NCBI GenBank assembly: GCA_017446045.1
Contig: JAFSRP010000003.1
Location: 35,111-99,110, forward strand
Origin: Lachnospiraceae bacterium
GTDB taxonomy: Bacteria > Bacillota > Clostridia > Lachnospirales > Lachnospiraceae
Direction: 5' to 3'
DNA: 64,000 nucleotides
The notes below the pieces were generated by a model, which worked only from the letters and a program-made list of their open reading frames with translations, was not told the origin of the DNA and ran no database searches. Below are positions 1 through 64,000 of this stretch, one piece after another. How positions within the stretch are numbered: position 1 is the stretch's first letter; the number at the start of each line of letters is the position of its first letter. Position numbers and translations under genes: made by a program.

Positions 1-311
1 AGAGACTCAAGGTCAGAACCGATCATATAGACCATCAGGGTGAAGGTGGAAGTGTCTTCCGGATCCGCCGCAAAGGTCTCGGGCTCTGTTACGGCAGCCA
101 CGCTTCCGCCCGGGGAGCCTCCCGCAGAGCTTCCGCCTGCAGCGCCCCCTGTCGTGCCGGTACCGCCGCCCGTTCCGGTACCGCCGCCCGTTCCGGAGGG
201 CTTTCCGGTGCAGGCACAAAGCAGGCTGGCAGACAGCAAAAGCACCGGCAGTAATACGGCTGCCAGCCATCTGATACCGTAGATGGATCTCTTTTGTTCG
301 CTTTGCATCAT
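1..311 (-). CDS. Clostripain-like (peptidase C11) lipoprotein, N-terminal part only
   Basis: Only the first 103 codons lie in the window; the gene runs off the left edge. The protein starts with a short basic stretch, a hydrophobic segment and a lipobox-like LLCAC, so it is probably an exported lipoprotein. A Gly/Thr/Ser/Pro-rich linker of about 30 residues follows, then TFTLMVYMIGSDLES, a sequence typical of the beginning of the clostripain-related C11 peptidase domain. The tandem ATG-ATG at 306-311 is chosen because GGAG lies about 9 bases upstream; an in-frame ATG at 329 has a poorer site. The catalytic His/Cys region is outside the window, so activity cannot be judged. Confidence 0.75.
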   Translation of the reverse strand, partial: MMQSEQKRSIYGIRWLAAVLLPVLLLSASLLCACTGKPSGTGGGTGTGGGTGTTGGAAGGSSAGGSPGGSVAAVTEPETFAADPEDTSTFTLMVYMIGSDLES

Positions 312-487
312 TATCCGGATCTCCGTCATAAAACAAACAGCCCTGCCGGCATACGGCACACAGGCACCGGTCTTTATTTCCGATTCACATTATATCGTAC
401 CGGCGGAAAAACGAAAACATCGGGAAGGAGGATATTGCGCCATCCATGAAGACCAATGTAAAATAGCGGCATAAGGAGGAAGGAAAA

Positions 488-991
488 ATGTTCAGAGAGA
501 TGAGAAGAAGCAAGCAGGCATTGACGCCGGAAGAATGCGTCGCCATCCTGGAGAGGAATACCGCCGGCGTGCTCGGTGTGAGCGGTGATGACGGGTATCC
601 TTATACCGTGCCGCTGAGCTATGCATATAAGGACGGCAGGATCTTTTTCCACGGCGCGAAGACCGGACATAAGATCGATTCCATCCTGCGCTCCGACAAG
701 GTATCCTTCTGTGTGATCGATCAGGACCGGGTCGTCCCAGAGGAACTGACGACCTATTTCCGGAGCGTGATCTGCTTCGGACGCGCGCGCCTTCTGGAGG
801 ATGAAGAAGAGATCCTCGCCTGCGGCCGCCTGATCGGCTCCAAGTATTCGAAAGGCTATGAGGAAAAAACAGAGAGATCCCTGGCGCGTCAGCTGAAAGT
901 CGTCGGATGCGTGGAGATCCTGATAGAACACATGACCGGCAAACAGGCCATTGAGCTTGTCCCGACAAAAACAGAGGCCGACCTGCACTGA
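488..991 (+). CDS. NimA-like pyridoxamine 5'-phosphate oxidase family flavoprotein
   Basis: A 167-residue split-barrel protein. The N-terminal part (MRRSKQALTPEECVAILER, then GVLGVSGDDGYPYTVPLSY) and the segment IFFHGAKTGHKIDSI match the layout of small FMN-binding proteins related to NimA (5-nitroimidazole resistance) and other pyridoxamine-phosphate-oxidase-like flavoproteins. Members of this family bind FMN as dimers and reduce small molecules, or have unknown substrates. A strong AAGGAGGAAGG ribosome binding site precedes the ATG. The gene is a single unit ending in a shared terminator. Drug resistance should not be assumed: most chromosomal homologues in Clostridia have no proven substrate. 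Confidence 0.85.
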   Translation: MFREMRRSKQALTPEECVAILERNTAGVLGVSGDDGYPYTVPLSYAYKDGRIFFHGAKTGHKIDSILRSDKVSFCVIDQDRVVPEELTTYFRSVICFGRARLLEDEEEILACGRLIGSKYSKGYEEKTERSLARQLKVVGCVEILIEHMTGKQAIELVPTKTEADLH

Positions 992-1003
992 CAGGGTCGG
1001 CCT
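975..1003. terminator. Bidirectional terminator between the NimA-like gene and the ABC permease
   Basis: The 9-bp arms AGGCCGACC (975-983) and GGTCGGCCT (995-1003) form a perfect stem. On the plus strand TTTATTTA follows; on the minus strand CTGTTTTT follows. The hairpin overlaps the stop codon of the plus-strand gene and serves both convergent genes. Confidence 0.85.
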
Positions 1004-1007
1004 TTAT

Positions 1008-2390
1008 TTATTCATTCCGGATCGCCGCCAGCGGACTCAGGCGCATGGCGCGCTTTGCCGGAATGTAGCCGGCGACCGTTCCGATCCCGATCGCGAAGAG
1101 CACAGAAAATGCGCCGAGCCAGGGCGGAATATAGGAAATGCCTCCGCCCGAGGATATCACCGGTCCAAGGCCCTGTTCGATACTGCCTGCCAGACGGTTG
1201 ATCAGGGCGGACACCCCGCAGCTTGCAAGCAGACCCGTGACGCCCCCGAGAAAGCCGATCGCTCCGGATTCTGTGAGAAACAGGTTGCGGATATCATTCA
1301 TATCACATCCCAGGACCTTCATGATGCCGATCTCCCGCGTGCGTTCATAGATAGACATCATCATGGTATTCACGATGCCGATCGCCGCGACCAGCAGGGA
1401 AACGGCACCGATCCCGCCCAGCACCGCCTCGACCATCTTCATGGTCTGCTGGGACTGTTCCAGCCACTGCATGTTGGAATTTGCCTGGTAGCCCATGTCG
1501 CTGACCTGCTGCTGCACGAGGCTGACATTTTCCATTTTGTCGACAAAGATATATGCCTGGTTATAGACATAGTAATTGACCGGCTTTCCTTTTTTATTCG
1601 TCCGGGGATACGGCACCAGGTTCTTCTTATAGATCTTCTTCAGAAATGTCTTCAGGGTATCGATATCGCAGTATACATCCCAGGAAAACTCATTGTAATC
1701 TTCCGGCCCGCCTTTGACCATGCCCACAGCGGGAAGCATGTATTTCTTCCGGGATGGGGCGCTGCTTCCGGCAGAGGAAGCCTGCGAAGACGCGCCGGAA
1801 CCGCCCCGTGCCTGTGCGGCGCTTCCCTCCGGGAAAACGTAAAAGATCGTATCTTTCATGGGATCCACCAGGATCTCACCATCCCCGTAATTCCGCTCAC
1901 CTGATCTTGAAGACTTATAAAACATACGGGGTGCCATGTTGCCGTAGACCAGTTCCAGTTCAGCCTGGTCAGGCGCGGGAAGACGCCCGGAGCCGAGTTC
2001 GATCTGCTGCAGGTACTCCTGGGAAACGCCGTACAGCGTGATATATCCTTCCGCGGAGCCGGACCTCGCCTCCACGTCCACCTGGAGAAGCGGCGAGGAG
2101 GCTTCCACATGCGGAAGACGGGCAAAGCTGCGAACCGTCTCGTCCGTGATCTCTTTGGTATTGTCATCCGTACCGTAGGAATATACACTGATCGTGGTCA
2201 GCGAACCGAAGCTCTGGTAGAGTTCCACCATAGAACGGCTCATCCCCAGTCCCAGGCTCATCATCACAACGATCGACGCCGTGCCAATGACCACGCCAAG
2301 CACCGTAAGGACCGTACGGGTCTTACGGCGCAGCAGGTTTCGTATGGCGAGGATGATCAGGTCTGAAGCTCTCATATATCGCTGCGGCAC
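1008..2390 (-). CDS. MacB/FtsX-type ABC transporter permease
   Basis: A 460-residue membrane protein with the MacB/LolC layout: one N-terminal membrane helix (LTVLGVVIGTASIVVMMSLG, about 28-48), a long extracytoplasmic MacB-PCD domain (about 50-315), and three C-terminal helices around 325-345, 378-400 and 430-450. The loop SIYERTREIGIMKVLGC is a typical FtsX signature that contacts the ATPase. The domain contains a low-complexity Ser/Ala/Gly insert near 195-210. It is last in an operon with the secreted protein and ATPase upstream. The start is a GTG at 2390; an in-frame ATG five codons later is also possible. Such transporters usually act mechanically on envelope substrates; the substrate here is unknown. 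Confidence 0.9.
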   Translation of the reverse strand: MPQRYMRASDLIILAIRNLLRRKTRTVLTVLGVVIGTASIVVMMSLGLGMSRSMVELYQSFGSLTTISVYSYGTDDNTKEITDETVRSFARLPHVEASSPLLQVDVEARSGSAEGYITLYGVSQEYLQQIELGSGRLPAPDQAELELVYGNMAPRMFYKSSRSGERNYGDGEILVDPMKDTIFYVFPEGSAAQARGGSGASSQASSAGSSAPSRKKYMLPAVGMVKGGPEDYNEFSWDVYCDIDTLKTFLKKIYKKNLVPYPRTNKKGKPVNYYVYNQAYIFVDKMENVSLVQQQVSDMGYQANSNMQWLEQSQQTMKMVEAVLGGIGAVSLLVAAIGIVNTMMMSIYERTREIGIMKVLGCDMNDIRNLFLTESGAIGFLGGVTGLLASCGVSALINRLAGSIEQGLGPVISSGGGISYIPPWLGAFSVLFAIGIGTVAGYIPAKRAMRLSPLAAIRNE

Positions 2391-2444
2391 TTGTCTCGAT
2401 CTGTCTTAGCAGTGTTTTCCGGCTCAAATGATCCGTACAGGACT

Positions 2445-4493
2445 TTACTGCTCATCTTCCAGTTCCTTCTGACGCTTTTTCCTGCGGTGGTGGCGGAGTA
2501 CCGCGGAGACCGCGAGGATCACGGCCATACCGCCGATCCCGGCAGCAGGACCCCATTTCCGGAGCGGAGACGCTTCCGGCGCCGGCTCTTCCGGCATGTC
2601 AAGGCCGTCCATAAAGTCATCCGGCACCGGCTCGCTGACGTACAGCGTGCATTCCTGATCGTGAAACGACTCGTTGCCGTTGACGTCTTCATACCGGATG
2701 CGGATCGGGATCGTTCCGTCATCAGCGGTCGGCGCAACACCTGTCAGCATCACGTCGACATTGCCGGTCTCGCCGGGCTTCAGGTTGCCGACATAGGAAG
2801 AGGTCTTCCGGATGGATTCCGCTTCAAAGATCGCCTCCACGTTATAGAGCGTGACCTTGCCCGTATTATTGATCCCGAACATGACATTGGCTTCGCGGCC
2901 GACCTCGATAGCCTCGGGCGTCAGTTCAAAGTTGGAAACGCTCATGCGCGCCACCTGGTATACCGGGATGTCGACGGTGACCTTTTCTTCGGCATTCTTG
3001 AAGTCCGGAGAGTCATACTTCTCATGGATGGTCACAGCATAGGAGCGCGGGTCCACGCCGGGCGCGGCTTCCATAGGGATCCTCAGTTCGGCGGACTCTC
3101 CGGCCCGCAGGCTGTTGACCACGAAGGAATTGGCGCCGGACTCTGTGGAAAAGACAGTGGAATTGTCGGCCTTTTCAGATTCCAGGGAGAACAGGATATT
3201 GCTTGCCGCGATGTTGTCGGAGGCGTTTTTCATCGTCAAGACCAGAAGGAAGCGCTGTCCGGCGAACACCTGCGCAGGCTCGGTATGAAAGCCATCCACG
3301 ATCAGCCGTGCTTTTGTACGGTCGTTGACATTGAACTCGCCCAGGTTGGAGGAGTTGTCCTCCATCGACGGATTGCTGATCCGGATGAAGCTGACGTAAT
3401 CCTCCTTGTAGGAAGCGGAAGCCTCCGGGGACAGCTTATAGCTCACGGTATAGCTTAAAGGATAGAAACCGCTGGCAATGTTGGACATGATCGCCATGGA
3501 ATAAGGTGCCGTGATCACTTCCTCCGGCTGTACCGCTGCAAACACGCGGTCATAGTTGGATTCATTGATATGGAACGGGAATCCGTCCACAGCTTCCGGC
3601 TTGGCACGGTGCGTCAGCTGTGCCTTCATCCCCTCCCCAAGGGCAGGATTGATATGCACGATCACGTCATACAGGGCCTTTCCACTCTGGTTGCGGAAGT
3701 TGACGCCGTACTCCATGATCCCCGGAGCCGCGCCGGCAGGCGTCATCTGGCCCTCGCCGATGGCAAACGCCAGGTCACCGGTCAGTTCGCCGGGCATGAC
3801 CACATCCTCGGATTTACTGATATAGACATTGACATATTCCACCTTCATCTGCCCCTGATAATCGGGATAGAAATTCGGCGGAACATTGTAATAGACGGAG
3901 ATGGGGATCCCGTAATATCCTTCCTCCACGTCGGCACGGACCTGTACCCGGAAGGTGACCTCTTCGTACTGGTCCTTGTAAAGCTCGGCGAAGCGGTGCT
4001 CCTGGGCGGCCTGTCCGGAGCTGATCTCAAAAGGATACGTTCCGGAGTCGATCGGATAGGTCATGCTTCCCCCGAACATCCGGGCAATGCCGTTGCGCCG
4101 GCCTTCCTTCCAGGCATTGTACAGCTCGACCTCATCCTCGTCATCGGGATCATACGGGTTTTTTGAATCCGAAATGTCCTCCCCCTTGGTCGTGCCGGTC
4201 ACCCGGTTGATGTAGTTGGGGTCGTTGGACATGCGGACGATCACATCGGTGATCCGCTCGGTCCCGGGACCATACAGTCCGTTGACGCCGTTATACCCGA
4301 CGCGTACACGGAACTGCATCTCCTGTCCGATATATCCGATCTGGATATCCTCCACATCGTGCACGAAGGTATTGTGGTTGGTGTTGATATAGGATGCATG
4401 GGAAGGGAAACTCCCGGAAAATGAAAGCGCTGCCGCCAGTACGGCTGCCAGCAGCTTTCCGATATGCTTTTTTACCTTGCCTTTTGTTTTCAT
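2445..4493 (-). CDS. Secreted COG1361/CARDB-like protein with C-terminal membrane anchor
   Basis: 682 residues with a signal peptide (LLAAVLAAALSFSGSFPSHAS), a long beta-rich ectodomain and a C-terminal helix (about 645-665) followed by the basic tail RHHRRKKRQKELEDEQ, so it is anchored with the ectodomain outside. The middle and C-terminal parts carry repeated Ig-like modules similar to CARDB/COG1361 repeats, for example VNVYISKSEDV, AELRIPMEAAPG and NVDVMLTGVAP. The start overlaps the ATPase stop by ATGA, so the two are translationally coupled. In Firmicutes, COG1361-type proteins frequently accompany MacB-type permease and ATPase genes, suggesting it is the extracytoplasmic partner of this transporter. 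Function is otherwise unknown. Confidence 0.8.
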   Translation of the reverse strand: MKTKGKVKKHIGKLLAAVLAAALSFSGSFPSHASYINTNHNTFVHDVEDIQIGYIGQEMQFRVRVGYNGVNGLYGPGTERITDVIVRMSNDPNYINRVTGTTKGEDISDSKNPYDPDDEDEVELYNAWKEGRRNGIARMFGGSMTYPIDSGTYPFEISSGQAAQEHRFAELYKDQYEEVTFRVQVRADVEEGYYGIPISVYYNVPPNFYPDYQGQMKVEYVNVYISKSEDVVMPGELTGDLAFAIGEGQMTPAGAAPGIMEYGVNFRNQSGKALYDVIVHINPALGEGMKAQLTHRAKPEAVDGFPFHINESNYDRVFAAVQPEEVITAPYSMAIMSNIASGFYPLSYTVSYKLSPEASASYKEDYVSFIRISNPSMEDNSSNLGEFNVNDRTKARLIVDGFHTEPAQVFAGQRFLLVLTMKNASDNIAASNILFSLESEKADNSTVFSTESGANSFVVNSLRAGESAELRIPMEAAPGVDPRSYAVTIHEKYDSPDFKNAEEKVTVDIPVYQVARMSVSNFELTPEAIEVGREANVMFGINNTGKVTLYNVEAIFEAESIRKTSSYVGNLKPGETGNVDVMLTGVAPTADDGTIPIRIRYEDVNGNESFHDQECTLYVSEPVPDDFMDGLDMPEEPAPEASPLRKWGPAAGIGGMAVILAVSAVLRHHRRKKRQKELEDEQ

Positions 4494-5266
4494 ACGCTTT
4501 CCCCGGCTGCTCCGATGCAGCCTTCCGTATCGTCTGTCGCTTCCGTGTCGTCTGCCGCTTCCGTCCGGCTTTCGATGATCTCGGTGATCCTCCCGTCCAT
4601 GAAGCGGATCTGGCGGTCTGCCGCTGAAGCGATCCCGGCATCATGTGTGACCATGATCAGGGTCTTTCCCTGTTCTCTCACGATCCGCCGGAGCAGATCC
4701 AGCACTTCGGAAGTCGTTGCGGAATCCAGATTGCCGGTCGGCTCGTCCGCAAACATGATGTCCGGATCGATGACCAGCGCCCGGGCAATGCCGACCCGCT
4801 GCTGCTGTCCGCCGGACATCTGTGCCGGCATGTGTCCGGCCTGGTCCAGGATCCCGATCAGCTTCATGTACTTATGGGCGGCAGCCCTGCGTTCCTCCCG
4901 CGGAACGCCGCGGAATACCAGCGGCATAGCGACATTTTCCTCGGCATTCATTGAGGCGATCAGGTTGTAGCTCTGGAAAATAAAGCCGACGTGTTCACGG
5001 CGGAAGGCGACCAGCTCATGTTCATTCATCCGGTCGATCCGTTTTCCCAGGATCGTGATCTGCCCAGAGCTCGGCTGTTCCAGTCCTGCCAGCATGTTAA
5101 GGCAGGTCGATTTGCCCGAACCGGATGTGCCGGTGATCGCCAGGAACTCTCCGCGCCGGACGTCGAATGAAATGCCATCCAGCGCATGGATCCGGTTGGT
5201 GCCGATCTTATAGATTTTCTTCAGGTCCCGGACACTGATCACGGGCTTTGTCTTATCAGAAGACAT
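4490..5266 (-). CDS. MacB/LolD-type ABC transporter ATP-binding protein
   Basis: About 258 residues from the ATG at 5266, chosen because GGAG lies 10 bases upstream; an in-frame TTG exists at 5287. All ATPase motifs are present: Walker A GTSGSGKST, signature MSGGQQQRVGIARAL, Walker B DIMFADEPTGNLDS and the switch His in LIMVTHD. The sequence FADEPTGNLDS is characteristic of the MacB/LolD/FtsE class. After the ATPase core comes an acidic, repeat-like tail (TEAADDTEATDDTEG) that is not part of the fold. It is first in the operon ATPase, secreted protein, permease, and is expected to energise the permease from the cytoplasmic face. Confidence 0.93.
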   Translation of the reverse strand: MSSDKTKPVISVRDLKKIYKIGTNRIHALDGISFDVRRGEFLAITGTSGSGKSTCLNMLAGLEQPSSGQITILGKRIDRMNEHELVAFRREHVGFIFQSYNLIASMNAEENVAMPLVFRGVPREERRAAAHKYMKLIGILDQAGHMPAQMSGGQQQRVGIARALVIDPDIMFADEPTGNLDSATTSEVLDLLRRIVREQGKTLIMVTHDAGIASAADRQIRFMDGRITEIIESRTEAADDTEATDDTEGCIGAAGESV

Positions 5267-5296
5267 GCTTATTTCGCTCCGATCCAAAAGACTTGC

Positions 5297-6412
5297 CTAT
5301 TGATTGCCGAGGGACCCGGTCCTGATATACGACTTCAGCTCCCGGTAGATCTTTTCTTCGTCGGGCGGGCACCCTTTGATGCAGTGTTCAAATCCGGCCG
5401 TGCACCTGCCGACCCCGAGCCTGCCGCTCCTGCCCTGCATTCCCTGGCCGATCCCGATCGGGTCCTGCAGAAGGTCCAGCAGGCCTTCCTCCTTCAGCCT
5501 CCAGAGCGCCCCCGAAAGATTGGCGTAGCAGGCACTGCAGGAATCCATATCATCGACCGCATACGAAATATCCAGCAGTTTACGGGTCCTTGGAAGTTCC
5601 TCATCCCTCTCCCCGCCTCCGACGGTCAGGATGCGCGCAGAGGCAAGGTCGGTGGTCCCGATCCCGAGTTCTTCCGCCAGCCTGACGTAGGGCACGTCGT
5701 CCGGCGTATAATGCAGCAGCTGCAGGGCATAGCTGTCCGTGAGCACCGGGTCCAGCGCCGCCATAACGCAGTTGCGAACGACCGGGTTGCCCCCTTCTTC
5801 AAAATCCAGGTCGCCGCAGATATGGTCCACGACGATAAAATCCTGCCGGATCCCTTTCTGGAGATAGGCGATGGGCTTATGCAGCCCCAGCCGGTGAAAA
5901 CGGGACTTTTCATGGTTGGGAAGGAGCCCCTTGAGGTTCTTCAGGGCACAGGTCATCTTCGTCTGGCAATGTCCCTTCAGCACGGGTACATTGATCAGGA
6001 AGCCGATCCGGTCTGCGACGTCCGTGACATCCAGCTTCATGCCGCCGCAGTCCACACTGTGCCAGCGTTCCAGCTGCGTGTCCACGAAGGGCACGCCGTA
6101 GCGCTCGCTCAGCGCCCCGTATCCGCAGTACTCTATGGCCTCCGCCGTCTTATCCCCGACCCACGAGCCTTCCGCCATGATGATGTTTCGGAATCCGTTC
6201 CCCTGCAGGTATTCGATGATGCCTGCCACCACCTCGGTGTGGGTCGTCCCGCCGTACTCCGCCGGGGACGGCACCGCGAGGTTGGGCTTGATGCCGATCA
6301 CGGTCTGACGGTCACCGGCAAGCACGGCCAGCTCCGTCTGTTCCAGGAGCCGCACAGTCATCTCCTTATAGTCGGTGCCGTATATTTTCCAGATCTCGTT
6401 TCTTTGAATCAT
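5297..6412 (-). CDS. DUF362 domain protein
   Basis: A 371-residue cytoplasmic protein. The DUF362 core is recognised by VIGIKPNLAVPSP, the segment FLINVPVLKGHCQTKMTCALKNLKG and the DHICGDLDFEEGG stretch. The C-terminal part is cysteine-rich (CSACY, then GRCTAGFEHCIKGCPP) and could bind metal or an Fe-S cluster, although no classical ferredoxin CxxCxxCxxxC is present. DUF362 proteins are common in anaerobes and mostly uncharacterised. The gene lies 30 bases upstream of the ABC ATPase start and may share its transcript. Its start region carries a 20-bp tandem duplication, described separately, that creates a possible coupled mini-ORF. Confidence 0.85.
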   Translation of the reverse strand: MIQRNEIWKIYGTDYKEMTVRLLEQTELAVLAGDRQTVIGIKPNLAVPSPAEYGGTTHTEVVAGIIEYLQGNGFRNIIMAEGSWVGDKTAEAIEYCGYGALSERYGVPFVDTQLERWHSVDCGGMKLDVTDVADRIGFLINVPVLKGHCQTKMTCALKNLKGLLPNHEKSRFHRLGLHKPIAYLQKGIRQDFIVVDHICGDLDFEEGGNPVVRNCVMAALDPVLTDSYALQLLHYTPDDVPYVRLAEELGIGTTDLASARILTVGGGERDEELPRTRKLLDISYAVDDMDSCSACYANLSGALWRLKEEGLLDLLQDPIGIGQGMQGRSGRLGVGRCTAGFEHCIKGCPPDEEKIYRELKSYIRTGSLGNQ

Positions 6413-6440
6413 AATTGCTGTATTTGAATCATAATTGCCG
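6401..6440 (-). repeat. 20-bp tandem duplication over the DUF362 start codon
   Basis: Positions 6401-6420 and 6421-6440 differ at only 2 of 20 positions, so the translation start is duplicated. The outer ATG (6432) has a GAGACGG-like ribosome binding site and opens a 7-codon ORF (MIQIQQL) whose stop overlaps the inner ATG (6412) as ATGA. The main gene may therefore be translated by re-initiation. Confidence 0.7.
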
Positions 6441-6491
6441 TCTCTGTACGGTTCCGCCCGTATCGTCTCCGGCTTTGTCCGGCGTCTTTCC

Positions 6492-8516
6492 TCAATCCCA
6501 GTAACCGATCGATTCCAGGACAGCGATATGCCCGTCCTTTCCGACCAGCAGTGTCATGATGTCTCCCGGGGCAAAGCCGCTGATGCTGTAAGGATCATCC
6601 GTAAATTCGCCGTACGCGGGGTGATCCAGATACCGCTTCAGCCAGGTCATCGCGTCACACCCGTCATCATAGCAGGGGATCCCTTCGATCAGTACGGTAT
6701 TGTCATCAAAACGGTACTTCATGCCGTCTGCATTGTCCGTGATCTCATAGTACCCATCCTTCAGAGAGAAATTATCCTGCGTCTGCGGATTGATATTGAC
6801 CCTGGTCAGGCCGTCCTGACGGTGCTCCGTATCTGGGATCTCAAAGAGATTCTCGTAATACTCGGCACCTGCCATGCTGTAAACGCGGCAGACAAAGCCC
6901 AGGCCGCGGTCCGCTGTGATATAGACCGGAAGGGACGCATTGATGTTGTCCTTCGACAGCGTTTTCTCCCTGATGCGCTGCATTTCTTCACTCACACTCT
7001 TGTCGAACCATTCCGGGTCAAAGTCGGTGACCGGTTCCACCGTGTCATGAGCTGCTTTCGCGAAGCTTTCCGGCGTCAGGCCAAACAGTGCGGTCACATC
7101 GGCATTGTCCGCCTCTGTACCATCCTGCCGGAGGTTCCAGCAGCGGTAGAGCGTATAATCACCTTCCATATAGATCCGGACCATGACCGAGGTGATCCCG
7201 TTCCAGGTCACGCAGGAATACCCGGCTTCGAATACGCTGAGGCTGGTCCCTTCTTTGATCCCCTCCAGCTCGCCGTCGATATAGTCTTTCTTCAGCTCTC
7301 CGATCTCGGCATTGATCTTCCGGATATCTTCGGTATCGGGTCCCATGATCTCCGGCAGACGATAGCTGTAAAAATAGGAATTGCCGACGCTGTCCTCGTA
7401 GCTGCCCTGTTCCGAGAGCAGGTCTTCCGCATAGACAGCCTTTTTGGTATGCTTATCTTCCGCCTCCGGGATCTCCCCGGCGAAAAGCTCCGCCCTGATC
7501 AGTTCCCCGTACTTTTCCACCGGAAACTCCAGGTATACGGGACCCGCGGCGTACGGCGCGATCTCATACTGGTTGAACCAGACGCTGATCCCGTCCCGTG
7601 TCAGGACCCAGTTGACCTGCTGCGAGGGATCGTCGTAGAACTCCGCCTTCAGGGTGTCTTTCCAATCCTCAAAAAAGTAATCGCTGTTTTCATGCTCTTC
7701 CAGTGCCCGGATGACTTCCTCATAGAAAGCGTCGTAATCCGTAAGGACGTCTTCAAGCTCCAGTACCTTTCCGGAGGTGCTGTCAATGCTGAAGCCCACC
7801 TGGTAGGCAAAGGGATGCGCGCCGCCATACCAGCTGTCGGTCGTTTTATAAAAACTGAAGCAGGCCGCGTCCGCACGGGCTACCGTGACGAACTGATGGG
7901 AGGAGAACGGAAGCAGTCCCTGCAGGTACTCGTTTACCTCACCCGACGCAAACTCTTTCGCCTGGGTGGCAAACGCGTAATCTGCCTGATCCTTCCAGGA
8001 TCCGTTCAGCTCATCCAGCGTATCCTGCAGGTTCCCGTATCTGTCGGATGTGATCTTCAGCAGCTCGGCATCGGCCACGAATTTGCGTTCCATGCCGTCC
8101 ATGCCCGGATACTCCCGGATATACTCCGTGATCTCATAGGGAAGCGCCGCCAGCTGCGCTTTTTTCTCTGTGTCAGTCCCGGACGCAGGCTCTGCGGAAT
8201 CGGGCGCTTCGGCCTTTTCCTGTTCCGCTGCTTCGGAAGCAGCCGCGTCAGATGCCGCCTCCGGTGCTGCTTGCGCTTCAGCCGCTTTGTCTTCGGACGC
8301 TGTTGCCTCAGACGCGGCTTCAGCGGCTTTTGTCTCCGCTGCATCCTCGGGTGCGGAACCGGCCTGGGCTTCCGCTGCGGATCCGGCTGCCTCGACAGAC
8401 GATTCCGCCTGCACGCTCTCCTGCGCGCCGGCAGCATTTCCCGACCCGGCGCTCCCGCAGGAAGCGCTCAGAAGGACTACAGCCGTCAGTAAAAGAACCC
8501 ATATCCTGTTTTTCAT
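6492..8516 (-). CDS. Ala/Glu-rich lipoprotein with a DUF3298-like domain
   Basis: 674 residues from the ATG at 8516, which has GGGAGG nine bases upstream; in-frame sequence further upstream lacks a ribosome binding site. The signal peptide ends in a lipobox (LLSASCGS). A low-complexity linker follows to about residue 125, made of Ala, Glu, Ser and Asp (EAASEAT, APEAASDAAASEAAEQEK). The globular part contains a segment like DUF3298/RsiV-type extracytoplasmic domains: PFAYQVGFSIDSTSGKVLEL, and further on VWFNQYEIAPYAAGPVYLEF. A second, less recognisable beta-rich region completes the protein. It stands alone and converges with nothing nearby. It is probably a surface protein; no enzymatic motif was seen. 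Confidence 0.8.
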   Translation of the reverse strand: MKNRIWVLLLTAVVLLSASCGSAGSGNAAGAQESVQAESSVEAAGSAAEAQAGSAPEDAAETKAAEAASEATASEDKAAEAQAAPEAASDAAASEAAEQEKAEAPDSAEPASGTDTEKKAQLAALPYEITEYIREYPGMDGMERKFVADAELLKITSDRYGNLQDTLDELNGSWKDQADYAFATQAKEFASGEVNEYLQGLLPFSSHQFVTVARADAACFSFYKTTDSWYGGAHPFAYQVGFSIDSTSGKVLELEDVLTDYDAFYEEVIRALEEHENSDYFFEDWKDTLKAEFYDDPSQQVNWVLTRDGISVWFNQYEIAPYAAGPVYLEFPVEKYGELIRAELFAGEIPEAEDKHTKKAVYAEDLLSEQGSYEDSVGNSYFYSYRLPEIMGPDTEDIRKINAEIGELKKDYIDGELEGIKEGTSLSVFEAGYSCVTWNGITSVMVRIYMEGDYTLYRCWNLRQDGTEADNADVTALFGLTPESFAKAAHDTVEPVTDFDPEWFDKSVSEEMQRIREKTLSKDNINASLPVYITADRGLGFVCRVYSMAGAEYYENLFEIPDTEHRQDGLTRVNINPQTQDNFSLKDGYYEITDNADGMKYRFDDNTVLIEGIPCYDDGCDAMTWLKRYLDHPAYGEFTDDPYSISGFAPGDIMTLLVGKDGHIAVLESIGYWD

Positions 8517-8789
8517 CTGTCTGTACCTCCCATAAACTATAGTAGCAGTATACCCCCGAAGAATGGTCATTACAAGAGTTTTGCCCGCTTGAAAGCCTCC
8601 GTGTCCCGCAAGGCACCCTGGTGAATGCCCCGGTGAAAGCCCGGATCCGCGGAATATCCGGCATTTTTCCGAAATGGCATAAAACCGCAAAATATACCCC
8701 CTTCCGTGTCCGAAAAAAGCTTACCGCTTCATGCCGCTTCATACCGCTTCAACGCTGTATGGGCACACTGTTCCAAATAAGCACATTCT

Positions 8790-9000
8790 GTAATTTTGAC
8801 ACCATTGGAGAGGTCGCAAACCTGTGAAAATAGTTTACATAAGTTAAGCCTTTTAAATATAAAAGAAAACCAGAAAAATGACACCATGGAAAATGCTGAT
8901 TTCCATGGTGTCAGAATTGAAGAAACTCCGTATATTGATAATTGGCGGGATCATGTGCAATTATGTAAACCAAATTGGCCGGTTTTATGGTGTCAGATCC
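8790..9000. repeat. Intergenic repeat element, copy A (GACACCAT word, both orientations)
   Basis: The 618-base gap 8517-9134 has no credible gene. It holds four copies of GACACCAT: forward at 8798 and 8880, reversed at 8905 and 8987. The inner two form a perfect 14-bp inverted repeat (8879-8892 and 8900-8913, 7-base loop). GTTTACATAA also occurs in both orientations (8833-8842, and reversed at 8961-8970). The minus strand of 8920-8990 matches the plus strand of 44250-44320 (CATAAAACCGGCC, TTTGGTTT, CATAAT and TCAATATACGGA blocks), so this is a dispersed element. See copy B. Confidence 0.7.
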
Positions 9001-9134
9001 TGCGTTTCCCGAAATATTGAAAACGCTTCAGATTATGTCAACCTGAGCCGGCCTGTTGCCGGGGGCCGAGATTTAATATTACTATGATCTGGAACAAGTC
9101 CTCATGTTATGTTAACGAATCCGGGCGACTTCTC

Positions 9135-10249
9135 TCACAGCAATGTTGCCGGATCGACGTACTCGAGATCCAGTGCTTCCGCAACGGCTGCAAATGTGCA
9201 CTTTCCGTCGTAGGTATTGAGGCCGAGCATCAGGCCCGGATCGTCCTTGCAGGCAGCCGCGAGGCCCTTCTTCGTAAGGGTGATGCCGTAGGAAAGCGTG
9301 GAGTTCACCAGCGCTTCCGTAGAGGTACGCGGCACAGCGCCCGGAATGTTGGCCACGCAGTAATGCATGACACCGTCCACCTCGTAGACCGGATCCGCGT
9401 GTGTCGTCGGATGGGTCGTCTCAAAGCAGCCGCCCTGGTCAACGACGATATCCACGACCACGGCGCCCTTCTTCATGATCTTCAGGTCTTCGCGCTTCAC
9501 GAGCTTCGGTGCCTCGCGCCCCGGTGCGAGCAGGACACAGCCGATGACAAGGTCAGCCTTCGCAAGAGACTTGAGGAGGTTGTCGCGGCTCGAATACAGT
9601 GTCGTGACCTGGCTCCCGAAAACGTCATCCAGATACGCCAGCCGGTAGTGGTTGATATCCAGGATGGTTACCCTTGCTCCGAGGCCTGCGGCCATCCGCG
9701 CCGCATTCGTACCGGCATTTCCGCCGCCGAGAATGACGACTTCCGCCTTCTCGCATCCGGGAACCGCGCCCAGCATCACGCCGCGCCCGCCGTAGGTCTT
9801 CTCCAGATACTTCGCGCCCTCGATGATGGCTGTGCGTCCCGCGATCTCACTCATGCAGTAAAGGCAGGGCAGGCTCTTCTTCTTGTCCTGATGGTCTCGT
9901 AGGCCATCGCCGTCACTTTCTTTTCAAGCAGCGCCTTCGTAAGCTCCGCATCCGCCGCCAGATGGAAATAGGTAAAGATCAGAAGGCCCGGACGGAAGTA
10001 CTGGTACTCACTCTCCAATGGTTCCTTGACCTTCACGATCATCTCCGACGCATCCCAGACTTCCTTCGCCGTATCCAGGATCTTCGCGCCGTTCGCGACG
10101 AATTCGGCATCTTCGAACCCGGAACCAAGGCCCGCACCCTTTTCCACATAAACCGTATTACCCGCCTGCACATAAGCGCCCACAGCACCGGGGGTCAGTC
10201 CCACACGAAATTCATTGTTTTTGATCTCTTTTGGCAGACCAACGATCAT
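9135..10249 (-). pseudogene. ald: Alanine dehydrogenase with a single frameshift
   Basis: Two adjacent reading frames together give a normal-length (about 371-residue) alanine dehydrogenase, which oxidises L-alanine to pyruvate with NAD. The N-terminal part (10249 to 9851) has [13 protein letters not shown], the catalytic Lys region VKVKEP and the His in YFHLAAD. The C-terminal part (9854 to 9135) has the NAD-binding VVILGGGNAGTNAARMAAGLGA and VANIPGAVPRTST. The frame is lost just after AYETI: the bases ATCAGGACAAG would read ATC-CAG-GAC with one extra C, giving the usual ETIQD. The frames meet by ATGA overlap because the native Met of MSEIAGR coincides with the stop. A strong AAGGAGG precedes the start. 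Either a recent pseudogene or a sequencing error. Confidence 0.85.
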
Positions 10250-10305
10250 TGCAGTTTCCTCCTTGTCTGGTTATTTATATATCTCTGACTTAATAAACTG
10301 TTTTA

Positions 10306-11493
10306 TTAACTGAATTCTTTCGCGGCCTCTCCGAAGCGCCGGCAGCCTTCCGTGATCTGCTCCACAGTGTTGGGCGTAAAGGCCATGCGGTACCCGCCGT
10401 GCGCCAGTCCGTCCGCGGAAAATGAAGATGACGGCGAGAATGCCACCTTATGCTTATAGCAGCACTGCTGGAACGCATCCTCATCGACTCCTTCGGGCGA
10501 ACGCACGTAGCAGAACAGGCCGCCTTTGGCATCGTAGAGTTTCCATCCTTCCGGCAGATACTTATCGAAGCCGTCCCTTGCCGCGCGCCACTTGGCCTTG
10601 TTGATGCGGACGATATTGCGGACATTTTCCTCAAAATCATAGTCGCGCATGAAGTTGCGGCAGATCAGCTGGTTGAGGCAGGGCGTGTTGGAGTCGATAG
10701 CCGCCTTGTTGTTGGTGGCAATGCGGATGATCTCCGGCTCTGCCATGATAAAGCCGACCCGCAGGCCTGCGGCGATCGTCTTGGAGAACGTGCCGAGGTA
10801 GACCACGCGGTGCTCCGTATCCATGCTCTTGATCGTGGGAACATCCTCGCCTTCATAGCGGAGATCGCTGTAAGGATCGTCTTCCACGATGATCTTGTCA
10901 TAGCGGCAGGCCAGTTCGTAGATCGCCTTGCGCTTTTCCACCGAGGTCGTGATGCCGGTCGGGTTGCTGAAGGTGGGGATCAGGTAAATGAAACTCACCC
11001 GGTCCGTCGTCTTCAGCAGATGCTCCAGATGATCGGGATCCGGTCCGTCCTCCTCCAGCCGGATACCGACCGTTTCCCCGCGGAAGCCGCGGATCGTGTC
11101 GATCATGCCGGCATAGGTGATTTCTTCCGTGATGACCCGGTCACCGTCGTTCGTAAAGATCCTGGGCAGGAGATACAGTCCCTGCTGGCCGCCGGTGATG
11201 ATCAGCATATCATTGCCGGCCGTATCGATCCCGCGGACCTCGCGGAGACGCTTCATGATCACGTCCTTGAACTCCGCATCTCCGCCGTTATTGGTATAAA
11301 GCAGGATCTCATCAGGATAGTTTCTCGTGATCTCCTCCGCAATGTCATGGATCGCCTTCTGAGGAAGCGCCTCTAATGCAGGATTGCCCTCTCCGAAAGC
11401 AAGAAAGTCGGGATCGCTCCTCGAAAGTGCATCAATGACTCTGATGATGGGCTGCTTGCTGTCTTTTGCGCGTTCTGCAAACTGTACGTTCAT
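10306..11493 (-). CDS. PLP-dependent aminotransferase (class I/II, 2-aminoadipate-aminotransferase-like)
   Basis: 395 residues from the ATG at 11493, which has AGGAGA seven bases upstream. Fold-type I features are clear: a substrate/cofactor segment PTFSNPTGITTSVEKRKAIYELA, the Asp-Tyr pair in KIIVEDDPYSDLRY, and the PLP-binding Lys in YLGTFSKTIAAGLRVGF. The overall pattern (MNVQFAERAKDSKQPIIRVIDALSRSD, FGEGNPA, AFTPNTVEQITEG) resembles the catalytic half of MocR proteins and 2-aminoadipate/aromatic aminotransferases, but no DNA-binding domain is attached. It lies 56 bases upstream of alanine dehydrogenase in the same direction and opposite a PucR regulator, so a role in alanine or other amino-acid catabolism is likely. 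Exact substrate unknown. Confidence 0.88.
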   Translation of the reverse strand: MNVQFAERAKDSKQPIIRVIDALSRSDPDFLAFGEGNPALEALPQKAIHDIAEEITRNYPDEILLYTNNGGDAEFKDVIMKRLREVRGIDTAGNDMLIITGGQQGLYLLPRIFTNDGDRVITEEITYAGMIDTIRGFRGETVGIRLEEDGPDPDHLEHLLKTTDRVSFIYLIPTFSNPTGITTSVEKRKAIYELACRYDKIIVEDDPYSDLRYEGEDVPTIKSMDTEHRVVYLGTFSKTIAAGLRVGFIMAEPEIIRIATNNKAAIDSNTPCLNQLICRNFMRDYDFEENVRNIVRINKAKWRAARDGFDKYLPEGWKLYDAKGGLFCYVRSPEGVDEDAFQQCCYKHKVAFSPSSSFSADGLAHGGYRMAFTPNTVEQITEGCRRFGEAAKEFS

Positions 11494-11566
11494 CTGATTC
11501 TCCTGTCCCCGGGACCGGCTGTGTCCCGGCATCTCCTGCTGCCATATATGGATTATTATCTGCTTT

Positions 11567-11596
11567 CATCATAGTCTCTGCAGGCATTTTCCGCAA
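11567..11596 (-). promoter_or_regulatory. Promoter of the aminotransferase-ald operon
   Basis: On the minus strand TTGCGG (11596-11591) and TATGAT (11572-11567) are separated by 17-18 bases, a good sigma-70-type promoter about 75 bases before the aminotransferase start. Confidence 0.6.
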
Positions 11597-11620
11597 CCGC
11601 CATGATGTCCGATGAAACCC

Positions 11621-11651
11621 TTGATTATTTCAACAAACTGTGGCATAAAAT
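11621..11651 (+). promoter_or_regulatory. Candidate pucR promoter with overlapping CTGTGG-Y-ATAAAA motif
   Basis: TTGATT (11621) and CATAAA (11644) are 17 bases apart. CTGTGGCATAAAA at 11638-11650 matches CTGTGGTATAAAA at 14954-14966, just upstream of the alanine symporter promoter, in 12 of 13 bases. It may be a binding site of the adjacent PucR regulator, here overlapping its own -10 box. Confidence 0.4.
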
Positions 11652-11720
11652 GAATAACCGGCATTCCCCGCCGGCACATAAGCTGCCAATGAAATGTTCC
11701 GAAACCGGAGGCATAGTCCC

Positions 11721-13316
11721 ATGTATACACTGGAAGACTTTCTCAATGACTTTTCCCCGCACGGCGTAAGGCCGTTCACCAAAAAGGACCTGCTGAAGAG
11801 CACCGGCATCGAGTCCATCTCCGTCCAGGAATATCCCCTGGAAGGCTACAAGACCGAAAACGAATTCGTCCTGAGCACGATCCTCGGATGCGAAAGGGAC
11901 GAAGAACAGCTCCTGAAATTCATCCGTACGATCCGTGCGGGCGGAGCCTCGGCGCTCGGGATCTCCGTCCTGGGCGACTGGTTCACCCCCTCCCGGCGGG
12001 TCCTGGAGTACTGCAATGACAACGGCTTCGCGCTGTTTTTCCTCCCCTGGGACCTTCGCTTCGCCTTCATCACAAAGACCGTCCTTTCCAGGGTCAGCGA
12101 ATCCAGGCTGAGCATCTACAAGGAACTGCAGGAGACGCTCCTCCACAATTTCCTTACCCAGGAAGGGCTGGATGCGGCGGCAAGCACCCTATACTATTTC
12201 TTTTCCGCGCCGGTCTGTATCTACGATGTCAACCATGTGCTGAAGCAGCGCTGCCCGGACGCGGCGGAAGGTTCCGGCCCGGTCCCGGAAGCGGCCCCCG
12301 GGGGATCGGCTAAGGCGGCTTCCGGTTCCGGAGACTGTATCTCTATCCCGCTTGAGATCAGCGGCACTGCCTACGGACAGGTCGTCGTTTCCGGGGAGAG
12401 CGATGTGATCCGTACGGACGACGACATCGCCCTGGTGCAGAAATACATCTCCCTTCCGCTCTTCCTCTGGTTCAACCGGGAAAGGATCGAGGATCTCACG
12501 GTCAACCGCCTGCGCAGCGACTTTGTCTGGAACCTGGTCAACCGGTCGTACGACACCTATGAGGAAATGCTGGAGGAAGGCATGCGCCTCGGCCACGATC
12601 TGACGCACCCCTATGCCGGGATCGCTGTCAGGATCCTCGAGGAAAATACCGACACGCCCAAACTGAACGAGTATTCCGAGGAGACCAGGCGACTTTCGGA
12701 ATCCCTGGAAAGCCTGCTTCTGCAAAGCCGGAAGGACAAGCGCCCGGACGTCTTTTTCGCGAGCCGCGGACTCAAATGCCTGGTATTCCTGGACTGCAGG
12801 AGAAACTTCGGCCACGACAGGATCCGGCAGTACGTGGAGAAGGTCTACCAGAGCTTCCGCGAGGCCAATCCGTCCTATACACTGCGTTTCGGCATCAGCG
12901 AGATCTCGCGGGATGCCCGTCCCGACTTTCCGGCGCTCTCCGCGGACGCCGAGCTCGCGCTGCAGTACTGTCAGGAATCCGGCGGCCCGAGCTATTACTT
13001 TACCAGCAAGGATTCACAGTTTTACAGGCTCGTCGTCGAGCTCGCCCGCGATCCCGTGATCTATGCGGCGGCGAAAGAAATGATGGAAAAGCTCCAGGGC
13101 CCCGAGACGAGGGCCGGCATGGATCTCCAGCATACCCTGATCACCTATATACAGTGCAACTACAACCAGAGCCTCACGGCGCGGGCGCTGTACCTGAACC
13201 GCCATTCCCTTCTGTACCGGATCAGAAAAATCGAAGAGATCACCGGTATGTCCCTGACGGACCACCGGGATCTCTTCACACTTGAAGTTTATACCAGGAT
13301 CATGAAAAACTACTGA
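11721..13316 (+). CDS. PucR family transcriptional regulator
   Basis: 531 residues from the ATG at 11721, which has GGAGG nine bases upstream; an in-frame ATG at 11694 lacks one. Domain order fits the PucR/CdaR family: an N-terminal PucR sensor domain (about 1-125), an Ala/Gly/Pro-rich linker (about 180-205), a central degenerate GGDEF-like CdaR domain (about 250-430), and a C-terminal helix-turn-helix of the HTH_30 type (LTARALYLNRHSLLYRIRKI, near 480-500). It is divergent from the aminotransferase-ald operon and convergent with the alanine symporter gene, so it is the likely activator of this module, as PucR-like proteins often are for amino-acid or purine catabolism. The effector is unknown. 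Confidence 0.9.
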   Translation: MYTLEDFLNDFSPHGVRPFTKKDLLKSTGIESISVQEYPLEGYKTENEFVLSTILGCERDEEQLLKFIRTIRAGGASALGISVLGDWFTPSRRVLEYCNDNGFALFFLPWDLRFAFITKTVLSRVSESRLSIYKELQETLLHNFLTQEGLDAAASTLYYFFSAPVCIYDVNHVLKQRCPDAAEGSGPVPEAAPGGSAKAASGSGDCISIPLEISGTAYGQVVVSGESDVIRTDDDIALVQKYISLPLFLWFNRERIEDLTVNRLRSDFVWNLVNRSYDTYEEMLEEGMRLGHDLTHPYAGIAVRILEENTDTPKLNEYSEETRRLSESLESLLLQSRKDKRPDVFFASRGLKCLVFLDCRRNFGHDRIRQYVEKVYQSFREANPSYTLRFGISEISRDARPDFPALSADAELALQYCQESGGPSYYFTSKDSQFYRLVVELARDPVIYAAAKEMMEKLQGPETRAGMDLQHTLITYIQCNYNQSLTARALYLNRHSLLYRIRKIEEITGMSLTDHRDLFTLEVYTRIMKNY

Positions 13317-13361
13317 TGATGCGGTGCTGCCGATCGTTCGCCGCTGCTGTAATTAAAGCGC

Positions 13362-13380
13362 CGCCGATCGTTCGGCGTTT
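13362..13380 (+). terminator. Probable terminator of pucR
   Basis: CGCCGA (13362-13367) and TCGGCG (13372-13377) form a short stem with loop TCGT followed by TTTC. It is weak but sits in the 84-base gap between convergent genes. Confidence 0.4.
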
Positions 13381-13400
13381 CAAATAATCCGCGAAAGCGC

Positions 13401-14780
13401 TTATTTCGCGCGCTTTTCCGCCTCGTATTTCGGAAGCTCCGCCGCATAGAACTCTTCCTTCATCTTTACGACTTCCTTGCCGAGCAGGATGACACCGATC
13501 GCGTTCGGAATGATCATCAGGCCGTTTGCGGTATCCGCAAGGTCCCAGGCAAGGCCGAGGGTCGTATAGGAACCGACGATGATGAAGACGAGCCACAGCA
13601 CCTTGAGCGCGTTCTTTGCCTTGGTTCCCCAGAGATAATCTCCGGCTTTTTCCACGTAGTTGTACCAGCTGATCAGGCAGGAGAAGCCGAACAGGATCTC
13701 TGCCCCGAGGACGACGAAGGAACCGAAGTGACCGGGCAGAAGCGTATCAAACGCGCGCATGGTCAGGGCTGCTCCGTCCAGTCCCGTATCCCACAGGCCG
13801 GACATGATGACTGCCAGGCCGGAGATCGTACAGACGATGAACGTATCCACGAAGACCTCCAGCGGGCCCCAGATCGCCTGCTCGGCGGGTGAGGAGACCC
13901 TTGCGGAAGCATGGGTGATCGCCGCGGTACCGATACCGGCTTCATTGGAGAAGATACCTCTCGCGAATCCGTACCGCATCACCATCAGGACAGTAGCACC
14001 GGCGAGTCCGCCGCCTGCAGCCTTCGGATTGAACGCCAGGGAAATGATCTGGACGATCGCCATGGGAAGCTTCGTGATATTAAGGATGATGACCAGAAGG
14101 CCGCAGAGCAGGTAAGCGCCTGCCATAAACGGCGAAAGCAGTCCGCAGACCTCACCGATCCTGGTGATGCCGCCGATGATGACGATGCCGGTCAGGATCA
14201 TGAAGACGACGCCGGCGATCATCGGGTTGATGCCGAACTGTTCATTGAGGGCTGCTGCCATGGTGTTGGTATCGACCACGGCGGAGATCATGAATCCCGC
14301 GAAGATCATGAAGATCGCGAACAGGGTGCCGAGCCACTTCTGGTGAAGCCCTTCGGAAAGATAATACATGGGGCCGCCCGCCCAGCTGCCGTCTGCCATC
14401 TTTTTCCGGTATCTGATACCCAGGGCGATCTCGGCAAACTTGGTCGCGCAGCCGACCAGCGCCGCCACGAGCATCCAGAACAAAGCACCGGGGCCGCCCA
14501 GCACGATCGCGGTCGCGACACCCGCGATATTGCCCGATCCGACGACAGCGGATACGGAGACCATGGCTGCCTGGAAGGAAGAAATATCGCCGTCGCCGCC
14601 CTCATCCTTTTTGGTAAAGGCTTTGACATAGGTCTGTTTCACCATAAAGCCCCAGTTGCGGAACTGGATGCCTTTCAGGCGGACCGTCGTGATAATGCCG
14701 ACCGCCATGATGAGGATGATACACGGAACACCCCATACGAAATCATTAATATAGCCGTTTATACTCTCTATCCACTCCAT
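13401..14780 (-). CDS. Alanine/glycine:cation symporter (AGCS family)
   Basis: 459 residues from the ATG at 14780 (AAAGGATG ribosome binding site; the longer reading frame upstream is not preceded by one). A polytopic membrane protein with about 10-11 helices. The AGCS signatures are visible: SSFQAAMVSVSAVVGSGNIA, the GGPGALFWMLVAALVG helix, FARGIFSNEAGIGTAAI, and the ISWYNYVEKAG loop. Family members import L-alanine or glycine with Na+ or H+. Its position beside alanine dehydrogenase, an aminotransferase and a PucR regulator supports alanine as substrate. It has its own promoter and converges with pucR. Confidence 0.93.
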   Translation of the reverse strand: MEWIESINGYINDFVWGVPCIILIMAVGIITTVRLKGIQFRNWGFMVKQTYVKAFTKKDEGGDGDISSFQAAMVSVSAVVGSGNIAGVATAIVLGGPGALFWMLVAALVGCATKFAEIALGIRYRKKMADGSWAGGPMYYLSEGLHQKWLGTLFAIFMIFAGFMISAVVDTNTMAAALNEQFGINPMIAGVVFMILTGIVIIGGITRIGEVCGLLSPFMAGAYLLCGLLVIILNITKLPMAIVQIISLAFNPKAAGGGLAGATVLMVMRYGFARGIFSNEAGIGTAAITHASARVSSPAEQAIWGPLEVFVDTFIVCTISGLAVIMSGLWDTGLDGAALTMRAFDTLLPGHFGSFVVLGAEILFGFSCLISWYNYVEKAGDYLWGTKAKNALKVLWLVFIIVGSYTTLGLAWDLADTANGLMIIPNAIGVILLGKEVVKMKEEFYAAELPKYEAEKRAK

Positions 14781-14915
14781 ATCCGCATCCTTTCCGGCTC
14801 TCGGGAGCCTGATCTCAAATAACAGAAACCCCAAATGATACGGCGCTCCCGGCCGAAAGCCACTCAACGCAGCTTATCAGGCCTTAAGTCGTCGTATGTC
14901 ATTCTTCTGCTGTTT

Positions 14916-14966
14916 ATTATAGGCTTTTGTTCAGAGCCATGACAACCAACATTCTGTGGTATAAAA
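14916..14966 (-). promoter_or_regulatory. Promoter and candidate PucR site of the alanine symporter
   Basis: On the minus strand TTGTCA (14945-14940) and TATAAT (14921-14916) are 18 bases apart. Just upstream of the -35 box, plus-strand CTGTGGTATAAAA (14954-14966) repeats the motif found at the pucR promoter, a position suited to an activator. The remainder of 14781-15043 shows no gene. Confidence 0.6.
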
Positions 14967-15043
14967 ATACAGGGTTTTCATCCATTCTGGTGCATACAGC
15001 TTCCTGTTCCCGCACACATCCCGCCGCATACGCCATCCTGCTC

Positions 15044-16450
15044 CTACATATTCGAATACCCTTCCAGGTATTCGTCGACGGCCCTGGCGCAGGCGCGTCC
15101 GTCCGCGATCGCTTTCACCACCAGGGAAGGACCGCGGCGCATGTCTCCGCAGGTAAAGATCTGAGGGTCATCTGTCCGGTACGCCTTATCCACAGCACAC
15201 TGCCGCCGGCCGAGGCAGCCCCCGCTGTTCAGGGTCAGCCCGAACGCTTCCGCAATGGCAGGGTCCGTCCCGCTGAATCCTGCAGCTGTGATCAGCAGCT
15301 CGGCCTCTATCTCTTTCTCTTTTCCCGCCGTAACGATCGTCAGGCCTTTTAAGTCCCCGTGTTCATCCTGATGCAGTTTCTTAAGCGTCGTCTCATAGAG
15401 CCTCGGATCCTGCCCGTAGAGCGCGGCAGCTTCCTCCTGTCCGTATTCTGTCCGGCTGTTCTCACGATCATATGGCCATCTTGCGCCCGAAGCCGCTGCC
15501 CGGGGCTTCCGGACGAGCTGCAGCACCGACGCCGCCCCCTGCCGCACTGCCGTCGCGACGCAGTCCGTAGCCGTATCTCCGTTGCCCACGATGACGACAT
15601 TCTTTCCGGAAGCGTCATACCGGCTCTTTTCTCCCGCGAGCAGCGCCCTGGTGGACTCCGTAAGGTAGTCCAGTGCCGTCAGCACGCCGGAGCCGGCGTT
15701 TAGCTCCGGTCCGATCACCCGGGCTTTCCTTGCCCCGCAGCTCAGGACCACCGCGTCATAGGCGCTCTTCAGGGAGGATGCAGGTATATCTTTTCCGATC
15801 TCCGCCGACAGGATGAGCTCGATCCCTTCCGCCTTCATCTTTTCGATCCTGCGCAGGACCACGCCTTTATCCAGCTTCATATTGGGGATCCCGTACATCA
15901 GCAGCCCGCCCGGCCGGTCGTCTTTCTCGTAGACCGTCACGCTGTGTCCCCGCTGGTTCAGCTGGTCGGCGACTGCCAGTCCCGCCGGACCGGAACCGAT
16001 GACAGCCACTTTCTTCCCGGTACGGACCGCAGGGAGCTGCGGCCGCATCCAACCCTTCTCCCAGGCCAGCTCGATGACCGCCAGTTCGTTGCTGCGTATG
16101 GTCACGGGTTCATCCCAGATCCCGCAGGTGCAGGCATTTTCACACAGGGCGGGACAGACCCGTCCGGTGAATTCCGGAAAATTGTTCGTTTTCATCAGCC
16201 GGGCCCAGGCATGGTACCAGTTCCCGGCATATACTTCGTCATTCCATTCGGGGACCAGGTTGTGCAGGGGGCATCCATACTCGGACTGACAAAAAGGGAC
16301 CCCGCAGTTCATGCAGCGCGCAGCCTGTATCTCCCTGGTCTTCCTGTCAGGCATACCGTGAAACTCATAATAGTCTCGGATGCGCTCGAAAACATCCTCA
16401 CACGGCAGGTCTTTTCTTGTGTAATCTAAAAATCCTGTTGGTTTTCCCAT
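15044..16450 (-). CDS. gltD: Glutamate synthase (NADPH) small subunit
   Basis: 468 residues, the normal length. The N-terminal part has the Cys-rich region for [4Fe-4S] clusters (RCMNCGVPFC, CPLHNLVPEW, CPALCENACTCG). An FAD-binding Rossmann motif follows (VIGSGPAGLAVADQLNQRG) and later an NADPH-binding motif (VVIVGNGDTATDCVATAVRQG). The subunit passes electrons from NADPH to the large subunit, which turns 2-oxoglutarate and glutamine into two glutamates. The gene starts 6 bases after gltB and is the last gene of the nine-gene nitrogen run. No clear terminator was found downstream. Confidence 0.96.
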   Translation of the reverse strand: MGKPTGFLDYTRKDLPCEDVFERIRDYYEFHGMPDRKTREIQAARCMNCGVPFCQSEYGCPLHNLVPEWNDEVYAGNWYHAWARLMKTNNFPEFTGRVCPALCENACTCGIWDEPVTIRSNELAVIELAWEKGWMRPQLPAVRTGKKVAVIGSGPAGLAVADQLNQRGHSVTVYEKDDRPGGLLMYGIPNMKLDKGVVLRRIEKMKAEGIELILSAEIGKDIPASSLKSAYDAVVLSCGARKARVIGPELNAGSGVLTALDYLTESTRALLAGEKSRYDASGKNVVIVGNGDTATDCVATAVRQGAASVLQLVRKPRAAASGARWPYDRENSRTEYGQEEAAALYGQDPRLYETTLKKLHQDEHGDLKGLTIVTAGKEKEIEAELLITAAGFSGTDPAIAEAFGLTLNSGGCLGRRQCAVDKAYRTDDPQIFTCGDMRRGPSLVVKAIADGRACARAVDEYLEGYSNM

Positions 16451-16456
16451 GACAGC

Positions 16457-19400
16457 TCACACATTTCCCTTCTGTACAGTATAGAATGCTTCCAGTTCCG
16501 CCTGGTCTCTCGATATCCCACGTTTCTCCAGCAAACGGATCGCTGTGCGCATATTCGCGTAGTCTGTGGGGATCACCTTTTTGAACAGGGGCAGCATGGT
16601 CTCCCAGTGTTCAAGGATATCCTTTCCGCAGGGAGAGCCGGTCTCGCTGACATGCTTTTCGATCAGCGATTTCAGCTTCCCGGTATCCTCCTCATCCCGG
16701 ACTGGTCCCATCGTCACCAGCTCCTTGTTGAGCTTTCTGTAAAGATCATGGTGCCGGTCCAGGACATACGCCGTGCCTCCGGACATACCCGCGGCAAAAT
16801 TCCTGCCGGTCTCTCCGAGGATCACCACGCACCCTCCGGTCATGTATTCACAGCCGTGGTCTCCCACGCCTTCCACGACAGCCTCCGCGCCGGAGTTCCG
16901 CACGCAGAACCGCTCTCCCGCGACGCCGCCGATATAGGCCTCTCCGGAAGTCGCCCCGTAGAGGGCCACATTTCCGACGATGATATTCTTTCCGGGATCC
17001 AGCCTGCTTCCGCGCGGCTGATGCAGGACCAGTTTGCCTCCGGACAGGCCTTTGCCGAAGTAGTCATTGCAGTCGCCCGCCAGGCGGATCGTCATGCCCT
17101 TTGGGATAAAGGCGCCGAAGGACTGGCCTCCCCCGCCTTCCGCCTGGACAAGCACCGTATCTTCCGCAAGACTGTTTCCGCACTCTTTCGTGATCCTGGA
17201 CCCGAGCAGCGTGCCGAAAGTGCGGTCCGTACTGGATACCCGGACCTTTGCCTTCATCGGTTTATGCTCCGACATCGCTTTTTCGAAAGCCGGGATCAGA
17301 TGTCTGCTGTCTGCTGTCCGCTCCAGATGGAAATCATAGATGGCTGCCGGGTCAAAATGATCCGTACAGTCCGTCAGGTCTCCCAGGATCTCCTGAAGGG
17401 AAATGCGGACCTGTCTTCGCGCGGAACCTGCATTTTCCCGCATCTTCAGAAGGGAACGCCGTCCGATCAGTTCGTCTACCGTCCGGACGCCCAGACGGGC
17501 CATGATCCCGCGCAGTTCTTCCGCCACAAAGGTCATGAAGCAGATCACATCCTCCGGGGTGCCGCGGAACCGGCACCGCAGTACCGGGTTCTGTGTCGCG
17601 ATCCCGGCTGGACAGGTGTCCAGGTTGCAGACGCGCATCATGACGCAGCCCATCGCGATCAGGGGCGCGGTAGCAAATCCGTATTCTTCCGCTCCCAGGA
17701 TAGCCGCGATCGCGACATCACGCCCTGTGAGGAGCTTTCCGTCCGTTTCAAGGATGACCCGTTTCCGCAGGCCGCTGCCGATCAGTGTCCGGTGCGCTTC
17801 CGAAAGCCCCAGCTCCCAGGGAAGACCGGCATTCTGGATGGAACTGCGCGGCGCAGCGCCGGTCCCGCCGTCATATCCGGAGATCAGGACCACCTGTGCG
17901 CCTGCTTTTGCCACACCGCAGGCAATCGTTCCGACGCCCGCCTCAGAGACCAGCTTGACGGAGATGCGCGCTCCGCTGTTCGCATTTTTCAGGTCATAGA
18001 TCAGCTGCGCCAGGTCTTCGATAGAGTAGATATCATGGTGCGGCGGGGGACTGATCAGGCTGACGCCCGGTGTCGAATGCCTGGTCTTTGCGATCCAGGG
18101 ATAGACCTTCCGGCCTGGCAGGTGTCCGCCCTCTCCCGGCTTCGCTCCCTGCGCCATTTTGATCTGGATCTCTGCCGCCGAGCACAGGTACTCGCTGGTG
18201 ACCCCGAAACGTCCGGACGCCACCTGCTTGATCGCGGAGTTTTTCCCGGTCCCGAGCCTCTCCGGGGACTCTCCGCCCTCACCGCTGTTGGATTTGCCCT
18301 TCAGCCGGTTCATTGCCTCCGCCAGGCATTCATGGGCTTCCTGCGAGATCGACCCGTAGGACATGGCGCCCGTCTTGAAGCGCTTTACGATCTCTTCAAC
18401 GCTCTCGACCTCCTGGAGCGGAACCCCGCCGTCCTCCGGCCAGACGAAGTCCAGGAGGCCCCGCAGCGTCTGCGGGTCGCGCTCTTTGTGGATGCGGTCC
18501 GAATACTGGAGGAAACGCTCATAGCTTCGCTCACGCACCGCCTCCTGCAGAGCCACGATGGTCCCCGCATCGAACAGGTGCTGTTCCCCGTGCTCTCCTT
18601 CCCTCTGCCGGAAGGTACCGACGCTGTCGATCCGCGTATCGACCCCATAGCCCAGCGGGTCAAAGGCCCGGCTGTGGTGGTACTCCACCGCCTCGCCGAT
18701 CTCCTTCAGGCCGATCCCGGCGGCATGGTTGATCGTATGGGTAAAATATTTATCAACGACCTCCTGCGTGAATCCGATCGATTCGAAGATCTGGGCAGAC
18801 TGGTAAGCCTGCAGGGTGGAAATGCCCATCTTGGAAGCGATCTTGACCATCCCGTGCAGGATCGCGCTGTTATAATCATCGATCGCCGTATGCGCGTCTT
18901 TATCCAGAAGCTTCCGCTCTATGCATTCTTCGATACATTCATGCACCAGGTACGGACAGATCGCCCTGGCACCGTAGCCCAAAAGGACCGCGAAATGATG
19001 GACTTCCCGCGGCTCCGCACTCTCCAGGATAATGGAAACGGCGGTCCGCTTCTTCGTCCGGATCAGGTACTGCTCCATGGCAGAGACTGCCAGGAGGGAA
19101 GGGATCGCCACGTGGTTCTCATCCACGCCCCGGTCCGAGAGGATGATGATGTTGGCGCCATCCCTGTACGCCTTGTCGCAGGCGATAAACAGGTTTTCGA
19201 CCGCCCATTCGAGCGGGCTGTTTTTGTAATACAGGAGAGATACGGTCTTCACGCAGAATCCCTCATGCTTCATTGCCCGGATCTTCATCAGGTCCACCCG
19301 GGTCAGGACCGGGTTGTTCACCTGGAGGACGCGGCAGTTCTCCGGGAGGTCCTTCAGCAGGTTTCCGTCCCGGCCGATATACACGGTCGTATCTGTTACG

Positions 19401-20986
19401 ATCTCTTCCCGGATCGCATCGATCGGAGGATTCGTGACCTGGGCAAACTGCTGCTTGAAATAATCGAAGAGCGGCGGGTACTGCCGGCTCAGCACGGCCA
19501 GCGGGATATCGGTCCCCATCGCGCCGGTGGCTTCCACTCCGGTTTTTGCCATGGGGAGGATGGAATCCTTGACCTGCTCATGCGTATAGCCGAACGCCCG
19601 GTACAGGCTGTCCCGCCTTTCCTGGGAATGCCCGGGCACCTGCCCGTTCGGGATGGGGAGATCCTGCAGGCGGACCAGGTTCTGGTCCAGCCACTCACCG
19701 TAAGGCTCCCGGGAAGCATAACGCGCTTTGATCTCCCGGTCTCCGAGAAGCTTTCCTTCCTTCGTATCGACGATCAGCATTTTTCCCGGATGGATGCGCT
19801 CTTTCTGTACGACCTTTTTTTCATCGATCTCCAGGACCCCGACCTCCGAAGACAGGATCAGCCGTTCCTCATCGGTAACATAATACCGCAGGGGACGCAG
19901 GCCGTTGCGGTCCAGTATGGCGCCTACAGTCTCGCCGTCCGAAAAGAGGATCGCCGCAGGCCCGTCCCAGGGTTCCATCATGGTGGCGTAGTACCGGTAA
20001 AGATCCTTGAGCATGGGATCGATATCCCGGTCGTTTTTCCACGGTTCCGGAATCAGGACCATCATGGCGAGCGGCAGCTCCATCCCGTTCATCATCAGGA
20101 ATTCGACCGTATTATCGATCATTGCGGAATCGGAGCCCGCCGAATTGACCACGGGATAGATCCGGTCCATGTCACCGCCCAGGGCCGTCGAATACATGGT
20201 CTCTTCCCGTCCCATCATACGGTCGACATTGCCCCGGATCGTATTGATCTCTCCGTTGTGCAGGATCATGCGGTTCGGATGCGCCCGTTCCCAGCTTGGC
20301 GTCGTGTTGGTGGAAAAACGGGAATGCACCATGGCGATGGCAGAGGTGTACTTTTCCGACTGCAGATCGGGATAGAACGCCCGTAGCTGCTTCACGAGGA
20401 ACATGCCCTTGTATACGACGGAACGGCTTGAAAAGCTTGCCACGTACGTGTTGTCGTTGGACTTTTCAAACTCTCTTCTCGCCATATATAAAAGGCGGTC
20501 GAAGGGAAGCCCTTTCTGGGTGCCGGCCGGTCGTCCCACAAAACACTGCATGATGCAGGGCATGCAGGAACGGGCCCTGTCGCCCAGGATCTCCGGACAT
20601 ACCGGCACTTCCCGCCACCCCAGGAAAGGCAGGCCGTCCTTTTCAAGGATCACCTGCAGCATCTTCTGCGCCTGCCTGCGCCGGAACGAGTCCTGCGGGA
20701 AAAAGAACATGCCCACGCCGTAATCCCCGCTGTCAGAAAGCTCGATCCCGCTTTCGGCAGCAGCATCCTTAAAGAATGCATGGCTGACCTGCAGCAGGAT
20801 GCCGACGCCGTCTCCGGTCTTCCCGTCCGCATCCTTTCCTGCGCGGTGCTCCAGCTTCTCCACGATCTTCAGGGCATCCGTCACGACGCTGCGGCTCTTT
20901 CTTCCGCGGATATCCACGACCGCGCCGATCCCGCAGGCATCATGCTCTGCTGCTGTTCCGTATTTTTGCCATTCCTGTTCTCTCAT
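16457..20986 (-). CDS. gltB: Glutamate synthase large subunit
   Basis: 1509 residues from the ATG at 20986, with GGCGGAAAG upstream; an in-frame ATG at 21019 lies inside the end of carB and is less likely. The class II glutaminase domain would begin at Cys in EHDACGIGAVV after removal of a short propeptide. The central domain, the FMN-binding synthase barrel (GAKPGEGGHLPG, ISPPPHHDIYSIEDLAQLI), the [3Fe-4S] segment CNLDTCPAGIATQNPVLRC and the C-terminal beta-helix (GGRxG-type repeats such as GLSGGKLVLHQPRGS) are all present. It forms the GOGAT enzyme with gltD and lies 22 bases after carB. Confidence 0.97.
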   Translation of the reverse strand: MREQEWQKYGTAAEHDACGIGAVVDIRGRKSRSVVTDALKIVEKLEHRAGKDADGKTGDGVGILLQVSHAFFKDAAAESGIELSDSGDYGVGMFFFPQDSFRRRQAQKMLQVILEKDGLPFLGWREVPVCPEILGDRARSCMPCIMQCFVGRPAGTQKGLPFDRLLYMARREFEKSNDNTYVASFSSRSVVYKGMFLVKQLRAFYPDLQSEKYTSAIAMVHSRFSTNTTPSWERAHPNRMILHNGEINTIRGNVDRMMGREETMYSTALGGDMDRIYPVVNSAGSDSAMIDNTVEFLMMNGMELPLAMMVLIPEPWKNDRDIDPMLKDLYRYYATMMEPWDGPAAILFSDGETVGAILDRNGLRPLRYYVTDEERLILSSEVGVLEIDEKKVVQKERIHPGKMLIVDTKEGKLLGDREIKARYASREPYGEWLDQNLVRLQDLPIPNGQVPGHSQERRDSLYRAFGYTHEQVKDSILPMAKTGVEATGAMGTDIPLAVLSRQYPPLFDYFKQQFAQVTNPPIDAIREEIVTDTTVYIGRDGNLLKDLPENCRVLQVNNPVLTRVDLMKIRAMKHEGFCVKTVSLLYYKNSPLEWAVENLFIACDKAYRDGANIIILSDRGVDENHVAIPSLLAVSAMEQYLIRTKKRTAVSIILESAEPREVHHFAVLLGYGARAICPYLVHECIEECIERKLLDKDAHTAIDDYNSAILHGMVKIASKMGISTLQAYQSAQIFESIGFTQEVVDKYFTHTINHAAGIGLKEIGEAVEYHHSRAFDPLGYGVDTRIDSVGTFRQREGEHGEQHLFDAGTIVALQEAVRERSYERFLQYSDRIHKERDPQTLRGLLDFVWPEDGGVPLQEVESVEEIVKRFKTGAMSYGSISQEAHECLAEAMNRLKGKSNSGEGGESPERLGTGKNSAIKQVASGRFGVTSEYLCSAAEIQIKMAQGAKPGEGGHLPGRKVYPWIAKTRHSTPGVSLISPPPHHDIYSIEDLAQLIYDLKNANSGARISVKLVSEAGVGTIACGVAKAGAQVVLISGYDGGTGAAPRSSIQNAGLPWELGLSEAHRTLIGSGLRKRVILETDGKLLTGRDVAIAAILGAEEYGFATAPLIAMGCVMMRVCNLDTCPAGIATQNPVLRCRFRGTPEDVICFMTFVAEELRGIMARLGVRTVDELIGRRSLLKMRENAGSARRQVRISLQEILGDLTDCTDHFDPAAIYDFHLERTADSRHLIPAFEKAMSEHKPMKAKVRVSSTDRTFGTLLGSRITKECGNSLAEDTVLVQAEGGGGQSFGAFIPKGMTIRLAGDCNDYFGKGLSGGKLVLHQPRGSRLDPGKNIIVGNVALYGATSGEAYIGGVAGERFCVRNSGAEAVVEGVGDHGCEYMTGGCVVILGETGRNFAAGMSGGTAYVLDRHHDLYRKLNKELVTMGPVRDEEDTGKLKSLIEKHVSETGSPCGKDILEHWETMLPLFKKVIPTDYANMRTAIRLLEKRGISRDQAELEAFYTVQKGNV

Positions 20987-21008
20987 AATCTTTCCGCCTG
21001 TTCTTCGA

Positions 21009-24000
21009 TCATTCTGCATCGATCGTTGAAACGCCCATGGTGACCTCTTCGAGTACGTCCAGCACCATCCGGACAGTATCCAGGGAGGTCAGCATGGTGA
21101 TATTGTTCTGTGCCGCCGCGCGGCGTATCGCCACGCCGTCACCGTAATGGATCCCGGAAAGGATCGCTCTTGTATTGATCACGTAGCTGACATATCCCGC
21201 GCGGATGGAGTCCAGTACCTCCTGGCTCCCTTCGCTGGGTTTCCCGAGTATCCTTGTCTTTATCCCGTTCGCCCGCAGGACTTCGCCCGTAAGCGAGGTC
21301 GCCTCTATGTTGAACCCCATCCTGTAAAAGCGCCGGACCAGCGGGACCGTCTCCTCCTTGTCCTCATCCGCGACGCTGACCAGCACGGTCCCGTAGTTGC
21401 GCAGTGAGAGGCCGGAGGCGATCAGTGCCTTGTAGGCAGCCCGGTGGAGCTTTCTGTCATATCCGATCGCCTCCCCTGTGGACTTCATCTCGGGAGAAAG
21501 ATATGCGTCCATCCCTCTCAGCTTGAAAAAGGAAAATGCAGGCACTTTTACATAATAGCGCTGTTTCTCCGCAGGGTACCGGACTGTGATGCCCTGCTCT
21601 TCCAGCGAAACGCCCAGCATGACCAGGGTCCCGATATCCGCCAGGCTCCAGCCCGTGGCCTTGGATAAGAACGGCACGGTACGCGAGGACCGCGGGTTCA
21701 CTTCGATGATATAGACCTTTTCGGACGCGTCCACGATGAACTGGATGTTGAAAAGCCCGCGGATGCCGATGCCCAGGCCCAGTTTTTCCGTATACTCCAG
21801 GATCGTTTGTTTGACCCTGTCCGAAAGGCTGTAGGAGGGGTAGACGCTGACCGAGTCACCGGAGTGTACGCCGGTCCTCTCGACCAGTTCCATGATGCCC
21901 GGGACGAAGACGCGTTTGCCGTCGCAGACCGCATCCACCTCGACTTCCTTTCCCCGGATATATTTGTCGACGAGGACCGGTTTGTCCTTATCGATCGCGA
22001 CCGCTGCATGGAGATACTGCCACATGGACTTCTCCTTGGCGACGATCTGCATGGCCCGTCCGCCGAGGACGAAGCTCGGCCTGACGAGCACCGGGTACCC
22101 GATCTCATGCGCTGCCCGGATCCCCTCTTCAATGCCTGTGACTGCCCTGCCCTCCGGCTGCGGGATATTCAGGGACAAAAGGAGCTTTTCAAAGGAATCC
22201 CGGTTTTCCGCGCGGTCGATGGCGTCGCAGTCCGTCCCGATCAGCCACACGCCCCTGTCCCTGAGGGAATCCGCCAGGTTGATCGCAGTCTGTCCTCCCA
22301 GTGTCGCGATCACACCTTCCGGCTGTTCCAGCAGGATGATATTCATGACGTCTTCCGTGCACAGCGGCTCAAAATACAGCTTATCGGAACAGGTATAGTC
22401 CGTGGACACGGTCTCCGGGTTATTGTTGATGATGATCGCTTCGTACCCTGCCCTGCGCAGCGTCTGCACCGCATGGACCGTGGAATAGTCGAACTCCACG
22501 CCCTGCCCGATCCGGATCGGCCCTGAACCGAGCACGATGATCTTGCGCCTTCCGGATACGACGGATTCATTTTCTTCCTCGTAGGTAGAATAAAAATACG
22601 GAATATAGCTCTCGAACTCCGAGGCGCAGGTGTCGATCATCTTATATACCGGAAGGATCCCCTGTTCCTTCCGGAGCCGGAAGATCTCCTCTTCCGTTCT
22701 TCCCCAGATGAGCGCGATCTCCCGGTCGGAAAAGCCGGATCTCTTGGCGGCGGCAAGCACCGCAGTCTCTCCGGGGTGCGCAGCGAGCACCTTCTCCATT
22801 TCGACGATGCTGCGGATCTTCCGCAGGAAGAACCGGTCGATCGAGGTCACATCCGCGATCTCATCCACCCCGCAGCCAAGGCGCAGCAAAGCCGCGATCG
22901 CAAAGAGGCGGTCATCCGTACCGTTCGCGACATAACGAAGGAGAGCATCCCGGTCCATCCCGTCAAACTTGGGGAGATGAAGGTGGAACGCGCCTGCCTC
23001 GAGGGACCGGATCCCCTTCAGGAGACTCTCCTCAAAGGTCCTTCCGACGCTCATCACCTCGCCCGTGGCCTTCATCTGTGTGGACAGCGTATTATCCGCA
23101 TCCGTGAATTTATCAAAGGGGAAGCGGGGCAGCTTGGTGACGATGTAATCCAGCGCGGGCTCGAAAGAAGCGGGCGTATTGGCGATCCGGATCTCATCCA
23201 GCGTCATGCCGATCCCGATCTTCGCGGAGACCCGCGCGATCGGATATCCGCTTGCCTTCGACGCAAGGGCGGAGGAACGCGATACCCTGGGATTGACCTC
23301 GATCAGGTAGTACTGAAAGGAGTTCGGGTCAAGGGCAAACTGCACGTTGCAGCCGCCTTCGATCCCGAGCGCCCGGATGACCTTCAGGGCGCTGTCGCGA
23401 AGCATGTGATATTCCTTATTCGTCAGCGTCTGCGACGGACAGACGACAACGGAATCTCCCGTATGGATCCCGACAGGGTCTACATTTTCCATGTTGCAGA
23501 CCGTGATCGCCGTATCGTTCCGGTCCCGGATGACTTCATATTCTATTTCCTTGAATCCCCGGACGCTCTTTTCCACGAGGACCTGCTTGACCGGGGAACA
23601 CTCCAGCGCGTTTTGTATCAGGGGAACGAACTGTTCCGGATCGTCCGCAAAGCCGCCCCCGGTCCCTCCCAGGGTAAATGCAGGACGGAGCACCACGGGA
23701 TATCCGATGGCGGCAGCGGCGTCCAGGCCTTCACTGACAGACGAGGCTGTCCGGGACGGAAGGACGGGTTCCCCCAGTTCCTCGCAGAGCTCCCTGAATT
23801 TTTCCCTGTCTTCCGCCTGTTCGATCGACCTGCTGTCCGTACCGAGAAGCTCGACATGACACTCGGCCAGAATACCTTTTTTCTCCAGCTGCATGGCCAG
23901 ATTCAGCCCGGTCTGCCCGCCGATCCCGGGGAGGATGGCATCCGGGCGCTCATAGCGGATGATCTTCGCGGTATACTCCAGTGTCAGCGGCTCCATGTAG

Positions 24001-24191
24001 ACCTTGTCCGCAATAGAGGTATCCGTCATGATCGTCGCCGGATTGGAATTGCAGAGGATCACTTCACAGCCTTCCTCTTTGAGAGCAAGGCAGGCCTGCG
24101 TTCCCGCATAATCAAACTCCGCCGCCTGTCCGATCACGATGGGGCCGGAGCCGATCACAAGAATTCTTTTCAGGTCCGTTCTTTTTGGCAT
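21009..24191 (-). CDS. carB: Carbamoyl-phosphate synthase large subunit
   Basis: 1060 residues, close to the usual 1070. Two homologous halves are visible, each starting with a nucleotide-binding motif: [20 protein letters not shown] near residue 14 and [20 protein letters not shown] near residue 555. Each half has an ATP-grasp domain with [16 protein letters not shown]-type and [16 protein letters not shown]-type active-site strands. The C-terminal MGS-like allosteric domain (about 935-1060) ends the protein. It produces carbamoyl phosphate from bicarbonate, ATP and ammonia delivered by CarA, feeding pyrimidines and arginine. The start overlaps the end of carA by 22 bases, so translation is coupled. 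Confidence 0.97.
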
Positions 24192-25279
24192 GATCTTCCG
24201 GACTCCTCCATCAAATGAATAAACCGGTCAAACAGATGCGCGCTGTCCTGGGGTCCCGGCGCGCTCTCGGGATGATACTGGACGCTGAAGACCCGGTCCG
24301 CCTCACACCGGATCCCTTCGACAGTCCCGTCCAGGAGGTTTCGGTGGGTCACGACGAGCGGTGTGCCCGCAAGGCTCTCCTCATCCACGGCATACGAGTG
24401 GTTCTGGGAGGTGATCTCGATCCTGCCGGTCTCCAGGTCTTTCACCGGGTGGTTGCCCCCGCGGTGACCGAATTTCAGCTTATACGTCTTCGCCCCGTAT
24501 GCCAGGGAAATGATCTGGTGACCCAGGCAGATGCCGAAGACCGGCAGCTCCCCGAGCAGCTCCCTGACAGTATGGATCGTTTCCGGCACGTCAGTGGGGT
24601 CGCCCGGTCCGTTGGAAAGAAAGATCCCGTCCGGCCGGAGCGCCAGGATCTCATTTGCCGGGGTATTCCACGGAACGACCGTCACGCGGCAGCCACGCTT
24701 CAGAAGGGACCGGACGATATTTCGCTTCATCCCGCAGTCGATGGCGGCCACGTGGGGGCCGTCATTCTCCTGACCGGCTTCCCATGGCGCGCGGCAGCTG
24801 ACTCTGGACACGGCATCCCCGGGCATCCTGTAACCCTTTAGTTTTCGCAGGCCTTCCTCCAGGGGAGTCTTGGCGCCTGTCAGGAGGGCTTTCCGGCTTC
24901 CGAAATCGCGGATCGAGCGGTTTAATTTCCTGGTATCGACGCCGCTGATCCCGGTGATCCTGTACTGCTTCATCACGTCTCCCAGCGTTCTCTCAGAACG
25001 GAAATTGGAAGGCTCATCGTTATATTCCCGCACGATGAGGGCACCGATGGACGGCGTTTCCGTCTCATAATCGTCCGCGGCCATGCCGTAGTTCCCGATC
25101 AAAGGCCAGGTCATCACCACCGCCTGATCGGTGTAGGACGGATCGGACAGGATCTCCTGATAGCCCACCATCGAGGTATTGAATACGATCTCCAGTATTT
25201 TTTCCTGCCCGGAGCCGAAGGAGAAACCGTAATACTCCTGCCCGTCCTCCAGGATGATCTTTTTGTCCGCCTCTCTCAT
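24170..25279 (-). CDS. carA: Carbamoyl-phosphate synthase small subunit
   Basis: 369 residues. The N-terminal CarA domain ([29 protein letters not shown]) is followed by a class I glutamine amidotransferase. The nucleophile Cys is in [20 protein letters not shown], and the His-Glu pair is in [15 protein letters not shown]. The GHRGGNHPV segment is typical of CarA. It hydrolyses glutamine and channels ammonia to CarB. It starts 21 bases after pyrG. No pyrimidine-type attenuator lies directly in front, so control is probably set at the operon level rather than by PyrR. Confidence 0.97.
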
Positions 25280-25300
25280 CGCGGTATCCTTCCTCTGTCC

Positions 25301-28472
<3,172 letters not shown>

Positions 28473-28490
28473 ATCGCTTCCTCCCCGGCT

Positions 28491-29777
28491 TCAGCGGAAA
28501 ATGATGCTGTCACGCTCCGGTCCGACAGAGATATACCGGATCGGACAGCCGACCGCATCCTCGATCATACAGACATACTCCCGTGCCGCTTTCGGAAGAT
28601 CCTCCCAGCGGCGGACGCCGGAGATATCGCAGTTCCATCCTTCGCAGTAACTGATCACCGGCTTGGCCCGGGAAAGCTCCAGGGGGAACGGAAAACGGTC
28701 CGTTTCGCGCCATCCGTCCCCATCGGGCAGCAGGTAACGGGTGCACACCGGGATCTTTTCCATGTAGCTTAAGACGTCGAGCTTGGTCAGGGCGATCCTT
28801 GTCGCTGCCTGTACTTCCACACCGTAACGGGTCGCGACCAGGTCGATCGGTCCGACGCGCCGCGGCCGTCCCGTTTTGGCTCCGTATTCGGCGCCGGCTT
28901 CCCGGAGCTCCTCCGCCTCTTTCCCGAACATCTCGCAGACGAACGGGCCCTCCCCCACACAGGTGGAATAGGCTTTTACCACGCCGACCACGTCCGTCAG
29001 CCTGAGCGACGGAAGGCCCGCGCCGATCGGCGCGTACGCCGCTGTCGTATTGGAAGAGGTAGTATAGGGATAAATGCCGAAGTCGAGATCACGGAGCGCG
29101 CCGAGCTGCGCTTCAAAGAGGATATTCTTTCCCTGCTCCGCAGCTTCCTTCAGGTACGCTCCCGTATCGCAGACATAAGGCCGGATCTTCTCACCGTAAT
29201 TTCGGAGCCAGTCCTCCAGATCCTCCATGGTACAGGCCTTTGCCCCGTACACGCCGGTCAGGGTCAGGTTCTTCCACTCCATAAGCTCCGCGAGATGCTC
29301 CTTCAGCTCCTCCGGGTAGAACAATTCCCCCGCAAGGACGGTCTTTTTCTGGTATTTATCCGAATAAAAGGGGGCGATCCCCTGCTTCGTCGACCCGTAC
29401 GGGTGATCCTTCAGGCGCTGTTCCTCCAGGGCATCGAGATCCCTGTGCCACGGAAGGAGCAGGGAGGCCCGGCTGCTGATCTTCAGGTTGTCCGGCGTCA
29501 GCGGCACGCCCCTTGCCATGATCTCTTCCATTTCCTTCCACAGGTTTTCCGGATCCAGGGCCACGCCGTTGCCCAGGATATTGACCACGCCTTCCCGGAA
29601 AATGCCGGAAGGCAGCAGATGGAGCGCGAACCTGCCCCGTTCGTTGATGACCGTATGGCCCGCGTTGCCGCCGCCCTGGTACCGCACCACGATATCATAG
29701 TGGTCCGTCAGCAGATCCACCATCCGGCCCTTGCCTTCATCACCCCAGTTGATCCCCACGATCGCACAGTTTTTCAT
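28491..29777 (-). CDS. purA: Adenylosuccinate synthetase
   Basis: 428 residues, the family length. The GTP-binding N-terminus KNCAIVGINWGDEGKGRMVD and the following RYQGGGNAGHTV are diagnostic. The segment STKQGIAPFYSDK and the C-terminal GVEVQAATRIALTKLDVLSY also match. It joins IMP and aspartate to make adenylosuccinate, the first step to AMP. It is the only enzyme in this run that neither makes nor uses glutamine as amide donor; aspartate is its nitrogen source. It starts 22 bases after glmS. Confidence 0.97.
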   Translation of the reverse strand: MKNCAIVGINWGDEGKGRMVDLLTDHYDIVVRYQGGGNAGHTVINERGRFALHLLPSGIFREGVVNILGNGVALDPENLWKEMEEIMARGVPLTPDNLKISSRASLLLPWHRDLDALEEQRLKDHPYGSTKQGIAPFYSDKYQKKTVLAGELFYPEELKEHLAELMEWKNLTLTGVYGAKACTMEDLEDWLRNYGEKIRPYVCDTGAYLKEAAEQGKNILFEAQLGALRDLDFGIYPYTTSSNTTAAYAPIGAGLPSLRLTDVVGVVKAYSTCVGEGPFVCEMFGKEAEELREAGAEYGAKTGRPRRVGPIDLVATRYGVEVQAATRIALTKLDVLSYMEKIPVCTRYLLPDGDGWRETDRFPFPLELSRAKPVISYCEGWNCDISGVRRWEDLPKAAREYVCMIEDAVGCPIRYISVGPERDSIIFR

Positions 29778-29799
29778 CCGTTTCTCCCTTCTTCCCGTG

Positions 29800-31668
<1,869 letters not shown>

Positions 31669-31714
31669 ATTCTTTTTTCCTCCGTTTTTTCCTTTTTATC
31701 TTTATTACGGCATA

Positions 31715-31748
31715 GGGAGCGCAGGGCCTTTCGGCCCGCTGCGCTCCC
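31715..31748 (-). other. Strong hairpin between glnN and glmS
   Basis: Arms GGGAGCGCA/TGCGCTCCC and GGGCC/GGCCC (with a 2-base bulge and a TTTC loop; GAAA on the minus strand) make a very stable stem. No T-run follows on either strand, so it is more likely a processing or mRNA-stability element than a terminator. It could separate high glnN transcript from the rest of the run. Confidence 0.6.
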
Positions 31749-31756
31749 GCCTGTTA

Positions 31757-33865
31757 TCACCTTACCGAGAACAGCAGTGCCCCGTAGGTCGGATAGGGCA
31801 GGTACTTCTCGGGGATCAGCGCTTCCGCCGCGTCCGCCACGCTGCGGAGACTCTCCATATCCCTCAGGATCACCTTCTCGTAATACCCGGCCGAGGCAAG
31901 GACGTCGTCCATCTTTTCCGCTTCCCTGGTATCCTCTTCCAGCTTCTCCAGCAGCTTCATCATTTTTCCGGAAGCCTCGTCCAGTCTGAGAAGGATCGAT
32001 TCTTCCATCCTGCTGCCCGCCTGCGGGAGCAGCTGCTTTTTCCGCAGTGCCTCCGCGCTGAGATCGCTCATATAAGCGACCACTCCGGACAGGAAATCCT
32101 TGCGGATCATTTCCTGCATCGTCAGGGACTCAATGTGGATCTCCTTGCTGTAGTTCTCGAGCAGGATATCGTATCTGGAGAAGATCTCCTCCTGTGTCAG
32201 GACGCCATGGCCTGTGAAAAGATCGATGTTCTTCTTCGAGATCCACCGCGGCATGGCTTCCGGGACCGACTTCAGGTTGTCGAGACCTCTGCGCGCAGCT
32301 TCCTGGACCCATTCCTCCGTATAGCCGTTGCCGGAGAAGAGGATACGTCCGTGCTTCCGAAGCATTTTCTGCAGCAGCACATGCAGGCTATCCCGCAGTT
32401 CCACTCCTTTTTTTCCTTCCAGCTCCGTGCGCATCCGGCGCAGGATCTCCGCCACCGCCGTGTTCAGCACGATGTTGGCGTTTGCGACCGAAAGGGAGGA
32501 ACCGGGCATGCGGAATTCGAATTTATTGCCGGTAAACGCGAAGGGCGAGGTGCGGTTGCGGTCGGTGTTGTCCTTGGTGATATCCGCAAGGACCGCCGCG
32601 CCCATCTCCATATGGGTGCGTCCCTTGCCGGTAAACGGGGTCCCCTCCTGAATGCTCTTTAAGACCGCTGTCAGCTCATCTCCGACAAAGACCGAGACGA
32701 TCGCCGGCGGGGCTTCGTTGCCTCCCAGCCTGTGATCGTTTGCCGCCGTCGCGACAGACAGCCGCAGGATATCCGCGTAGTCATCCACCGCCGCGATGAC
32801 CGCCACCAGGAATGCGAGGAAACGGTCGTTTTCCTCCGGATGCTTGCCCGGATCCAACAGGTTGACGCCGGTGTTGGTCTGCAGGGACCAGTTGTTGTGC
32901 TTGCCGGAGCCGTTGATCCCCTCGAAGGGCTTCTCATGCAGCAGGCACGCCAGGTTGTGCCTGTCCGCCACCTTCTTCATGACCTCCATCGTCAGCTGGT
33001 TGTGGTCCACGGCGATGTTGGCAGTCTCATAGACCGGTGCCAGCTCATGCTGGGAGGGTGCCACCTCATTGTGCTTGGTCTTGACCGGCACTCCGAGCTT
33101 CCAGAGTTCCGTCTCCAGGTCATGCATGTAGGCTGCCACCCTGGGCTTCAGTACGCCGAAGTAATGGTCCTCCATTTCCTGCCCCTTCGGCGCCGGGGCT
33201 CCGAACAGCGTGCGCCCGGTGTACAGCAGGTCCTTCCTTTTCCTGTGCAGGTCCTTGTCGATCAGGAAGTACTCCTGTTCGGATCCGATCGTAGCCGTTA
33301 CCCGGTCAACATCGTCATATCCCAGGAGCTTCAGCATGGCGACTGCCTCTGAGCTCAGGGCTTCCATGGACCGAAGCAGCGGTGTTTTCTTATCCAGCGC
33401 CTCACCCGTATAAGCGCAGAATGCTGTCGGGATATACAGGGAACCGTCCTTCACGAAAGCAGGCGATGAAGGATCCCACGCCGTATAGCCCCTGGCTTCA
33501 AAGGTCGCGCGCAGGCCGCCGGACGGGAAGGAGGATGCGTCCGGTTCACCCTTCGTCAGCTCCTTGCCGGAAAACTCCATGATCACACTGCCGTCCGGCT
33601 CCGGGGAGAGAAAGCCGTCATGTTTCTCGGCCGTGAGTCCGGTCATCGGCTGGAACCAGTGTGTAAAATGCGTCGCTCCCAATTCCAGCGCCCATTCTTT
33701 CATGACTGCCGCGACGCTGTTGGCCACGTCCAGTTCCAGATGGGTGCCGTTGCGGATCGCGCTGCGTACTTCTTTATATATATTCTTCGGCAGCCTTTCC
33801 CTCATTACCCTGTCGTTAAACACATACATCCCATACATCTCTGATACTGACAGTGTCTTTTCCAT
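31757..33865 (-). CDS. glnN: Type III glutamine synthetase
   Basis: 702 residues, the size of GSIII and far longer than GlnA type I. The N-terminus contains FNDRVMRERLPKNIYKEV, followed by ATHFTHWFQPMTGLTAEKHD, which is a GSIII hallmark, and the catalytic core has GSEQEYFLID, the NEVAPSQHELAP motif and NRTSPFAFTGNKFEFRMPGS. It forms glutamine from glutamate, ammonia and ATP in the cytoplasm. It is the first gene of the long run and has a strong AAGGAGG ribosome binding site. Its leader holds an attenuator-like hairpin, described separately, suggesting control by transcription termination. Confidence 0.96.
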   Translation of the reverse strand: MEKTLSVSEMYGMYVFNDRVMRERLPKNIYKEVRSAIRNGTHLELDVANSVAAVMKEWALELGATHFTHWFQPMTGLTAEKHDGFLSPEPDGSVIMEFSGKELTKGEPDASSFPSGGLRATFEARGYTAWDPSSPAFVKDGSLYIPTAFCAYTGEALDKKTPLLRSMEALSSEAVAMLKLLGYDDVDRVTATIGSEQEYFLIDKDLHRKRKDLLYTGRTLFGAPAPKGQEMEDHYFGVLKPRVAAYMHDLETELWKLGVPVKTKHNEVAPSQHELAPVYETANIAVDHNQLTMEVMKKVADRHNLACLLHEKPFEGINGSGKHNNWSLQTNTGVNLLDPGKHPEENDRFLAFLVAVIAAVDDYADILRLSVATAANDHRLGGNEAPPAIVSVFVGDELTAVLKSIQEGTPFTGKGRTHMEMGAAVLADITKDNTDRNRTSPFAFTGNKFEFRMPGSSLSVANANIVLNTAVAEILRRMRTELEGKKGVELRDSLHVLLQKMLRKHGRILFSGNGYTEEWVQEAARRGLDNLKSVPEAMPRWISKKNIDLFTGHGVLTQEEIFSRYDILLENYSKEIHIESLTMQEMIRKDFLSGVVAYMSDLSAEALRKKQLLPQAGSRMEESILLRLDEASGKMMKLLEKLEEDTREAEKMDDVLASAGYYEKVILRDMESLRSVADAAEALIPEKYLPYPTYGALLFSVR

Positions 33866-33907
33866 AAGCCGCCTCCTTTTTAAAAAATGATCTTTTATAA
33901 AAGAACA

Positions 33908-33969
33908 AAAGGCGCTTCAGAAAGGGGGAAATAAACGGATAAAAAGTCCTCCCTGAAGCGCCTTTGCTC
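33908..33969 (-). promoter_or_regulatory. glnN leader: terminator hairpin with overlapping alternative hairpin
   Basis: On the minus strand, 13-bp arms (33965-33953 and 33920-33908; GGCGCTTCAG core) form a hairpin with a 32-base loop followed by TTTTGTTCTTTT. It lies about 45 bases before the glnN start and is oriented only toward glnN. Just upstream, GAGC-AAAGGC-GCTT (33969-33956) can form an alternative short hairpin that uses the same left arm. Its hexaloop begins with A and has G at position 4, as in RNA targets of ANTAR antiterminators. The layout suggests attenuation; ANTAR control is inference only. Confidence 0.55.
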
Positions 33970-34039
33970 AATAACGAATGTTTACCATACGAAAGCTCCC
34001 GCGGTCAAGCGCGCCGGCATTCCGTTTTCCTTTGCTCTG

Positions 34040-34095
34040 CCATACATTTTTCGTATGGATAAAAGATTGACGGACAAAAAGCCCCGAAATATAAT
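34040..34095 (+). promoter_or_regulatory. asnB promoter with CCATAC-N7-GTATGG operator
   Basis: TTGACG (34067-34072) and TATAAT (34090-34095) are exactly 17 bases apart. The 19-base dyad CCATAC-ATTTTTC-GTATGG (34040-34058) ends 8 bases before the -35 box. It contains a T-N11-A core (ATAC-N7-GTAT), the usual LysR-type box, and a LysR gene follows asnB. A nearly identical dyad lies at 43913-43931. Confidence 0.75.
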
Positions 34096-34125
34096 CTCAC
34101 CATATTTCAGAAAGGAGCAGGATCC

Positions 34126-35712
34126 ATGTGTTCGATACTTGTTTATTGCAGCCCAGAAGCGGACGAAGTCCTTTTCCGGAAAATGCTGGAACGGACCGCG
34201 TCCAGAGGACCGGACCAGTCCCGGATACTTAAAACGAAAGACGGTACACTGGGGTTCAACCGTCTGTCCATCATGGGCCTCTCCCCGGAAGGTATGCAGC
34301 CGTTTCTCCTGCATGGCAATGCCTGTGTCTGCAACGGAGAACTGTACGGCTTCCGTCCTTTGAAAGAGTACCTGCAGAACCTCGGCTATACCTTTGCCGG
34401 CGGAAGCGACTGCGAACTGCTGCTTCCGCTGTATGAGCGCCTGGGGACTGCGATGTTTCCTTTCCTGGATGCGGAATTTGCCCTGGTCATCTATGACCGG
34501 GAGCAGCACGGATTCATCGCGGCCAGGGACCCGATCGGGATCCGTCCGCTGTATTACGGATATGACAAAGACCATGCCATTATTTTCGCGTCGGAACCGA
34601 AGAACCTTGTCGGCGTCTGCGATGAGATCCGGCCCTTCCCGCCCGGACATTATTATAAGGACGGAAACTTCATCTGCTACAAAGACTGCGCGAAAGACGT
34701 TAAAACGTATCACGGAAGCTCCGCGGATGAGGTCTGCGGGCACATCCATGACCTGCTGATCCGCGGCGTCTGTTCCAGGCTAGACGCGGACGCGCCTGTT
34801 GGCTTCCTGCTCTCGGGCGGCCTGGATTCTTCCCTGGTCTGCGGGATCGCGGCAAAGTATTCGGACCGTCCGCTGGAAACATTTTCCATCGGTATGGACC
34901 TGGACGCGATCGACTTGAAATACGCGCGTGAAGTCGCCGATTATATCCACAGCAACCATCATGAGGTCATCATGACAAAGCAGGAAGTGCTGGAAGCTCT
35001 GGAGGATGTGATCGCCCTGCTCGGGACCTGGGACATCACGACGATCCGGGCGTCCATCGGCATGTACCTCGTCTGCAAATGGATCCATGAGCATACGGAT
35101 ATCAAGGTCATCCTTACAGGTGAGATCTCCGATGAGCTCTTCGGCTACAAATACACCGACTTCGCTCCTTCCCCGGAAGCCTTCCAGAAGGAAGCGCAGA
35201 AGCGGATCCGGGAACTGCATATGTACGACGTGCTGCGGGCCGACCGATGCATCTCCGTCAACTCGCTGGAAGCGCGGGTCCCCTTCGGCGATCTTGCCTT
35301 CGTCGACTACGTCATGGGCATCGACCCGAAGCTGAAAACAAATACCTACGGCATCGGAAAATTCCTGCTCCGGCATGCTTTCGAAGAAGACCGTCTGATC
35401 CCGTACAGCATTCTGATGCGGGAGAAAGCTGCCTTTTCCGATGCCGTTGGTCATTCCATGCGCGATGACCTGATCGGATATGCGGAAGAACGGTATACCG
35501 ATGCGGAATATGAACAGAAGCGAATGAAATACGATCACGGAAGGCCTTTCACGAAAGAATCTCTCCTGTACAGGGAGATCTTTGAAAAGTATTATCCCGG
35601 CCAGGCGGAGATGATCGCCGACTTCTGGATGCCCAACAAAGAATGGGAAGGCTGCGACGTAAAGGATCCTTCCGCGCGTGTTCTTTCCAACTACGGGGCA
35701 AGCGGACAATGA
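34126..35712 (+). CDS. asnB: Asparagine synthetase B (glutamine-hydrolysing)
   Basis: 528 residues. The N-terminal nucleophile Cys is in MCSILVYCS, followed by RGPDQSRIL and FNRLSIMGLSPEGMQPF of the class II glutaminase. The C-terminal synthetase has the pyrophosphate loop FLLSGGLDSSLVCGIAAKYS and TTIRASIGMYLVCKWI, close to the E. coli AsnB type throughout. It converts aspartate to asparagine with glutamine and ATP. It is divergent from the glutamine run and adds another amidotransferase to the locus. A well-formed promoter with a palindromic operator precedes it and a hairpin terminator follows. Confidence 0.95.
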   Translation: MCSILVYCSPEADEVLFRKMLERTASRGPDQSRILKTKDGTLGFNRLSIMGLSPEGMQPFLLHGNACVCNGELYGFRPLKEYLQNLGYTFAGGSDCELLLPLYERLGTAMFPFLDAEFALVIYDREQHGFIAARDPIGIRPLYYGYDKDHAIIFASEPKNLVGVCDEIRPFPPGHYYKDGNFICYKDCAKDVKTYHGSSADEVCGHIHDLLIRGVCSRLDADAPVGFLLSGGLDSSLVCGIAAKYSDRPLETFSIGMDLDAIDLKYAREVADYIHSNHHEVIMTKQEVLEALEDVIALLGTWDITTIRASIGMYLVCKWIHEHTDIKVILTGEISDELFGYKYTDFAPSPEAFQKEAQKRIRELHMYDVLRADRCISVNSLEARVPFGDLAFVDYVMGIDPKLKTNTYGIGKFLLRHAFEEDRLIPYSILMREKAAFSDAVGHSMRDDLIGYAEERYTDAEYEQKRMKYDHGRPFTKESLLYREIFEKYYPGQAEMIADFWMPNKEWEGCDVKDPSARVLSNYGASGQ

Positions 35713-35757
35713 TCCTGATCCTATAGGGCATAAGAACGATGATCCTCATTCTCCCGC

Positions 35758-35786
35758 TTGACGGGAAGAAGCGGATATGTCATACT
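35758..35786 (+). promoter_or_regulatory. Candidate promoter of the LysR gene
   Basis: TTGACG (35758-35763) and CATACT (35781-35786) are 17 bases apart, upstream of the hairpin at 35802. Transcripts from here would have to read through that hairpin to reach the LysR gene. Confidence 0.4.
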
Positions 35787-35801
35787 TACCCTGTAAGCAA
35801 A

Positions 35802-35837
35802 GGGGCTGACGCAGATGCGCAGCCTCTTTTTCTTTTT
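35802..35837 (+). terminator. Terminator after asnB, inside the LysR gene leader
   Basis: GGGGCTG plus CGC pair with GCG plus CAGCCTC (one bulged A, loop AGAT), followed by TTTTTCTTTTT. It lies 21 bases before the LysR start, so it may end asnB transcripts or attenuate the LysR gene. Confidence 0.75.
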
Positions 35838-35858
35838 ATTATCCCAGAGGAATCAGGT

Positions 35859-36812
35859 ATGGATTTCAAGTCTTTATACTACTTTACCGTCGTGGCGCAG
35901 GAACTGAACATCACCCGCGCCGCAAAGATCCTCAATATCAGCCAGCCGCCGCTCAGCAGCCAGATCCATAGCCTGGAAGAGGAATTCGGCACCCGGCTCT
36001 TCATCCGGAGCAGGAATGGCCTGACCCTCACCGCTACCGGGTCCATTCTCTATAAACGGGCCAAGCAGATCCTGGAGCTGGGCCGCCATACGCATGAGGA
36101 GATCCAGAATTACGAGATCGACTTAAGCGGCGACCTCAAGATCGGCACCGTGGAAGGCCGGGCTCCGTTCCTGCTTGCCAGGCTGATCGCCGGATTCCGT
36201 GATGAGTTCCCCCTCGTCACCTATACCGTCCGCAGCGGCGGCAGTGACGAGATCCTGGACCAGCTGCACCACCACCTGATCGACATCGCGGTCATTGCCG
36301 CGCCGTATGACCAGGAGTCGCTGGACGGACTGCCCCTCGGCAGGCAGCCCTGGGTCGCGATCATCCCCGGGGAGCACCCGCTCGCTTCCGCCCAGGGGAA
36401 TGGCGTCTCCCTGTCCGACCTTGCGGACGAGCCCCTGATCATCCCGGAACGCTCATCCCGGGTGCGTTCCATTGAAGAATGGTTCGCGGGCAGCGGCCTC
36501 ACACCGCATTTCCTGTGCAAGACCTCCAACTATATCAATGCGATCTCCCTTGTGGAGCAGAATATCGGGATCTGCATCTTTCCGCAGTCCACCTATACGC
36601 CCAATCCGCACGTCGTCACAAAGCTGATCAGGGACCCCGCCAAGATCGCCGAATACTACCTGGTCACGCAAAAAGACGCCCCCGTATCTGAGCTTGCGGA
36701 GGCGTTCAGGGACTATGCGGCTGACTTCCTTCTGGAAGACCGTTTCGACTCCCCCCGGTTCAGGACAAAGGAGGAGGAATTCGATATCCCCGGAGATGCG
36801 GACCTGCTGTAA
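35859..36812 (+). CDS. LysR family transcriptional regulator
   Basis: 317 residues from the ATG at 35859 (AGAGGA upstream); in-frame codons further upstream run through the terminator hairpin and are rejected. The N-terminal winged HTH is clear (MDFKSLYYFTVVAQELNITR, AAKILNISQPPLSSQI, LEEEFGTRLFIRS), followed by a two-lobed effector-binding domain (about 90-295). It is downstream of asnB in the same direction. Operators of LysR type (T-N11-A dyads) at asnB and at the methyltransferase/larC operon make those two promoters its best candidate targets. The effector is unknown; asparagine, glutamine or a metal-related signal are possibilities. Confidence 0.92.
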   Translation: MDFKSLYYFTVVAQELNITRAAKILNISQPPLSSQIHSLEEEFGTRLFIRSRNGLTLTATGSILYKRAKQILELGRHTHEEIQNYEIDLSGDLKIGTVEGRAPFLLARLIAGFRDEFPLVTYTVRSGGSDEILDQLHHHLIDIAVIAAPYDQESLDGLPLGRQPWVAIIPGEHPLASAQGNGVSLSDLADEPLIIPERSSRVRSIEEWFAGSGLTPHFLCKTSNYINAISLVEQNIGICIFPQSTYTPNPHVVTKLIRDPAKIAEYYLVTQKDAPVSELAEAFRDYAADFLLEDRFDSPRFRTKEEEFDIPGDADLL

Positions 36813-36850
36813 AATAAGAATATTGTCGCTTTTATATTTTTGAAGTAGAA

Positions 36851-36889
36851 ATCCCCTTCTGCTGCCGTCGCCGGCCCGCAGAAGGGGAT
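36851..36889. terminator. Bidirectional terminator between the LysR gene and the methyltransferase operon
   Basis: Twelve-base arms ATCCCCTTCTGC (36851-36862) and GCAGAAGGGGAT (36878-36889) pair perfectly. T-rich sequence follows on both strands, so both convergent units can end here. Confidence 0.8.
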
Positions 36890-36895
36890 CTTACA

Positions 36896-37693
36896 TCATT
36901 TTTCTCCCGGAGCGCAAGCCCCTTCATTCGTCGCCTTATCCGCACAGAGCCGGAAAAACAGACGGTCTTTATAGGAGTATTTCAGCTCTTCCGTATAAGC
37001 TGCCCGGAAGGCCACATTCTCCCACTCAATGTTCCGATATCCGAGTTTTGCCAGCGTTTCAACATCCCATTTCGGACGTTCCTCATAGGTCAGCTTCAGA
37101 TCCCGCTTAAAGCCCCTGGCCTCTTCATAACGGCCCCTGTCAAAGGAAATGGATGGCTCCTTTCCGAATCTTTCCTTATAATCCCGGATGTATTCTTCGT
37201 TATTGTGATCAAACGCTGTCAGAAAATCATCCTTTCCATGCCCGGAATCGAAAACGACGATCCGTCCTCCCGGTTTCAGGATATCCAGCCACTTTTGGTA
37301 AACAGCTTCGGGATCCTGCATGATCCATACCACATTTCGGCTTACGATCATATCAAAGCTGTTATCAGGAAAATCCAGCTGTTCGGAATCCATCAGCAGA
37401 TAACACGGGGCAGTATTGTACATTGCGGAGTTTGATCTTGCTTCTTCCAGCATCCTGGGAGAAATGTCGATTCCCGTGACATCGTGGCCTGCCAGAGACA
37501 GCAGGGTCGCAAACACCCCGGGACCGGTCCCGACATCCAGGATCTGCATTTTTTCATTCCTCGGTGCCTTTTCCAGGATCAGATCCGTCCAGATCTCTCT
37601 CCCCGGTGAAACAAAGTCCAGCGGCACTACTTTTTTGCTGTATCCTTCCGCGGATATTTCCCATCCGTGTTTAATACGTTCCTTCAGATCCAT
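36896..37693 (-). CDS. Class I SAM-dependent methyltransferase (first of three)
   Basis: 265 residues with a strong AAAAGGGGGCAGGG ribosome binding site. The SAM-binding motif I is ILDVGTGPGVFATLLSLAG and the acidic strand is VTGIDISPRML. The post-motif segment SRNVVWIMQDPEAVYQKWLD and LKPGGRIVVFDSG are shared in pattern with the other two methyltransferases of this region. It lies 57 bases after the ABC ATPase and is the last gene of the importer operon. Association of such methyltransferases with FecCD-type importers suggests a role with a metal chelate or cofactor, but the substrate cannot be read from sequence. It is the most divergent of the three. Confidence 0.88.
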   Translation of the reverse strand: MDLKERIKHGWEISAEGYSKKVVPLDFVSPGREIWTDLILEKAPRNEKMQILDVGTGPGVFATLLSLAGHDVTGIDISPRMLEEARSNSAMYNTAPCYLLMDSEQLDFPDNSFDMIVSRNVVWIMQDPEAVYQKWLDILKPGGRIVVFDSGHGKDDFLTAFDHNNEEYIRDYKERFGKEPSISFDRGRYEEARGFKRDLKLTYEERPKWDVETLAKLGYRNIEWENVAFRAAYTEELKYSYKDRLFFRLCADKATNEGACAPGEK

Positions 37694-37750
37694 TTTCCCT
37701 GCCCCCTTTTGTCTGTGACGGTTCTTTGCAGACCGTGCGTCCGTTATCCG

Positions 37751-38512
37751 TTATATCGGCTCGAGAGGAAGTACCATCTGATATCCCTCTTCCAGCGAAA
37801 GTACCCGCGAATTCACGCCGTATACCTCCCGGATCAGGTCCGGCTTCAGGATCCGGTCCGCCCTGTCGTACGCGTAGATCCCGGCGTTATGAAGCACAAG
37901 CAGGTTGCTGCCGTATCGGGAAGCCAGCATCAGATCGTGGACGACAAAGATCGTGACCACATTCTGCTCCCTGGTATATCGTTCCGCAAGGTCCATGACG
38001 ATCAGCTGATGTCTGAGATCCAGTGCCGAAGTCGGTTCATCCAGCAGCAGGACCTTGGGCTTTCCGATCAGGGACTGTGCCATGGAAACAAGCTGCTTCT
38101 GGCCTCCCGAAAGTGTGTTGAAGGGCTGCCCCGCAATATGGCTTATTCCAAGATCGAGCAGGGTCTGCCAGACCATGTCCGTCTGCTCATCGGTGACATG
38201 CCATTTGAGGTTGCTGACCAGCCCCAGCAGGACCATTTCAAAAACAGTCAGCCTGGTCTGCAGCGCGCCGAGCTGCGGGACGTAAGCGATATCTTTTTTC
38301 CGGAAGGTGCTCCTGCCGTCCTCTTCCAGTTCTGTGGTCCCCGAGGATCCGATCAGGTGCGCGATCGCTTTGAGATACGTCGTTTTTCCCACTCCGTTGC
38401 TTCCGATGACCGCCGTCATCACACCCGCTTCAAAATCAGCAGAGATCCGGTCCAGTACAGTTTTGTCACCAAAACGGACCGTAACATCTTTCGTCCTCAG
38501 TATCCTGTTCAT
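37751..38512 (-). CDS. FecE-type ABC transporter ATP-binding protein (metal chelate import)
   Basis: 253 residues. Motifs: Walker A GSNGVGKTTYLKAI, Q-loop YVPQLGAL, signature LSGGQKQLVSMAQSLIG, Walker B VLLLDEPTSALDLRHQ and switch His in FVVHDLMLASRYG. The LSGGQ context and the C-terminal part (EVYGVNSRVLSLEEGY) fit ATPases of siderophore, haem, cobalamin or metal-chelate importers. The start overlaps the permease stop by TAATG, so they are coupled. It should drive import through the permease encoded just upstream. Confidence 0.93.
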   Translation of the reverse strand: MNRILRTKDVTVRFGDKTVLDRISADFEAGVMTAVIGSNGVGKTTYLKAIAHLIGSSGTTELEEDGRSTFRKKDIAYVPQLGALQTRLTVFEMVLLGLVSNLKWHVTDEQTDMVWQTLLDLGISHIAGQPFNTLSGGQKQLVSMAQSLIGKPKVLLLDEPTSALDLRHQLIVMDLAERYTREQNVVTIFVVHDLMLASRYGSNLLVLHNAGIYAYDRADRILKPDLIREVYGVNSRVLSLEEGYQMVLPLEPI

Positions 38513-39558
38513 TACCGCACCTCTCTCATCAGCAAAACAAACAGGAACGGAACGCCGACGATCGAAGTAACGATGCCGACCGGAAGCATGGATCCCTGCG
38601 TCATCAGCTTGGAGACCGTGGAAGCTGCCAGCATGACCAGGATGCCGAACAGGGTCGAGACCGGCATCAGGTAACGCTGATCCTCCCCTACGAGCATTCT
38701 GGCGCAGTGCGGTGCCACCAGTCCGACAAAGCCGACCGTCCCGATAAAACCGACGCCGGTGGCGATCAGCAATGCACTCGCCGTGAATACCTGCATTTTC
38801 AGACTTTCAACAGGAATGCCCAGGCTCAGGGCCCTTTCTTCTCCTGCAGTAAAGGCTGTCAGCTTCCAGCTCAGTCTGGCGAAATAGATCACACCGGCAA
38901 ACGTTACCGCGATCCCGACGATCGCGCTCGTCCAGCTTGCCCTGGCAAGATTTCCAAAGGACCAGTTGGATATGATCTGCGCGATCTCCGCACTGGCTCT
39001 GTACTGAAGATACTGCTGCAGGGCGGAGAAAAAAAAGTTCATGATAATGCCGACCAGGACCAGTGTATGCGCTGACATGCCCTTCATTTTTCCGAGAAAA
39101 AAGATCATCAATGTGACGAAGAGCGCGAAGGCAAAAGCGATTGCCGCTGTACCGATCCATTGAAAACCGAAGATGGAAATACCGGTCACGATCGCTATGG
39201 CTGCGCCAAAGCTGGCACCGGAAGAGATCCCCAGTGTATAGGGGCTTGCCAGTGGATTGTTGGTGATCGTCTGGACCTGGAGTCCGGACAGCGCAAGGCA
39301 GCCGCCTACCCCGACACAGGTCAGTGTCATGGGCAGACGGACTCTCCACACGATCAGCTCATAGGTCCCCTTCACCCCCGGTCCCTGCAGAAGGATCCGG
39401 ACGCATTCCCTGAATGTCAGGTTTGAGGAGCCGATACTCATATCTACGATCCCCAGTGCCAGGACCGCAGCGATCGTGAAGGCAAGAACGATCCGCCGTT
39501 TCCAGTTGATCGCACTGTAGATCGATCTGCCTTCACTTTTTTCTGCAAATTGGTTCAA
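38512..39558 (-). CDS. FecCD-type ABC transporter permease (metal chelate import)
   Basis: 348 residues, about ten membrane helices, typical of the FecCD/BtuC family: RLPMTLTCVGVGGCLALSGLQVQTITNNPLASPYTLG is the family region (first part RLPMTLTCVGVGG, then NNPLASPYTLGISSGASFG). Later GFIGTVGFVGLVAPHCARMLVG is also diagnostic. Translation appears to begin at TTG (39558), directly after the binding-protein stop codon, using GGGAG contained in the last codons of that gene. There is one permease gene, so the transporter is probably a homodimer. Confidence 0.94.
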   Translation of the reverse strand: MNQFAEKSEGRSIYSAINWKRRIVLAFTIAAVLALGIVDMSIGSSNLTFRECVRILLQGPGVKGTYELIVWRVRLPMTLTCVGVGGCLALSGLQVQTITNNPLASPYTLGISSGASFGAAIAIVTGISIFGFQWIGTAAIAFAFALFVTLMIFFLGKMKGMSAHTLVLVGIIMNFFFSALQQYLQYRASAEIAQIISNWSFGNLARASWTSAIVGIAVTFAGVIYFARLSWKLTAFTAGEERALSLGIPVESLKMQVFTASALLIATGVGFIGTVGFVGLVAPHCARMLVGEDQRYLMPVSTLFGILVMLAASTVSKLMTQGSMLPVGIVTSIVGVPFLFVLLMREVR

Positions 39559-40815
39559 TTATTTCTCCCAGCTCATCATAAAGGTGCCGTCTGCCGTCAT
39601 TTCGGGCAGATATTTCTTCAGCAGGGCGTCATATTCAGCCTGCGGGTCTATATCCTCAAAATAATCCGGATAAACGATCTTGGCAAAATATTCCGTAAAG
39701 GTATAATCCAGCGCATTGCGAAGGGAACCGTGGTCTACCGCATAGATCCTTCCGTTTTTGATTCCCTTCAGATCCTGCCACCAGTCTCTGTCCACAAAGT
39801 TCTGCAGTCTTTCACGCGCCAGTGTTTCATCCACCATAAGACCCATGCGCATCTGGTCATTGTCATTATCATCAGACCAGATGGAGCCGCCGATCACGAT
39901 GATATCCGGATCTGTCTCCAGGATGTATTCCATATCCAGCGGACCATAGCCTTCCGCAAGTTTCCCCTTCGCCGGATTGATGGCACCGATATTGTCAATG
40001 ATCGCGCCCCAGAGCATTCCGTCATATGAATTACTGATCGTGCCGGCACCCTGGTTTCCAAGCTCCATGTACACTTTGACCTGCTTCTCCTCCTCGGGGA
40101 TCTCCGCGACACGCTCCGCCACGATCTCATATCCCTTTTCACAGGCTTCGCAAAGCTCTTTTGCGACGTCTTCCCTGCCCAGGAGGCGTCCCAGAATGGT
40201 AGTACTCAGGATATCGTTTTCTTTCAGCATCTTATGATAATCCAGAACGATGACCTTGATGCCTGATTCCTCCCAGACAGGGATACTTGTTTCATTATCG
40301 GTATACTGGGAACGGTTGATCAGCAGTACATCCGGCTCCAGCTCAAGGATGCGCTCCCTGTCGAGGACATTGTCATGATAGCCGCCGATGCTGGGAATGT
40401 CCGCGATCTCGGGATAAGCGTCGAGCAGTGCATGGTACTCGCCGTAACGGGTATCCTCCCAGCCGTCCTGCGTCATGCCGACGATCTGTCCGATGCTGTC
40501 CTTGCCGCCTACAAGCAGGAAGTTGAAAATGTAGTTGGCGACCACAAAAGTCTCGGGCTCCTTTTCAAAAGCACTTTCTCTGCCCTGGATGTCCGTGATC
40601 GTAAACAAAGGCTCCGCTGCCTGTGTTTCGGCTTCTGTTTCGGGGGCAGCTGTTTCTGCCGCTTCCGTAGCTGCTTCAGTGACTGCTTCCGCGCTGGTCT
40701 GTGCCGCTGTTGTCTCGGGAGCCGCTGTTGTGGAAGCGGTGCTTCCTCCCCCGCAGCCGGCCAGTGCAGCCATGGTCAGTGAAATAACTGTCAGTGTCGC
40801 GATCCATTTTTTCAT
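39559..40815 (-). CDS. Substrate-binding lipoprotein of the FecBCD-type importer
   Basis: 418 residues. A signal peptide with lipobox LAALAGCGGG is followed by a Thr/Ala/Glu linker (about 25-70), then a two-lobed binding protein of the FecB/BtuF class (TITDIQGRESAFEKEPETFVV; DRERILELEPDVLLINRSQ; GRIYAVDHGSLRNALDYT). The binding cleft contains several acidic and Trp residues (SIWSDDNDNDQMRM) that could contact a cationic chelate. It is first in its operon and preceded by a structured leader. The ligand is unknown; the larC neighbour makes nickel or a nickel chelate an attractive guess. Confidence 0.9.
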   Translation of the reverse strand: MKKWIATLTVISLTMAALAGCGGGSTASTTAAPETTAAQTSAEAVTEAATEAAETAAPETEAETQAAEPLFTITDIQGRESAFEKEPETFVVANYIFNFLLVGGKDSIGQIVGMTQDGWEDTRYGEYHALLDAYPEIADIPSIGGYHDNVLDRERILELEPDVLLINRSQYTDNETSIPVWEESGIKVIVLDYHKMLKENDILSTTILGRLLGREDVAKELCEACEKGYEIVAERVAEIPEEEKQVKVYMELGNQGAGTISNSYDGMLWGAIIDNIGAINPAKGKLAEGYGPLDMEYILETDPDIIVIGGSIWSDDNDNDQMRMGLMVDETLARERLQNFVDRDWWQDLKGIKNGRIYAVDHGSLRNALDYTFTEYFAKIVYPDYFEDIDPQAEYDALLKKYLPEMTADGTFMMSWEK

Positions 40816-40856
40816 TGATTCTTTTCCTTTCTGTCATATTAAACAGATAACAAAAA

Positions 40857-40974
40857 GGCATACGGTCTTCTTCTGAAGATCGTGTGCCTTCAATGCACAA
40901 TACATATAAGGTATGCCCGGACCGGCACGGTCTCTGCCGGAGCATGAGCCGCCGCCTTAGTATCACTCCATACC
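40857..40974 (-). promoter_or_regulatory. Structured leader of the importer operon with attenuator, copy 1
   Basis: On the minus strand a hairpin (arms 40888-40875 and 40870-40857) is followed by TTTTT, about 40 bases before the binding-protein gene. The overlapping short hairpin TGTGC-ATTGAAG-GCACA (40899-40883) would exclude it, the layout of an attenuator. Upstream, CATACC/GGTATG (40969-40974 and 40910-40915) enclose CCGGCA/TGCCGG (40922-40940), a possible aptamer-like fold. The 43-base block 40857-40899 is repeated at 43788-43830 with about 38 identities. Confidence 0.6.
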
Positions 40975-41083
40975 CTGTTGATCATCCATGACTGCTTCTG
41001 CAGCTCCTGTAGGCTTCCTGCCGGGGATGACTCTGCCGGGATCATTTCATTGAAACCATTCAACTCCTGCCGGCAACAACTAA

Positions 41084-41112
41084 TCTATATCATTCTCCAT
41101 ATTCCCGTACAA
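41084..41112 (-). promoter_or_regulatory. Candidate promoter of the importer operon
   Basis: On the minus strand TTGTAC (41112-41107) and TATAGA (41089-41084) are 17 bases apart, giving a leader of roughly 260 bases. The 381-base gap 40816-41196 otherwise holds the leader structures and the terminator of the upstream operon, and no gene. Confidence 0.45.
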
Positions 41113-41149
41113 GCCCCCTTAGGGGATAAATATCAGTGAATAAATATAC

Positions 41150-41190
41150 AAAAAACACCCGGGATCATTCATACAGCATCTGTGACCCGG
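41150..41190 (-). terminator. Terminator of the methyltransferase-larC operon
   Basis: On the minus strand CCGGGTCA (41190-41183) pairs with TGATCCCGG (41167-41159, one bulge) and is followed by GTGTTTTTT, just after the stop codon of the last methyltransferase. Confidence 0.7.
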
Positions 41191-41196
41191 AGGGAT

Positions 41197-41973
41197 TCAG
41201 TTTTTCACAGCTTCCACCAGAAAAAGGGGCGTGGAGGCATAGTTCAGCTTTTCTTCAGCCGACCAGACCGTCTGCCAGATCCTCTCATCTGCAGCGACCG
41301 AACACCCAAGTGCAGCGAGGATCTCTTCGTCCCATGCCGGACGCAGGATGGATGACAAGGGGATGCGCCGCGCAATGTCTTCCATCACCTCGAAATTCTT
41401 TCCGATATTGCCGTCGCTGCATCCCATCTCGGCGGTATTCCGGCGGTCTATTTCATAAGCTTTCAGGGCCTCGTCATCATACAGGTACCGGTACCAGTTC
41501 GCATCAAAATTCAGCAGCAGTCCGCCCGCTTTGAGGACACGGCACCACTCCCGGTAAGCAAGGTCCGGATGCGGCAGATTCCAGGTCAGGTTCCTGGATA
41601 CGACCACATCAAAGCTGCTGTCTTCAAACCGGAGCTCCTCCGCGTTCATCTCCCGGAAATCGATCGTTTCCGCGAGCGGTCCCGCATTGCGGCGTGCTTC
41701 TTCCAGCATGGCTGGCGTCAGATCCACCGCAGTCACCCGGTATCCTGCCTCTGCCAGAATAATAGCAAAGAAGCCCGGACCGGTCCCGACTTCCAGGACC
41801 CGTATCTCCTGCCTGGATCTCTCCGGAAAATGGTCCCGGATCCGGCGGTCGATCGCCCCGAACCAGATACCGCGCTGTCCGGATCCGAGCTCATCCCTGT
41901 TGACAGCGGAATACCCGGGCGCCCGCTGCGTCCAGTATGATCTGTTTTCAGTGATGATCGAACAGTCAGACAT
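41197..41973 (-). CDS. Class I SAM-dependent methyltransferase (second of three)
   Basis: 258 residues. N-terminal motif YWTQRAPGYSAVNRDEL, SAM motif I VLEVGTGPGFFAIILAEAG, acidic VTAVDLTPAMLEEARR, then SRNLTWNLPHPDLAYREWCR and LKAGGLLLNFDANW. The same YWTQRAP, RNLTW-LP and NFDA pattern appears in the third methyltransferase, so they are paralogues. The start overlaps the end of larC by 8 bases, so translation is coupled. It is the last gene of its operon. The substrate is unknown. Confidence 0.88.
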   Translation of the reverse strand: MSDCSIITENRSYWTQRAPGYSAVNRDELGSGQRGIWFGAIDRRIRDHFPERSRQEIRVLEVGTGPGFFAIILAEAGYRVTAVDLTPAMLEEARRNAGPLAETIDFREMNAEELRFEDSSFDVVVSRNLTWNLPHPDLAYREWCRVLKAGGLLLNFDANWYRYLYDDEALKAYEIDRRNTAEMGCSDGNIGKNFEVMEDIARRIPLSSILRPAWDEEILAALGCSVAADERIWQTVWSAEEKLNYASTPLFLVEAVKN

Positions 41974-42850
41974 ATAACTCGCCCAACATGGCTCTTACAC
42001 AGTTTGCAGCTTCAAAATCCTTGTTTCCCATCCCATAGCCGATCTTTTCAATACACATGACCGGCTTCCGGCCGAACGTGTCCGCGAAATGACGGAGAAG
42101 TGCAGCGCCTGTCGGTGTACACAGCTCCGATTGGATGCCGTTGTCATATACGGGGATCCCTTCAAGCAGAAATGCCGTGGCGGGTGCGGGAACCGGCATC
42201 AGGCCGTGCGCACAGCGTACAAACCCACAGCCTGTATTTACAGGCGAAGCGATCACCTTATCGGGATGGATCTTATGCATCAGCATACAGACCGCCGTCA
42301 CATCTGCGACCGCGTCCATACTGCCCACTTCATGAAAATGGATCTCTTCTACAGGAACACCGTGGGCGCGGCTTTCCGCATCCGCGATCAGTTTGTAGAC
42401 CTCCAGCACTTCATTGCGGATCTCCTCCGGAAGCTGCATGTGATCTTTTAAGATATGGCGGATGCCATCCATGTTGCTATGGCTGTGTCCATGTTTGTGA
42501 TCGTGACCATCGCCGTGATCGTGACTGTGCTCATGATCGTGGCTGTGCTCATGATCGTGACTGTGTTCGTGACCGTGGCTGTGCTCATGATCGTGATCAT
42601 GCTCATGATCATGACTGTGCTCGTGATCGTGTGCGCCCTCCTGGACACCATTGACCAGGACTGTCATGTGCGTGCCGCAAATACCGCACCTGACCGCCGG
42701 ATCCGCGCGGAAGCTGACGTTCGGGATCCCCAGCCCATTCAGCTCTTCAACGAATGACTCCTGCTCCTCTTTCGGCAGCAGTTCCAGCAGCGCCGCGCTG
42801 AGCATATCGCCGGCAGCCCCCATTCCACAGTCTAAGTACAATACTTTCAT
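41966..42850 (-). CDS. larC: LarC1-type nickel-insertion protein with His-rich region, LarC2 half absent
   Basis: 294 residues. The N-terminus MKVLYLDCGMGAAGDMLSA and the segments VEEIHFHEVGSMDAVADVTAV and TNTGCGFVRCAHGLMPVPAPAT-like (here VNTGCGFVRCAHGLMPVPAP) identify LarC, which inserts nickel into the pincer nucleotide of lactate racemase-type enzymes. Residues about 75-125 are an unusually long His/Asp/Glu repeat (HDHEHSHDHEHS units), a likely nickel store. The protein stops after CVRAMLGELYV, where the LarC2 domain would begin; in lactobacilli the two halves are joined by frameshifting, but no second half exists here because a methyltransferase gene starts within the last 8 bases. No larA, larB or larE is in the window. 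Confidence 0.85.
   Translation of the reverse strand: MKVLYLDCGMGAAGDMLSAALLELLPKEEQESFVEELNGLGIPNVSFRADPAVRCGICGTHMTVLVNGVQEGAHDHEHSHDHEHDHDHEHSHGHEHSHDHEHSHDHEHSHDHGDGHDHKHGHSHSNMDGIRHILKDHMQLPEEIRNEVLEVYKLIADAESRAHGVPVEEIHFHEVGSMDAVADVTAVCMLMHKIHPDKVIASPVNTGCGFVRCAHGLMPVPAPATAFLLEGIPVYDNGIQSELCTPTGAALLRHFADTFGRKPVMCIEKIGYGMGNKDFEAANCVRAMLGELYV
42478..42642 (-). repeat. Imprecise tandem repeats encoding the LarC His-rich segment
   Basis: GTGATCGTGACTGTGCTCAT-like units recur with periods of about 12-24 bases and encode HDHEHS repeats. Such tracts can change in copy number, so the metal-binding segment may vary between strains. Confidence 0.75.
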
Positions 42851-42939
42851 GCTGATTCCTTTCCGTACCTCGGTTTTTTATGACAGAACGATCCAGTTCC
42901 GGATCGCTGTGTTCCTTTTTTTCAGGGCCCCGGAACCAT

Positions 42940-43671
42940 TTATTTCCTCGCCCAGAACAGAAACAGCGGCGCATCCGACAGGTCTCTCTCCTGAAGGATC
43001 CTTTTCCCTGCTTCTTCATCCGCGCCGGCATCCGTAAACCCGATCGCTTTGGCGGTGCTGACATCCCACAAGGGCCGCCGAAGCATGCCTGCAGGCATTG
43101 CGAGGGTGATCTCCGCATTTTCCCGGACCAGGTCAGCCGTCATGCCGAAATGCCCATATACGCCTTCCGGATCAATATACGAATTCTTCTGGTTCTCATT
43201 GCGGACATTCCGGGCATAATCCGCGTCGAAATTGATGAGAACGCCGCCCTTGCGAAGGATCCTGTACCAGTCACGGTATGCCTTTTCCGGATCCGGCAGT
43301 GTCCAGGTCAGATTGCGCGTAACGATGGCATCAAAAGATCCGTCGTCAAACGTGGTCGCCTGCGCATCCATCAGCAGGAAATCTGCCTCTATGTCCGACT
43401 GCTCTGCCATTTTCCGCGCTTCCCCGATCATTGCCGGGGTCAGGTCGATTCCCGTCAGCCGGTGCCCGAGCGCAGTCAGAATAATGGAAAAATATCCGGT
43501 CCCGGTGCCCGCGTCGAGAATGTCCAGCGTCCGGCCTTCCGGGAGATAGCGCGTGATCTCCTCGATCCAGCGGTCTGTAATGCCGTCTTCGAGTTCATTC
43601 CTGCGGACCGCGCTGAAATAGGGCGCTCTTTGGGTCCAGTAATCTTTAACTCTCTCCTGAAGTGATCTCAT
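42940..43671 (-). CDS. Class I SAM-dependent methyltransferase (third of three)
   Basis: 243 residues. N-terminal YWTQRAPYFSAVRRNELED, SAM motif I ILDAGTGTGYFSIILTALG, acidic LTGIDLTPAMIGEARK, then TRNLTWTLPDPEKAYRDWYR and LRKGGVLINFDADYARN. It is a paralogue of the methyltransferase at 41197-41973. It is first in the operon methyltransferase-larC-methyltransferase, 89 bases before larC, and is preceded by the second attenuator-like leader and a LysR-type operator. Substrate unknown; the context suggests a metal cofactor or a metallophore. Confidence 0.88.
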   Translation of the reverse strand: MRSLQERVKDYWTQRAPYFSAVRRNELEDGITDRWIEEITRYLPEGRTLDILDAGTGTGYFSIILTALGHRLTGIDLTPAMIGEARKMAEQSDIEADFLLMDAQATTFDDGSFDAIVTRNLTWTLPDPEKAYRDWYRILRKGGVLINFDADYARNVRNENQKNSYIDPEGVYGHFGMTADLVRENAEITLAMPAGMLRRPLWDVSTAKAIGFTDAGADEEAGKRILQERDLSDAPLFLFWARK

Positions 43672-43780
43672 ATGCTTTACAGCCGCTCCCGCTTTGCATT
43701 TTTTCTATGATCAGCCACCCGGTACATATCCTCTGAAAGGCAAGCCGGTAATTCTGCATTCATTAATCCTGAACTTAAGC

Positions 43781-43830
43781 AAAAAAAAGCATACGGTCTT
43801 CTTCTGAAAGCCGTGTGCCTTCATTGCACA
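43781..43830 (-). promoter_or_regulatory. Attenuator-like leader of the methyltransferase-larC operon, copy 2
   Basis: On the minus strand a hairpin (arms 43818-43806 and 43801-43789, loop AGAA) is followed by T8. TGTGC-AATGAAG-GCACA (43830-43814) forms a mutually exclusive short hairpin. The block matches 40857-40899 in about 38 of 43 positions, including both pairing alternatives. TATGTAT lies just upstream in both copies. It is about 110 bases before the methyltransferase start. Confidence 0.6.
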
Positions 43831-43912
43831 TTTCATATATACATAACATTCCTGACTGGCTTCCACAAGCCTCCCGGGGGGATACGGACCTGCTGTAAGG
43901 CCTGCCGCTTTT

Positions 43913-43931
43913 CCATACGCAAAATGTATGG
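43913..43931. promoter_or_regulatory. CCATAC-N7-GTATGG operator between the small ORF and the larC operon
   Basis: Read on the minus strand this 19-base dyad differs from the asnB operator (34040-34058) at one position, including its non-palindromic centre. It sits between the divergent larC operon and the 24-codon ORF, so it could control either or both. Confidence 0.7.
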
Positions 43932-44037
43932 ACACCCATCTTTTATCTATATTTTACAAAAATCGGGACCGGCAGTATGATGAAGCCAGAAAAAGAAAAG
44001 CACTCCGGTTTTTAAAAATAGAAAGAAGGTAAGCAAA

Positions 44038-44112
44038 ATGAAGACCGTGATCATGTACCTTGAAGAGATCCTCGAAGAATACTACGCCGAATTCCGTAAC
44101 GGCAGGGTATAA
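44038..44112 (+). CDS. 24-residue small ORF, function unknown
   Basis: The ORF encodes a peptide starting MKTVIMYLEEILEEYYAEF and ending RNGRV. It has a strong AAGAAGG ribosome binding site 8 bases before the ATG. It lies 106 bases downstream of the CCATAC-N7-GTATGG operator; a TATATT box at 43948-43953 could be its -10 element. A good terminator follows at 44193-44225, so a transcript of about 270 bases is expected. The peptide is amphipathic and rich in Glu and Tyr, with no signal peptide. It could be a regulatory or leader peptide, a small partner protein or a substrate of a neighbouring enzyme. I do not recognise it. Confidence 0.55.
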   Translation: MKTVIMYLEEILEEYYAEFRNGRV

Positions 44113-44192
44113 GACGGAACTGCCGGAATGAGATAAGCGTCAGCGATCTGACAAATGATCTGACAAGAAGATATCAAAAAATCTAAAAAAAG

Positions 44193-44225
44193 CGGAAGCG
44201 CCTGTGGACCGGGTGCTTCCGTTTT
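44193..44225 (+). terminator. Terminator downstream of the 24-residue ORF
   Basis: CGGAAGCGCC pairs with GG(G)TGCTTCCG (8-base loop), followed by TTTTC. The stem is preceded by A-rich sequence. Confidence 0.75.
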
Positions 44226-44239
44226 CATTATTTTAGGCA

Positions 44240-44550
44240 GCTCAGAATTTGCCATCATAAAACCGGCCGGTTTGGTTTGCATAATCTCGACATTTTCAAT
44301 ATACGGAACTTCTTCATTTTTATACGGTTCAGGATCCGTCTATCTGGGACAGTGAAAGGGTTCGATGCCCAAAAATGCTACAAAAAAGCAGAAAAATGCT
44401 GAAAACGTAGCATAAAAATCGAAAACCGATCGAAATGCAGGATCGCCATGCTACAGAAAAGACGGAAAAAGGAAAATGCGTAGCAGAAAGTTTACATAAT
44501 TCGAATAATATGCTACGGATCACAGGCTTTTTCATCATTTGCGTAGCATT
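44240..44550. repeat. Intergenic repeat element, copy B (ATGCTAC word, alternating orientation)
   Basis: CATAAAACCGGCC, TTTGGTTT, CATAAT and TCAATATACGGA blocks (44255-44310) match the minus strand of copy A (8920-8990). Next to them the 7-base word ATGCTAC occurs six times in strictly alternating orientation: 44375, 44407, 44448, 44480, 44510 and 44543 (the fourth copy keeps only GTAGCA). These form three successive inverted pairs. AGTTTACATAA at 44489 also recurs in copy A. The rest of 44226-44740 shows no credible gene; a 113-codon frame at 44435 crosses the palindromes and lacks a clear ribosome binding site. Confidence 0.65.
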
Positions 44551-44740
44551 TTTGTGGTTTTTAGCTTCAGAGCCTCTTTGTCATCGGATTTGGATAATGA
44601 AAGGAAACCTCTTAGCAGGGCTGAACGATATGGCAGCCACAGAAAAATGGCGGCCACAGATAAAATGCCCGTATGGTAAGGGCTCTCTCATTTTTTTACA
44701 GCTACACTTTCTGTCCGCCCTGTATTTTATCCCCCCACTC

Positions 44741-44784
44741 AAAAAAAACGCCGATCACCCTTACATACCTGGATGATCAGCGGC
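44741..44784 (-). terminator. Terminator of the MgtC gene
   Basis: On the minus strand GCCGCTGATCA (44784-44774) pairs with TGATCGGCG (44757-44749) with a small bulge, followed by T8. Confidence 0.8.
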
Positions 44785-44845
44785 AATAAAACAAACACAT
44801 TTTACCCTGTTGCCCTGTAACTTGGTTTTTCGCTCGATGCTGCTT

Positions 44846-45565
44846 TTACGTATCCTGCAGCTGCAGGCCCACGATCTCCGGATGCTCCTTCGAGAACTCC
44901 AGGACCTCCTCCAGTGTCAGCGGATTATGTGCACGGGAGGTGATCGTCAGAATCACCGTCTCCGTATCCTTTCTCAGCGAGCTGCTGTCGATGATGCTCG
45001 CATGCCCTGCCAGGAGCTGCAGCACCTCATCCGTGCACGCAGGTCCGTGGAAGCGGAGCTCGAGCTTCTGCTCGGTCATAACATCATTGTCAAACGGATG
45101 CCGGTGAAGCAGGATCTGCAGCAGGAGCAGCAGGATGGTTTCCGTGATGCCGACCCAGTACATGCCGGCGCCGATCGCCATACCGACTGCCGCGGTCGCC
45201 CACATGCCGGCCGCCGTCGTCAGGCCGTGTATCGAGTTCCTGCCCTGCTTGAAAATGATACCCGCGCCGAGGAAGGAAATACCACTCACGACCTGGGCTG
45301 CGATCCGCGCCGCATCGGCGCCCCGGATGCCGGGGGTCTCCCCGATCACCAGATCCTGGAAAGCGTACTTCGAAAGGATCATGAATACGGAGGCCGTCAT
45401 GGCCACGATACAGTGCGTACGGACTCCGGCGCCCTTCAGCCTCCGCGAGCGTTCCATGCCCACCAGCATTCCAAGTACGGCTGCGAGCACGATCCGCAGC
45501 GCGAATTCCAGGTTATCATAGCGCGTCAGCGTCGTTTCCAGCAGATATGAGGCATTCCCGATCAT
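44846..45565 (-). CDS. MgtC/SapB family membrane protein
   Basis: 239 residues. The N-terminal half has four or five membrane helices with the MgtC signature: RIVLAAVLGMLVGMERSRR, AGVRTHCIVAMTAS, and SGISFLGAGIIFKQG followed by IHGLTTAAGMWATAAVGMA. The C-terminal part (about 155-239) is soluble and ACT-like. Family members are linked to magnesium or phosphate stress; many are of unknown role in commensals. It has its own extended -10 promoter and a leader of about 85 bases with two small hairpins (GGCGGG-TT-CCCGCC and AACGAT-CCAG-ATCGTT). Confidence 0.9.
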   Translation of the reverse strand: MIGNASYLLETTLTRYDNLEFALRIVLAAVLGMLVGMERSRRLKGAGVRTHCIVAMTASVFMILSKYAFQDLVIGETPGIRGADAARIAAQVVSGISFLGAGIIFKQGRNSIHGLTTAAGMWATAAVGMAIGAGMYWVGITETILLLLLQILLHRHPFDNDVMTEQKLELRFHGPACTDEVLQLLAGHASIIDSSSLRKDTETVILTITSRAHNPLTLEEVLEFSKEHPEIVGLQLQDT

Positions 45566-45655
45566 GGCTTCTGATTCCTTCCCGAACGATCTGGATCGTT
45601 AAAATTGCTCTCCGGCGGGTTCCCGCCCTGAAAGGACGGCATACCCCTTACCTGT

Positions 45656-45664
45656 ATTCTAGCA
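45656..45664 (-). promoter_or_regulatory. Extended -10 promoter of the MgtC gene
   Basis: On the minus strand TGC-TAGAAT (45664-45656) forms an extended -10 element about 90 bases before the start; no good -35 box was seen. Confidence 0.45.
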
Positions 45665-45687
45665 CAATACCATAAAATAAAAAATGC

Positions 45688-45720
45688 CGGATGCCGGGAA
45701 TAATGAAAAGCAGGCATCCG
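45688..45720 (-). terminator. Terminator of the DUF3842 gene
   Basis: On the minus strand CGGATGCC and GGCATCCG form a perfect 8-bp stem (17-base loop) followed by GCATTTTTTATTTT. Confidence 0.8.
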
Positions 45721-45798
45721 ACTGTCAGGGCTCTGTCTGTCAGGGATCCGTCCTTCCGCAGTTTCCCCCGGAAACAGGGGCAATGCCTCCGGTCCCGG

Positions 45799-46230
45799 TC
45801 AGTCGTCCTCCTCCAGAGTCGCGGCAAGATGCCGGACCGCGTCCGTGATCAGCTTGCCTACACTGAAATCGGATACGCCCGCGATGTAGTTATCGCAGTT
45901 GTTGAACGGCACCATGATGCGCTTGGCATCCGCCTGCGCGATGGAACGGGCGATTTCCGGCGTGATTTCTCCCAGCATGGCATCCGCGATGACCATGCCG
46001 ACCGGGCCGATGATCAGGTCAGCCTTTCTGCAGACGACACGGACCGCGTTCTCTCCGGTCGCCGCCTCGTCCGCGCCAGCCTTCATCATGGCGCTTGTGG
46101 CCGCAAAGTTGGTCCCCACCGCTATGACGTGCGCATCCAGGGCCTCCTTCCGGATCAGCATGATGATCTGCTTGCCCAGGCCGCCGCCCTGCGCGTCCAC
46201 TACCATTACTGTTTTCTGTCTGTCTGCCAT
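45799..46230 (-). CDS. DUF3842 family protein
   Basis: 143 residues from the ATG at 46230, which has GGGGGA seven bases upstream; the longer frame upstream has no site. The Rossmann-like N-terminus TVMVVDAQGGGLGKQIIMLI, then VIAVGTNFAATSAMMKAGAD and GPVGMVIADAMLGEITPE identify the DUF3842 family of Clostridia, whose role is unknown. The repeated NCDNYIAGVSDFSVGKLI end is typical. It is a single-gene unit divergent from the TIM-barrel gene. Confidence 0.8.
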   Translation of the reverse strand: MADRQKTVMVVDAQGGGLGKQIIMLIRKEALDAHVIAVGTNFAATSAMMKAGADEAATGENAVRVVCRKADLIIGPVGMVIADAMLGEITPEIARSIAQADAKRIMVPFNNCDNYIAGVSDFSVGKLITDAVRHLAATLEEDD

Positions 46231-46328
46231 CTGCTTTTCCCCCATAGGAATGAATAGGAATGATCCTTTTGCTCCGGGCGCATGCTCCGGACTCAGATAG
46301 TTCACATACTTTATACCGGGCCCACACG

Positions 46329-46374
46329 GACCGAATTCATTACGCCGGACGCAAACGGATCGCATTCATTATAA
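46329..46374 (-). repeat. Imperfect direct repeat upstream of the DUF3842 gene
   Basis: CGGACCGAATTCATTA (46329-46344) and CGGATCGCATTCATTA (46359-46374) match at 14 of 16 bases, 30 bases apart. Three helical turns between copies would put two regulator-binding sites on one DNA face. Confidence 0.35.
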
Positions 46375-46409
46375 AAGAACGCTTCGTGTTTCGCAACCAC
46401 GCAGACCTG

Positions 46410-46426
46410 GTATTATGATATAATAC
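46410..46426 (+). promoter_or_regulatory. Palindrome over the -10 box of the TIM-barrel gene
   Basis: GTATTAT-GAT-ATAATAC is a perfect 7-bp inverted repeat that contains TATAAT (46419-46424), about 45 bases before the start. The -35 box is weak. This looks like a repressor-operator overlap. Confidence 0.5.
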
Positions 46427-46469
46427 AGGTATATTCCCCGCAGTATCTAGACGAGAAAGGACAGGATCT

Positions 46470-47255
46470 ATGAAATACGGATTTGCTACACCGTTTGCCA
46501 GCTCGCAGCAGGTACCCGAATTTGATTTTTACAAGGCTTTGAAGGACGCGGGATATGACTTCCTGGAGCTTCCCGGCACCCTGATCAACAACATTGATGA
46601 CGACGAATTCCAAAAGCTTGCCGATTACCTGGACGAGATCGGAATGAAGTCCGAAGGGCTCTGCTCGCTGTTTCCCGGAAGGATCAAATTCTTCGACATC
46701 GGAGGCGACGAGCTGGAAGAGTACATCGACTGGATCTTTGATAAGGCCCGCCTGCTCGGTGCACGCAAGATCGGCTTCGGAAGCGGCGGCTGCAGAAGGC
46801 TCCCTGCCGGCATGGACCGCGCAGAGGGCATGGAGATCTTTACCGACAAGGTCAGAAAGCACATCGTACCCTATCTCGATAAATATGACTACGAAATGGT
46901 CTTGGAGCCTTTCACCCCGGCGGAGACCGATTTCATCAACACCGCGGCGGAAGGCGCGGAAGCTGTCCGCAGGATCGGGAGCAGCCGCATCGGCCTTCTG
47001 GAGGACACACTGCATATGATCGGTGCCGGCGAGGATCCGGTGCAGGTCGTGAAGGAATACGGGGACCTGATCCGCCATATCCATATCAGTGAGCCCGAAC
47101 GCGTACTTCCCGTGGAGCAGTACAGCGAAAAATGCCTTCGCTGCGTGCAGGCATTTGCCGGATCCGGCTATGACGGTACGATCTGCTTTGAGACAGCATG
47201 TGCCGACCGCAAGGACCTTGCCGTAGCTTTGAAGACACTTAAGAAACTATGGTAA
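46470..47255 (+). CDS. Sugar phosphate isomerase/epimerase-like TIM-barrel protein
   Basis: 261 residues of the AP-endonuclease-2/xylose-isomerase-like fold. Visible features are the KYGFATPFASSQQVP start, GYDFLELPGTLINNI, the glutamate strand in EMVLEPFTPAETDFINT, LLEDTLHMIGAGEDP and the His in RHIHISEPERVLP. The Glu/Asp/His set suits a divalent-metal site of an isomerase or epimerase. Substrate unknown. GAAAGGA precedes the start. The following gene overlaps by 7 bases. Confidence 0.85.
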   Translation: MKYGFATPFASSQQVPEFDFYKALKDAGYDFLELPGTLINNIDDDEFQKLADYLDEIGMKSEGLCSLFPGRIKFFDIGGDELEEYIDWIFDKARLLGARKIGFGSGGCRRLPAGMDRAEGMEIFTDKVRKHIVPYLDKYDYEMVLEPFTPAETDFINTAAEGAEAVRRIGSSRIGLLEDTLHMIGAGEDPVQVVKEYGDLIRHIHISEPERVLPVEQYSEKCLRCVQAFAGSGYDGTICFETACADRKDLAVALKTLKKLW

Positions 47256-47971
47256 TGAAAAAGGAACTGCCGCGAAACTTTACGGCCGGGCTGTCCCGAC
47301 CTTATATTTCGGTGCGCCGTGACGGCGCCCCCTCTTACGGGGGAAGCCAGAACTGGTTCGGCGGAATGATCCGGATCTGCGGCTGCGCCGTGATCGGCGC
47401 CGCGGACCTGCTCTGGTACCTGAAGGGTGCGAAAGATCCGACACCCGAGGAATATGACTCCCACGTCCTGAAGACCCGGAAGTCTTTCTTCCTGATCCCT
47501 TTCCGGGGCCTTCCGGGCATTGTGACGCCGCCTCTCCTCGGGCTGAGTCTTCAAAAGAACGGCCTGCCCTATACCGCCCGGTGGGGTGCCGGACGGGCCG
47601 GGATCCGCAGGGCCGCCGCGGTAATGATCAGAAATGACATCCCCGTGCCGGTCTGTATCGGTCCCTGCCTGCATCAGCTCGGCGCCGCGCCCCTTTACCG
47701 GGGGCTCCGGCTCTACGAGAAGCGTGCGGGACAGGATAAGGACAAGCCCTCCTATGTCTGGGTCAAGACCATCCGGAACCATTTTGTTGTCATGACCGGC
47801 ATCCAGGGACATTGGGGCCGAGTCTCCAGCTGGGGCCGCGAGTACTATATCGACCTAAAAGAATTCGAAGAGCTGTCCCGCAGGGATGCCTTCGGTGCCT
47901 TTACGAACATCATCCGGATCATCCCACGGGGCAGCTCCCGTATCAATTATTATCTGCTTAGATCTTCCTGA
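47249..47971 (+). CDS. C39-like cysteine-peptidase-fold protein, function unknown
   Basis: 240 residues, coupled to the TIM-barrel gene by overlap. The segment GSQNWFGGMIRICGCAVIGAADLLWYL resembles the catalytic-Cys helix start of C39-like papain-fold proteins. VKTIRNHFVVMTGIQGHWGR would supply the His, and REYYIDLKEFEELSR may follow with an acidic residue. There is no signal peptide or membrane anchor, so it is probably cytoplasmic. The pairing with a sugar-isomerase-like gene gives no obvious pathway. Assignment rests on motif resemblance only. Confidence 0.5.
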   Translation: MVMKKELPRNFTAGLSRPYISVRRDGAPSYGGSQNWFGGMIRICGCAVIGAADLLWYLKGAKDPTPEEYDSHVLKTRKSFFLIPFRGLPGIVTPPLLGLSLQKNGLPYTARWGAGRAGIRRAAAVMIRNDIPVPVCIGPCLHQLGAAPLYRGLRLYEKRAGQDKDKPSYVWVKTIRNHFVVMTGIQGHWGRVSSWGREYYIDLKEFEELSRRDAFGAFTNIIRIIPRGSSRINYYLLRSS

Positions 47972-47982
47972 TCTTCTTATGA

Positions 47983-49254
47983 TCAGCCGTGCAGGTCTGT
48001 CGGCACGACGCCTTCTTTGATCTCGATCGTATACGTAATACCGAGTTCCTTTGCCCACTCGATATACTGCTCGACCTGCCTGTCATCCAGCATATCGGAG
48101 GAGATCAGGCCCTTCTGGTCGATCATGTCATTGACGAAGAGCTTGGTGTACAGGAATGCGCCCTGGCCGGTGAGGTACATCTCGCCGGTCATCTTTGCCT
48201 TTTCATAGGCTTCTACCAGGCCCGGGGAGGACAGGTGGAGCTCCACCATCACGTCTTTGCCGTTCTTCTTGCCGTACGCTTCGATGACGAACGCGCCGCC
48301 GTCGGAGATGATGCCTTCGTCAATGATCTCCTTGATGACTTCCGGATCCTTCGGAGCCATCGGGATATGCTTCAGGACGAGCTCATGCGGAACGACCTTC
48401 TGTCCGTTGATCTCTTCCTCTTCCCAGCTCAGGAGACCCGCTCTGTACAGGGGCTCGGAAAACTGGATGCCAACGCCGCCGTACTTGAAGTACGCGTTCT
48501 TGCAGCCTTTGAAGTATTTCTCTCTGTTGAAGCCGACATAGACAGGCTCATCATGTGCATGCTCGCAGAGCATGACCGGATGCATATCGTACTCGGGCCA
48601 CTTTCTCCAGATCTTGCGGCTGAACGGCTTCGTACGGATCTGCTTGCCGTCTTCGAACGCGAACGCGTCTTCCTGCATATCAGCAAGGGCAACGTCGGTG
48701 CTCCACCAGAAGGGAAGGAAACGCTTTGCTTCGACGCCTTCGTAGACCATCATGTTGAGGGTGTCGCACTCGTCGAGCTCGTTGACCGCCTTGCGGGCCA
48801 TGACGCACATGACGCCCGGCGCGGAACCGGTACCGATGATCGCGGTGGTATCGTTTGCCGCGAACTCCTTGCCGTATTCCTTGTACATATATTCGATGCC
48901 GGCGATCCAGCGGTCGTACTCATCCACATCCATGCACTCCGGCAGGTTCTCGCAGGCGGAAAGGTCCTGATAGCAGCAGCCCAGGTCCATGGCAGCACGA
49001 AGCATGTTGGCACCGAAGTTCAGGGGCATGACATTGACCAGGAGCTCGCAGCCTTTTGCCGCTTCCTTGATCTCATCGAGATTTGCCGCATTGACCTTCC
49101 TGGGGGTGCCCTTGGTCATGAGTTTGCAGACAGCCTCTGCTGCCGCAAAATTATAATCCGCGCAGATGACTTCTTCGATATTCGGCTCCTGATCCAGCTT
49201 CCGGCAGATCGTGGAGCCCTGCGCCCCGCATCCGCATACCATTACCTTCTTCAT
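47983..49254 (-). CDS. Saccharopine dehydrogenase family protein
   Basis: 423 residues. The N-terminal Rossmann motif KKVMVCGCGAQGSTICRKL and the segment ADYNFAAAEAVCKLM place it in the saccharopine-dehydrogenase NADP-binding family. GTGSAPGVMCVMARKAV is the conserved turn into the second domain. The family includes saccharopine and carboxynorspermidine dehydrogenases; no decarboxylase gene is adjacent to favour the polyamine branch. It ends 11 bases from the convergent C39-like gene with no clear terminator between. Confidence 0.85.
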   Translation of the reverse strand: MKKVMVCGCGAQGSTICRKLDQEPNIEEVICADYNFAAAEAVCKLMTKGTPRKVNAANLDEIKEAAKGCELLVNVMPLNFGANMLRAAMDLGCCYQDLSACENLPECMDVDEYDRWIAGIEYMYKEYGKEFAANDTTAIIGTGSAPGVMCVMARKAVNELDECDTLNMMVYEGVEAKRFLPFWWSTDVALADMQEDAFAFEDGKQIRTKPFSRKIWRKWPEYDMHPVMLCEHAHDEPVYVGFNREKYFKGCKNAYFKYGGVGIQFSEPLYRAGLLSWEEEEINGQKVVPHELVLKHIPMAPKDPEVIKEIIDEGIISDGGAFVIEAYGKKNGKDVMVELHLSSPGLVEAYEKAKMTGEMYLTGQGAFLYTKLFVNDMIDQKGLISSDMLDDRQVEQYIEWAKELGITYTIEIKEGVVPTDLHG

Positions 49255-49293
49255 AGTGTTTGATCTGCTTTGTTCTCTATTCTGTAGATATTC

Positions 49294-49422
49294 TTATCTT
49301 CTGACTTGTTTCATATCCGAAGGGTCATCCCGGCGATCCGTCTCTTGCCCCGGCAAAAAGCCGTGGATCTCTTCGATCCGCCTGTCCATATCTTCGCTCT
49401 GCATTAACTCCGGTCCCGCCAT
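49294..49422 (-). CDS. Possible 42-residue small ORF
   Basis: It reads MAGPELMQSEDMDRRIEEI then HGFLPGQETDRRD and a short tail. It starts 5 bases after the stop of the 29-residue membrane ORF. The ATG at 49422 has GAGGA almost touching it, which is too close for a normal site; internal ATGs at 49404 (GGAG four bases upstream) or 49389 are alternatives. Charged, soluble, no recognised family. It could simply be the untranslated tail of the operon. Confidence 0.3.
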   Translation of the reverse strand: MAGPELMQSEDMDRRIEEIHGFLPGQETDRRDDPSDMKQVRR

Positions 49423-49426
49423 TTCC

Positions 49427-49516
49427 TCATCGAAACAGAAGCAGGATCTGGAGGACGCCCACCAGCCCCATCGAACCCGCGACGATATACATGAAAAAGA
49501 TCAGACCGTCAGCCAT
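49427..49516 (-). CDS. 29-residue single-pass membrane small ORF
   Basis: The ORF reads MADGLIFFMYIVAGSMG followed by LVGVLQILLLFR. It starts inside the stop region of the phosphatase gene with an 8-base overlap, so translational coupling is likely. The peptide is almost entirely one hydrophobic helix with a C-terminal Arg. Small membrane peptides coupled to a large membrane signalling protein often modulate that partner; this is inference from position only. Confidence 0.5.
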   Translation of the reverse strand: MADGLIFFMYIVAGSMGLVGVLQILLLFR

Positions 49517-51365
49517 CGCGCTCCCCGTTATACTTCACGCAAAGCATCGTAATGTCGTCAAACTGCGGCGCGCTGTCCGCAAACGCCGATACCGCGGCAT
49601 GCACCCTGCGGATCAGTTCCTCCGGGGCAGCTCCCGCATCCTCATTCAGGGTCTTCTGCAGCCGGTCTGTGCCGAACAGTACGTTTGTCGTGTTGGCTGC
49701 CTCGGGCACACCGTCGGTATAGACGAATACACAGTCTCCCGGACGAAGCTCAAATTCTCGGTTCTCGTATGTCGCGTCCCTGGTCGCGCCAAGGACCATG
49801 CCGTGCCTGTATTTCAGGAGCTCAAAGCCCCTGCCCTCACGCCGCAGCCCGGGATTCTCATGTCCCGCGTTGCAGGACAGGCCCCTGCCCGTCGATATTT
49901 CCAACACAGCCGCCCATACCGAGACGAACATCATGGAAGAGTTGCGCTCATAAAGCTGGAGATTCACGCGCTCCAGCGCTGCCGCGGGGTCAGCCCCGCT
50001 CATCAGCTGGTTCTTGACCAGAGTCTTGGAGACCATCATGAACAGGGCAGCCGGAATACCCTTGCCCGAAACATCCGCGATCACCAGTCCCAGATGGTCA
50101 CTGTCGATCAGGAAGAAATCATAGAAATCGCCGCCGACTTCTTTCGCCGGCTGCATGGACGCGAACAGGTCAAATTCATTCCGGTCGGGAAATGCCGGGA
50201 ATTTCGCCGGCAGCATGCTGGACTGGATGTCCGCCGCAAGCTTGAGCTCCTTATCCAGCCGGTCCAGCTCAGAGATCATGGAAACGACGCCGCGCACGGG
50301 ATCCCCGGCATCTTTATCTTCGACGGCAGACCGGAGAAACGCGATCGGGGTCTCATCATCTGTACGCATACGAGAGTGTACCGTGATCCCGAGGTTCTCA
50401 TCCGGATGCTCCTCGTTATGTTTCTCCACCGCTTCTTCGATATGCGTAGAAAGAAGCTGCAGTTCAGACCGGACAGCTGTCTTCGAGAACATCAGGAACC
50501 GGTTTTCCTCAATACGGATCACATCATGATCCTGCTGCAGTGTGTCGTGCAGGATCCCGAATGCCGCAGGCAGGCACCCTTCCGTTTCCAGGACCAGCGC
50601 GCTGCGCATATCGCTCTTCCCTGTCCTGCCAAGCTCAAAGATATAGGTCAGCATCCCTTCATTATACAGTCCCGACTCCTCATCGATGACGCGCAGTTCG
50701 TCGGCCATGGACATATACAGCAGCACGATGCCGCCGGCAAAGCCCAGGACATCCGTCTGGACAGGAAGGAAATACTGCGCGGCTACCGCAGGACCCACAG
50801 GCAGGATCATCGGGAGCACATGAAGGAAACGGACCTTTTCCGCTATTCTGTCGTAGTACTGTGTTCTCGCGATCGGGACCAGAAAGCCCACGACCTCCGT
50901 CAGGACCAGCGCCGTATAGATCCATGTGGTCTCGCTCGTACAGTCCGCCTTATAGGTAAAAACGATCCCGGTAAAGAGATTGGTTGCCAGGAGCACGAAC
51001 ACCACGGCGAACACCGGGACCGCGACTTTCGTCATGAAAGAACGCAGTTTTTTGTCCCCGTACAGCTTGTTTTCCACATAGATGTTCCAGATCACCACGA
51101 CCAGGAACGTCAGGAGTATCCAAAAGGTCCTGCTGACAGTCGCCAGCATCCGGCACCACGGGGCGGTCTGCCCGGTGCAGGCATGACAGATAAAGCTCGT
51201 CACACAGGCCCCTGCAAGGGCCAGGCTGAGCCGGTAAAAGATCCGGAGCGAAGCGTCTCTTCTTCCGCGGTAACGCCCTGACAGGAACAGAAGCAGGACC
51301 ACCACCAGCAGTGCGGCAGTATCCGCGTAACAGGAAACAGCGGCTGTCTCATGGATACCTGTCAT
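49509..51365 (-). CDS. 7TM / degenerate GGDEF / PP2C (SpoIIE-type) phosphatase
   Basis: 618 residues. About seven N-terminal membrane helices (residues 10-230) are followed by a region that looks like an inactive GGDEF domain: it has the DEESGLYNEGMLTYIFELG start but RIEENRFLMFSK where the GGDEF loop should be. The C-terminal 240 residues are a SpoIIE-type PP2C phosphatase: DIQSSMLPAKFP, EVGGDFYDFFLIDSDHLGLVIADVSGKGIPAALFM, NAGHENPGLRREG, LRPGDCVFVYTDGVPEA and FDDITMLCVKY, with the metal-binding aspartates present. It probably dephosphorylates an anti-sigma-antagonist-like partner in response to a membrane signal. The start overlaps the sensor gene by ATGA. Confidence 0.88.
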   Translation of the reverse strand: MTGIHETAAVSCYADTAALLVVVLLLFLSGRYRGRRDASLRIFYRLSLALAGACVTSFICHACTGQTAPWCRMLATVSRTFWILLTFLVVVIWNIYVENKLYGDKKLRSFMTKVAVPVFAVVFVLLATNLFTGIVFTYKADCTSETTWIYTALVLTEVVGFLVPIARTQYYDRIAEKVRFLHVLPMILPVGPAVAAQYFLPVQTDVLGFAGGIVLLYMSMADELRVIDEESGLYNEGMLTYIFELGRTGKSDMRSALVLETEGCLPAAFGILHDTLQQDHDVIRIEENRFLMFSKTAVRSELQLLSTHIEEAVEKHNEEHPDENLGITVHSRMRTDDETPIAFLRSAVEDKDAGDPVRGVVSMISELDRLDKELKLAADIQSSMLPAKFPAFPDRNEFDLFASMQPAKEVGGDFYDFFLIDSDHLGLVIADVSGKGIPAALFMMVSKTLVKNQLMSGADPAAALERVNLQLYERNSSMMFVSVWAAVLEISTGRGLSCNAGHENPGLRREGRGFELLKYRHGMVLGATRDATYENREFELRPGDCVFVYTDGVPEAANTTNVLFGTDRLQKTLNEDAGAAPEELIRRVHAAVSAFADSAPQFDDITMLCVKYNGERDG

Positions 51366-54300
51366 GGCGCCTCCTTATTCAGCGGCAGTCCCATCATATC
51401 GAGATAGATCGCCACGAGGATCAGGGAATAGATAAACGAGATGGAAGACACGGACGGAAGCAAAAGGTCCCAGACCAGCCGGGCGCCGACCAGTATAAGG
51501 CCGGTCACCGCTACGCGTTTATCGGCTTTCCACATTTTGATGAACATAACCAGGAAATAGAACCACACCGGAATGACCGGGATCCACGCCATTCTTCTCG
51601 GACCCGGACGGAATACATTTCCGTCCGCGATCGTAAAGATCCAGCCCGTCTTCAGGTTGAGGAGCATTACGGCAATGACCAGGGCGCAGGGGATCCCGTA
51701 CAGCAGCTTAAACTTCCGGACGCGTGCCCTGTCCGGATCGATCCCGAACTGGAGATAGACCAGCAGCAGATAAGGGAAAAACACGAGAAAGATATAAAAG
51801 ACCGTGTTGCCCAGGATCATCATCTCCCTCGTAAGCGGGGAGGAGCTCAATTCCAGCAGGTACGACAGCGACTCCCCGACAGCCAGCGCCAGGTTCGAGA
51901 GGATCAGGCTGAAGAACAGCCTGTCTTCGAGATGGCCGCGTTTGCGGTACAGGGAAGTGAATATAAGGAGACTTCCGAGCAGGATCAGGGACGCGGCGAT
52001 CATGATCAGCGTACCGATCGTCCCGGCGGAGATCTCCTTGCCTTTGACGATGCGGAAGGATACGGAATGCTCATCGTGCCCGACCGGATCTTTTACTGTC
52101 ATGAGGAAGCGGTAGGCGCCGAGCTTCAGGTTCGTATAATCCACCGGCATCAGCCGGCTGCGGGGGACGGAAATATCCTCCTGGTCAAAGCCTTCCAGGC
52201 GGTAGGAGACCTGGGGATCGGTCAGCGAATAACTGAACACATACGGATAGAACGTCAGTTTTTTCGCGTTCCCGGGCAGGTTGAACCTTCCGGTATCGTT
52301 CGGATAATAACGCCTGCCGTCCGCATCAATGAACGGAAGCGCGGTCTTCAGCCTGCCCATATCTTCAAAGGGCAGTTCGATATTGACCCTGACCACGCCC
52401 TGGGTGCCCGCGATATACAGATCACCATCCTCGGTCAGCTCACTGTAGGCGTTGACCGTGGGCGCATAGGGAAGGCCGCTGTTCATACCGTAGAATATCG
52501 GGTCGACCGGGCCGCCCTCCAGCAGTTCGCTGCCGGAGACGATATAGATACCCGCGCTCGAAAGGACCCAGAGATCGCCGGCACTGTTCTCATAGATATC
52601 ATAGTTGTTGGGATACGGGAACTCCCGCAGCGTCGTCACCTGATAGTCCGGCGTCATAAACGCGAGAGAATTGCCCGTCGCGATCCAGTAGCCGTTCTGC
52701 ACGGTGCTCCGCCTGATGCGCAGTACGATCTCCGAACCCAGTCCCTCTTCCGTTCCGATGTGCCTGATCCCGTCATCGCTGAGGATATAGATACCTCTGC
52801 CGTCCGAGCCGAGGACCAGCTCATGACGGAAACCTTCCGCCGCCGTCAGGATATCTCCGTTGACGATCCCGTCTTCGTTTCCGTCGAAAACGGAAATGCT
52901 GTCGTCCCGGATGATGCTGATCCCGCCGATCCCGTTCGTCAGGATCGAGCCGTCCTCACATTCCGTGACCGCGCGCAGGGCATCGGAAGCCATACCGTCT
53001 TCATGGGTAAAAGACGTCACCTTTCCGTGGTCATAGCAAAGCAGTCCGTATCTGCGCCATGTCGCGATCCAGAGCCGCTCCCGGCTGTCCTCTATAATAG
53101 AGCGGATGCGCACCCCGTCCAGAAGTTCGATCAGATCCGAGGCTTCCAGGTCCCTGCCTCCTGCCGTCACAGCCTTTGTCAGGGGAACGCGGTCCGCCTT
53201 TCTGTTTCCTTCGATAACGGTCAGTCCGGTGTCGGTCCCGATAAACAGTTTCGAGCCGTACATGCAGGTGGTATTGACCACAGCCGGCGGCAGGTCATAG
53301 CGTTCAAAAAGCTCCGAGAACTGATTGGGCACGATCTTCATGAGCCCCTGGCGGGAGGAAACGAACCACAGGTTCCCCTCATAGTCCGTCATGACATGCT
53401 CGACGGAGTTGTTCATGGGAATATTCTTCAGGGTATGGAAGCCCTCGTCATCCAGTCTCCCGATCCCGTTCTCGGCACAGATCCAGATCTGCCCGTTGAT
53501 AAATTCCATGCGGTTCACGGAAGTAAGCGGCGAGATATCCTTTTTGCCCATGGAGGCAAAGTTGTTCTCCAGATCACCGTAGCAGATCTCGGACTCTTCT
53601 GTCCCGATATAGAGCCGTCTGGGATTCCCGGGATCCGGCAGGATGCTGTCGATGCCGCTGATCCGGCATTCTTCGTGCCCAAGGAAGCTGACCACTCCTC
53701 CATTCCTCAGGGTGAACAGATCGCCGTTTTGGGTAAGGCCGTAGATCAGGCCGTCGCAGCCGCGTCTCAGCTCCCAGATCGTTTTTCCTTCCAGCCGCGC
53801 GTCCGAAAGCGGGCTGAGTTCCCAGGAGGTGTCGATCATCGCGATCCCGCCTGCCGCGCATCCGACATAGATGCGGCCGTCATCATCCTCCGAGATCGCC
53901 CGCACGCTGGCGGACTGCAGCCCGTCCGGCTTGCCCCACTGCCGGAACTCGCCCTTCTCCATCACGAACACACCGGCATCATTGGTGCCGATCCACAGCC
54001 GGTCCCGGCTGTCCACATACAGGCACCGCACGTTCGCGATCCCGCCGGTGGAATCGATGCGCTCAAAGGTATTGCCGTCATAACGGATCAGGCCGGCATA
54101 GCTGCCGATCCAAAGGAAGCCCTCGCCGGTCTGAGCGATCGTATTCGCCTCGGAGGTCGGAAGGCCGCTTTTGTTATTGTAAGTCACGGCGGAAAAGCCC
54201 TTGGTCTTCTTAAACGGGTCGACCGAGATCCCTTTGTTCAGGCCTCCGTTCACATTGATCCCCTGCGCCTTCTCCGCGCAGTATCCCGTGACGTTCCATC

Positions 54301-54385
54301 CGCCAAGGCACAACATAACAAGCAGCAGGCACAAAAGCAGCCTGCCGCATTTTGTCGTTATTCCGTTGTCACGCGTGAGATACAT
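51362..54385 (-). CDS. Exported beta-propeller (Reg_prop) and Y_Y_Y sensor with C-terminal 7TM module
   Basis: 1007 residues. A signal peptide or anchor (LLLCLLLVMLCLGGWNVTGYCAE) is followed by two-component-regulator propeller repeats over about 60-650 (GLPTSEANTIAQTGEGFLWIG, then VRCLYVDSRDRLWIGTNDAG, VRAISEDDDGRIYVG and others). A Y_Y_Y domain (about 690-770, FYPYVFSYSLTDPQVSYRLEG) comes next, then seven membrane helices (about 780-1000). No kinase or other output domain is present. The C-terminal 7TM module resembles the N-terminal one of the phosphatase encoded next. The two overlap by 4 bases and probably form a sensor-phosphatase complex. Ligand unknown; related propellers in Bacteroides sense glycans. 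Confidence 0.85.
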   Translation of the reverse strand: MYLTRDNGITTKCGRLLLCLLLVMLCLGGWNVTGYCAEKAQGINVNGGLNKGISVDPFKKTKGFSAVTYNNKSGLPTSEANTIAQTGEGFLWIGSYAGLIRYDGNTFERIDSTGGIANVRCLYVDSRDRLWIGTNDAGVFVMEKGEFRQWGKPDGLQSASVRAISEDDDGRIYVGCAAGGIAMIDTSWELSPLSDARLEGKTIWELRRGCDGLIYGLTQNGDLFTLRNGGVVSFLGHEECRISGIDSILPDPGNPRRLYIGTEESEICYGDLENNFASMGKKDISPLTSVNRMEFINGQIWICAENGIGRLDDEGFHTLKNIPMNNSVEHVMTDYEGNLWFVSSRQGLMKIVPNQFSELFERYDLPPAVVNTTCMYGSKLFIGTDTGLTVIEGNRKADRVPLTKAVTAGGRDLEASDLIELLDGVRIRSIIEDSRERLWIATWRRYGLLCYDHGKVTSFTHEDGMASDALRAVTECEDGSILTNGIGGISIIRDDSISVFDGNEDGIVNGDILTAAEGFRHELVLGSDGRGIYILSDDGIRHIGTEEGLGSEIVLRIRRSTVQNGYWIATGNSLAFMTPDYQVTTLREFPYPNNYDIYENSAGDLWVLSSAGIYIVSGSELLEGGPVDPIFYGMNSGLPYAPTVNAYSELTEDGDLYIAGTQGVVRVNIELPFEDMGRLKTALPFIDADGRRYYPNDTGRFNLPGNAKKLTFYPYVFSYSLTDPQVSYRLEGFDQEDISVPRSRLMPVDYTNLKLGAYRFLMTVKDPVGHDEHSVSFRIVKGKEISAGTIGTLIMIAASLILLGSLLIFTSLYRKRGHLEDRLFFSLILSNLALAVGESLSYLLELSSSPLTREMMILGNTVFYIFLVFFPYLLLVYLQFGIDPDRARVRKFKLLYGIPCALVIAVMLLNLKTGWIFTIADGNVFRPGPRRMAWIPVIPVWFYFLVMFIKMWKADKRVAVTGLILVGARLVWDLLLPSVSSISFIYSLILVAIYLDMMGLPLNKEAP

Positions 54386-54436
54386 AAGATCAGTTCTTAA
54401 AACATTGCCGCATTGCGATCGTCCGGCACCGTCGTA

Positions 54437-56005
54437 TCACAGCAGGGGCGCAGCCAGCCTGAGCAGCATCTGTCCGAAACGCAGGAACTTTCCGCGGCCG
54501 GAAATGTAATACTCGCTGACATCTTCAGAGACCCTGAACATTTCCTCAAAGTCATTTTTGATCTCTGACACTGCCTGGCAGTCCGCCATGAAGCAGCCGT
54601 TCTCGAAATGATGGTACAGGCTCCGGTAATCCAGGTTGATGGTGCCGCAGGTAGCCATCACGTCATCGCTGACGCACATCTTGCAGTGGCAGAACCCCGG
54701 AGTGTATTCGTAGATCTTCACGCCGTTGATCGCAAGGGCGTTGTAGAAAGACCTCGTCGTGCTGTACACCAGCTTTTTATCCGGAACACCGGGGGTAATG
54801 ATCCTGACGTCCACGCCCCTTCTTGCCGCGAGGGAGAGCGCGCGGATCATTTCCTCCGTGATGATCAGGTACGGCGTCACGAACCACGCATAGTTCCTGG
54901 CCGTATTGGCGATGATCATGTAGACGTCCTCGCCTACGTTGATATTGTCCATCGGGCTGTCCGCGTACGGCGTGACGAATCCCGGGGCCTTCGCCTCGTA
55001 ATCGTATTTCCTGAGATACCGGCCAAAATCGGTATCATCGACATCATCGCCCTGGATCGCGTTCCACATCTCGAGGAAGGTGATCGTCAGCGACCGGACG
55101 GCATCGCCCTCCAGGCGGACGCCGGTATCCTTCCAGAACCCGAACGGCGGCTCCCCGACATGGAAATACTCGTTGGCGAGGTTGTAGCCTCCTGTAAAGC
55201 CGACCTTGCCGTCGATCACGGTGATCTTCCGGTGGTCACGGTTGTTGAGGAAGAGGTTCAGCCCGGGAGCAAACGGGTTGAAGACTCTGGCGCTGATGCC
55301 TTTTGCCTCCAGCCTTTTCACGAAATCCGTAGTGACGAAGCCGATGCTTCCCATGTCATCATAGAAGACCCTGACTTCGACCCCTTCCCTGACCTTTTCC
55401 TCCAGGATATCCTGGATGCCGTGCCAGCTCGCGGCGTCTTCGATGGCGTGGTATTCCATGAAAATGAAGTCCTTCGCCTTCCGGAGATCCTCCTTCTGCG
55501 CTTCCAGGCCGGCTGCCGCATCGTCATAGTAAGTAATGTCCGTGTTGTGATAGACCGGGTATGAGGAATACTTCCTGAGATACCGGGTGACGGAGGCGGC
55601 ATACGGGAGCTTCTGTTTCAGTTCCTCCTGCTCTGCCTCGTTATCCGGCAGCATGGGGAGCAGGATCCTGTCGATCCGCTCATATCTGCGGCGCATCTTC
55701 TTCGTGCTGTGATTATGTCCCACCAGCAGATAGAACACCAGGCCGCCGATGGGAACGAGCAGGATCAGGAGCATCCACGGCATCTTGATGGACGGCGTCT
55801 GCTTCCTGCCGTAGATATACAGCACGACGCCCAGTCCCATGACGGTAAACACCGACGTGAACCACGCCCACTGTTCCCGCATTTTAAAAGCGATCAGTAC
55901 GACGATGATCACATTGATCGCGATCGACGCGATCGCGACGATCATTCTGACGATACCGTTCTTTACGTGGGCTTCTGTTTCAACTGTCTTAGCGCTGCTG
56001 CTCAT
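54437..56005 (-). CDS. cls: Cardiolipin synthase (phospholipase D family)
   Basis: 522 residues. Two N-terminal membrane helices (about 20-75) precede two phospholipase D HKD motifs: HRKITVIDGKVGFTGGYNLA near residue 250 and HCKMCVSDDVMATCGTINLD near 435. The pair and the length match bacterial cardiolipin synthases, which join two phosphatidylglycerols at the membrane. Its start overlaps the HD-domain gene by ATGA. No terminator is evident between it and the sensor gene 51 bases on. Confidence 0.92.
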   Translation of the reverse strand: MSSSAKTVETEAHVKNGIVRMIVAIASIAINVIIVVLIAFKMREQWAWFTSVFTVMGLGVVLYIYGRKQTPSIKMPWMLLILLVPIGGLVFYLLVGHNHSTKKMRRRYERIDRILLPMLPDNEAEQEELKQKLPYAASVTRYLRKYSSYPVYHNTDITYYDDAAAGLEAQKEDLRKAKDFIFMEYHAIEDAASWHGIQDILEEKVREGVEVRVFYDDMGSIGFVTTDFVKRLEAKGISARVFNPFAPGLNLFLNNRDHRKITVIDGKVGFTGGYNLANEYFHVGEPPFGFWKDTGVRLEGDAVRSLTITFLEMWNAIQGDDVDDTDFGRYLRKYDYEAKAPGFVTPYADSPMDNINVGEDVYMIIANTARNYAWFVTPYLIITEEMIRALSLAARRGVDVRIITPGVPDKKLVYSTTRSFYNALAINGVKIYEYTPGFCHCKMCVSDDVMATCGTINLDYRSLYHHFENGCFMADCQAVSEIKNDFEEMFRVSEDVSEYYISGRGKFLRFGQMLLRLAAPLL

Positions 56006-56460
56006 CGGTCAGGCCTCCTGCCGTACATTTCCTTTGCCGCGCAGAATTTATCCGCCATGCAGACGATCCACGCCTCCTTTGACTTCGGGGGATGCAGCAG
56101 AGTCAGCGGCCACATATGGCTGCGGATAATGTTCTGTTCCTTGGGAGTCAGCTTAAACTCCTTCATGGCGTTGTCCAGGGCGGTCTGCGGGTGCTTCGTG
56201 CCGTGCCTGTAATCGCTGAATCCCGATTCCTTTATGTCATACAGATAATAATCATGCAGGATGGCGCCGATGGCAAGGACCTCCTCATCGATCCTGAGAC
56301 GCATCTTCTCCGCCATGGCAAAACTCACCATCGCAACGTGGAGGCTGTGTTTCAGGGAATTGCTCGTCTGATGCTGCGAATATCCCTGCATTTTCCGGAT
56401 CCGCGGATCACGGAGAAGCTCCCGGACGATCTTTTTATATTTTTCCCTGTCATTGATCAT
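56002..56460 (-). CDS. HD-domain protein, possibly leaderless
   Basis: 152 residues from the ATG at 56460. HD-domain residues are in KHSLHVAMVSFAMAEK (His) and LAIGAILHDYYLYD (His-Asp), with HGTKHPQTALDNA and RSHMWPLTLLHPPKS further on. This pattern belongs to small HD hydrolases of unknown substrate in Firmicutes. No ribosome binding site precedes the ATG; instead a promoter places the expected transcription start at the A of ATG. It is coupled to cls by an ATGA overlap, so it may be co-expressed with phospholipid synthesis. Confidence 0.8.
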   Translation of the reverse strand: MINDREKYKKIVRELLRDPRIRKMQGYSQHQTSNSLKHSLHVAMVSFAMAEKMRLRIDEEVLAIGAILHDYYLYDIKESGFSDYRHGTKHPQTALDNAMKEFKLTPKEQNIIRSHMWPLTLLHPPKSKEAWIVCMADKFCAAKEMYGRRPDR

Positions 56461-56466
56461 TATATT

Positions 56467-56495
56467 ATTATATAAAACAATCGGCCCTTTCGCAA
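56467..56495 (-). promoter_or_regulatory. Promoter giving a predicted leaderless HD-domain/cls mRNA
   Basis: On the minus strand TTGCGA (56495-56490) and TATAAT (56472-56467) are 17 bases apart. Only six bases separate TATAAT from the ATG, so transcription should begin at or next to the start codon. Confidence 0.6.
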
Positions 56496-56622
56496 GATTT
56501 ATGCCTGCCGCCCGCGCACGCATGTCATAGCGGGTTTTGCGGTATCTTCGCCTTGTTTTTCCGCCTGCGATATACTAAAATGGATTCTGACCTCAGAGAA
56601 CTACAGGGAGGTGTCCGGCGTC

Positions 56623-57753
56623 ATGATGCAAAAGCTATCAGAAAAGAAATGGTTTAACGGAGCCGTCATCGCGTGTATCGGTGTGGCTTTCTATGTCATC
56701 CTGACGCACATCGGCGTCTGCCTTAAGGCGCTCGGGACCTTTATCGGCTTTTTTAAGCCCGTCCTCCTTGGCATGGTCTTTGCCTATGTCATGAGCCCGC
56801 TGGCAAAGTTCTTCTATCACCGGGTCTTCCGGAAGATGAAGCTGGGAACGACCCGCTGGTACCTGTCTGTGATCGTTACCGTCGTGCTGACGCTGCTTGC
56901 CCTGTTTCTCCTGCTCGGCACCCTGATCCCGCAGCTGCTGCAGAGCCTGAAGATGTTCTCCGAGAATTTTGACTCCTATGCGCGGTCGCTGATCCTCTGG
57001 CTGGAGCAGAGTCCCTTAAGCGCCTTCATCGACACGGAAAGCCTGGAAACGGTCTCCGAAAACGCCATGTCTTCCGTATCATCCTTTGTCAAAAACAATG
57101 CCGGCAATCTCCTCAGTATCGCCGCAAGCTCCGGTAAGAATATCCTTACCATCGTCATCGCGCTGATCCTAGCGGTATATATGCTGATCGACAGCAGAAA
57201 TGGCCTGGTAAGCACCATAAAATTCATCCGGCTGATACTTCCGAAGGAAACCTATGAGGTGTTCCTGGATTTTATTCTGCGCTGTGATACGATCCTCGTG
57301 AACTACATCGTCCAGAGCCTTCTGGACGGACTGATCGTCGGCGCCGTAAACGCCGTCTTCATGGCCTTTTGCCGGATGCCCTATATCGGCCTGGTCTCCG
57401 TCGTCGTGGGTATTACCAACCTGATCCCCAATTTCGGCCCGGTCATCGGCTGTGTGATCGGCGGCTTCATCCTCCTGCTGGTCGATCCCATGCAGGCGGT
57501 AATGTTTATCATCTTTACCCTGGCGCTCCAGTTCGTTGACGGCTATATCATCAAACCCAGGCTTTTCGCCAACTCCCTCGGCGTTTCCGGCCTGCTGATC
57601 CTGATCTCGACGATCGTGCTGGGCAACATGTTCGGGATCCCGGGCATCCTTCTTTCCATCCCGGCCGCAGCCGTATTCAGCTTTGTCTACAACGATTACT
57701 TCGTCCCCTGGAAGGAAGGCCGCAAAAACAAAGAACACACCGAGGCTTTATAA
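56623..57753 (+). CDS. AI-2E family transporter
   Basis: About 376 residues from the ATG at 56623, with GGGAGG ten bases upstream; a GTG at 56611 touches the ribosome binding site and is rejected. The membrane protein has the family layout: an N-terminal pair of helices, a soluble middle (about 110-165), then five helices with GLIVGAVNAVFMAF, LIPNFGPVIGCVIGG and VDGYIIKPRLFANSLGVSGL. The family exports or exchanges small molecules or ions; autoinducer-2 export is proven only for some members, so the substrate is open. The next gene follows through a tandem duplication. Confidence 0.88.
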   Translation: MMQKLSEKKWFNGAVIACIGVAFYVILTHIGVCLKALGTFIGFFKPVLLGMVFAYVMSPLAKFFYHRVFRKMKLGTTRWYLSVIVTVVLTLLALFLLLGTLIPQLLQSLKMFSENFDSYARSLILWLEQSPLSAFIDTESLETVSENAMSSVSSFVKNNAGNLLSIAASSGKNILTIVIALILAVYMLIDSRNGLVSTIKFIRLILPKETYEVFLDFILRCDTILVNYIVQSLLDGLIVGAVNAVFMAFCRMPYIGLVSVVVGITNLIPNFGPVIGCVIGGFILLLVDPMQAVMFIIFTLALQFVDGYIIKPRLFANSLGVSGLLILISTIVLGNMFGIPGILLSIPAAAVFSFVYNDYFVPWKEGRKNKEHTEAL

Positions 57754-57788
57754 AAAAAGGGAACACACCGAAACTATATAAAAGAGGC
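57733..57788 (+). repeat. 28-bp tandem duplication at the end of the AI-2E gene
   Basis: GAACACACCG occurs at 57733 and 57761 within two 28-base units that are about 80 percent alike. The first contains the AI-2E stop codon, the second ends in the AAGAGGC ribosome binding site of the next gene. Confidence 0.65.
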
Positions 57789-57795
57789 ATTTCAT

Positions 57796-58272
57796 ATGAT
57801 GCAGCTTCAGCTCAAAAAAGAATCCGATCTCTATAGTCCCTATGACCCGTCCGGAAGGATGATCCATACCCAGGTATATGATTACCTGAAGACATTCTGC
57901 ACAGAGGCTGAATCAAAAAAGCACATCCATGACACACTGCAGATCGTATCGGAAGAGCCCATTGATGCCGTCCGCGCGAAGCAGGCCATCCGGGATGCTG
58001 TCCAAAGAGACATCGCGCAGTTTGACGCACAGATCGAAAGAAACCGGAAAATGGCACTGCGCGACCTGATCACAGGCGTCCTGCTCACGATCCTGGGCAT
58101 CACCCTCTATGTCATCCTGAACCAGTTCCTTCTCGCGATCATTTCATTCCTGGGTACGATGGCCATCTCCAGTGCCATGACGATCCTGATCAAGCTAAAC
58201 CCGGACATCCGGCGGCTGAGATCGCTGCTGGATCCGTTCACGGACTTCGAGGTGGAAGTGATCCAAAAGTAA
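57796..58272 (+). CDS. Small membrane protein, function unknown
   Basis: 158 residues. A charged N-terminal part (about 1-92), partly helical and rich in Gln/Lys/Asp, is followed by two adjacent membrane helices (LITGVLLTILGITLYVILN and LLAIISFLGTMAISSAMTIL) and a short C-terminal tail (RRLRSLLDPFTDFEVEVIQK). No family recognised. AAGAGGC lies 8 bases before the ATG. It is probably co-transcribed with the AI-2E gene and shares the terminator that follows. Confidence 0.7.
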   Translation: MMQLQLKKESDLYSPYDPSGRMIHTQVYDYLKTFCTEAESKKHIHDTLQIVSEEPIDAVRAKQAIRDAVQRDIAQFDAQIERNRKMALRDLITGVLLTILGITLYVILNQFLLAIISFLGTMAISSAMTILIKLNPDIRRLRSLLDPFTDFEVEVIQK

Positions 58273-58288
58273 ATGATCAGCGTATAAA

Positions 58289-58321
58289 AAGTGCCTGCGG
58301 CAGAAACTGTCACAGGCACTT
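58289..58321. terminator. Bidirectional terminator
   Basis: AAGTGCCTG (58289-58297) and CAGGCACTT (58313-58321) form a perfect 9-bp stem, with T-rich sequence on both sides, between two convergent genes. Confidence 0.85.
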
Positions 58322-58348
58322 TTATTGTTGATAAAGATCCGGTCACTG

Positions 58349-60595
58349 CTATTCCCTGACCAGATTCACCATGATCGGCGGCATTGTGGAAGGCTCGTTC
58401 GTGGCAGGCAGTCCTTCGGAGTAGAACTCGATCCCGGTAAAGGAAGGATCATGATCAGGCAGGTCATCCGTCACGATGATCTGGAACGTGCGCCGCTCGT
58501 AGCCTGCTTCCATATAGACCATTACATCCCGATGGTAAAATCTCCTTTCGGGAAGCTTGCCCGTAAAGTGTTTGCCCTCGAAATCAAAGCTGACGTCGCC
58601 GTTTTCGGAAATGACGAGCTTCGCGTCACCGTCTTCGGATGTAAATGTTCCGACATAGTTTTCGACGATCCACCAGATGTCCCCGTTGAAATCGATCTCT
58701 TCTCCGTATTCCGACTTCAGCGACAGATCCCTGATGAGTTTATACTCTTTTCCGCCGATCTCCACGGAATGCTCCTGGACTTCTCCCAGGCCCGCCTCGT
58801 ACTGTGCGGCTCCGAGCGTGACAGGCTCACCGATCCTGTCCATATACATCCCGTCCACAAAGAAGCTGTTCTCGTAGCGGGTGACGAGGCGCACCAGCCT
58901 GCCGTCGGACAGCGCGCAGTCATAGAAGTAATCTCTGGCACCCGAGCTGTACATGCTGTACTGTGAAGACATGTAATAATACAGTTCGCTCTCTCCGTCC
59001 ACACGCAGGAACTTCAGGACCTCTCCCGCGGGGACCGTGACCTCCCCGGTCTCATTGCCCGCGTCATCCAGCCCTGTGGCGCTGATCTCGTGCAGCAGCC
59101 TGCAGCCGACATTGTGACTGTCAAGCACGAGCACGTCATCGGTCAGCGCGAAATGCAGCCAGGTGCGTCCGCGTCCGGGCTCCGGGCGGAAGGCATAATG
59201 GCCATGGGGTACATACGTTGTATTCATGCCGTTCACAGAATCCATGAATTTCCGCGTCCGCTCACGCATATGGACGCATTCCGGATCGTAGGGCACAGCC
59301 AGGCAGAGCTCATGCAGGAAGGAATCAAAGATCTGGGCGTTCTGATGCGCAAAACGGTCGAATCCGCCGTCGGGACTCGCGAAATTATAAATGAAGCCCT
59401 CGCTCGACCCGTCCTCCAGCCGGTAGAAATAGTATCCGTTCCCGGAACGGAAAACAAAGAAATCCGAAGCATCGTTCGCGTATTCCAGCCACCAGGCTTT
59501 TGTCCCGCTGTTATCCCGGATCACGAGGCGGTACTGTTCATAGCCGCCGTCATTCACCGCCTTTTCGATGCGGATGACCCGTTTGTCGAACGGCAGCGCG
59601 TACTCCGTATTTTTCTCCAGCTGGGCGATGAAATTCTCCGGAGTCCCTGCCGCAGCTTCCACCAGAGGCCCGTCCAGCGCCGTATACGGAATGGAAACAT
59701 GCACGGCCTTGCGTGAATTGGCGCCCAGTTCCTGAAGCTTTTGATCCGGGATCATTGTCCCGTCAAAGTAAAAATGCAGTCCGAGATAATCGGCCGTCCA
59801 TGCGGGCGTCCCCTGCCCGGCTCCCGGATAGAGCCCGGTATAGGAATACTTGTTCGCGAGGGCCGCCTCCAGGCGCTCCGGAAGACTGCCGGGATCCTGG
59901 AGGAAATCCTCCGGTGTGAGGAGTCTTCCGCTTTCCGTTTCATATACGGACGCGCGGAAAGTGCCGGTCTGCAGCGGGTTGATCCAGTCGCTCTGATCGA
60001 TGCCGATGCCCGACTCCGTCTCCGTCTCCAAAATGCTGAACAGGACGTCGTCCGCGCGCGTCACGTTCACGATATAGGAAATGTTGTGATAGCGGTAACG
60101 CTCGGTGACAGACATGCCGCCTGCCGCAGGCGGGAAATGATTTTCCGCAAGATAACGCGCGGCCTTTGCCTCCACGCTCTCTTTCGCGCGCGCATTCGCC
60201 TCAGCAAGGACCCGCGAAAGGGCTTCCGGCACCTCGCCCTGCGCTGTCAGCTCCGTATATCTGCCGTAGACCCCGATGCCTTTCCGGGGATCGACGGAGA
60301 AAAGCTCCCTGAGCTCAGACTTGACCGCGTAAGGCGCACTGCCTTCGGCCTTGCTCCCGAAAAGCTTGCCCACAGTGTTTTTGCCGCCGGTGTTTTTGCC
60401 GCCGGTGTTTTTGCCGCCGGTGCTTTTGCTGCTAGCATTTTGGGTCTCAGGCCCGGAGACGGTCTCGCCCGGATCGCCAAGCGGCCCCGGCCCTGCATCT
60501 CCTGTCACCGGCTTACGTGAGGCGCATCCGATCAGAACGATTGCTGCAAGCAGCACTGGAATACAGATCAGCATCATTTTTTCTTCTCTCTTCAT
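58349..60595 (-). CDS. Large lipoprotein of unknown function
   Basis: 748 residues. Lipobox in LLAAIVLIGCASRK. A linker with four GGKNT/V-type pentapeptide repeats follows (encoded by the 15-bp repeat at 60375). Residues about 85-350 contain a DUF3298-like region (GRLLTPEDFLQD, LALANKYSY-like and YLGLHFYFDGTMIPDQ). The C-terminal part (about 600-748) reads as a lipocalin-like or META-type beta barrel (IVENYVGTFTSEDGDAKLVISENGDVSF). No catalytic motif recognised. It resembles in organisation the lipoprotein at 6492-8516. The start may be ATG 60595 or the ATG-ATG six codons later, which has the better ribosome binding site. Confidence 0.75.
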   Translation of the reverse strand: MKREEKMMLICIPVLLAAIVLIGCASRKPVTGDAGPGPLGDPGETVSGPETQNASSKSTGGKNTGGKNTGGKNTVGKLFGSKAEGSAPYAVKSELRELFSVDPRKGIGVYGRYTELTAQGEVPEALSRVLAEANARAKESVEAKAARYLAENHFPPAAGGMSVTERYRYHNISYIVNVTRADDVLFSILETETESGIGIDQSDWINPLQTGTFRASVYETESGRLLTPEDFLQDPGSLPERLEAALANKYSYTGLYPGAGQGTPAWTADYLGLHFYFDGTMIPDQKLQELGANSRKAVHVSIPYTALDGPLVEAAAGTPENFIAQLEKNTEYALPFDKRVIRIEKAVNDGGYEQYRLVIRDNSGTKAWWLEYANDASDFFVFRSGNGYYFYRLEDGSSEGFIYNFASPDGGFDRFAHQNAQIFDSFLHELCLAVPYDPECVHMRERTRKFMDSVNGMNTTYVPHGHYAFRPEPGRGRTWLHFALTDDVLVLDSHNVGCRLLHEISATGLDDAGNETGEVTVPAGEVLKFLRVDGESELYYYMSSQYSMYSSGARDYFYDCALSDGRLVRLVTRYENSFFVDGMYMDRIGEPVTLGAAQYEAGLGEVQEHSVEIGGKEYKLIRDLSLKSEYGEEIDFNGDIWWIVENYVGTFTSEDGDAKLVISENGDVSFDFEGKHFTGKLPERRFYHRDVMVYMEAGYERRTFQIIVTDDLPDHDPSFTGIEFYSEGLPATNEPSTMPPIMVNLVRE
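60375..60434 (-). repeat. 15-bp tandem repeat in the lipoprotein linker
   Basis: Three identical units of GTGTTTTTGCCGCCG and one diverged unit encode GGKNT repeats. Copy number may vary without shifting the frame. Confidence 0.85.
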
Positions 60596-60712
60596 GGCTT
60601 TTTTCGTCAGGTCCCGTCCGGCGTAAGCGCCGTCGGCGATCCTCTTTTCACTTCGTTTGATTTATCCCTGCTGCAATATAATCATGGAATGGTACGGATT
60701 ATCAGGCCGGAC

Positions 60713-63544
60713 TTACTTTGTGCCGTCTTTTGTTTCTTCCCCAGAGACCCCGCTCAGCTCCTTGACCAGGCTGACCAGTGAACGGTATACCTGATACGTC
60801 AGCATCTCCTTGTCCTTTTCAAGACAGTTAAAGGCGATGCGCGCCTTGCTGCCGCCGAGCTTGCCCGTGATATGGTGCTTTTCGGGCAGGGCGGATATCC
60901 CCCAGTATTCCGGCATTCCGATGATCTTCGGATACATGTCGGGCAGTTTCCGGATCGCTTCCTGCAGGATCGCCTCGCCTCTTTCCAGACCGACCGACTG
61001 GCTGATGGAAATATCGACGATCACGGTCGAATGCTCGCGGCTCTGGTTGGTCAGTTCCTTGATCGTGCTGTTGTTGATGATCCGGATATCCCTGGTATTG
61101 TCGTCCATCAGCTTGGTCGTGCGCATGCCGATATCTGTCACGATACCGCTGAAATCGTCGATGACCACGACATCTCCAACCGTGAAGTCGCCTTCAAAAA
61201 TAATAAAGATTCCCGCCAGCACGTCGGCGATCAGGCTGTTCGCGCCCAGGGTAAAGATCAGGGCAGTCGCTCCGACGCCGCCGATCAGGGTCGCTGTGTT
61301 GACGCCAAACATGGACAGGGCGTAAACGATCATGACGATCGTTCCGATATAGGTCAGGCCGCTGTCGATCAGATGGCAGATCGTACGCTCCTTCGGACTG
61401 AGGTATTTGCCGAGCCGCCGGACAGCGATATCGATCAGACGCTCCACTGCGATCACCGCGCTGACGAGCATGATGCTGGTCGTGATGGTTGCCGCATTGA
61501 TGCCCCGGATCCAGGTACCGCGGACGATGTTGTACGTGAGTCCTGCCGGATTGCCCTTGGTGGTAAAGAACAGGACGGAGGACAGCAGGAACACTGCGAT
61601 CATGAAATCACGCAGATACTCCCTAAGCGCGGGATACTCCCTTCTCTCCGCGTAATCCTTTCCGACCGGGTCAACGGCGAATTCCTTTTTCTGGTAAGCC
61701 AGGATCTGTCTGACGAGAGGCCGGTATACTGCCAGCAGAACCAGCGCGGCCAGCAGCAGGGTGAGGATGAGCACGCCCCCGATGAATACGAGCAGGGTCT
61801 CATTTTCACTGCCGACGATCACATAGTTGTCATCATAGCTGAAAACGACGGAGTAGTATTTATTGCCGTCAAAATTGACGATGCCTTCATATCCGTCATA
61901 CAAAAGCTCCGTATGGATCCCGTGATCCCCGGCCGGATCCCCGACCCAGTTATTCCATGTGCTGGCGCTGATCCTGCCTTCGGGCGTCTTTTCCACCGCT
62001 ACCGAATGCAGCGTGTCGAGGATATGCTGGTCCCCGATCACCTCTTGCAGGCTGGTCTCCCGCAGCAGTTCATCCAGCTGCCGCTGTTCGGCGCAGAGCT
62101 CCACCCAGCCGGTCGTCCTGCCGTCGCCGCCCACCATGACGGCACGGTAATACCTTACAGGGGAGTCCTCTGTCTCCGTTCCCTTAGTATCCACGCTCTG
62201 CGGCGATCCGGAAGTGTTTGCCGATAAAGAGATCATGTCCGTATCGACAGCACTGTGCAGTACCTCATCGGACGCGATCAGCTCTCCCTCCGTATTGAAG
62301 ACACGCAGCGAGGCGCCGTTCAGGGAATGATCCAGAACGTGCAGTGAATCTATATCGATCAGCTGCGGATCATCGGTCAGTATCCTGGCTGCCGACTCCG
62401 CGCGCATCAGATACATCTCATCGAACTCTTTCTCGATCCTGGACGCCCTGGCGGATTCCTTGTCGAGGGCCCTTTTCAGATACACAGCCTGGTCCGTAGC
62501 TCCCTGCTGGGCTAGGTTCACCCCGCTCAGCATCTGGACCACGAGAACGCTGCCGAAGATCAGTAAAACAGCCATGAACATGGCGGAGATGCTGCTTTTC
62601 ACAGCGGCAGGAAATTCTTCCTGCGGCTGGGTCCCGGGCTTGAACAGGCGTGTCTTCCAAAGGACAGGCGCAAGCAGGACCATGACGGCAACGCAGAGAA
62701 ACCACAGGCTCCAGCTTCTTTTCCGTCCGAACCGGAACAAAGTGCGTGTATCCGATACATTGATCACAAAATCGTCATTGTCCGCATATGCCGCGCTGTA
62801 TAAGAAATATTTCCCGGCAGGGACACCGCCCGTCCCGGGGTTCACCATCGCTTTCAGCGCGGTATTCTCTCCGTCAGTCCTGGCCTTCTCCGCCAGTCCC
62901 GCGGGATCCAGCTTTCCGCTTCTGAGCATGCTGCCGAGCATGCTGCGCAGCTCCTCTTCTTTATCATCCTTCGGGTAAACGGACAGGGTCCCGTCCCTCA
63001 GTACGCAGATATATCCGGGAAGACCCGCCTCGACCTGGCTCAGGAAATAGGCGTCGTCCTCTGTCAGATCTCCACGGCTTTCTTCCGTGTCCGCAAAACC
63101 CAGCACGATCAGGCGTCCGTCGGCAAGCTCGGCGCTCGAAAAGATCAGGCCCGCCGCGGCATTTTCCCCGGAGATCCCCTGGTACTCTGCCGGGGTCAAG
63201 ATCTGCACCTTATCCGCCTGCAGGACCTCGGCAATATATGCTATCTTCTCCTCGTCGCTCCCGGATCTTTTCTCCAGATCATAGATACAGGCTGCCTGCC
63301 GGGCACGCTGGTCATAGACTTCCTGCAGCCACCAGCTCCACCATTCATCCGTTTCCTGATGATAGACCGTATTCATGCGCGGATAGTCATCCAGACGCTG
63401 AGTGATATAGTCGAGCCGGTTGACCGCATTCATGATGCCGCGCAGCGGAAGGATCAGAATAAGCGCCAGCAGCGCTCCGACAATAAGGATGAGGCATATC
63501 CGGAGGGCTGCTGTTTTCCTGTTGGGATCATTTTTCCAGAACAT
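60713..63544 (-). CDS. MscS-family mechanosensitive channel with large extracytoplasmic regions
   Basis: 943 residues. A first membrane helix (about 14-37) precedes an extracytoplasmic domain (about 38-275), then a helix pair near 280-345, a second extracytoplasmic domain (about 346-605, including the VGDQHILDTLHSVAV stretch), and several helices to about 790. The MscS core is clear: GVGATALIFTLGANSLIADVLAGIFIIFEGDFTVGD (first part GVGATALIFTLGANS), then VVVIDDFSGIVTDIGMRTTKL and RIINNSTIKELTNQS. The two outer domains resemble those of chemoreceptors, suggesting the channel is gated or tuned by a ligand. It stands alone, codirectional with the lipoprotein 117 bases downstream. Confidence 0.88.
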   Translation of the reverse strand: MFWKNDPNRKTAALRICLILIVGALLALILILPLRGIMNAVNRLDYITQRLDDYPRMNTVYHQETDEWWSWWLQEVYDQRARQAACIYDLEKRSGSDEEKIAYIAEVLQADKVQILTPAEYQGISGENAAAGLIFSSAELADGRLIVLGFADTEESRGDLTEDDAYFLSQVEAGLPGYICVLRDGTLSVYPKDDKEEELRSMLGSMLRSGKLDPAGLAEKARTDGENTALKAMVNPGTGGVPAGKYFLYSAAYADNDDFVINVSDTRTLFRFGRKRSWSLWFLCVAVMVLLAPVLWKTRLFKPGTQPQEEFPAAVKSSISAMFMAVLLIFGSVLVVQMLSGVNLAQQGATDQAVYLKRALDKESARASRIEKEFDEMYLMRAESAARILTDDPQLIDIDSLHVLDHSLNGASLRVFNTEGELIASDEVLHSAVDTDMISLSANTSGSPQSVDTKGTETEDSPVRYYRAVMVGGDGRTTGWVELCAEQRQLDELLRETSLQEVIGDQHILDTLHSVAVEKTPEGRISASTWNNWVGDPAGDHGIHTELLYDGYEGIVNFDGNKYYSVVFSYDDNYVIVGSENETLLVFIGGVLILTLLLAALVLLAVYRPLVRQILAYQKKEFAVDPVGKDYAERREYPALREYLRDFMIAVFLLSSVLFFTTKGNPAGLTYNIVRGTWIRGINAATITTSIMLVSAVIAVERLIDIAVRRLGKYLSPKERTICHLIDSGLTYIGTIVMIVYALSMFGVNTATLIGGVGATALIFTLGANSLIADVLAGIFIIFEGDFTVGDVVVIDDFSGIVTDIGMRTTKLMDDNTRDIRIINNSTIKELTNQSREHSTVIVDISISQSVGLERGEAILQEAIRKLPDMYPKIIGMPEYWGISALPEKHHITGKLGGSKARIAFNCLEKDKEMLTYQVYRSLVSLVKELSGVSGEETKDGTK

Positions 63545-63870
63545 ATCGTTTTCGTATCTCCGTAGCTGTATCTTCGCGATGGCGTGTCACTTATGTCCGG
63601 CTGTCACGCATTCACATGATGAATAATTATACCACATCCCTGCAGTACGGGGAAGAAGCAAGGCAGCTCCGGGAAAAGGGTGCAAGGATCTCAGCGTATC
63701 GGCACTCTTCTTGGCGGAAAGTCTGTTGAATATGATGGTGGCAACACATATGGCTTCAATTTCTTCCATCAACATTTCGGGAGCCAGTATGAAGAATTGA
63801 TACAGCCTGTAATTCTTCCATCAGCGCTTTGAAAATCATTGTGAAGAATTAATTCAGTCTAAACCCCTAC
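63545..63870. other. Intergenic stretch with repeated GAAGAATT words, no gene
   Basis: No credible CDS is seen. GAAGAATT occurs at 63791 and 63843, and its complement at 63811. CTTCCATCA also occurs twice (63762 and 63815). The stretch separates the channel gene from the transposase remnant and may include the end of the insertion sequence, though no terminal inverted repeat could be fixed from one side. Confidence 0.4.
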
Positions 63871-64000
63871 CTATGTCAAGGACACTCGATGGAAAAAATG
63901 AGAAAACTGCAGGAGTGATGCCGGTAGTTCCCCGGTGGTGATATAGGTGTAGTATTCATTGGGTGAAAGTTTACCAAGCCCGGCCTGGTAACGGTCATTG
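63871..64000 (-). mobile_element. IS3-like transposase, C-terminal end, cut by the window edge
   Basis: The minus strand encodes NDRYQAGLGKLSPNEYYTY followed by ITTGELP and a tail ending HRVSLT. The pattern YQ-x-LGKLSPNEYY-TTGELP is the usual C-terminal end of IS3/IS150-type OrfB (DDE) transposases in Firmicutes. The upstream part lies outside the window, so intactness is unknown. Confidence 0.7.

Follow-up and report, generated by a model that had tools for sequence, protein, structure and literature searches.

Described systems related to the locus

Little is known about nickel trafficking in gut anaerobes or about the nickel ligands involved, and to our knowledge the described nickel importers do not include methyltransferases. 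FecBCD and BtuFCD importers consist of a lipoprotein, a FecCD permease and an ATPase, and the opine metallophore clusters (staphylopine, pseudopaline) combine an Opp-type or FecCD importer with an optional methyltransferase. According to PMC7438024, opine zincophore clusters sometimes carry extra methyltransferases, and these include actinomycete clusters with a FecCD-type importer. The locus reported here lies in a 64,000-nucleotide stretch of Lachnospiraceae DNA (the window). It has the three parts of a FecBCD importer but co-encodes methyltransferases, and its LarC-like protein has the N-domain and His-rich insert of LarC, the enzyme for nickel insertion into the nickel-pincer nucleotide, but no LarC2 domain, at a locus without larB or larE. 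We give about even chances to the explanation that this is a unit for uptake and processing of a nickel chelate, with a small nickel ligand as the target of the methyltransferases and LarC1 as the protein for handling or inserting the nickel.

Organization of the two operons

An ORF check placed seven genes on the minus strand in two operons, within which genes overlap or lie at most about 90 nt apart. Operon 1 (41197-43671) starts with the class I SAM methyltransferase MT_A (42940..43671), followed by larC1 (41966..42850), which encodes a 294-aa protein with 35 His that comprises only the N-terminal domain of LarC (TIGR00299, PF01969), and by a second class I SAM methyltransferase, MT_B (41197..41973), which overlaps the larC1 end by 8 nt. 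The His-rich insert of LarC1 (repeats of the type HDHEHSHDHEH) is encoded at 42476..42637 by sequence with 18-nt direct repeats. Operon 2 (36896-40815) encodes a FecB-type substrate-binding lipoprotein (39559..40815; Peripla_BP_2, with a lipobox LAGC identified by eye), a FecCD permease (38512..39558; PF01032, 269 bits), a FecE/BtuD-like ATPase (37751..38512; Pfam/NCBIfam) and, as the last gene, the class I SAM methyltransferase MT_C (36896..37693). The Pfam and NCBIfam labels (Methyltransf_11 for three proteins, ABC_tran, FecCD, Peripla_BP_2 and Ni_insertion/nickel_LarC1) and the ORFs confirm the initial annotation of two minus-strand operons with a FecBCD-type importer, three methyltransferases and a His-rich nickel-insertion protein.

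Adjoining MT_C on the plus strand is a LysR-type regulator (35739..36812; PF03466/PF00126), a possible candidate for the regulator of the locus. Its match to a LysR near other methyltransferase loci is short and weak (37%, ~73 aa, 49 bits). A DUF3842 protein is encoded upstream of the operons (45799..46365, minus strand), and its membership of the system is uncertain. A second DUF3842 gene occurs just upstream of an MT_B-type gene in L186, one of the 146 loci surveyed below.

Both operons are preceded on the minus strand by a 57-nt leader element (copy 1 at 43783..43839, copy 2 at 40852..40908). The copies are 88% identical, and scanning the window for their pattern found 2 matches, against 0 in 100 shuffles, in agreement with the earlier claim of a common leader RNA motif. 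Each copy folds to a hairpin (z -2.6 and -2.5) with a T-run after it, and the hairpins were absent from the output of a consensus terminator scan. When an 81-nt leader query was searched against 25 genus genomes, the two matches in the own assembly were both at these operons; the other 24 genomes had no full counterpart, and one (G412) gave a weak match of 85% over ~32 nt. A riboswitch was considered and rejected, as the window lacked any Rfam family match at the gathering score. Scanning 28 loci with Rfam (20 short ones including the window's own, L003, and 8 long ones) returned three tRNAs only, and two sub-threshold matches belonged to unrelated families.

One methyltransferase family with two types of transporter neighbor

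All three methyltransferases share W14, RNxxW (R127-N128, W131) and RPxWD and belong to one family. The initial annotation had recognized two clear paralogues; the third protein, MT_C, is a divergent member of the same family, with GWEIS and RNVVW in place of YWTQRA and RNLTW, and without Y13, R17 and T130 of the fuller YW..R / RN[LV]TW form. The proteins have a SAM-binding Rossmann-type fold with a GxGxG motif, of the small-molecule class I type (the AlphaFold model of MT_B has a pLDDT of 95.6), and the family is nearest to small-molecule methyltransferases by both sequence profile and fold. The most His/Cys-rich columns of the family alignment reach only about half, so the methyltransferase is unlikely to be a nickel protein itself. 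Of 397 genomes sampled from one bacterial family, 57 contained a match to the methyltransferase family, and relatives also occur in records under the names Oscillospiraceae, Flavonifractor plautii and Sutterella wadsworthensis.

We surveyed the genomic context of 146 deduplicated methyltransferase loci besides that of the window. A Nik/Opp-type transporter (NikB/NikC/NikA-like genes) was found within 10 kb at 117 of these loci, and within 1 kb at 93, compared with none of 20 regions of 20 kb drawn at random from genomes that carry the methyltransferase. Among the 29 loci where no Nik-type transporter was detected, 15 have <6 kb on one side and 14 do not. The usual partner of the family is a NikABCDE-like transporter (NCBIfam Opp2B, Opp5A-NikA) rather than FecBCD, whereas within positions 30001-50000 of the window no Nik-type transporter is labelled and FecBCD is present instead. 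Two Nik-type operons elsewhere in the same genome (contigs C24 and C34) have no methyltransferase in view, and C34 ends ~150 nt upstream of its operon.

The closest relatives of the three proteins reflect both kinds of context. MT_B shares 71-75% identity with copies adjoining Nik-type operons in three genus genomes, and the 12 nearest tree neighbors of MT_A comprise ten with a Nik context, one with both and one with none. MT_C is 52% and 45% identical to the methyltransferases of L198 and L340, both of which adjoin FecBCD. Its clade (three members, support 0.995) spans two taxonomic families, with all members adjoining FecBCD, and a gene of this clade occurs with FecB-FecCD-FecE in two further genomes (G261 and G542).

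Several features of the neighborhoods name a metal. The cut-off of the NCBIfam model "nickel ABC transporter permease" (Opp2B) was exceeded by 6 of 9 NikB-type permeases tested, whereas the other three, the one NikC-type permease and all three binding proteins tested fell below curated nickel cut-offs. In L186 the fused ATPases score above the cut-offs for NikD, NikE, CntD and CntF. Opp/Nik-type importers can carry other cargo. A lar gene is near 9 of the 146 loci, 8 of which also have a Nik-type transporter, and at the remaining 137 the stretch read contains none. The gene orders include MT_B-NikBC-SBP-ATPases-LarE-LarB-LarC (L186) and LarB-LarE-LarC-MT_A-MT_B-Nik (L259), and the LarB and LarE proteins from L186, from L177 and from the source genome score above their NCBIfam cut-offs. 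A hypB gene is near three loci, of which two are from the same genus as the window, and both HypB copies of L188 are above the TIGR00073 cut-off. An AstE/AspA-type hydrolase domain lies within 1 kb at 45 of the 146 loci and is sometimes fused.

The FecBCD importer

Matches of the permease to B12 models score about the same as those to siderophore models, and none reaches its cut-off. The binding lipoprotein is related to PDB 4mo9 and to YiuA (6b2x), for which a basic (Arg) triad has been proposed to bind siderophores, according to PMC5683015. This triad is not kept in the window protein, where the corresponding positions hold a gap, His194 and Gly. Instead, two conserved His (His194 and His362) occur where YiuA has Arg165 and His331, and both residues, along with Arg343 and Arg366, are identical in four of four methyltransferase-linked homologues.

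LarC1 and the lar genes

LarC1 matches TIGR00299 with 206.9 bits (cut-off 90), and its PF01969 match covers profile positions 1-234 of 375, with the C-terminal LarC2 domain missing. Across 47 full-length LarCs, 50 N-domain residues are conserved to 95% or more, and LarC1 retains all of them; it clusters with LarCs from its own genus (support 0.959). The source assembly is 79% complete, which limits any assembly-wide absence accordingly, and in it PF01969 was found in one other place only, a full-length larC on contig C45. That contig also carries larE and larB, and larA is on contig C30. Thus, the earlier statement that lactate racemase and other Lar genes are lacking applies to the locus, where neither larB nor larE was labelled in the stretch read, but not to the genome.

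The expectation that LarC1 is kept together with the methyltransferases was not borne out. We evaluated 17 other LarC loci from the matches listed (13 with short frames, two full-length, one of 325 aa and one cut by a contig end), and larB was found at 13 and larE at 6 of them, but a methyltransferase of the family at none. Among the loci compared, the pairing of a LarC1-only protein with a methyltransferase was seen only in the window, and its status as a conserved module was not supported; further short larC genes may exist beyond the matches listed. Short larC1 genes are present elsewhere in the bacterial family, indicating that the LarC1 domain can exist as a separate gene.

Possible functions of the locus

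Given the gene context, we infer that nickel is the imported metal. FecBCD would bring in a nickel chelate, and the methyltransferases would methylate its organic ligand, or a product of it, serving assembly, release or recycling. The LarC1 protein, rich in His, could receive, store or pass on the released nickel, possibly destined for nickel-pincer enzymes (LarA and homologues), and the common hairpin leader could let both operons answer the same signal.

This reading must be weighed against four others. It is unlikely, but conceivable, that the methyltransferases make or tailor a secreted metallophore resembling the opine type, which the importer retrieves once loaded. The methyltransferases of some opine zincophore clusters (PMC7438024) would fit this, as would the MATE genes and ABC exporter genes that each occur within 10 kb of 14 of the 146 loci. 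However, no exporter or scaffold-making enzyme was seen in the two operons, and at several loci (e.g., L171 and L260) methyltransferases and a transporter alone form one run. None of 61 methyltransferase-bearing genomes matched nicotianamine synthase PF03059 (the control was positive in one genome, and this model may miss bacterial CntL) or opine dehydrogenase PF10100 (for which the control genomes were silent too). We consider it doubtful that an ordinary metal-uptake locus received LarC1 by chance as a truncated copy in decay. Its confinement to this window among the LarC loci compared, its grouping with same-genus LarCs and its missing C-terminal domain are consistent with decay, but the intact frame overlapping MT_B, the complete set of highly conserved N-domain residues and the short larC1 genes elsewhere argue against it.

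The remaining two concern the methyl acceptor. An importer for cobalt, a corrinoid or another tetrapyrrole, with methyltransferases acting on that cargo, is quite improbable. BtuC is the best NCBIfam match of the FecCD permease, and each of the three methyltransferases matches CpaM, a corrinoid-associated model, in all cases below cut-off, but the metal-naming neighbors (LarBCE, HypB and Nik-type permeases) point to nickel, and the Rfam scans of the window and 28 loci gave no riboswitch. It is very unlikely that the methyltransferases alter the nickel-pincer nucleotide, or a different intermediate of the Lar pathway, to give a variant cofactor, despite the position of larC1 between MT_A and MT_B in one operon and the lar genes near 9 loci. 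The locus has neither larB nor larE, its LarC1 lacks the C-terminal domain, and the pincer pathway is encoded elsewhere, with no methyltransferase of the family seen beside the lar genes on C45. The initial annotation had proposed uptake plus methylation or processing of a nickel or other metal cofactor or metallophore. The link to nickel-type or metal-chelate uptake recurs (Nik/Opp-type transporters at 117 of 146 loci, and FecBCD in two further genomes), but the pincer nucleotide is a less likely target, because 137 loci have no lar gene in the stretch read.

Among the open-licence papers that our searches listed, no title or abstract beginning described a link between this family and nickel uptake. 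Returning to the nickel-ligand reading, we tentatively suggest, at somewhat less than even chances, that the family represents a widespread and undescribed chemistry of nickel acquisition in anaerobes of gut and rumen, in which methyltransferases, often paired and sometimes fused through an AstE/AspA-type hydrolase, remodel the ligand of imported nickel, with LarC1 recruited here as a stand-alone insertion or delivery partner. The stand-alone LarC N-domain offers a way to ask what this domain does without the C-terminal domain, and the methyltransferase family gives concrete access to what may be an unknown nickel ligand. The host belongs to a group of gut and rumen bacteria, and the nickel-type transporters next to the family in other bacteria hint at an undescribed route for imported nickel.

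Two adjoining operons with a common leader

Both operons lie on the minus strand and adjoin each other. Based on window ORFs and domain searches, operon 1 encodes the SAM methyltransferase MT_A (42940-43671), LarC1 (41966-42850) and the methyltransferase MT_B (41197-41973). Operon 2 encodes a substrate-binding lipoprotein (39559-40815), FecCD (38512-39558), a FecE-like ATPase (37751-38512) and the methyltransferase MT_C (36896-37693). Neighboring genes of an operon either share some sequence or are no more than about 90 nt apart. The leader RNA motif that the initial annotation assigned to both operons was confirmed as a 57-nt element 5′ of each, with copies 88% identical, that folds as a hairpin followed by a T-run. 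The leader pattern matched twice in the window vs. never in 100 shuffles. Across 25 genomes of the genus, the own genome had two matches, both at the locus, and elsewhere there was one weak partial match. No Rfam family matched the window at the gathering score, and the leader hairpins were not among sites listed by a simple consensus terminator scan. Given a common leader matched nowhere else in the own assembly, a single signal very probably acts on both operons.

Genomic context of the methyltransferase family

Methyltransferase relatives were detected in 25 of 150 sampled genomes of the same bacterial family, in 57 of 397 genomes (49 of 334 genera) of a larger same-family sample, and in 5 of 25 genomes of the window's genus. 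A one-genome-per-species scan confirmed at least 476 relatives. The best 80 loci, which we retained, are mostly from MAGs titled Lachnospiraceae, Oscillospiraceae, Ruminococcaceae or Clostridiales, and named carriers among them include Flavonifractor plautii ATCC 29863 and Sutterella wadsworthensis DSM 14016.

The family's usual partner is a nickel-type importer, and other nickel genes recur nearby. Among 146 loci (152 examined, six duplicates removed; flank <6 kb on one side in 70), a Nik/Opp-type importer occurs within 10 kb in 117 and within 1 kb in 93, an AstE/AspA-type hydrolase within 1 kb in 45, and two methyltransferases together in 91. At least one lar gene is near nine loci, FecCD near five and HypB near three. 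In 20 randomly drawn 20-kb stretches of genomes that carry the methyltransferase, a single LysR was the only surveyed neighbor type present. The NCBIfam nickel-permease cut-off was surpassed by six of nine NikB-type permeases tested, the other three falling below it; the single NikC-type permease and all three binding proteins tested did not reach curated nickel cut-offs. In genome G037, MT_B is followed in turn by NikB, NikC, a binding protein, two fused ATPases, LarE, LarB and LarC, and locus L259 has LarB, LarE, LarC, MT_A, MT_B and Nik, in that order. Genome G399, from the window's genus, has two HypB genes, both products exceeding the HypB cut-off, then MT_B (73%), MT_A and a Nik-type operon.

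Some genomes encode hydrolase–methyltransferase fusions, e.g., MT_B-AstE-MT_A in a single 840-aa frame. Such a fusion, with an AstE/AspA-type domain, is at L039:7901-10423 (Pfam-checked in L039 only), and similar frames occur in L159, L162 and L166 (open frames span 813-856 aa). DUF3842 genes lie 5′ of methyltransferase operons in the window (45799-46365, with an MgtC gene in between) and at L186:5255-5656 in G037. Two Nik-type loci encode a DUF4198 protein immediately 3′ of their methyltransferase (L342:8582-9334, Pfam-checked, and L341:8636-9376), and BLAST found this protein in only two of the other loci; the Pfam family has been associated with nickel uptake. MATE-family and MsbA-like ABC exporter genes adjoin some Nik-methyltransferase operons (L193, L195, L033 and L183).

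A FecBCD-type cassette joined to a Nik-type methyltransferase pair

The tree included 238 methyltransferases (contexts: Nik 189, none 38, Fec 6, both 5). MT_C clusters with the FecBCD-linked methyltransferases of G261 and G542 (support 0.995); G542 belongs to a different family within the order. The 12 nearest neighbors of MT_B are all in Nik contexts, as are 10 of those of MT_A (one both, one none). An order-level MT_C search matched 18 of 392 genomes at the chosen threshold; own genome aside, only G261 and G542 reached ≥48% identity. A further FecBCD-linked methyltransferase (L182) falls outside the MT_C clade. Since MT_C groups with Fec-linked genes and the neighbors of MT_A and MT_B are mostly Nik-linked, the window combines both types. 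The importer–methyltransferase pairing recurs with FecBCD in G261 and G542, but the usual partner is Nik-type.

Elsewhere in the own assembly, Nik-type operons on contigs C24 and C34 have no methyltransferase in view. The permease on C34 shares 77% identity with a methyltransferase-linked permease of the genus, and because only about 150 nt of the contig precede the operon, a methyltransferase neighbor may have been lost there.

The window's binding protein has PDB 4mo9 and YiuA among its relatives. The Arg triad proposed for YiuA (PMC5683015) is not kept, the aligned positions being a gap, His194 and glycine, whereas YiuA His331 aligns with His362. His194, His362, Arg343 and Arg366 are identical in all four methyltransferase-linked binding proteins, and are lacking in a FecB-like protein (L180) that is not in an operon with a methyltransferase. 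Both His are also present in 4mo9, and therefore the His pattern is not unique to methyltransferase-linked loci. The pattern is compatible with direct contact to a metal, whose identity it does not give.

LarC1 and other lar genes

Of the LarC domains, LarC1 (294 aa) carries just the N-terminal one; it also contains a His-rich insert. As it retains all 50 residues conserved in ≥95% of 47 full-length LarCs and falls among same-genus LarCs (support 0.959), it is probably a functional domain that originated within the genus. The proposed LarC–methyltransferase association was not found at other LarC loci: this methyltransferase family is absent from all 17 examined, of which 13 have larB. Separate larC1 and larC2 genes are neighbors in L092 and L104 and flank larE in L097.

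The reported absence of lactate racemase and other Lar genes is true of the locus but not of the genome, which encodes larE, larB and full larC on C45 and larA on C30. Besides this clear LarA there are five weak LarA-superfamily candidates on C21, C54, C24, C48 and C50 (all six at L302-L307; weak Lar_N matches of 26.6-36.5 bits, open frames of 427-450 aa). With this gene set, nickel-pincer enzymes are likely in use in the organism. Next to the clear LarA gene is one encoding DUF4147 and MOFRL domains.

Possible role of the methyltransferases

The nearest precedent found is an opine zincophore cluster survey (PMC7438024), which reported extra methyltransferases, also alongside FecCD importers. 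Of the scaffold-making enzymes of such clusters, neither opine dehydrogenase (PF10100; positive control silent) nor nicotianamine synthase (PF03059; positive control detected) was found among 61 methyltransferase-bearing genomes. We infer that the substrate of the methyltransferases is a small ligand carried along with the metal; this putative ligand, accompanying a putative imported metal, would provide the putative methyl acceptor. The window locus would then be a variant of the system with a FecBCD importer and a stand-alone LarC1.
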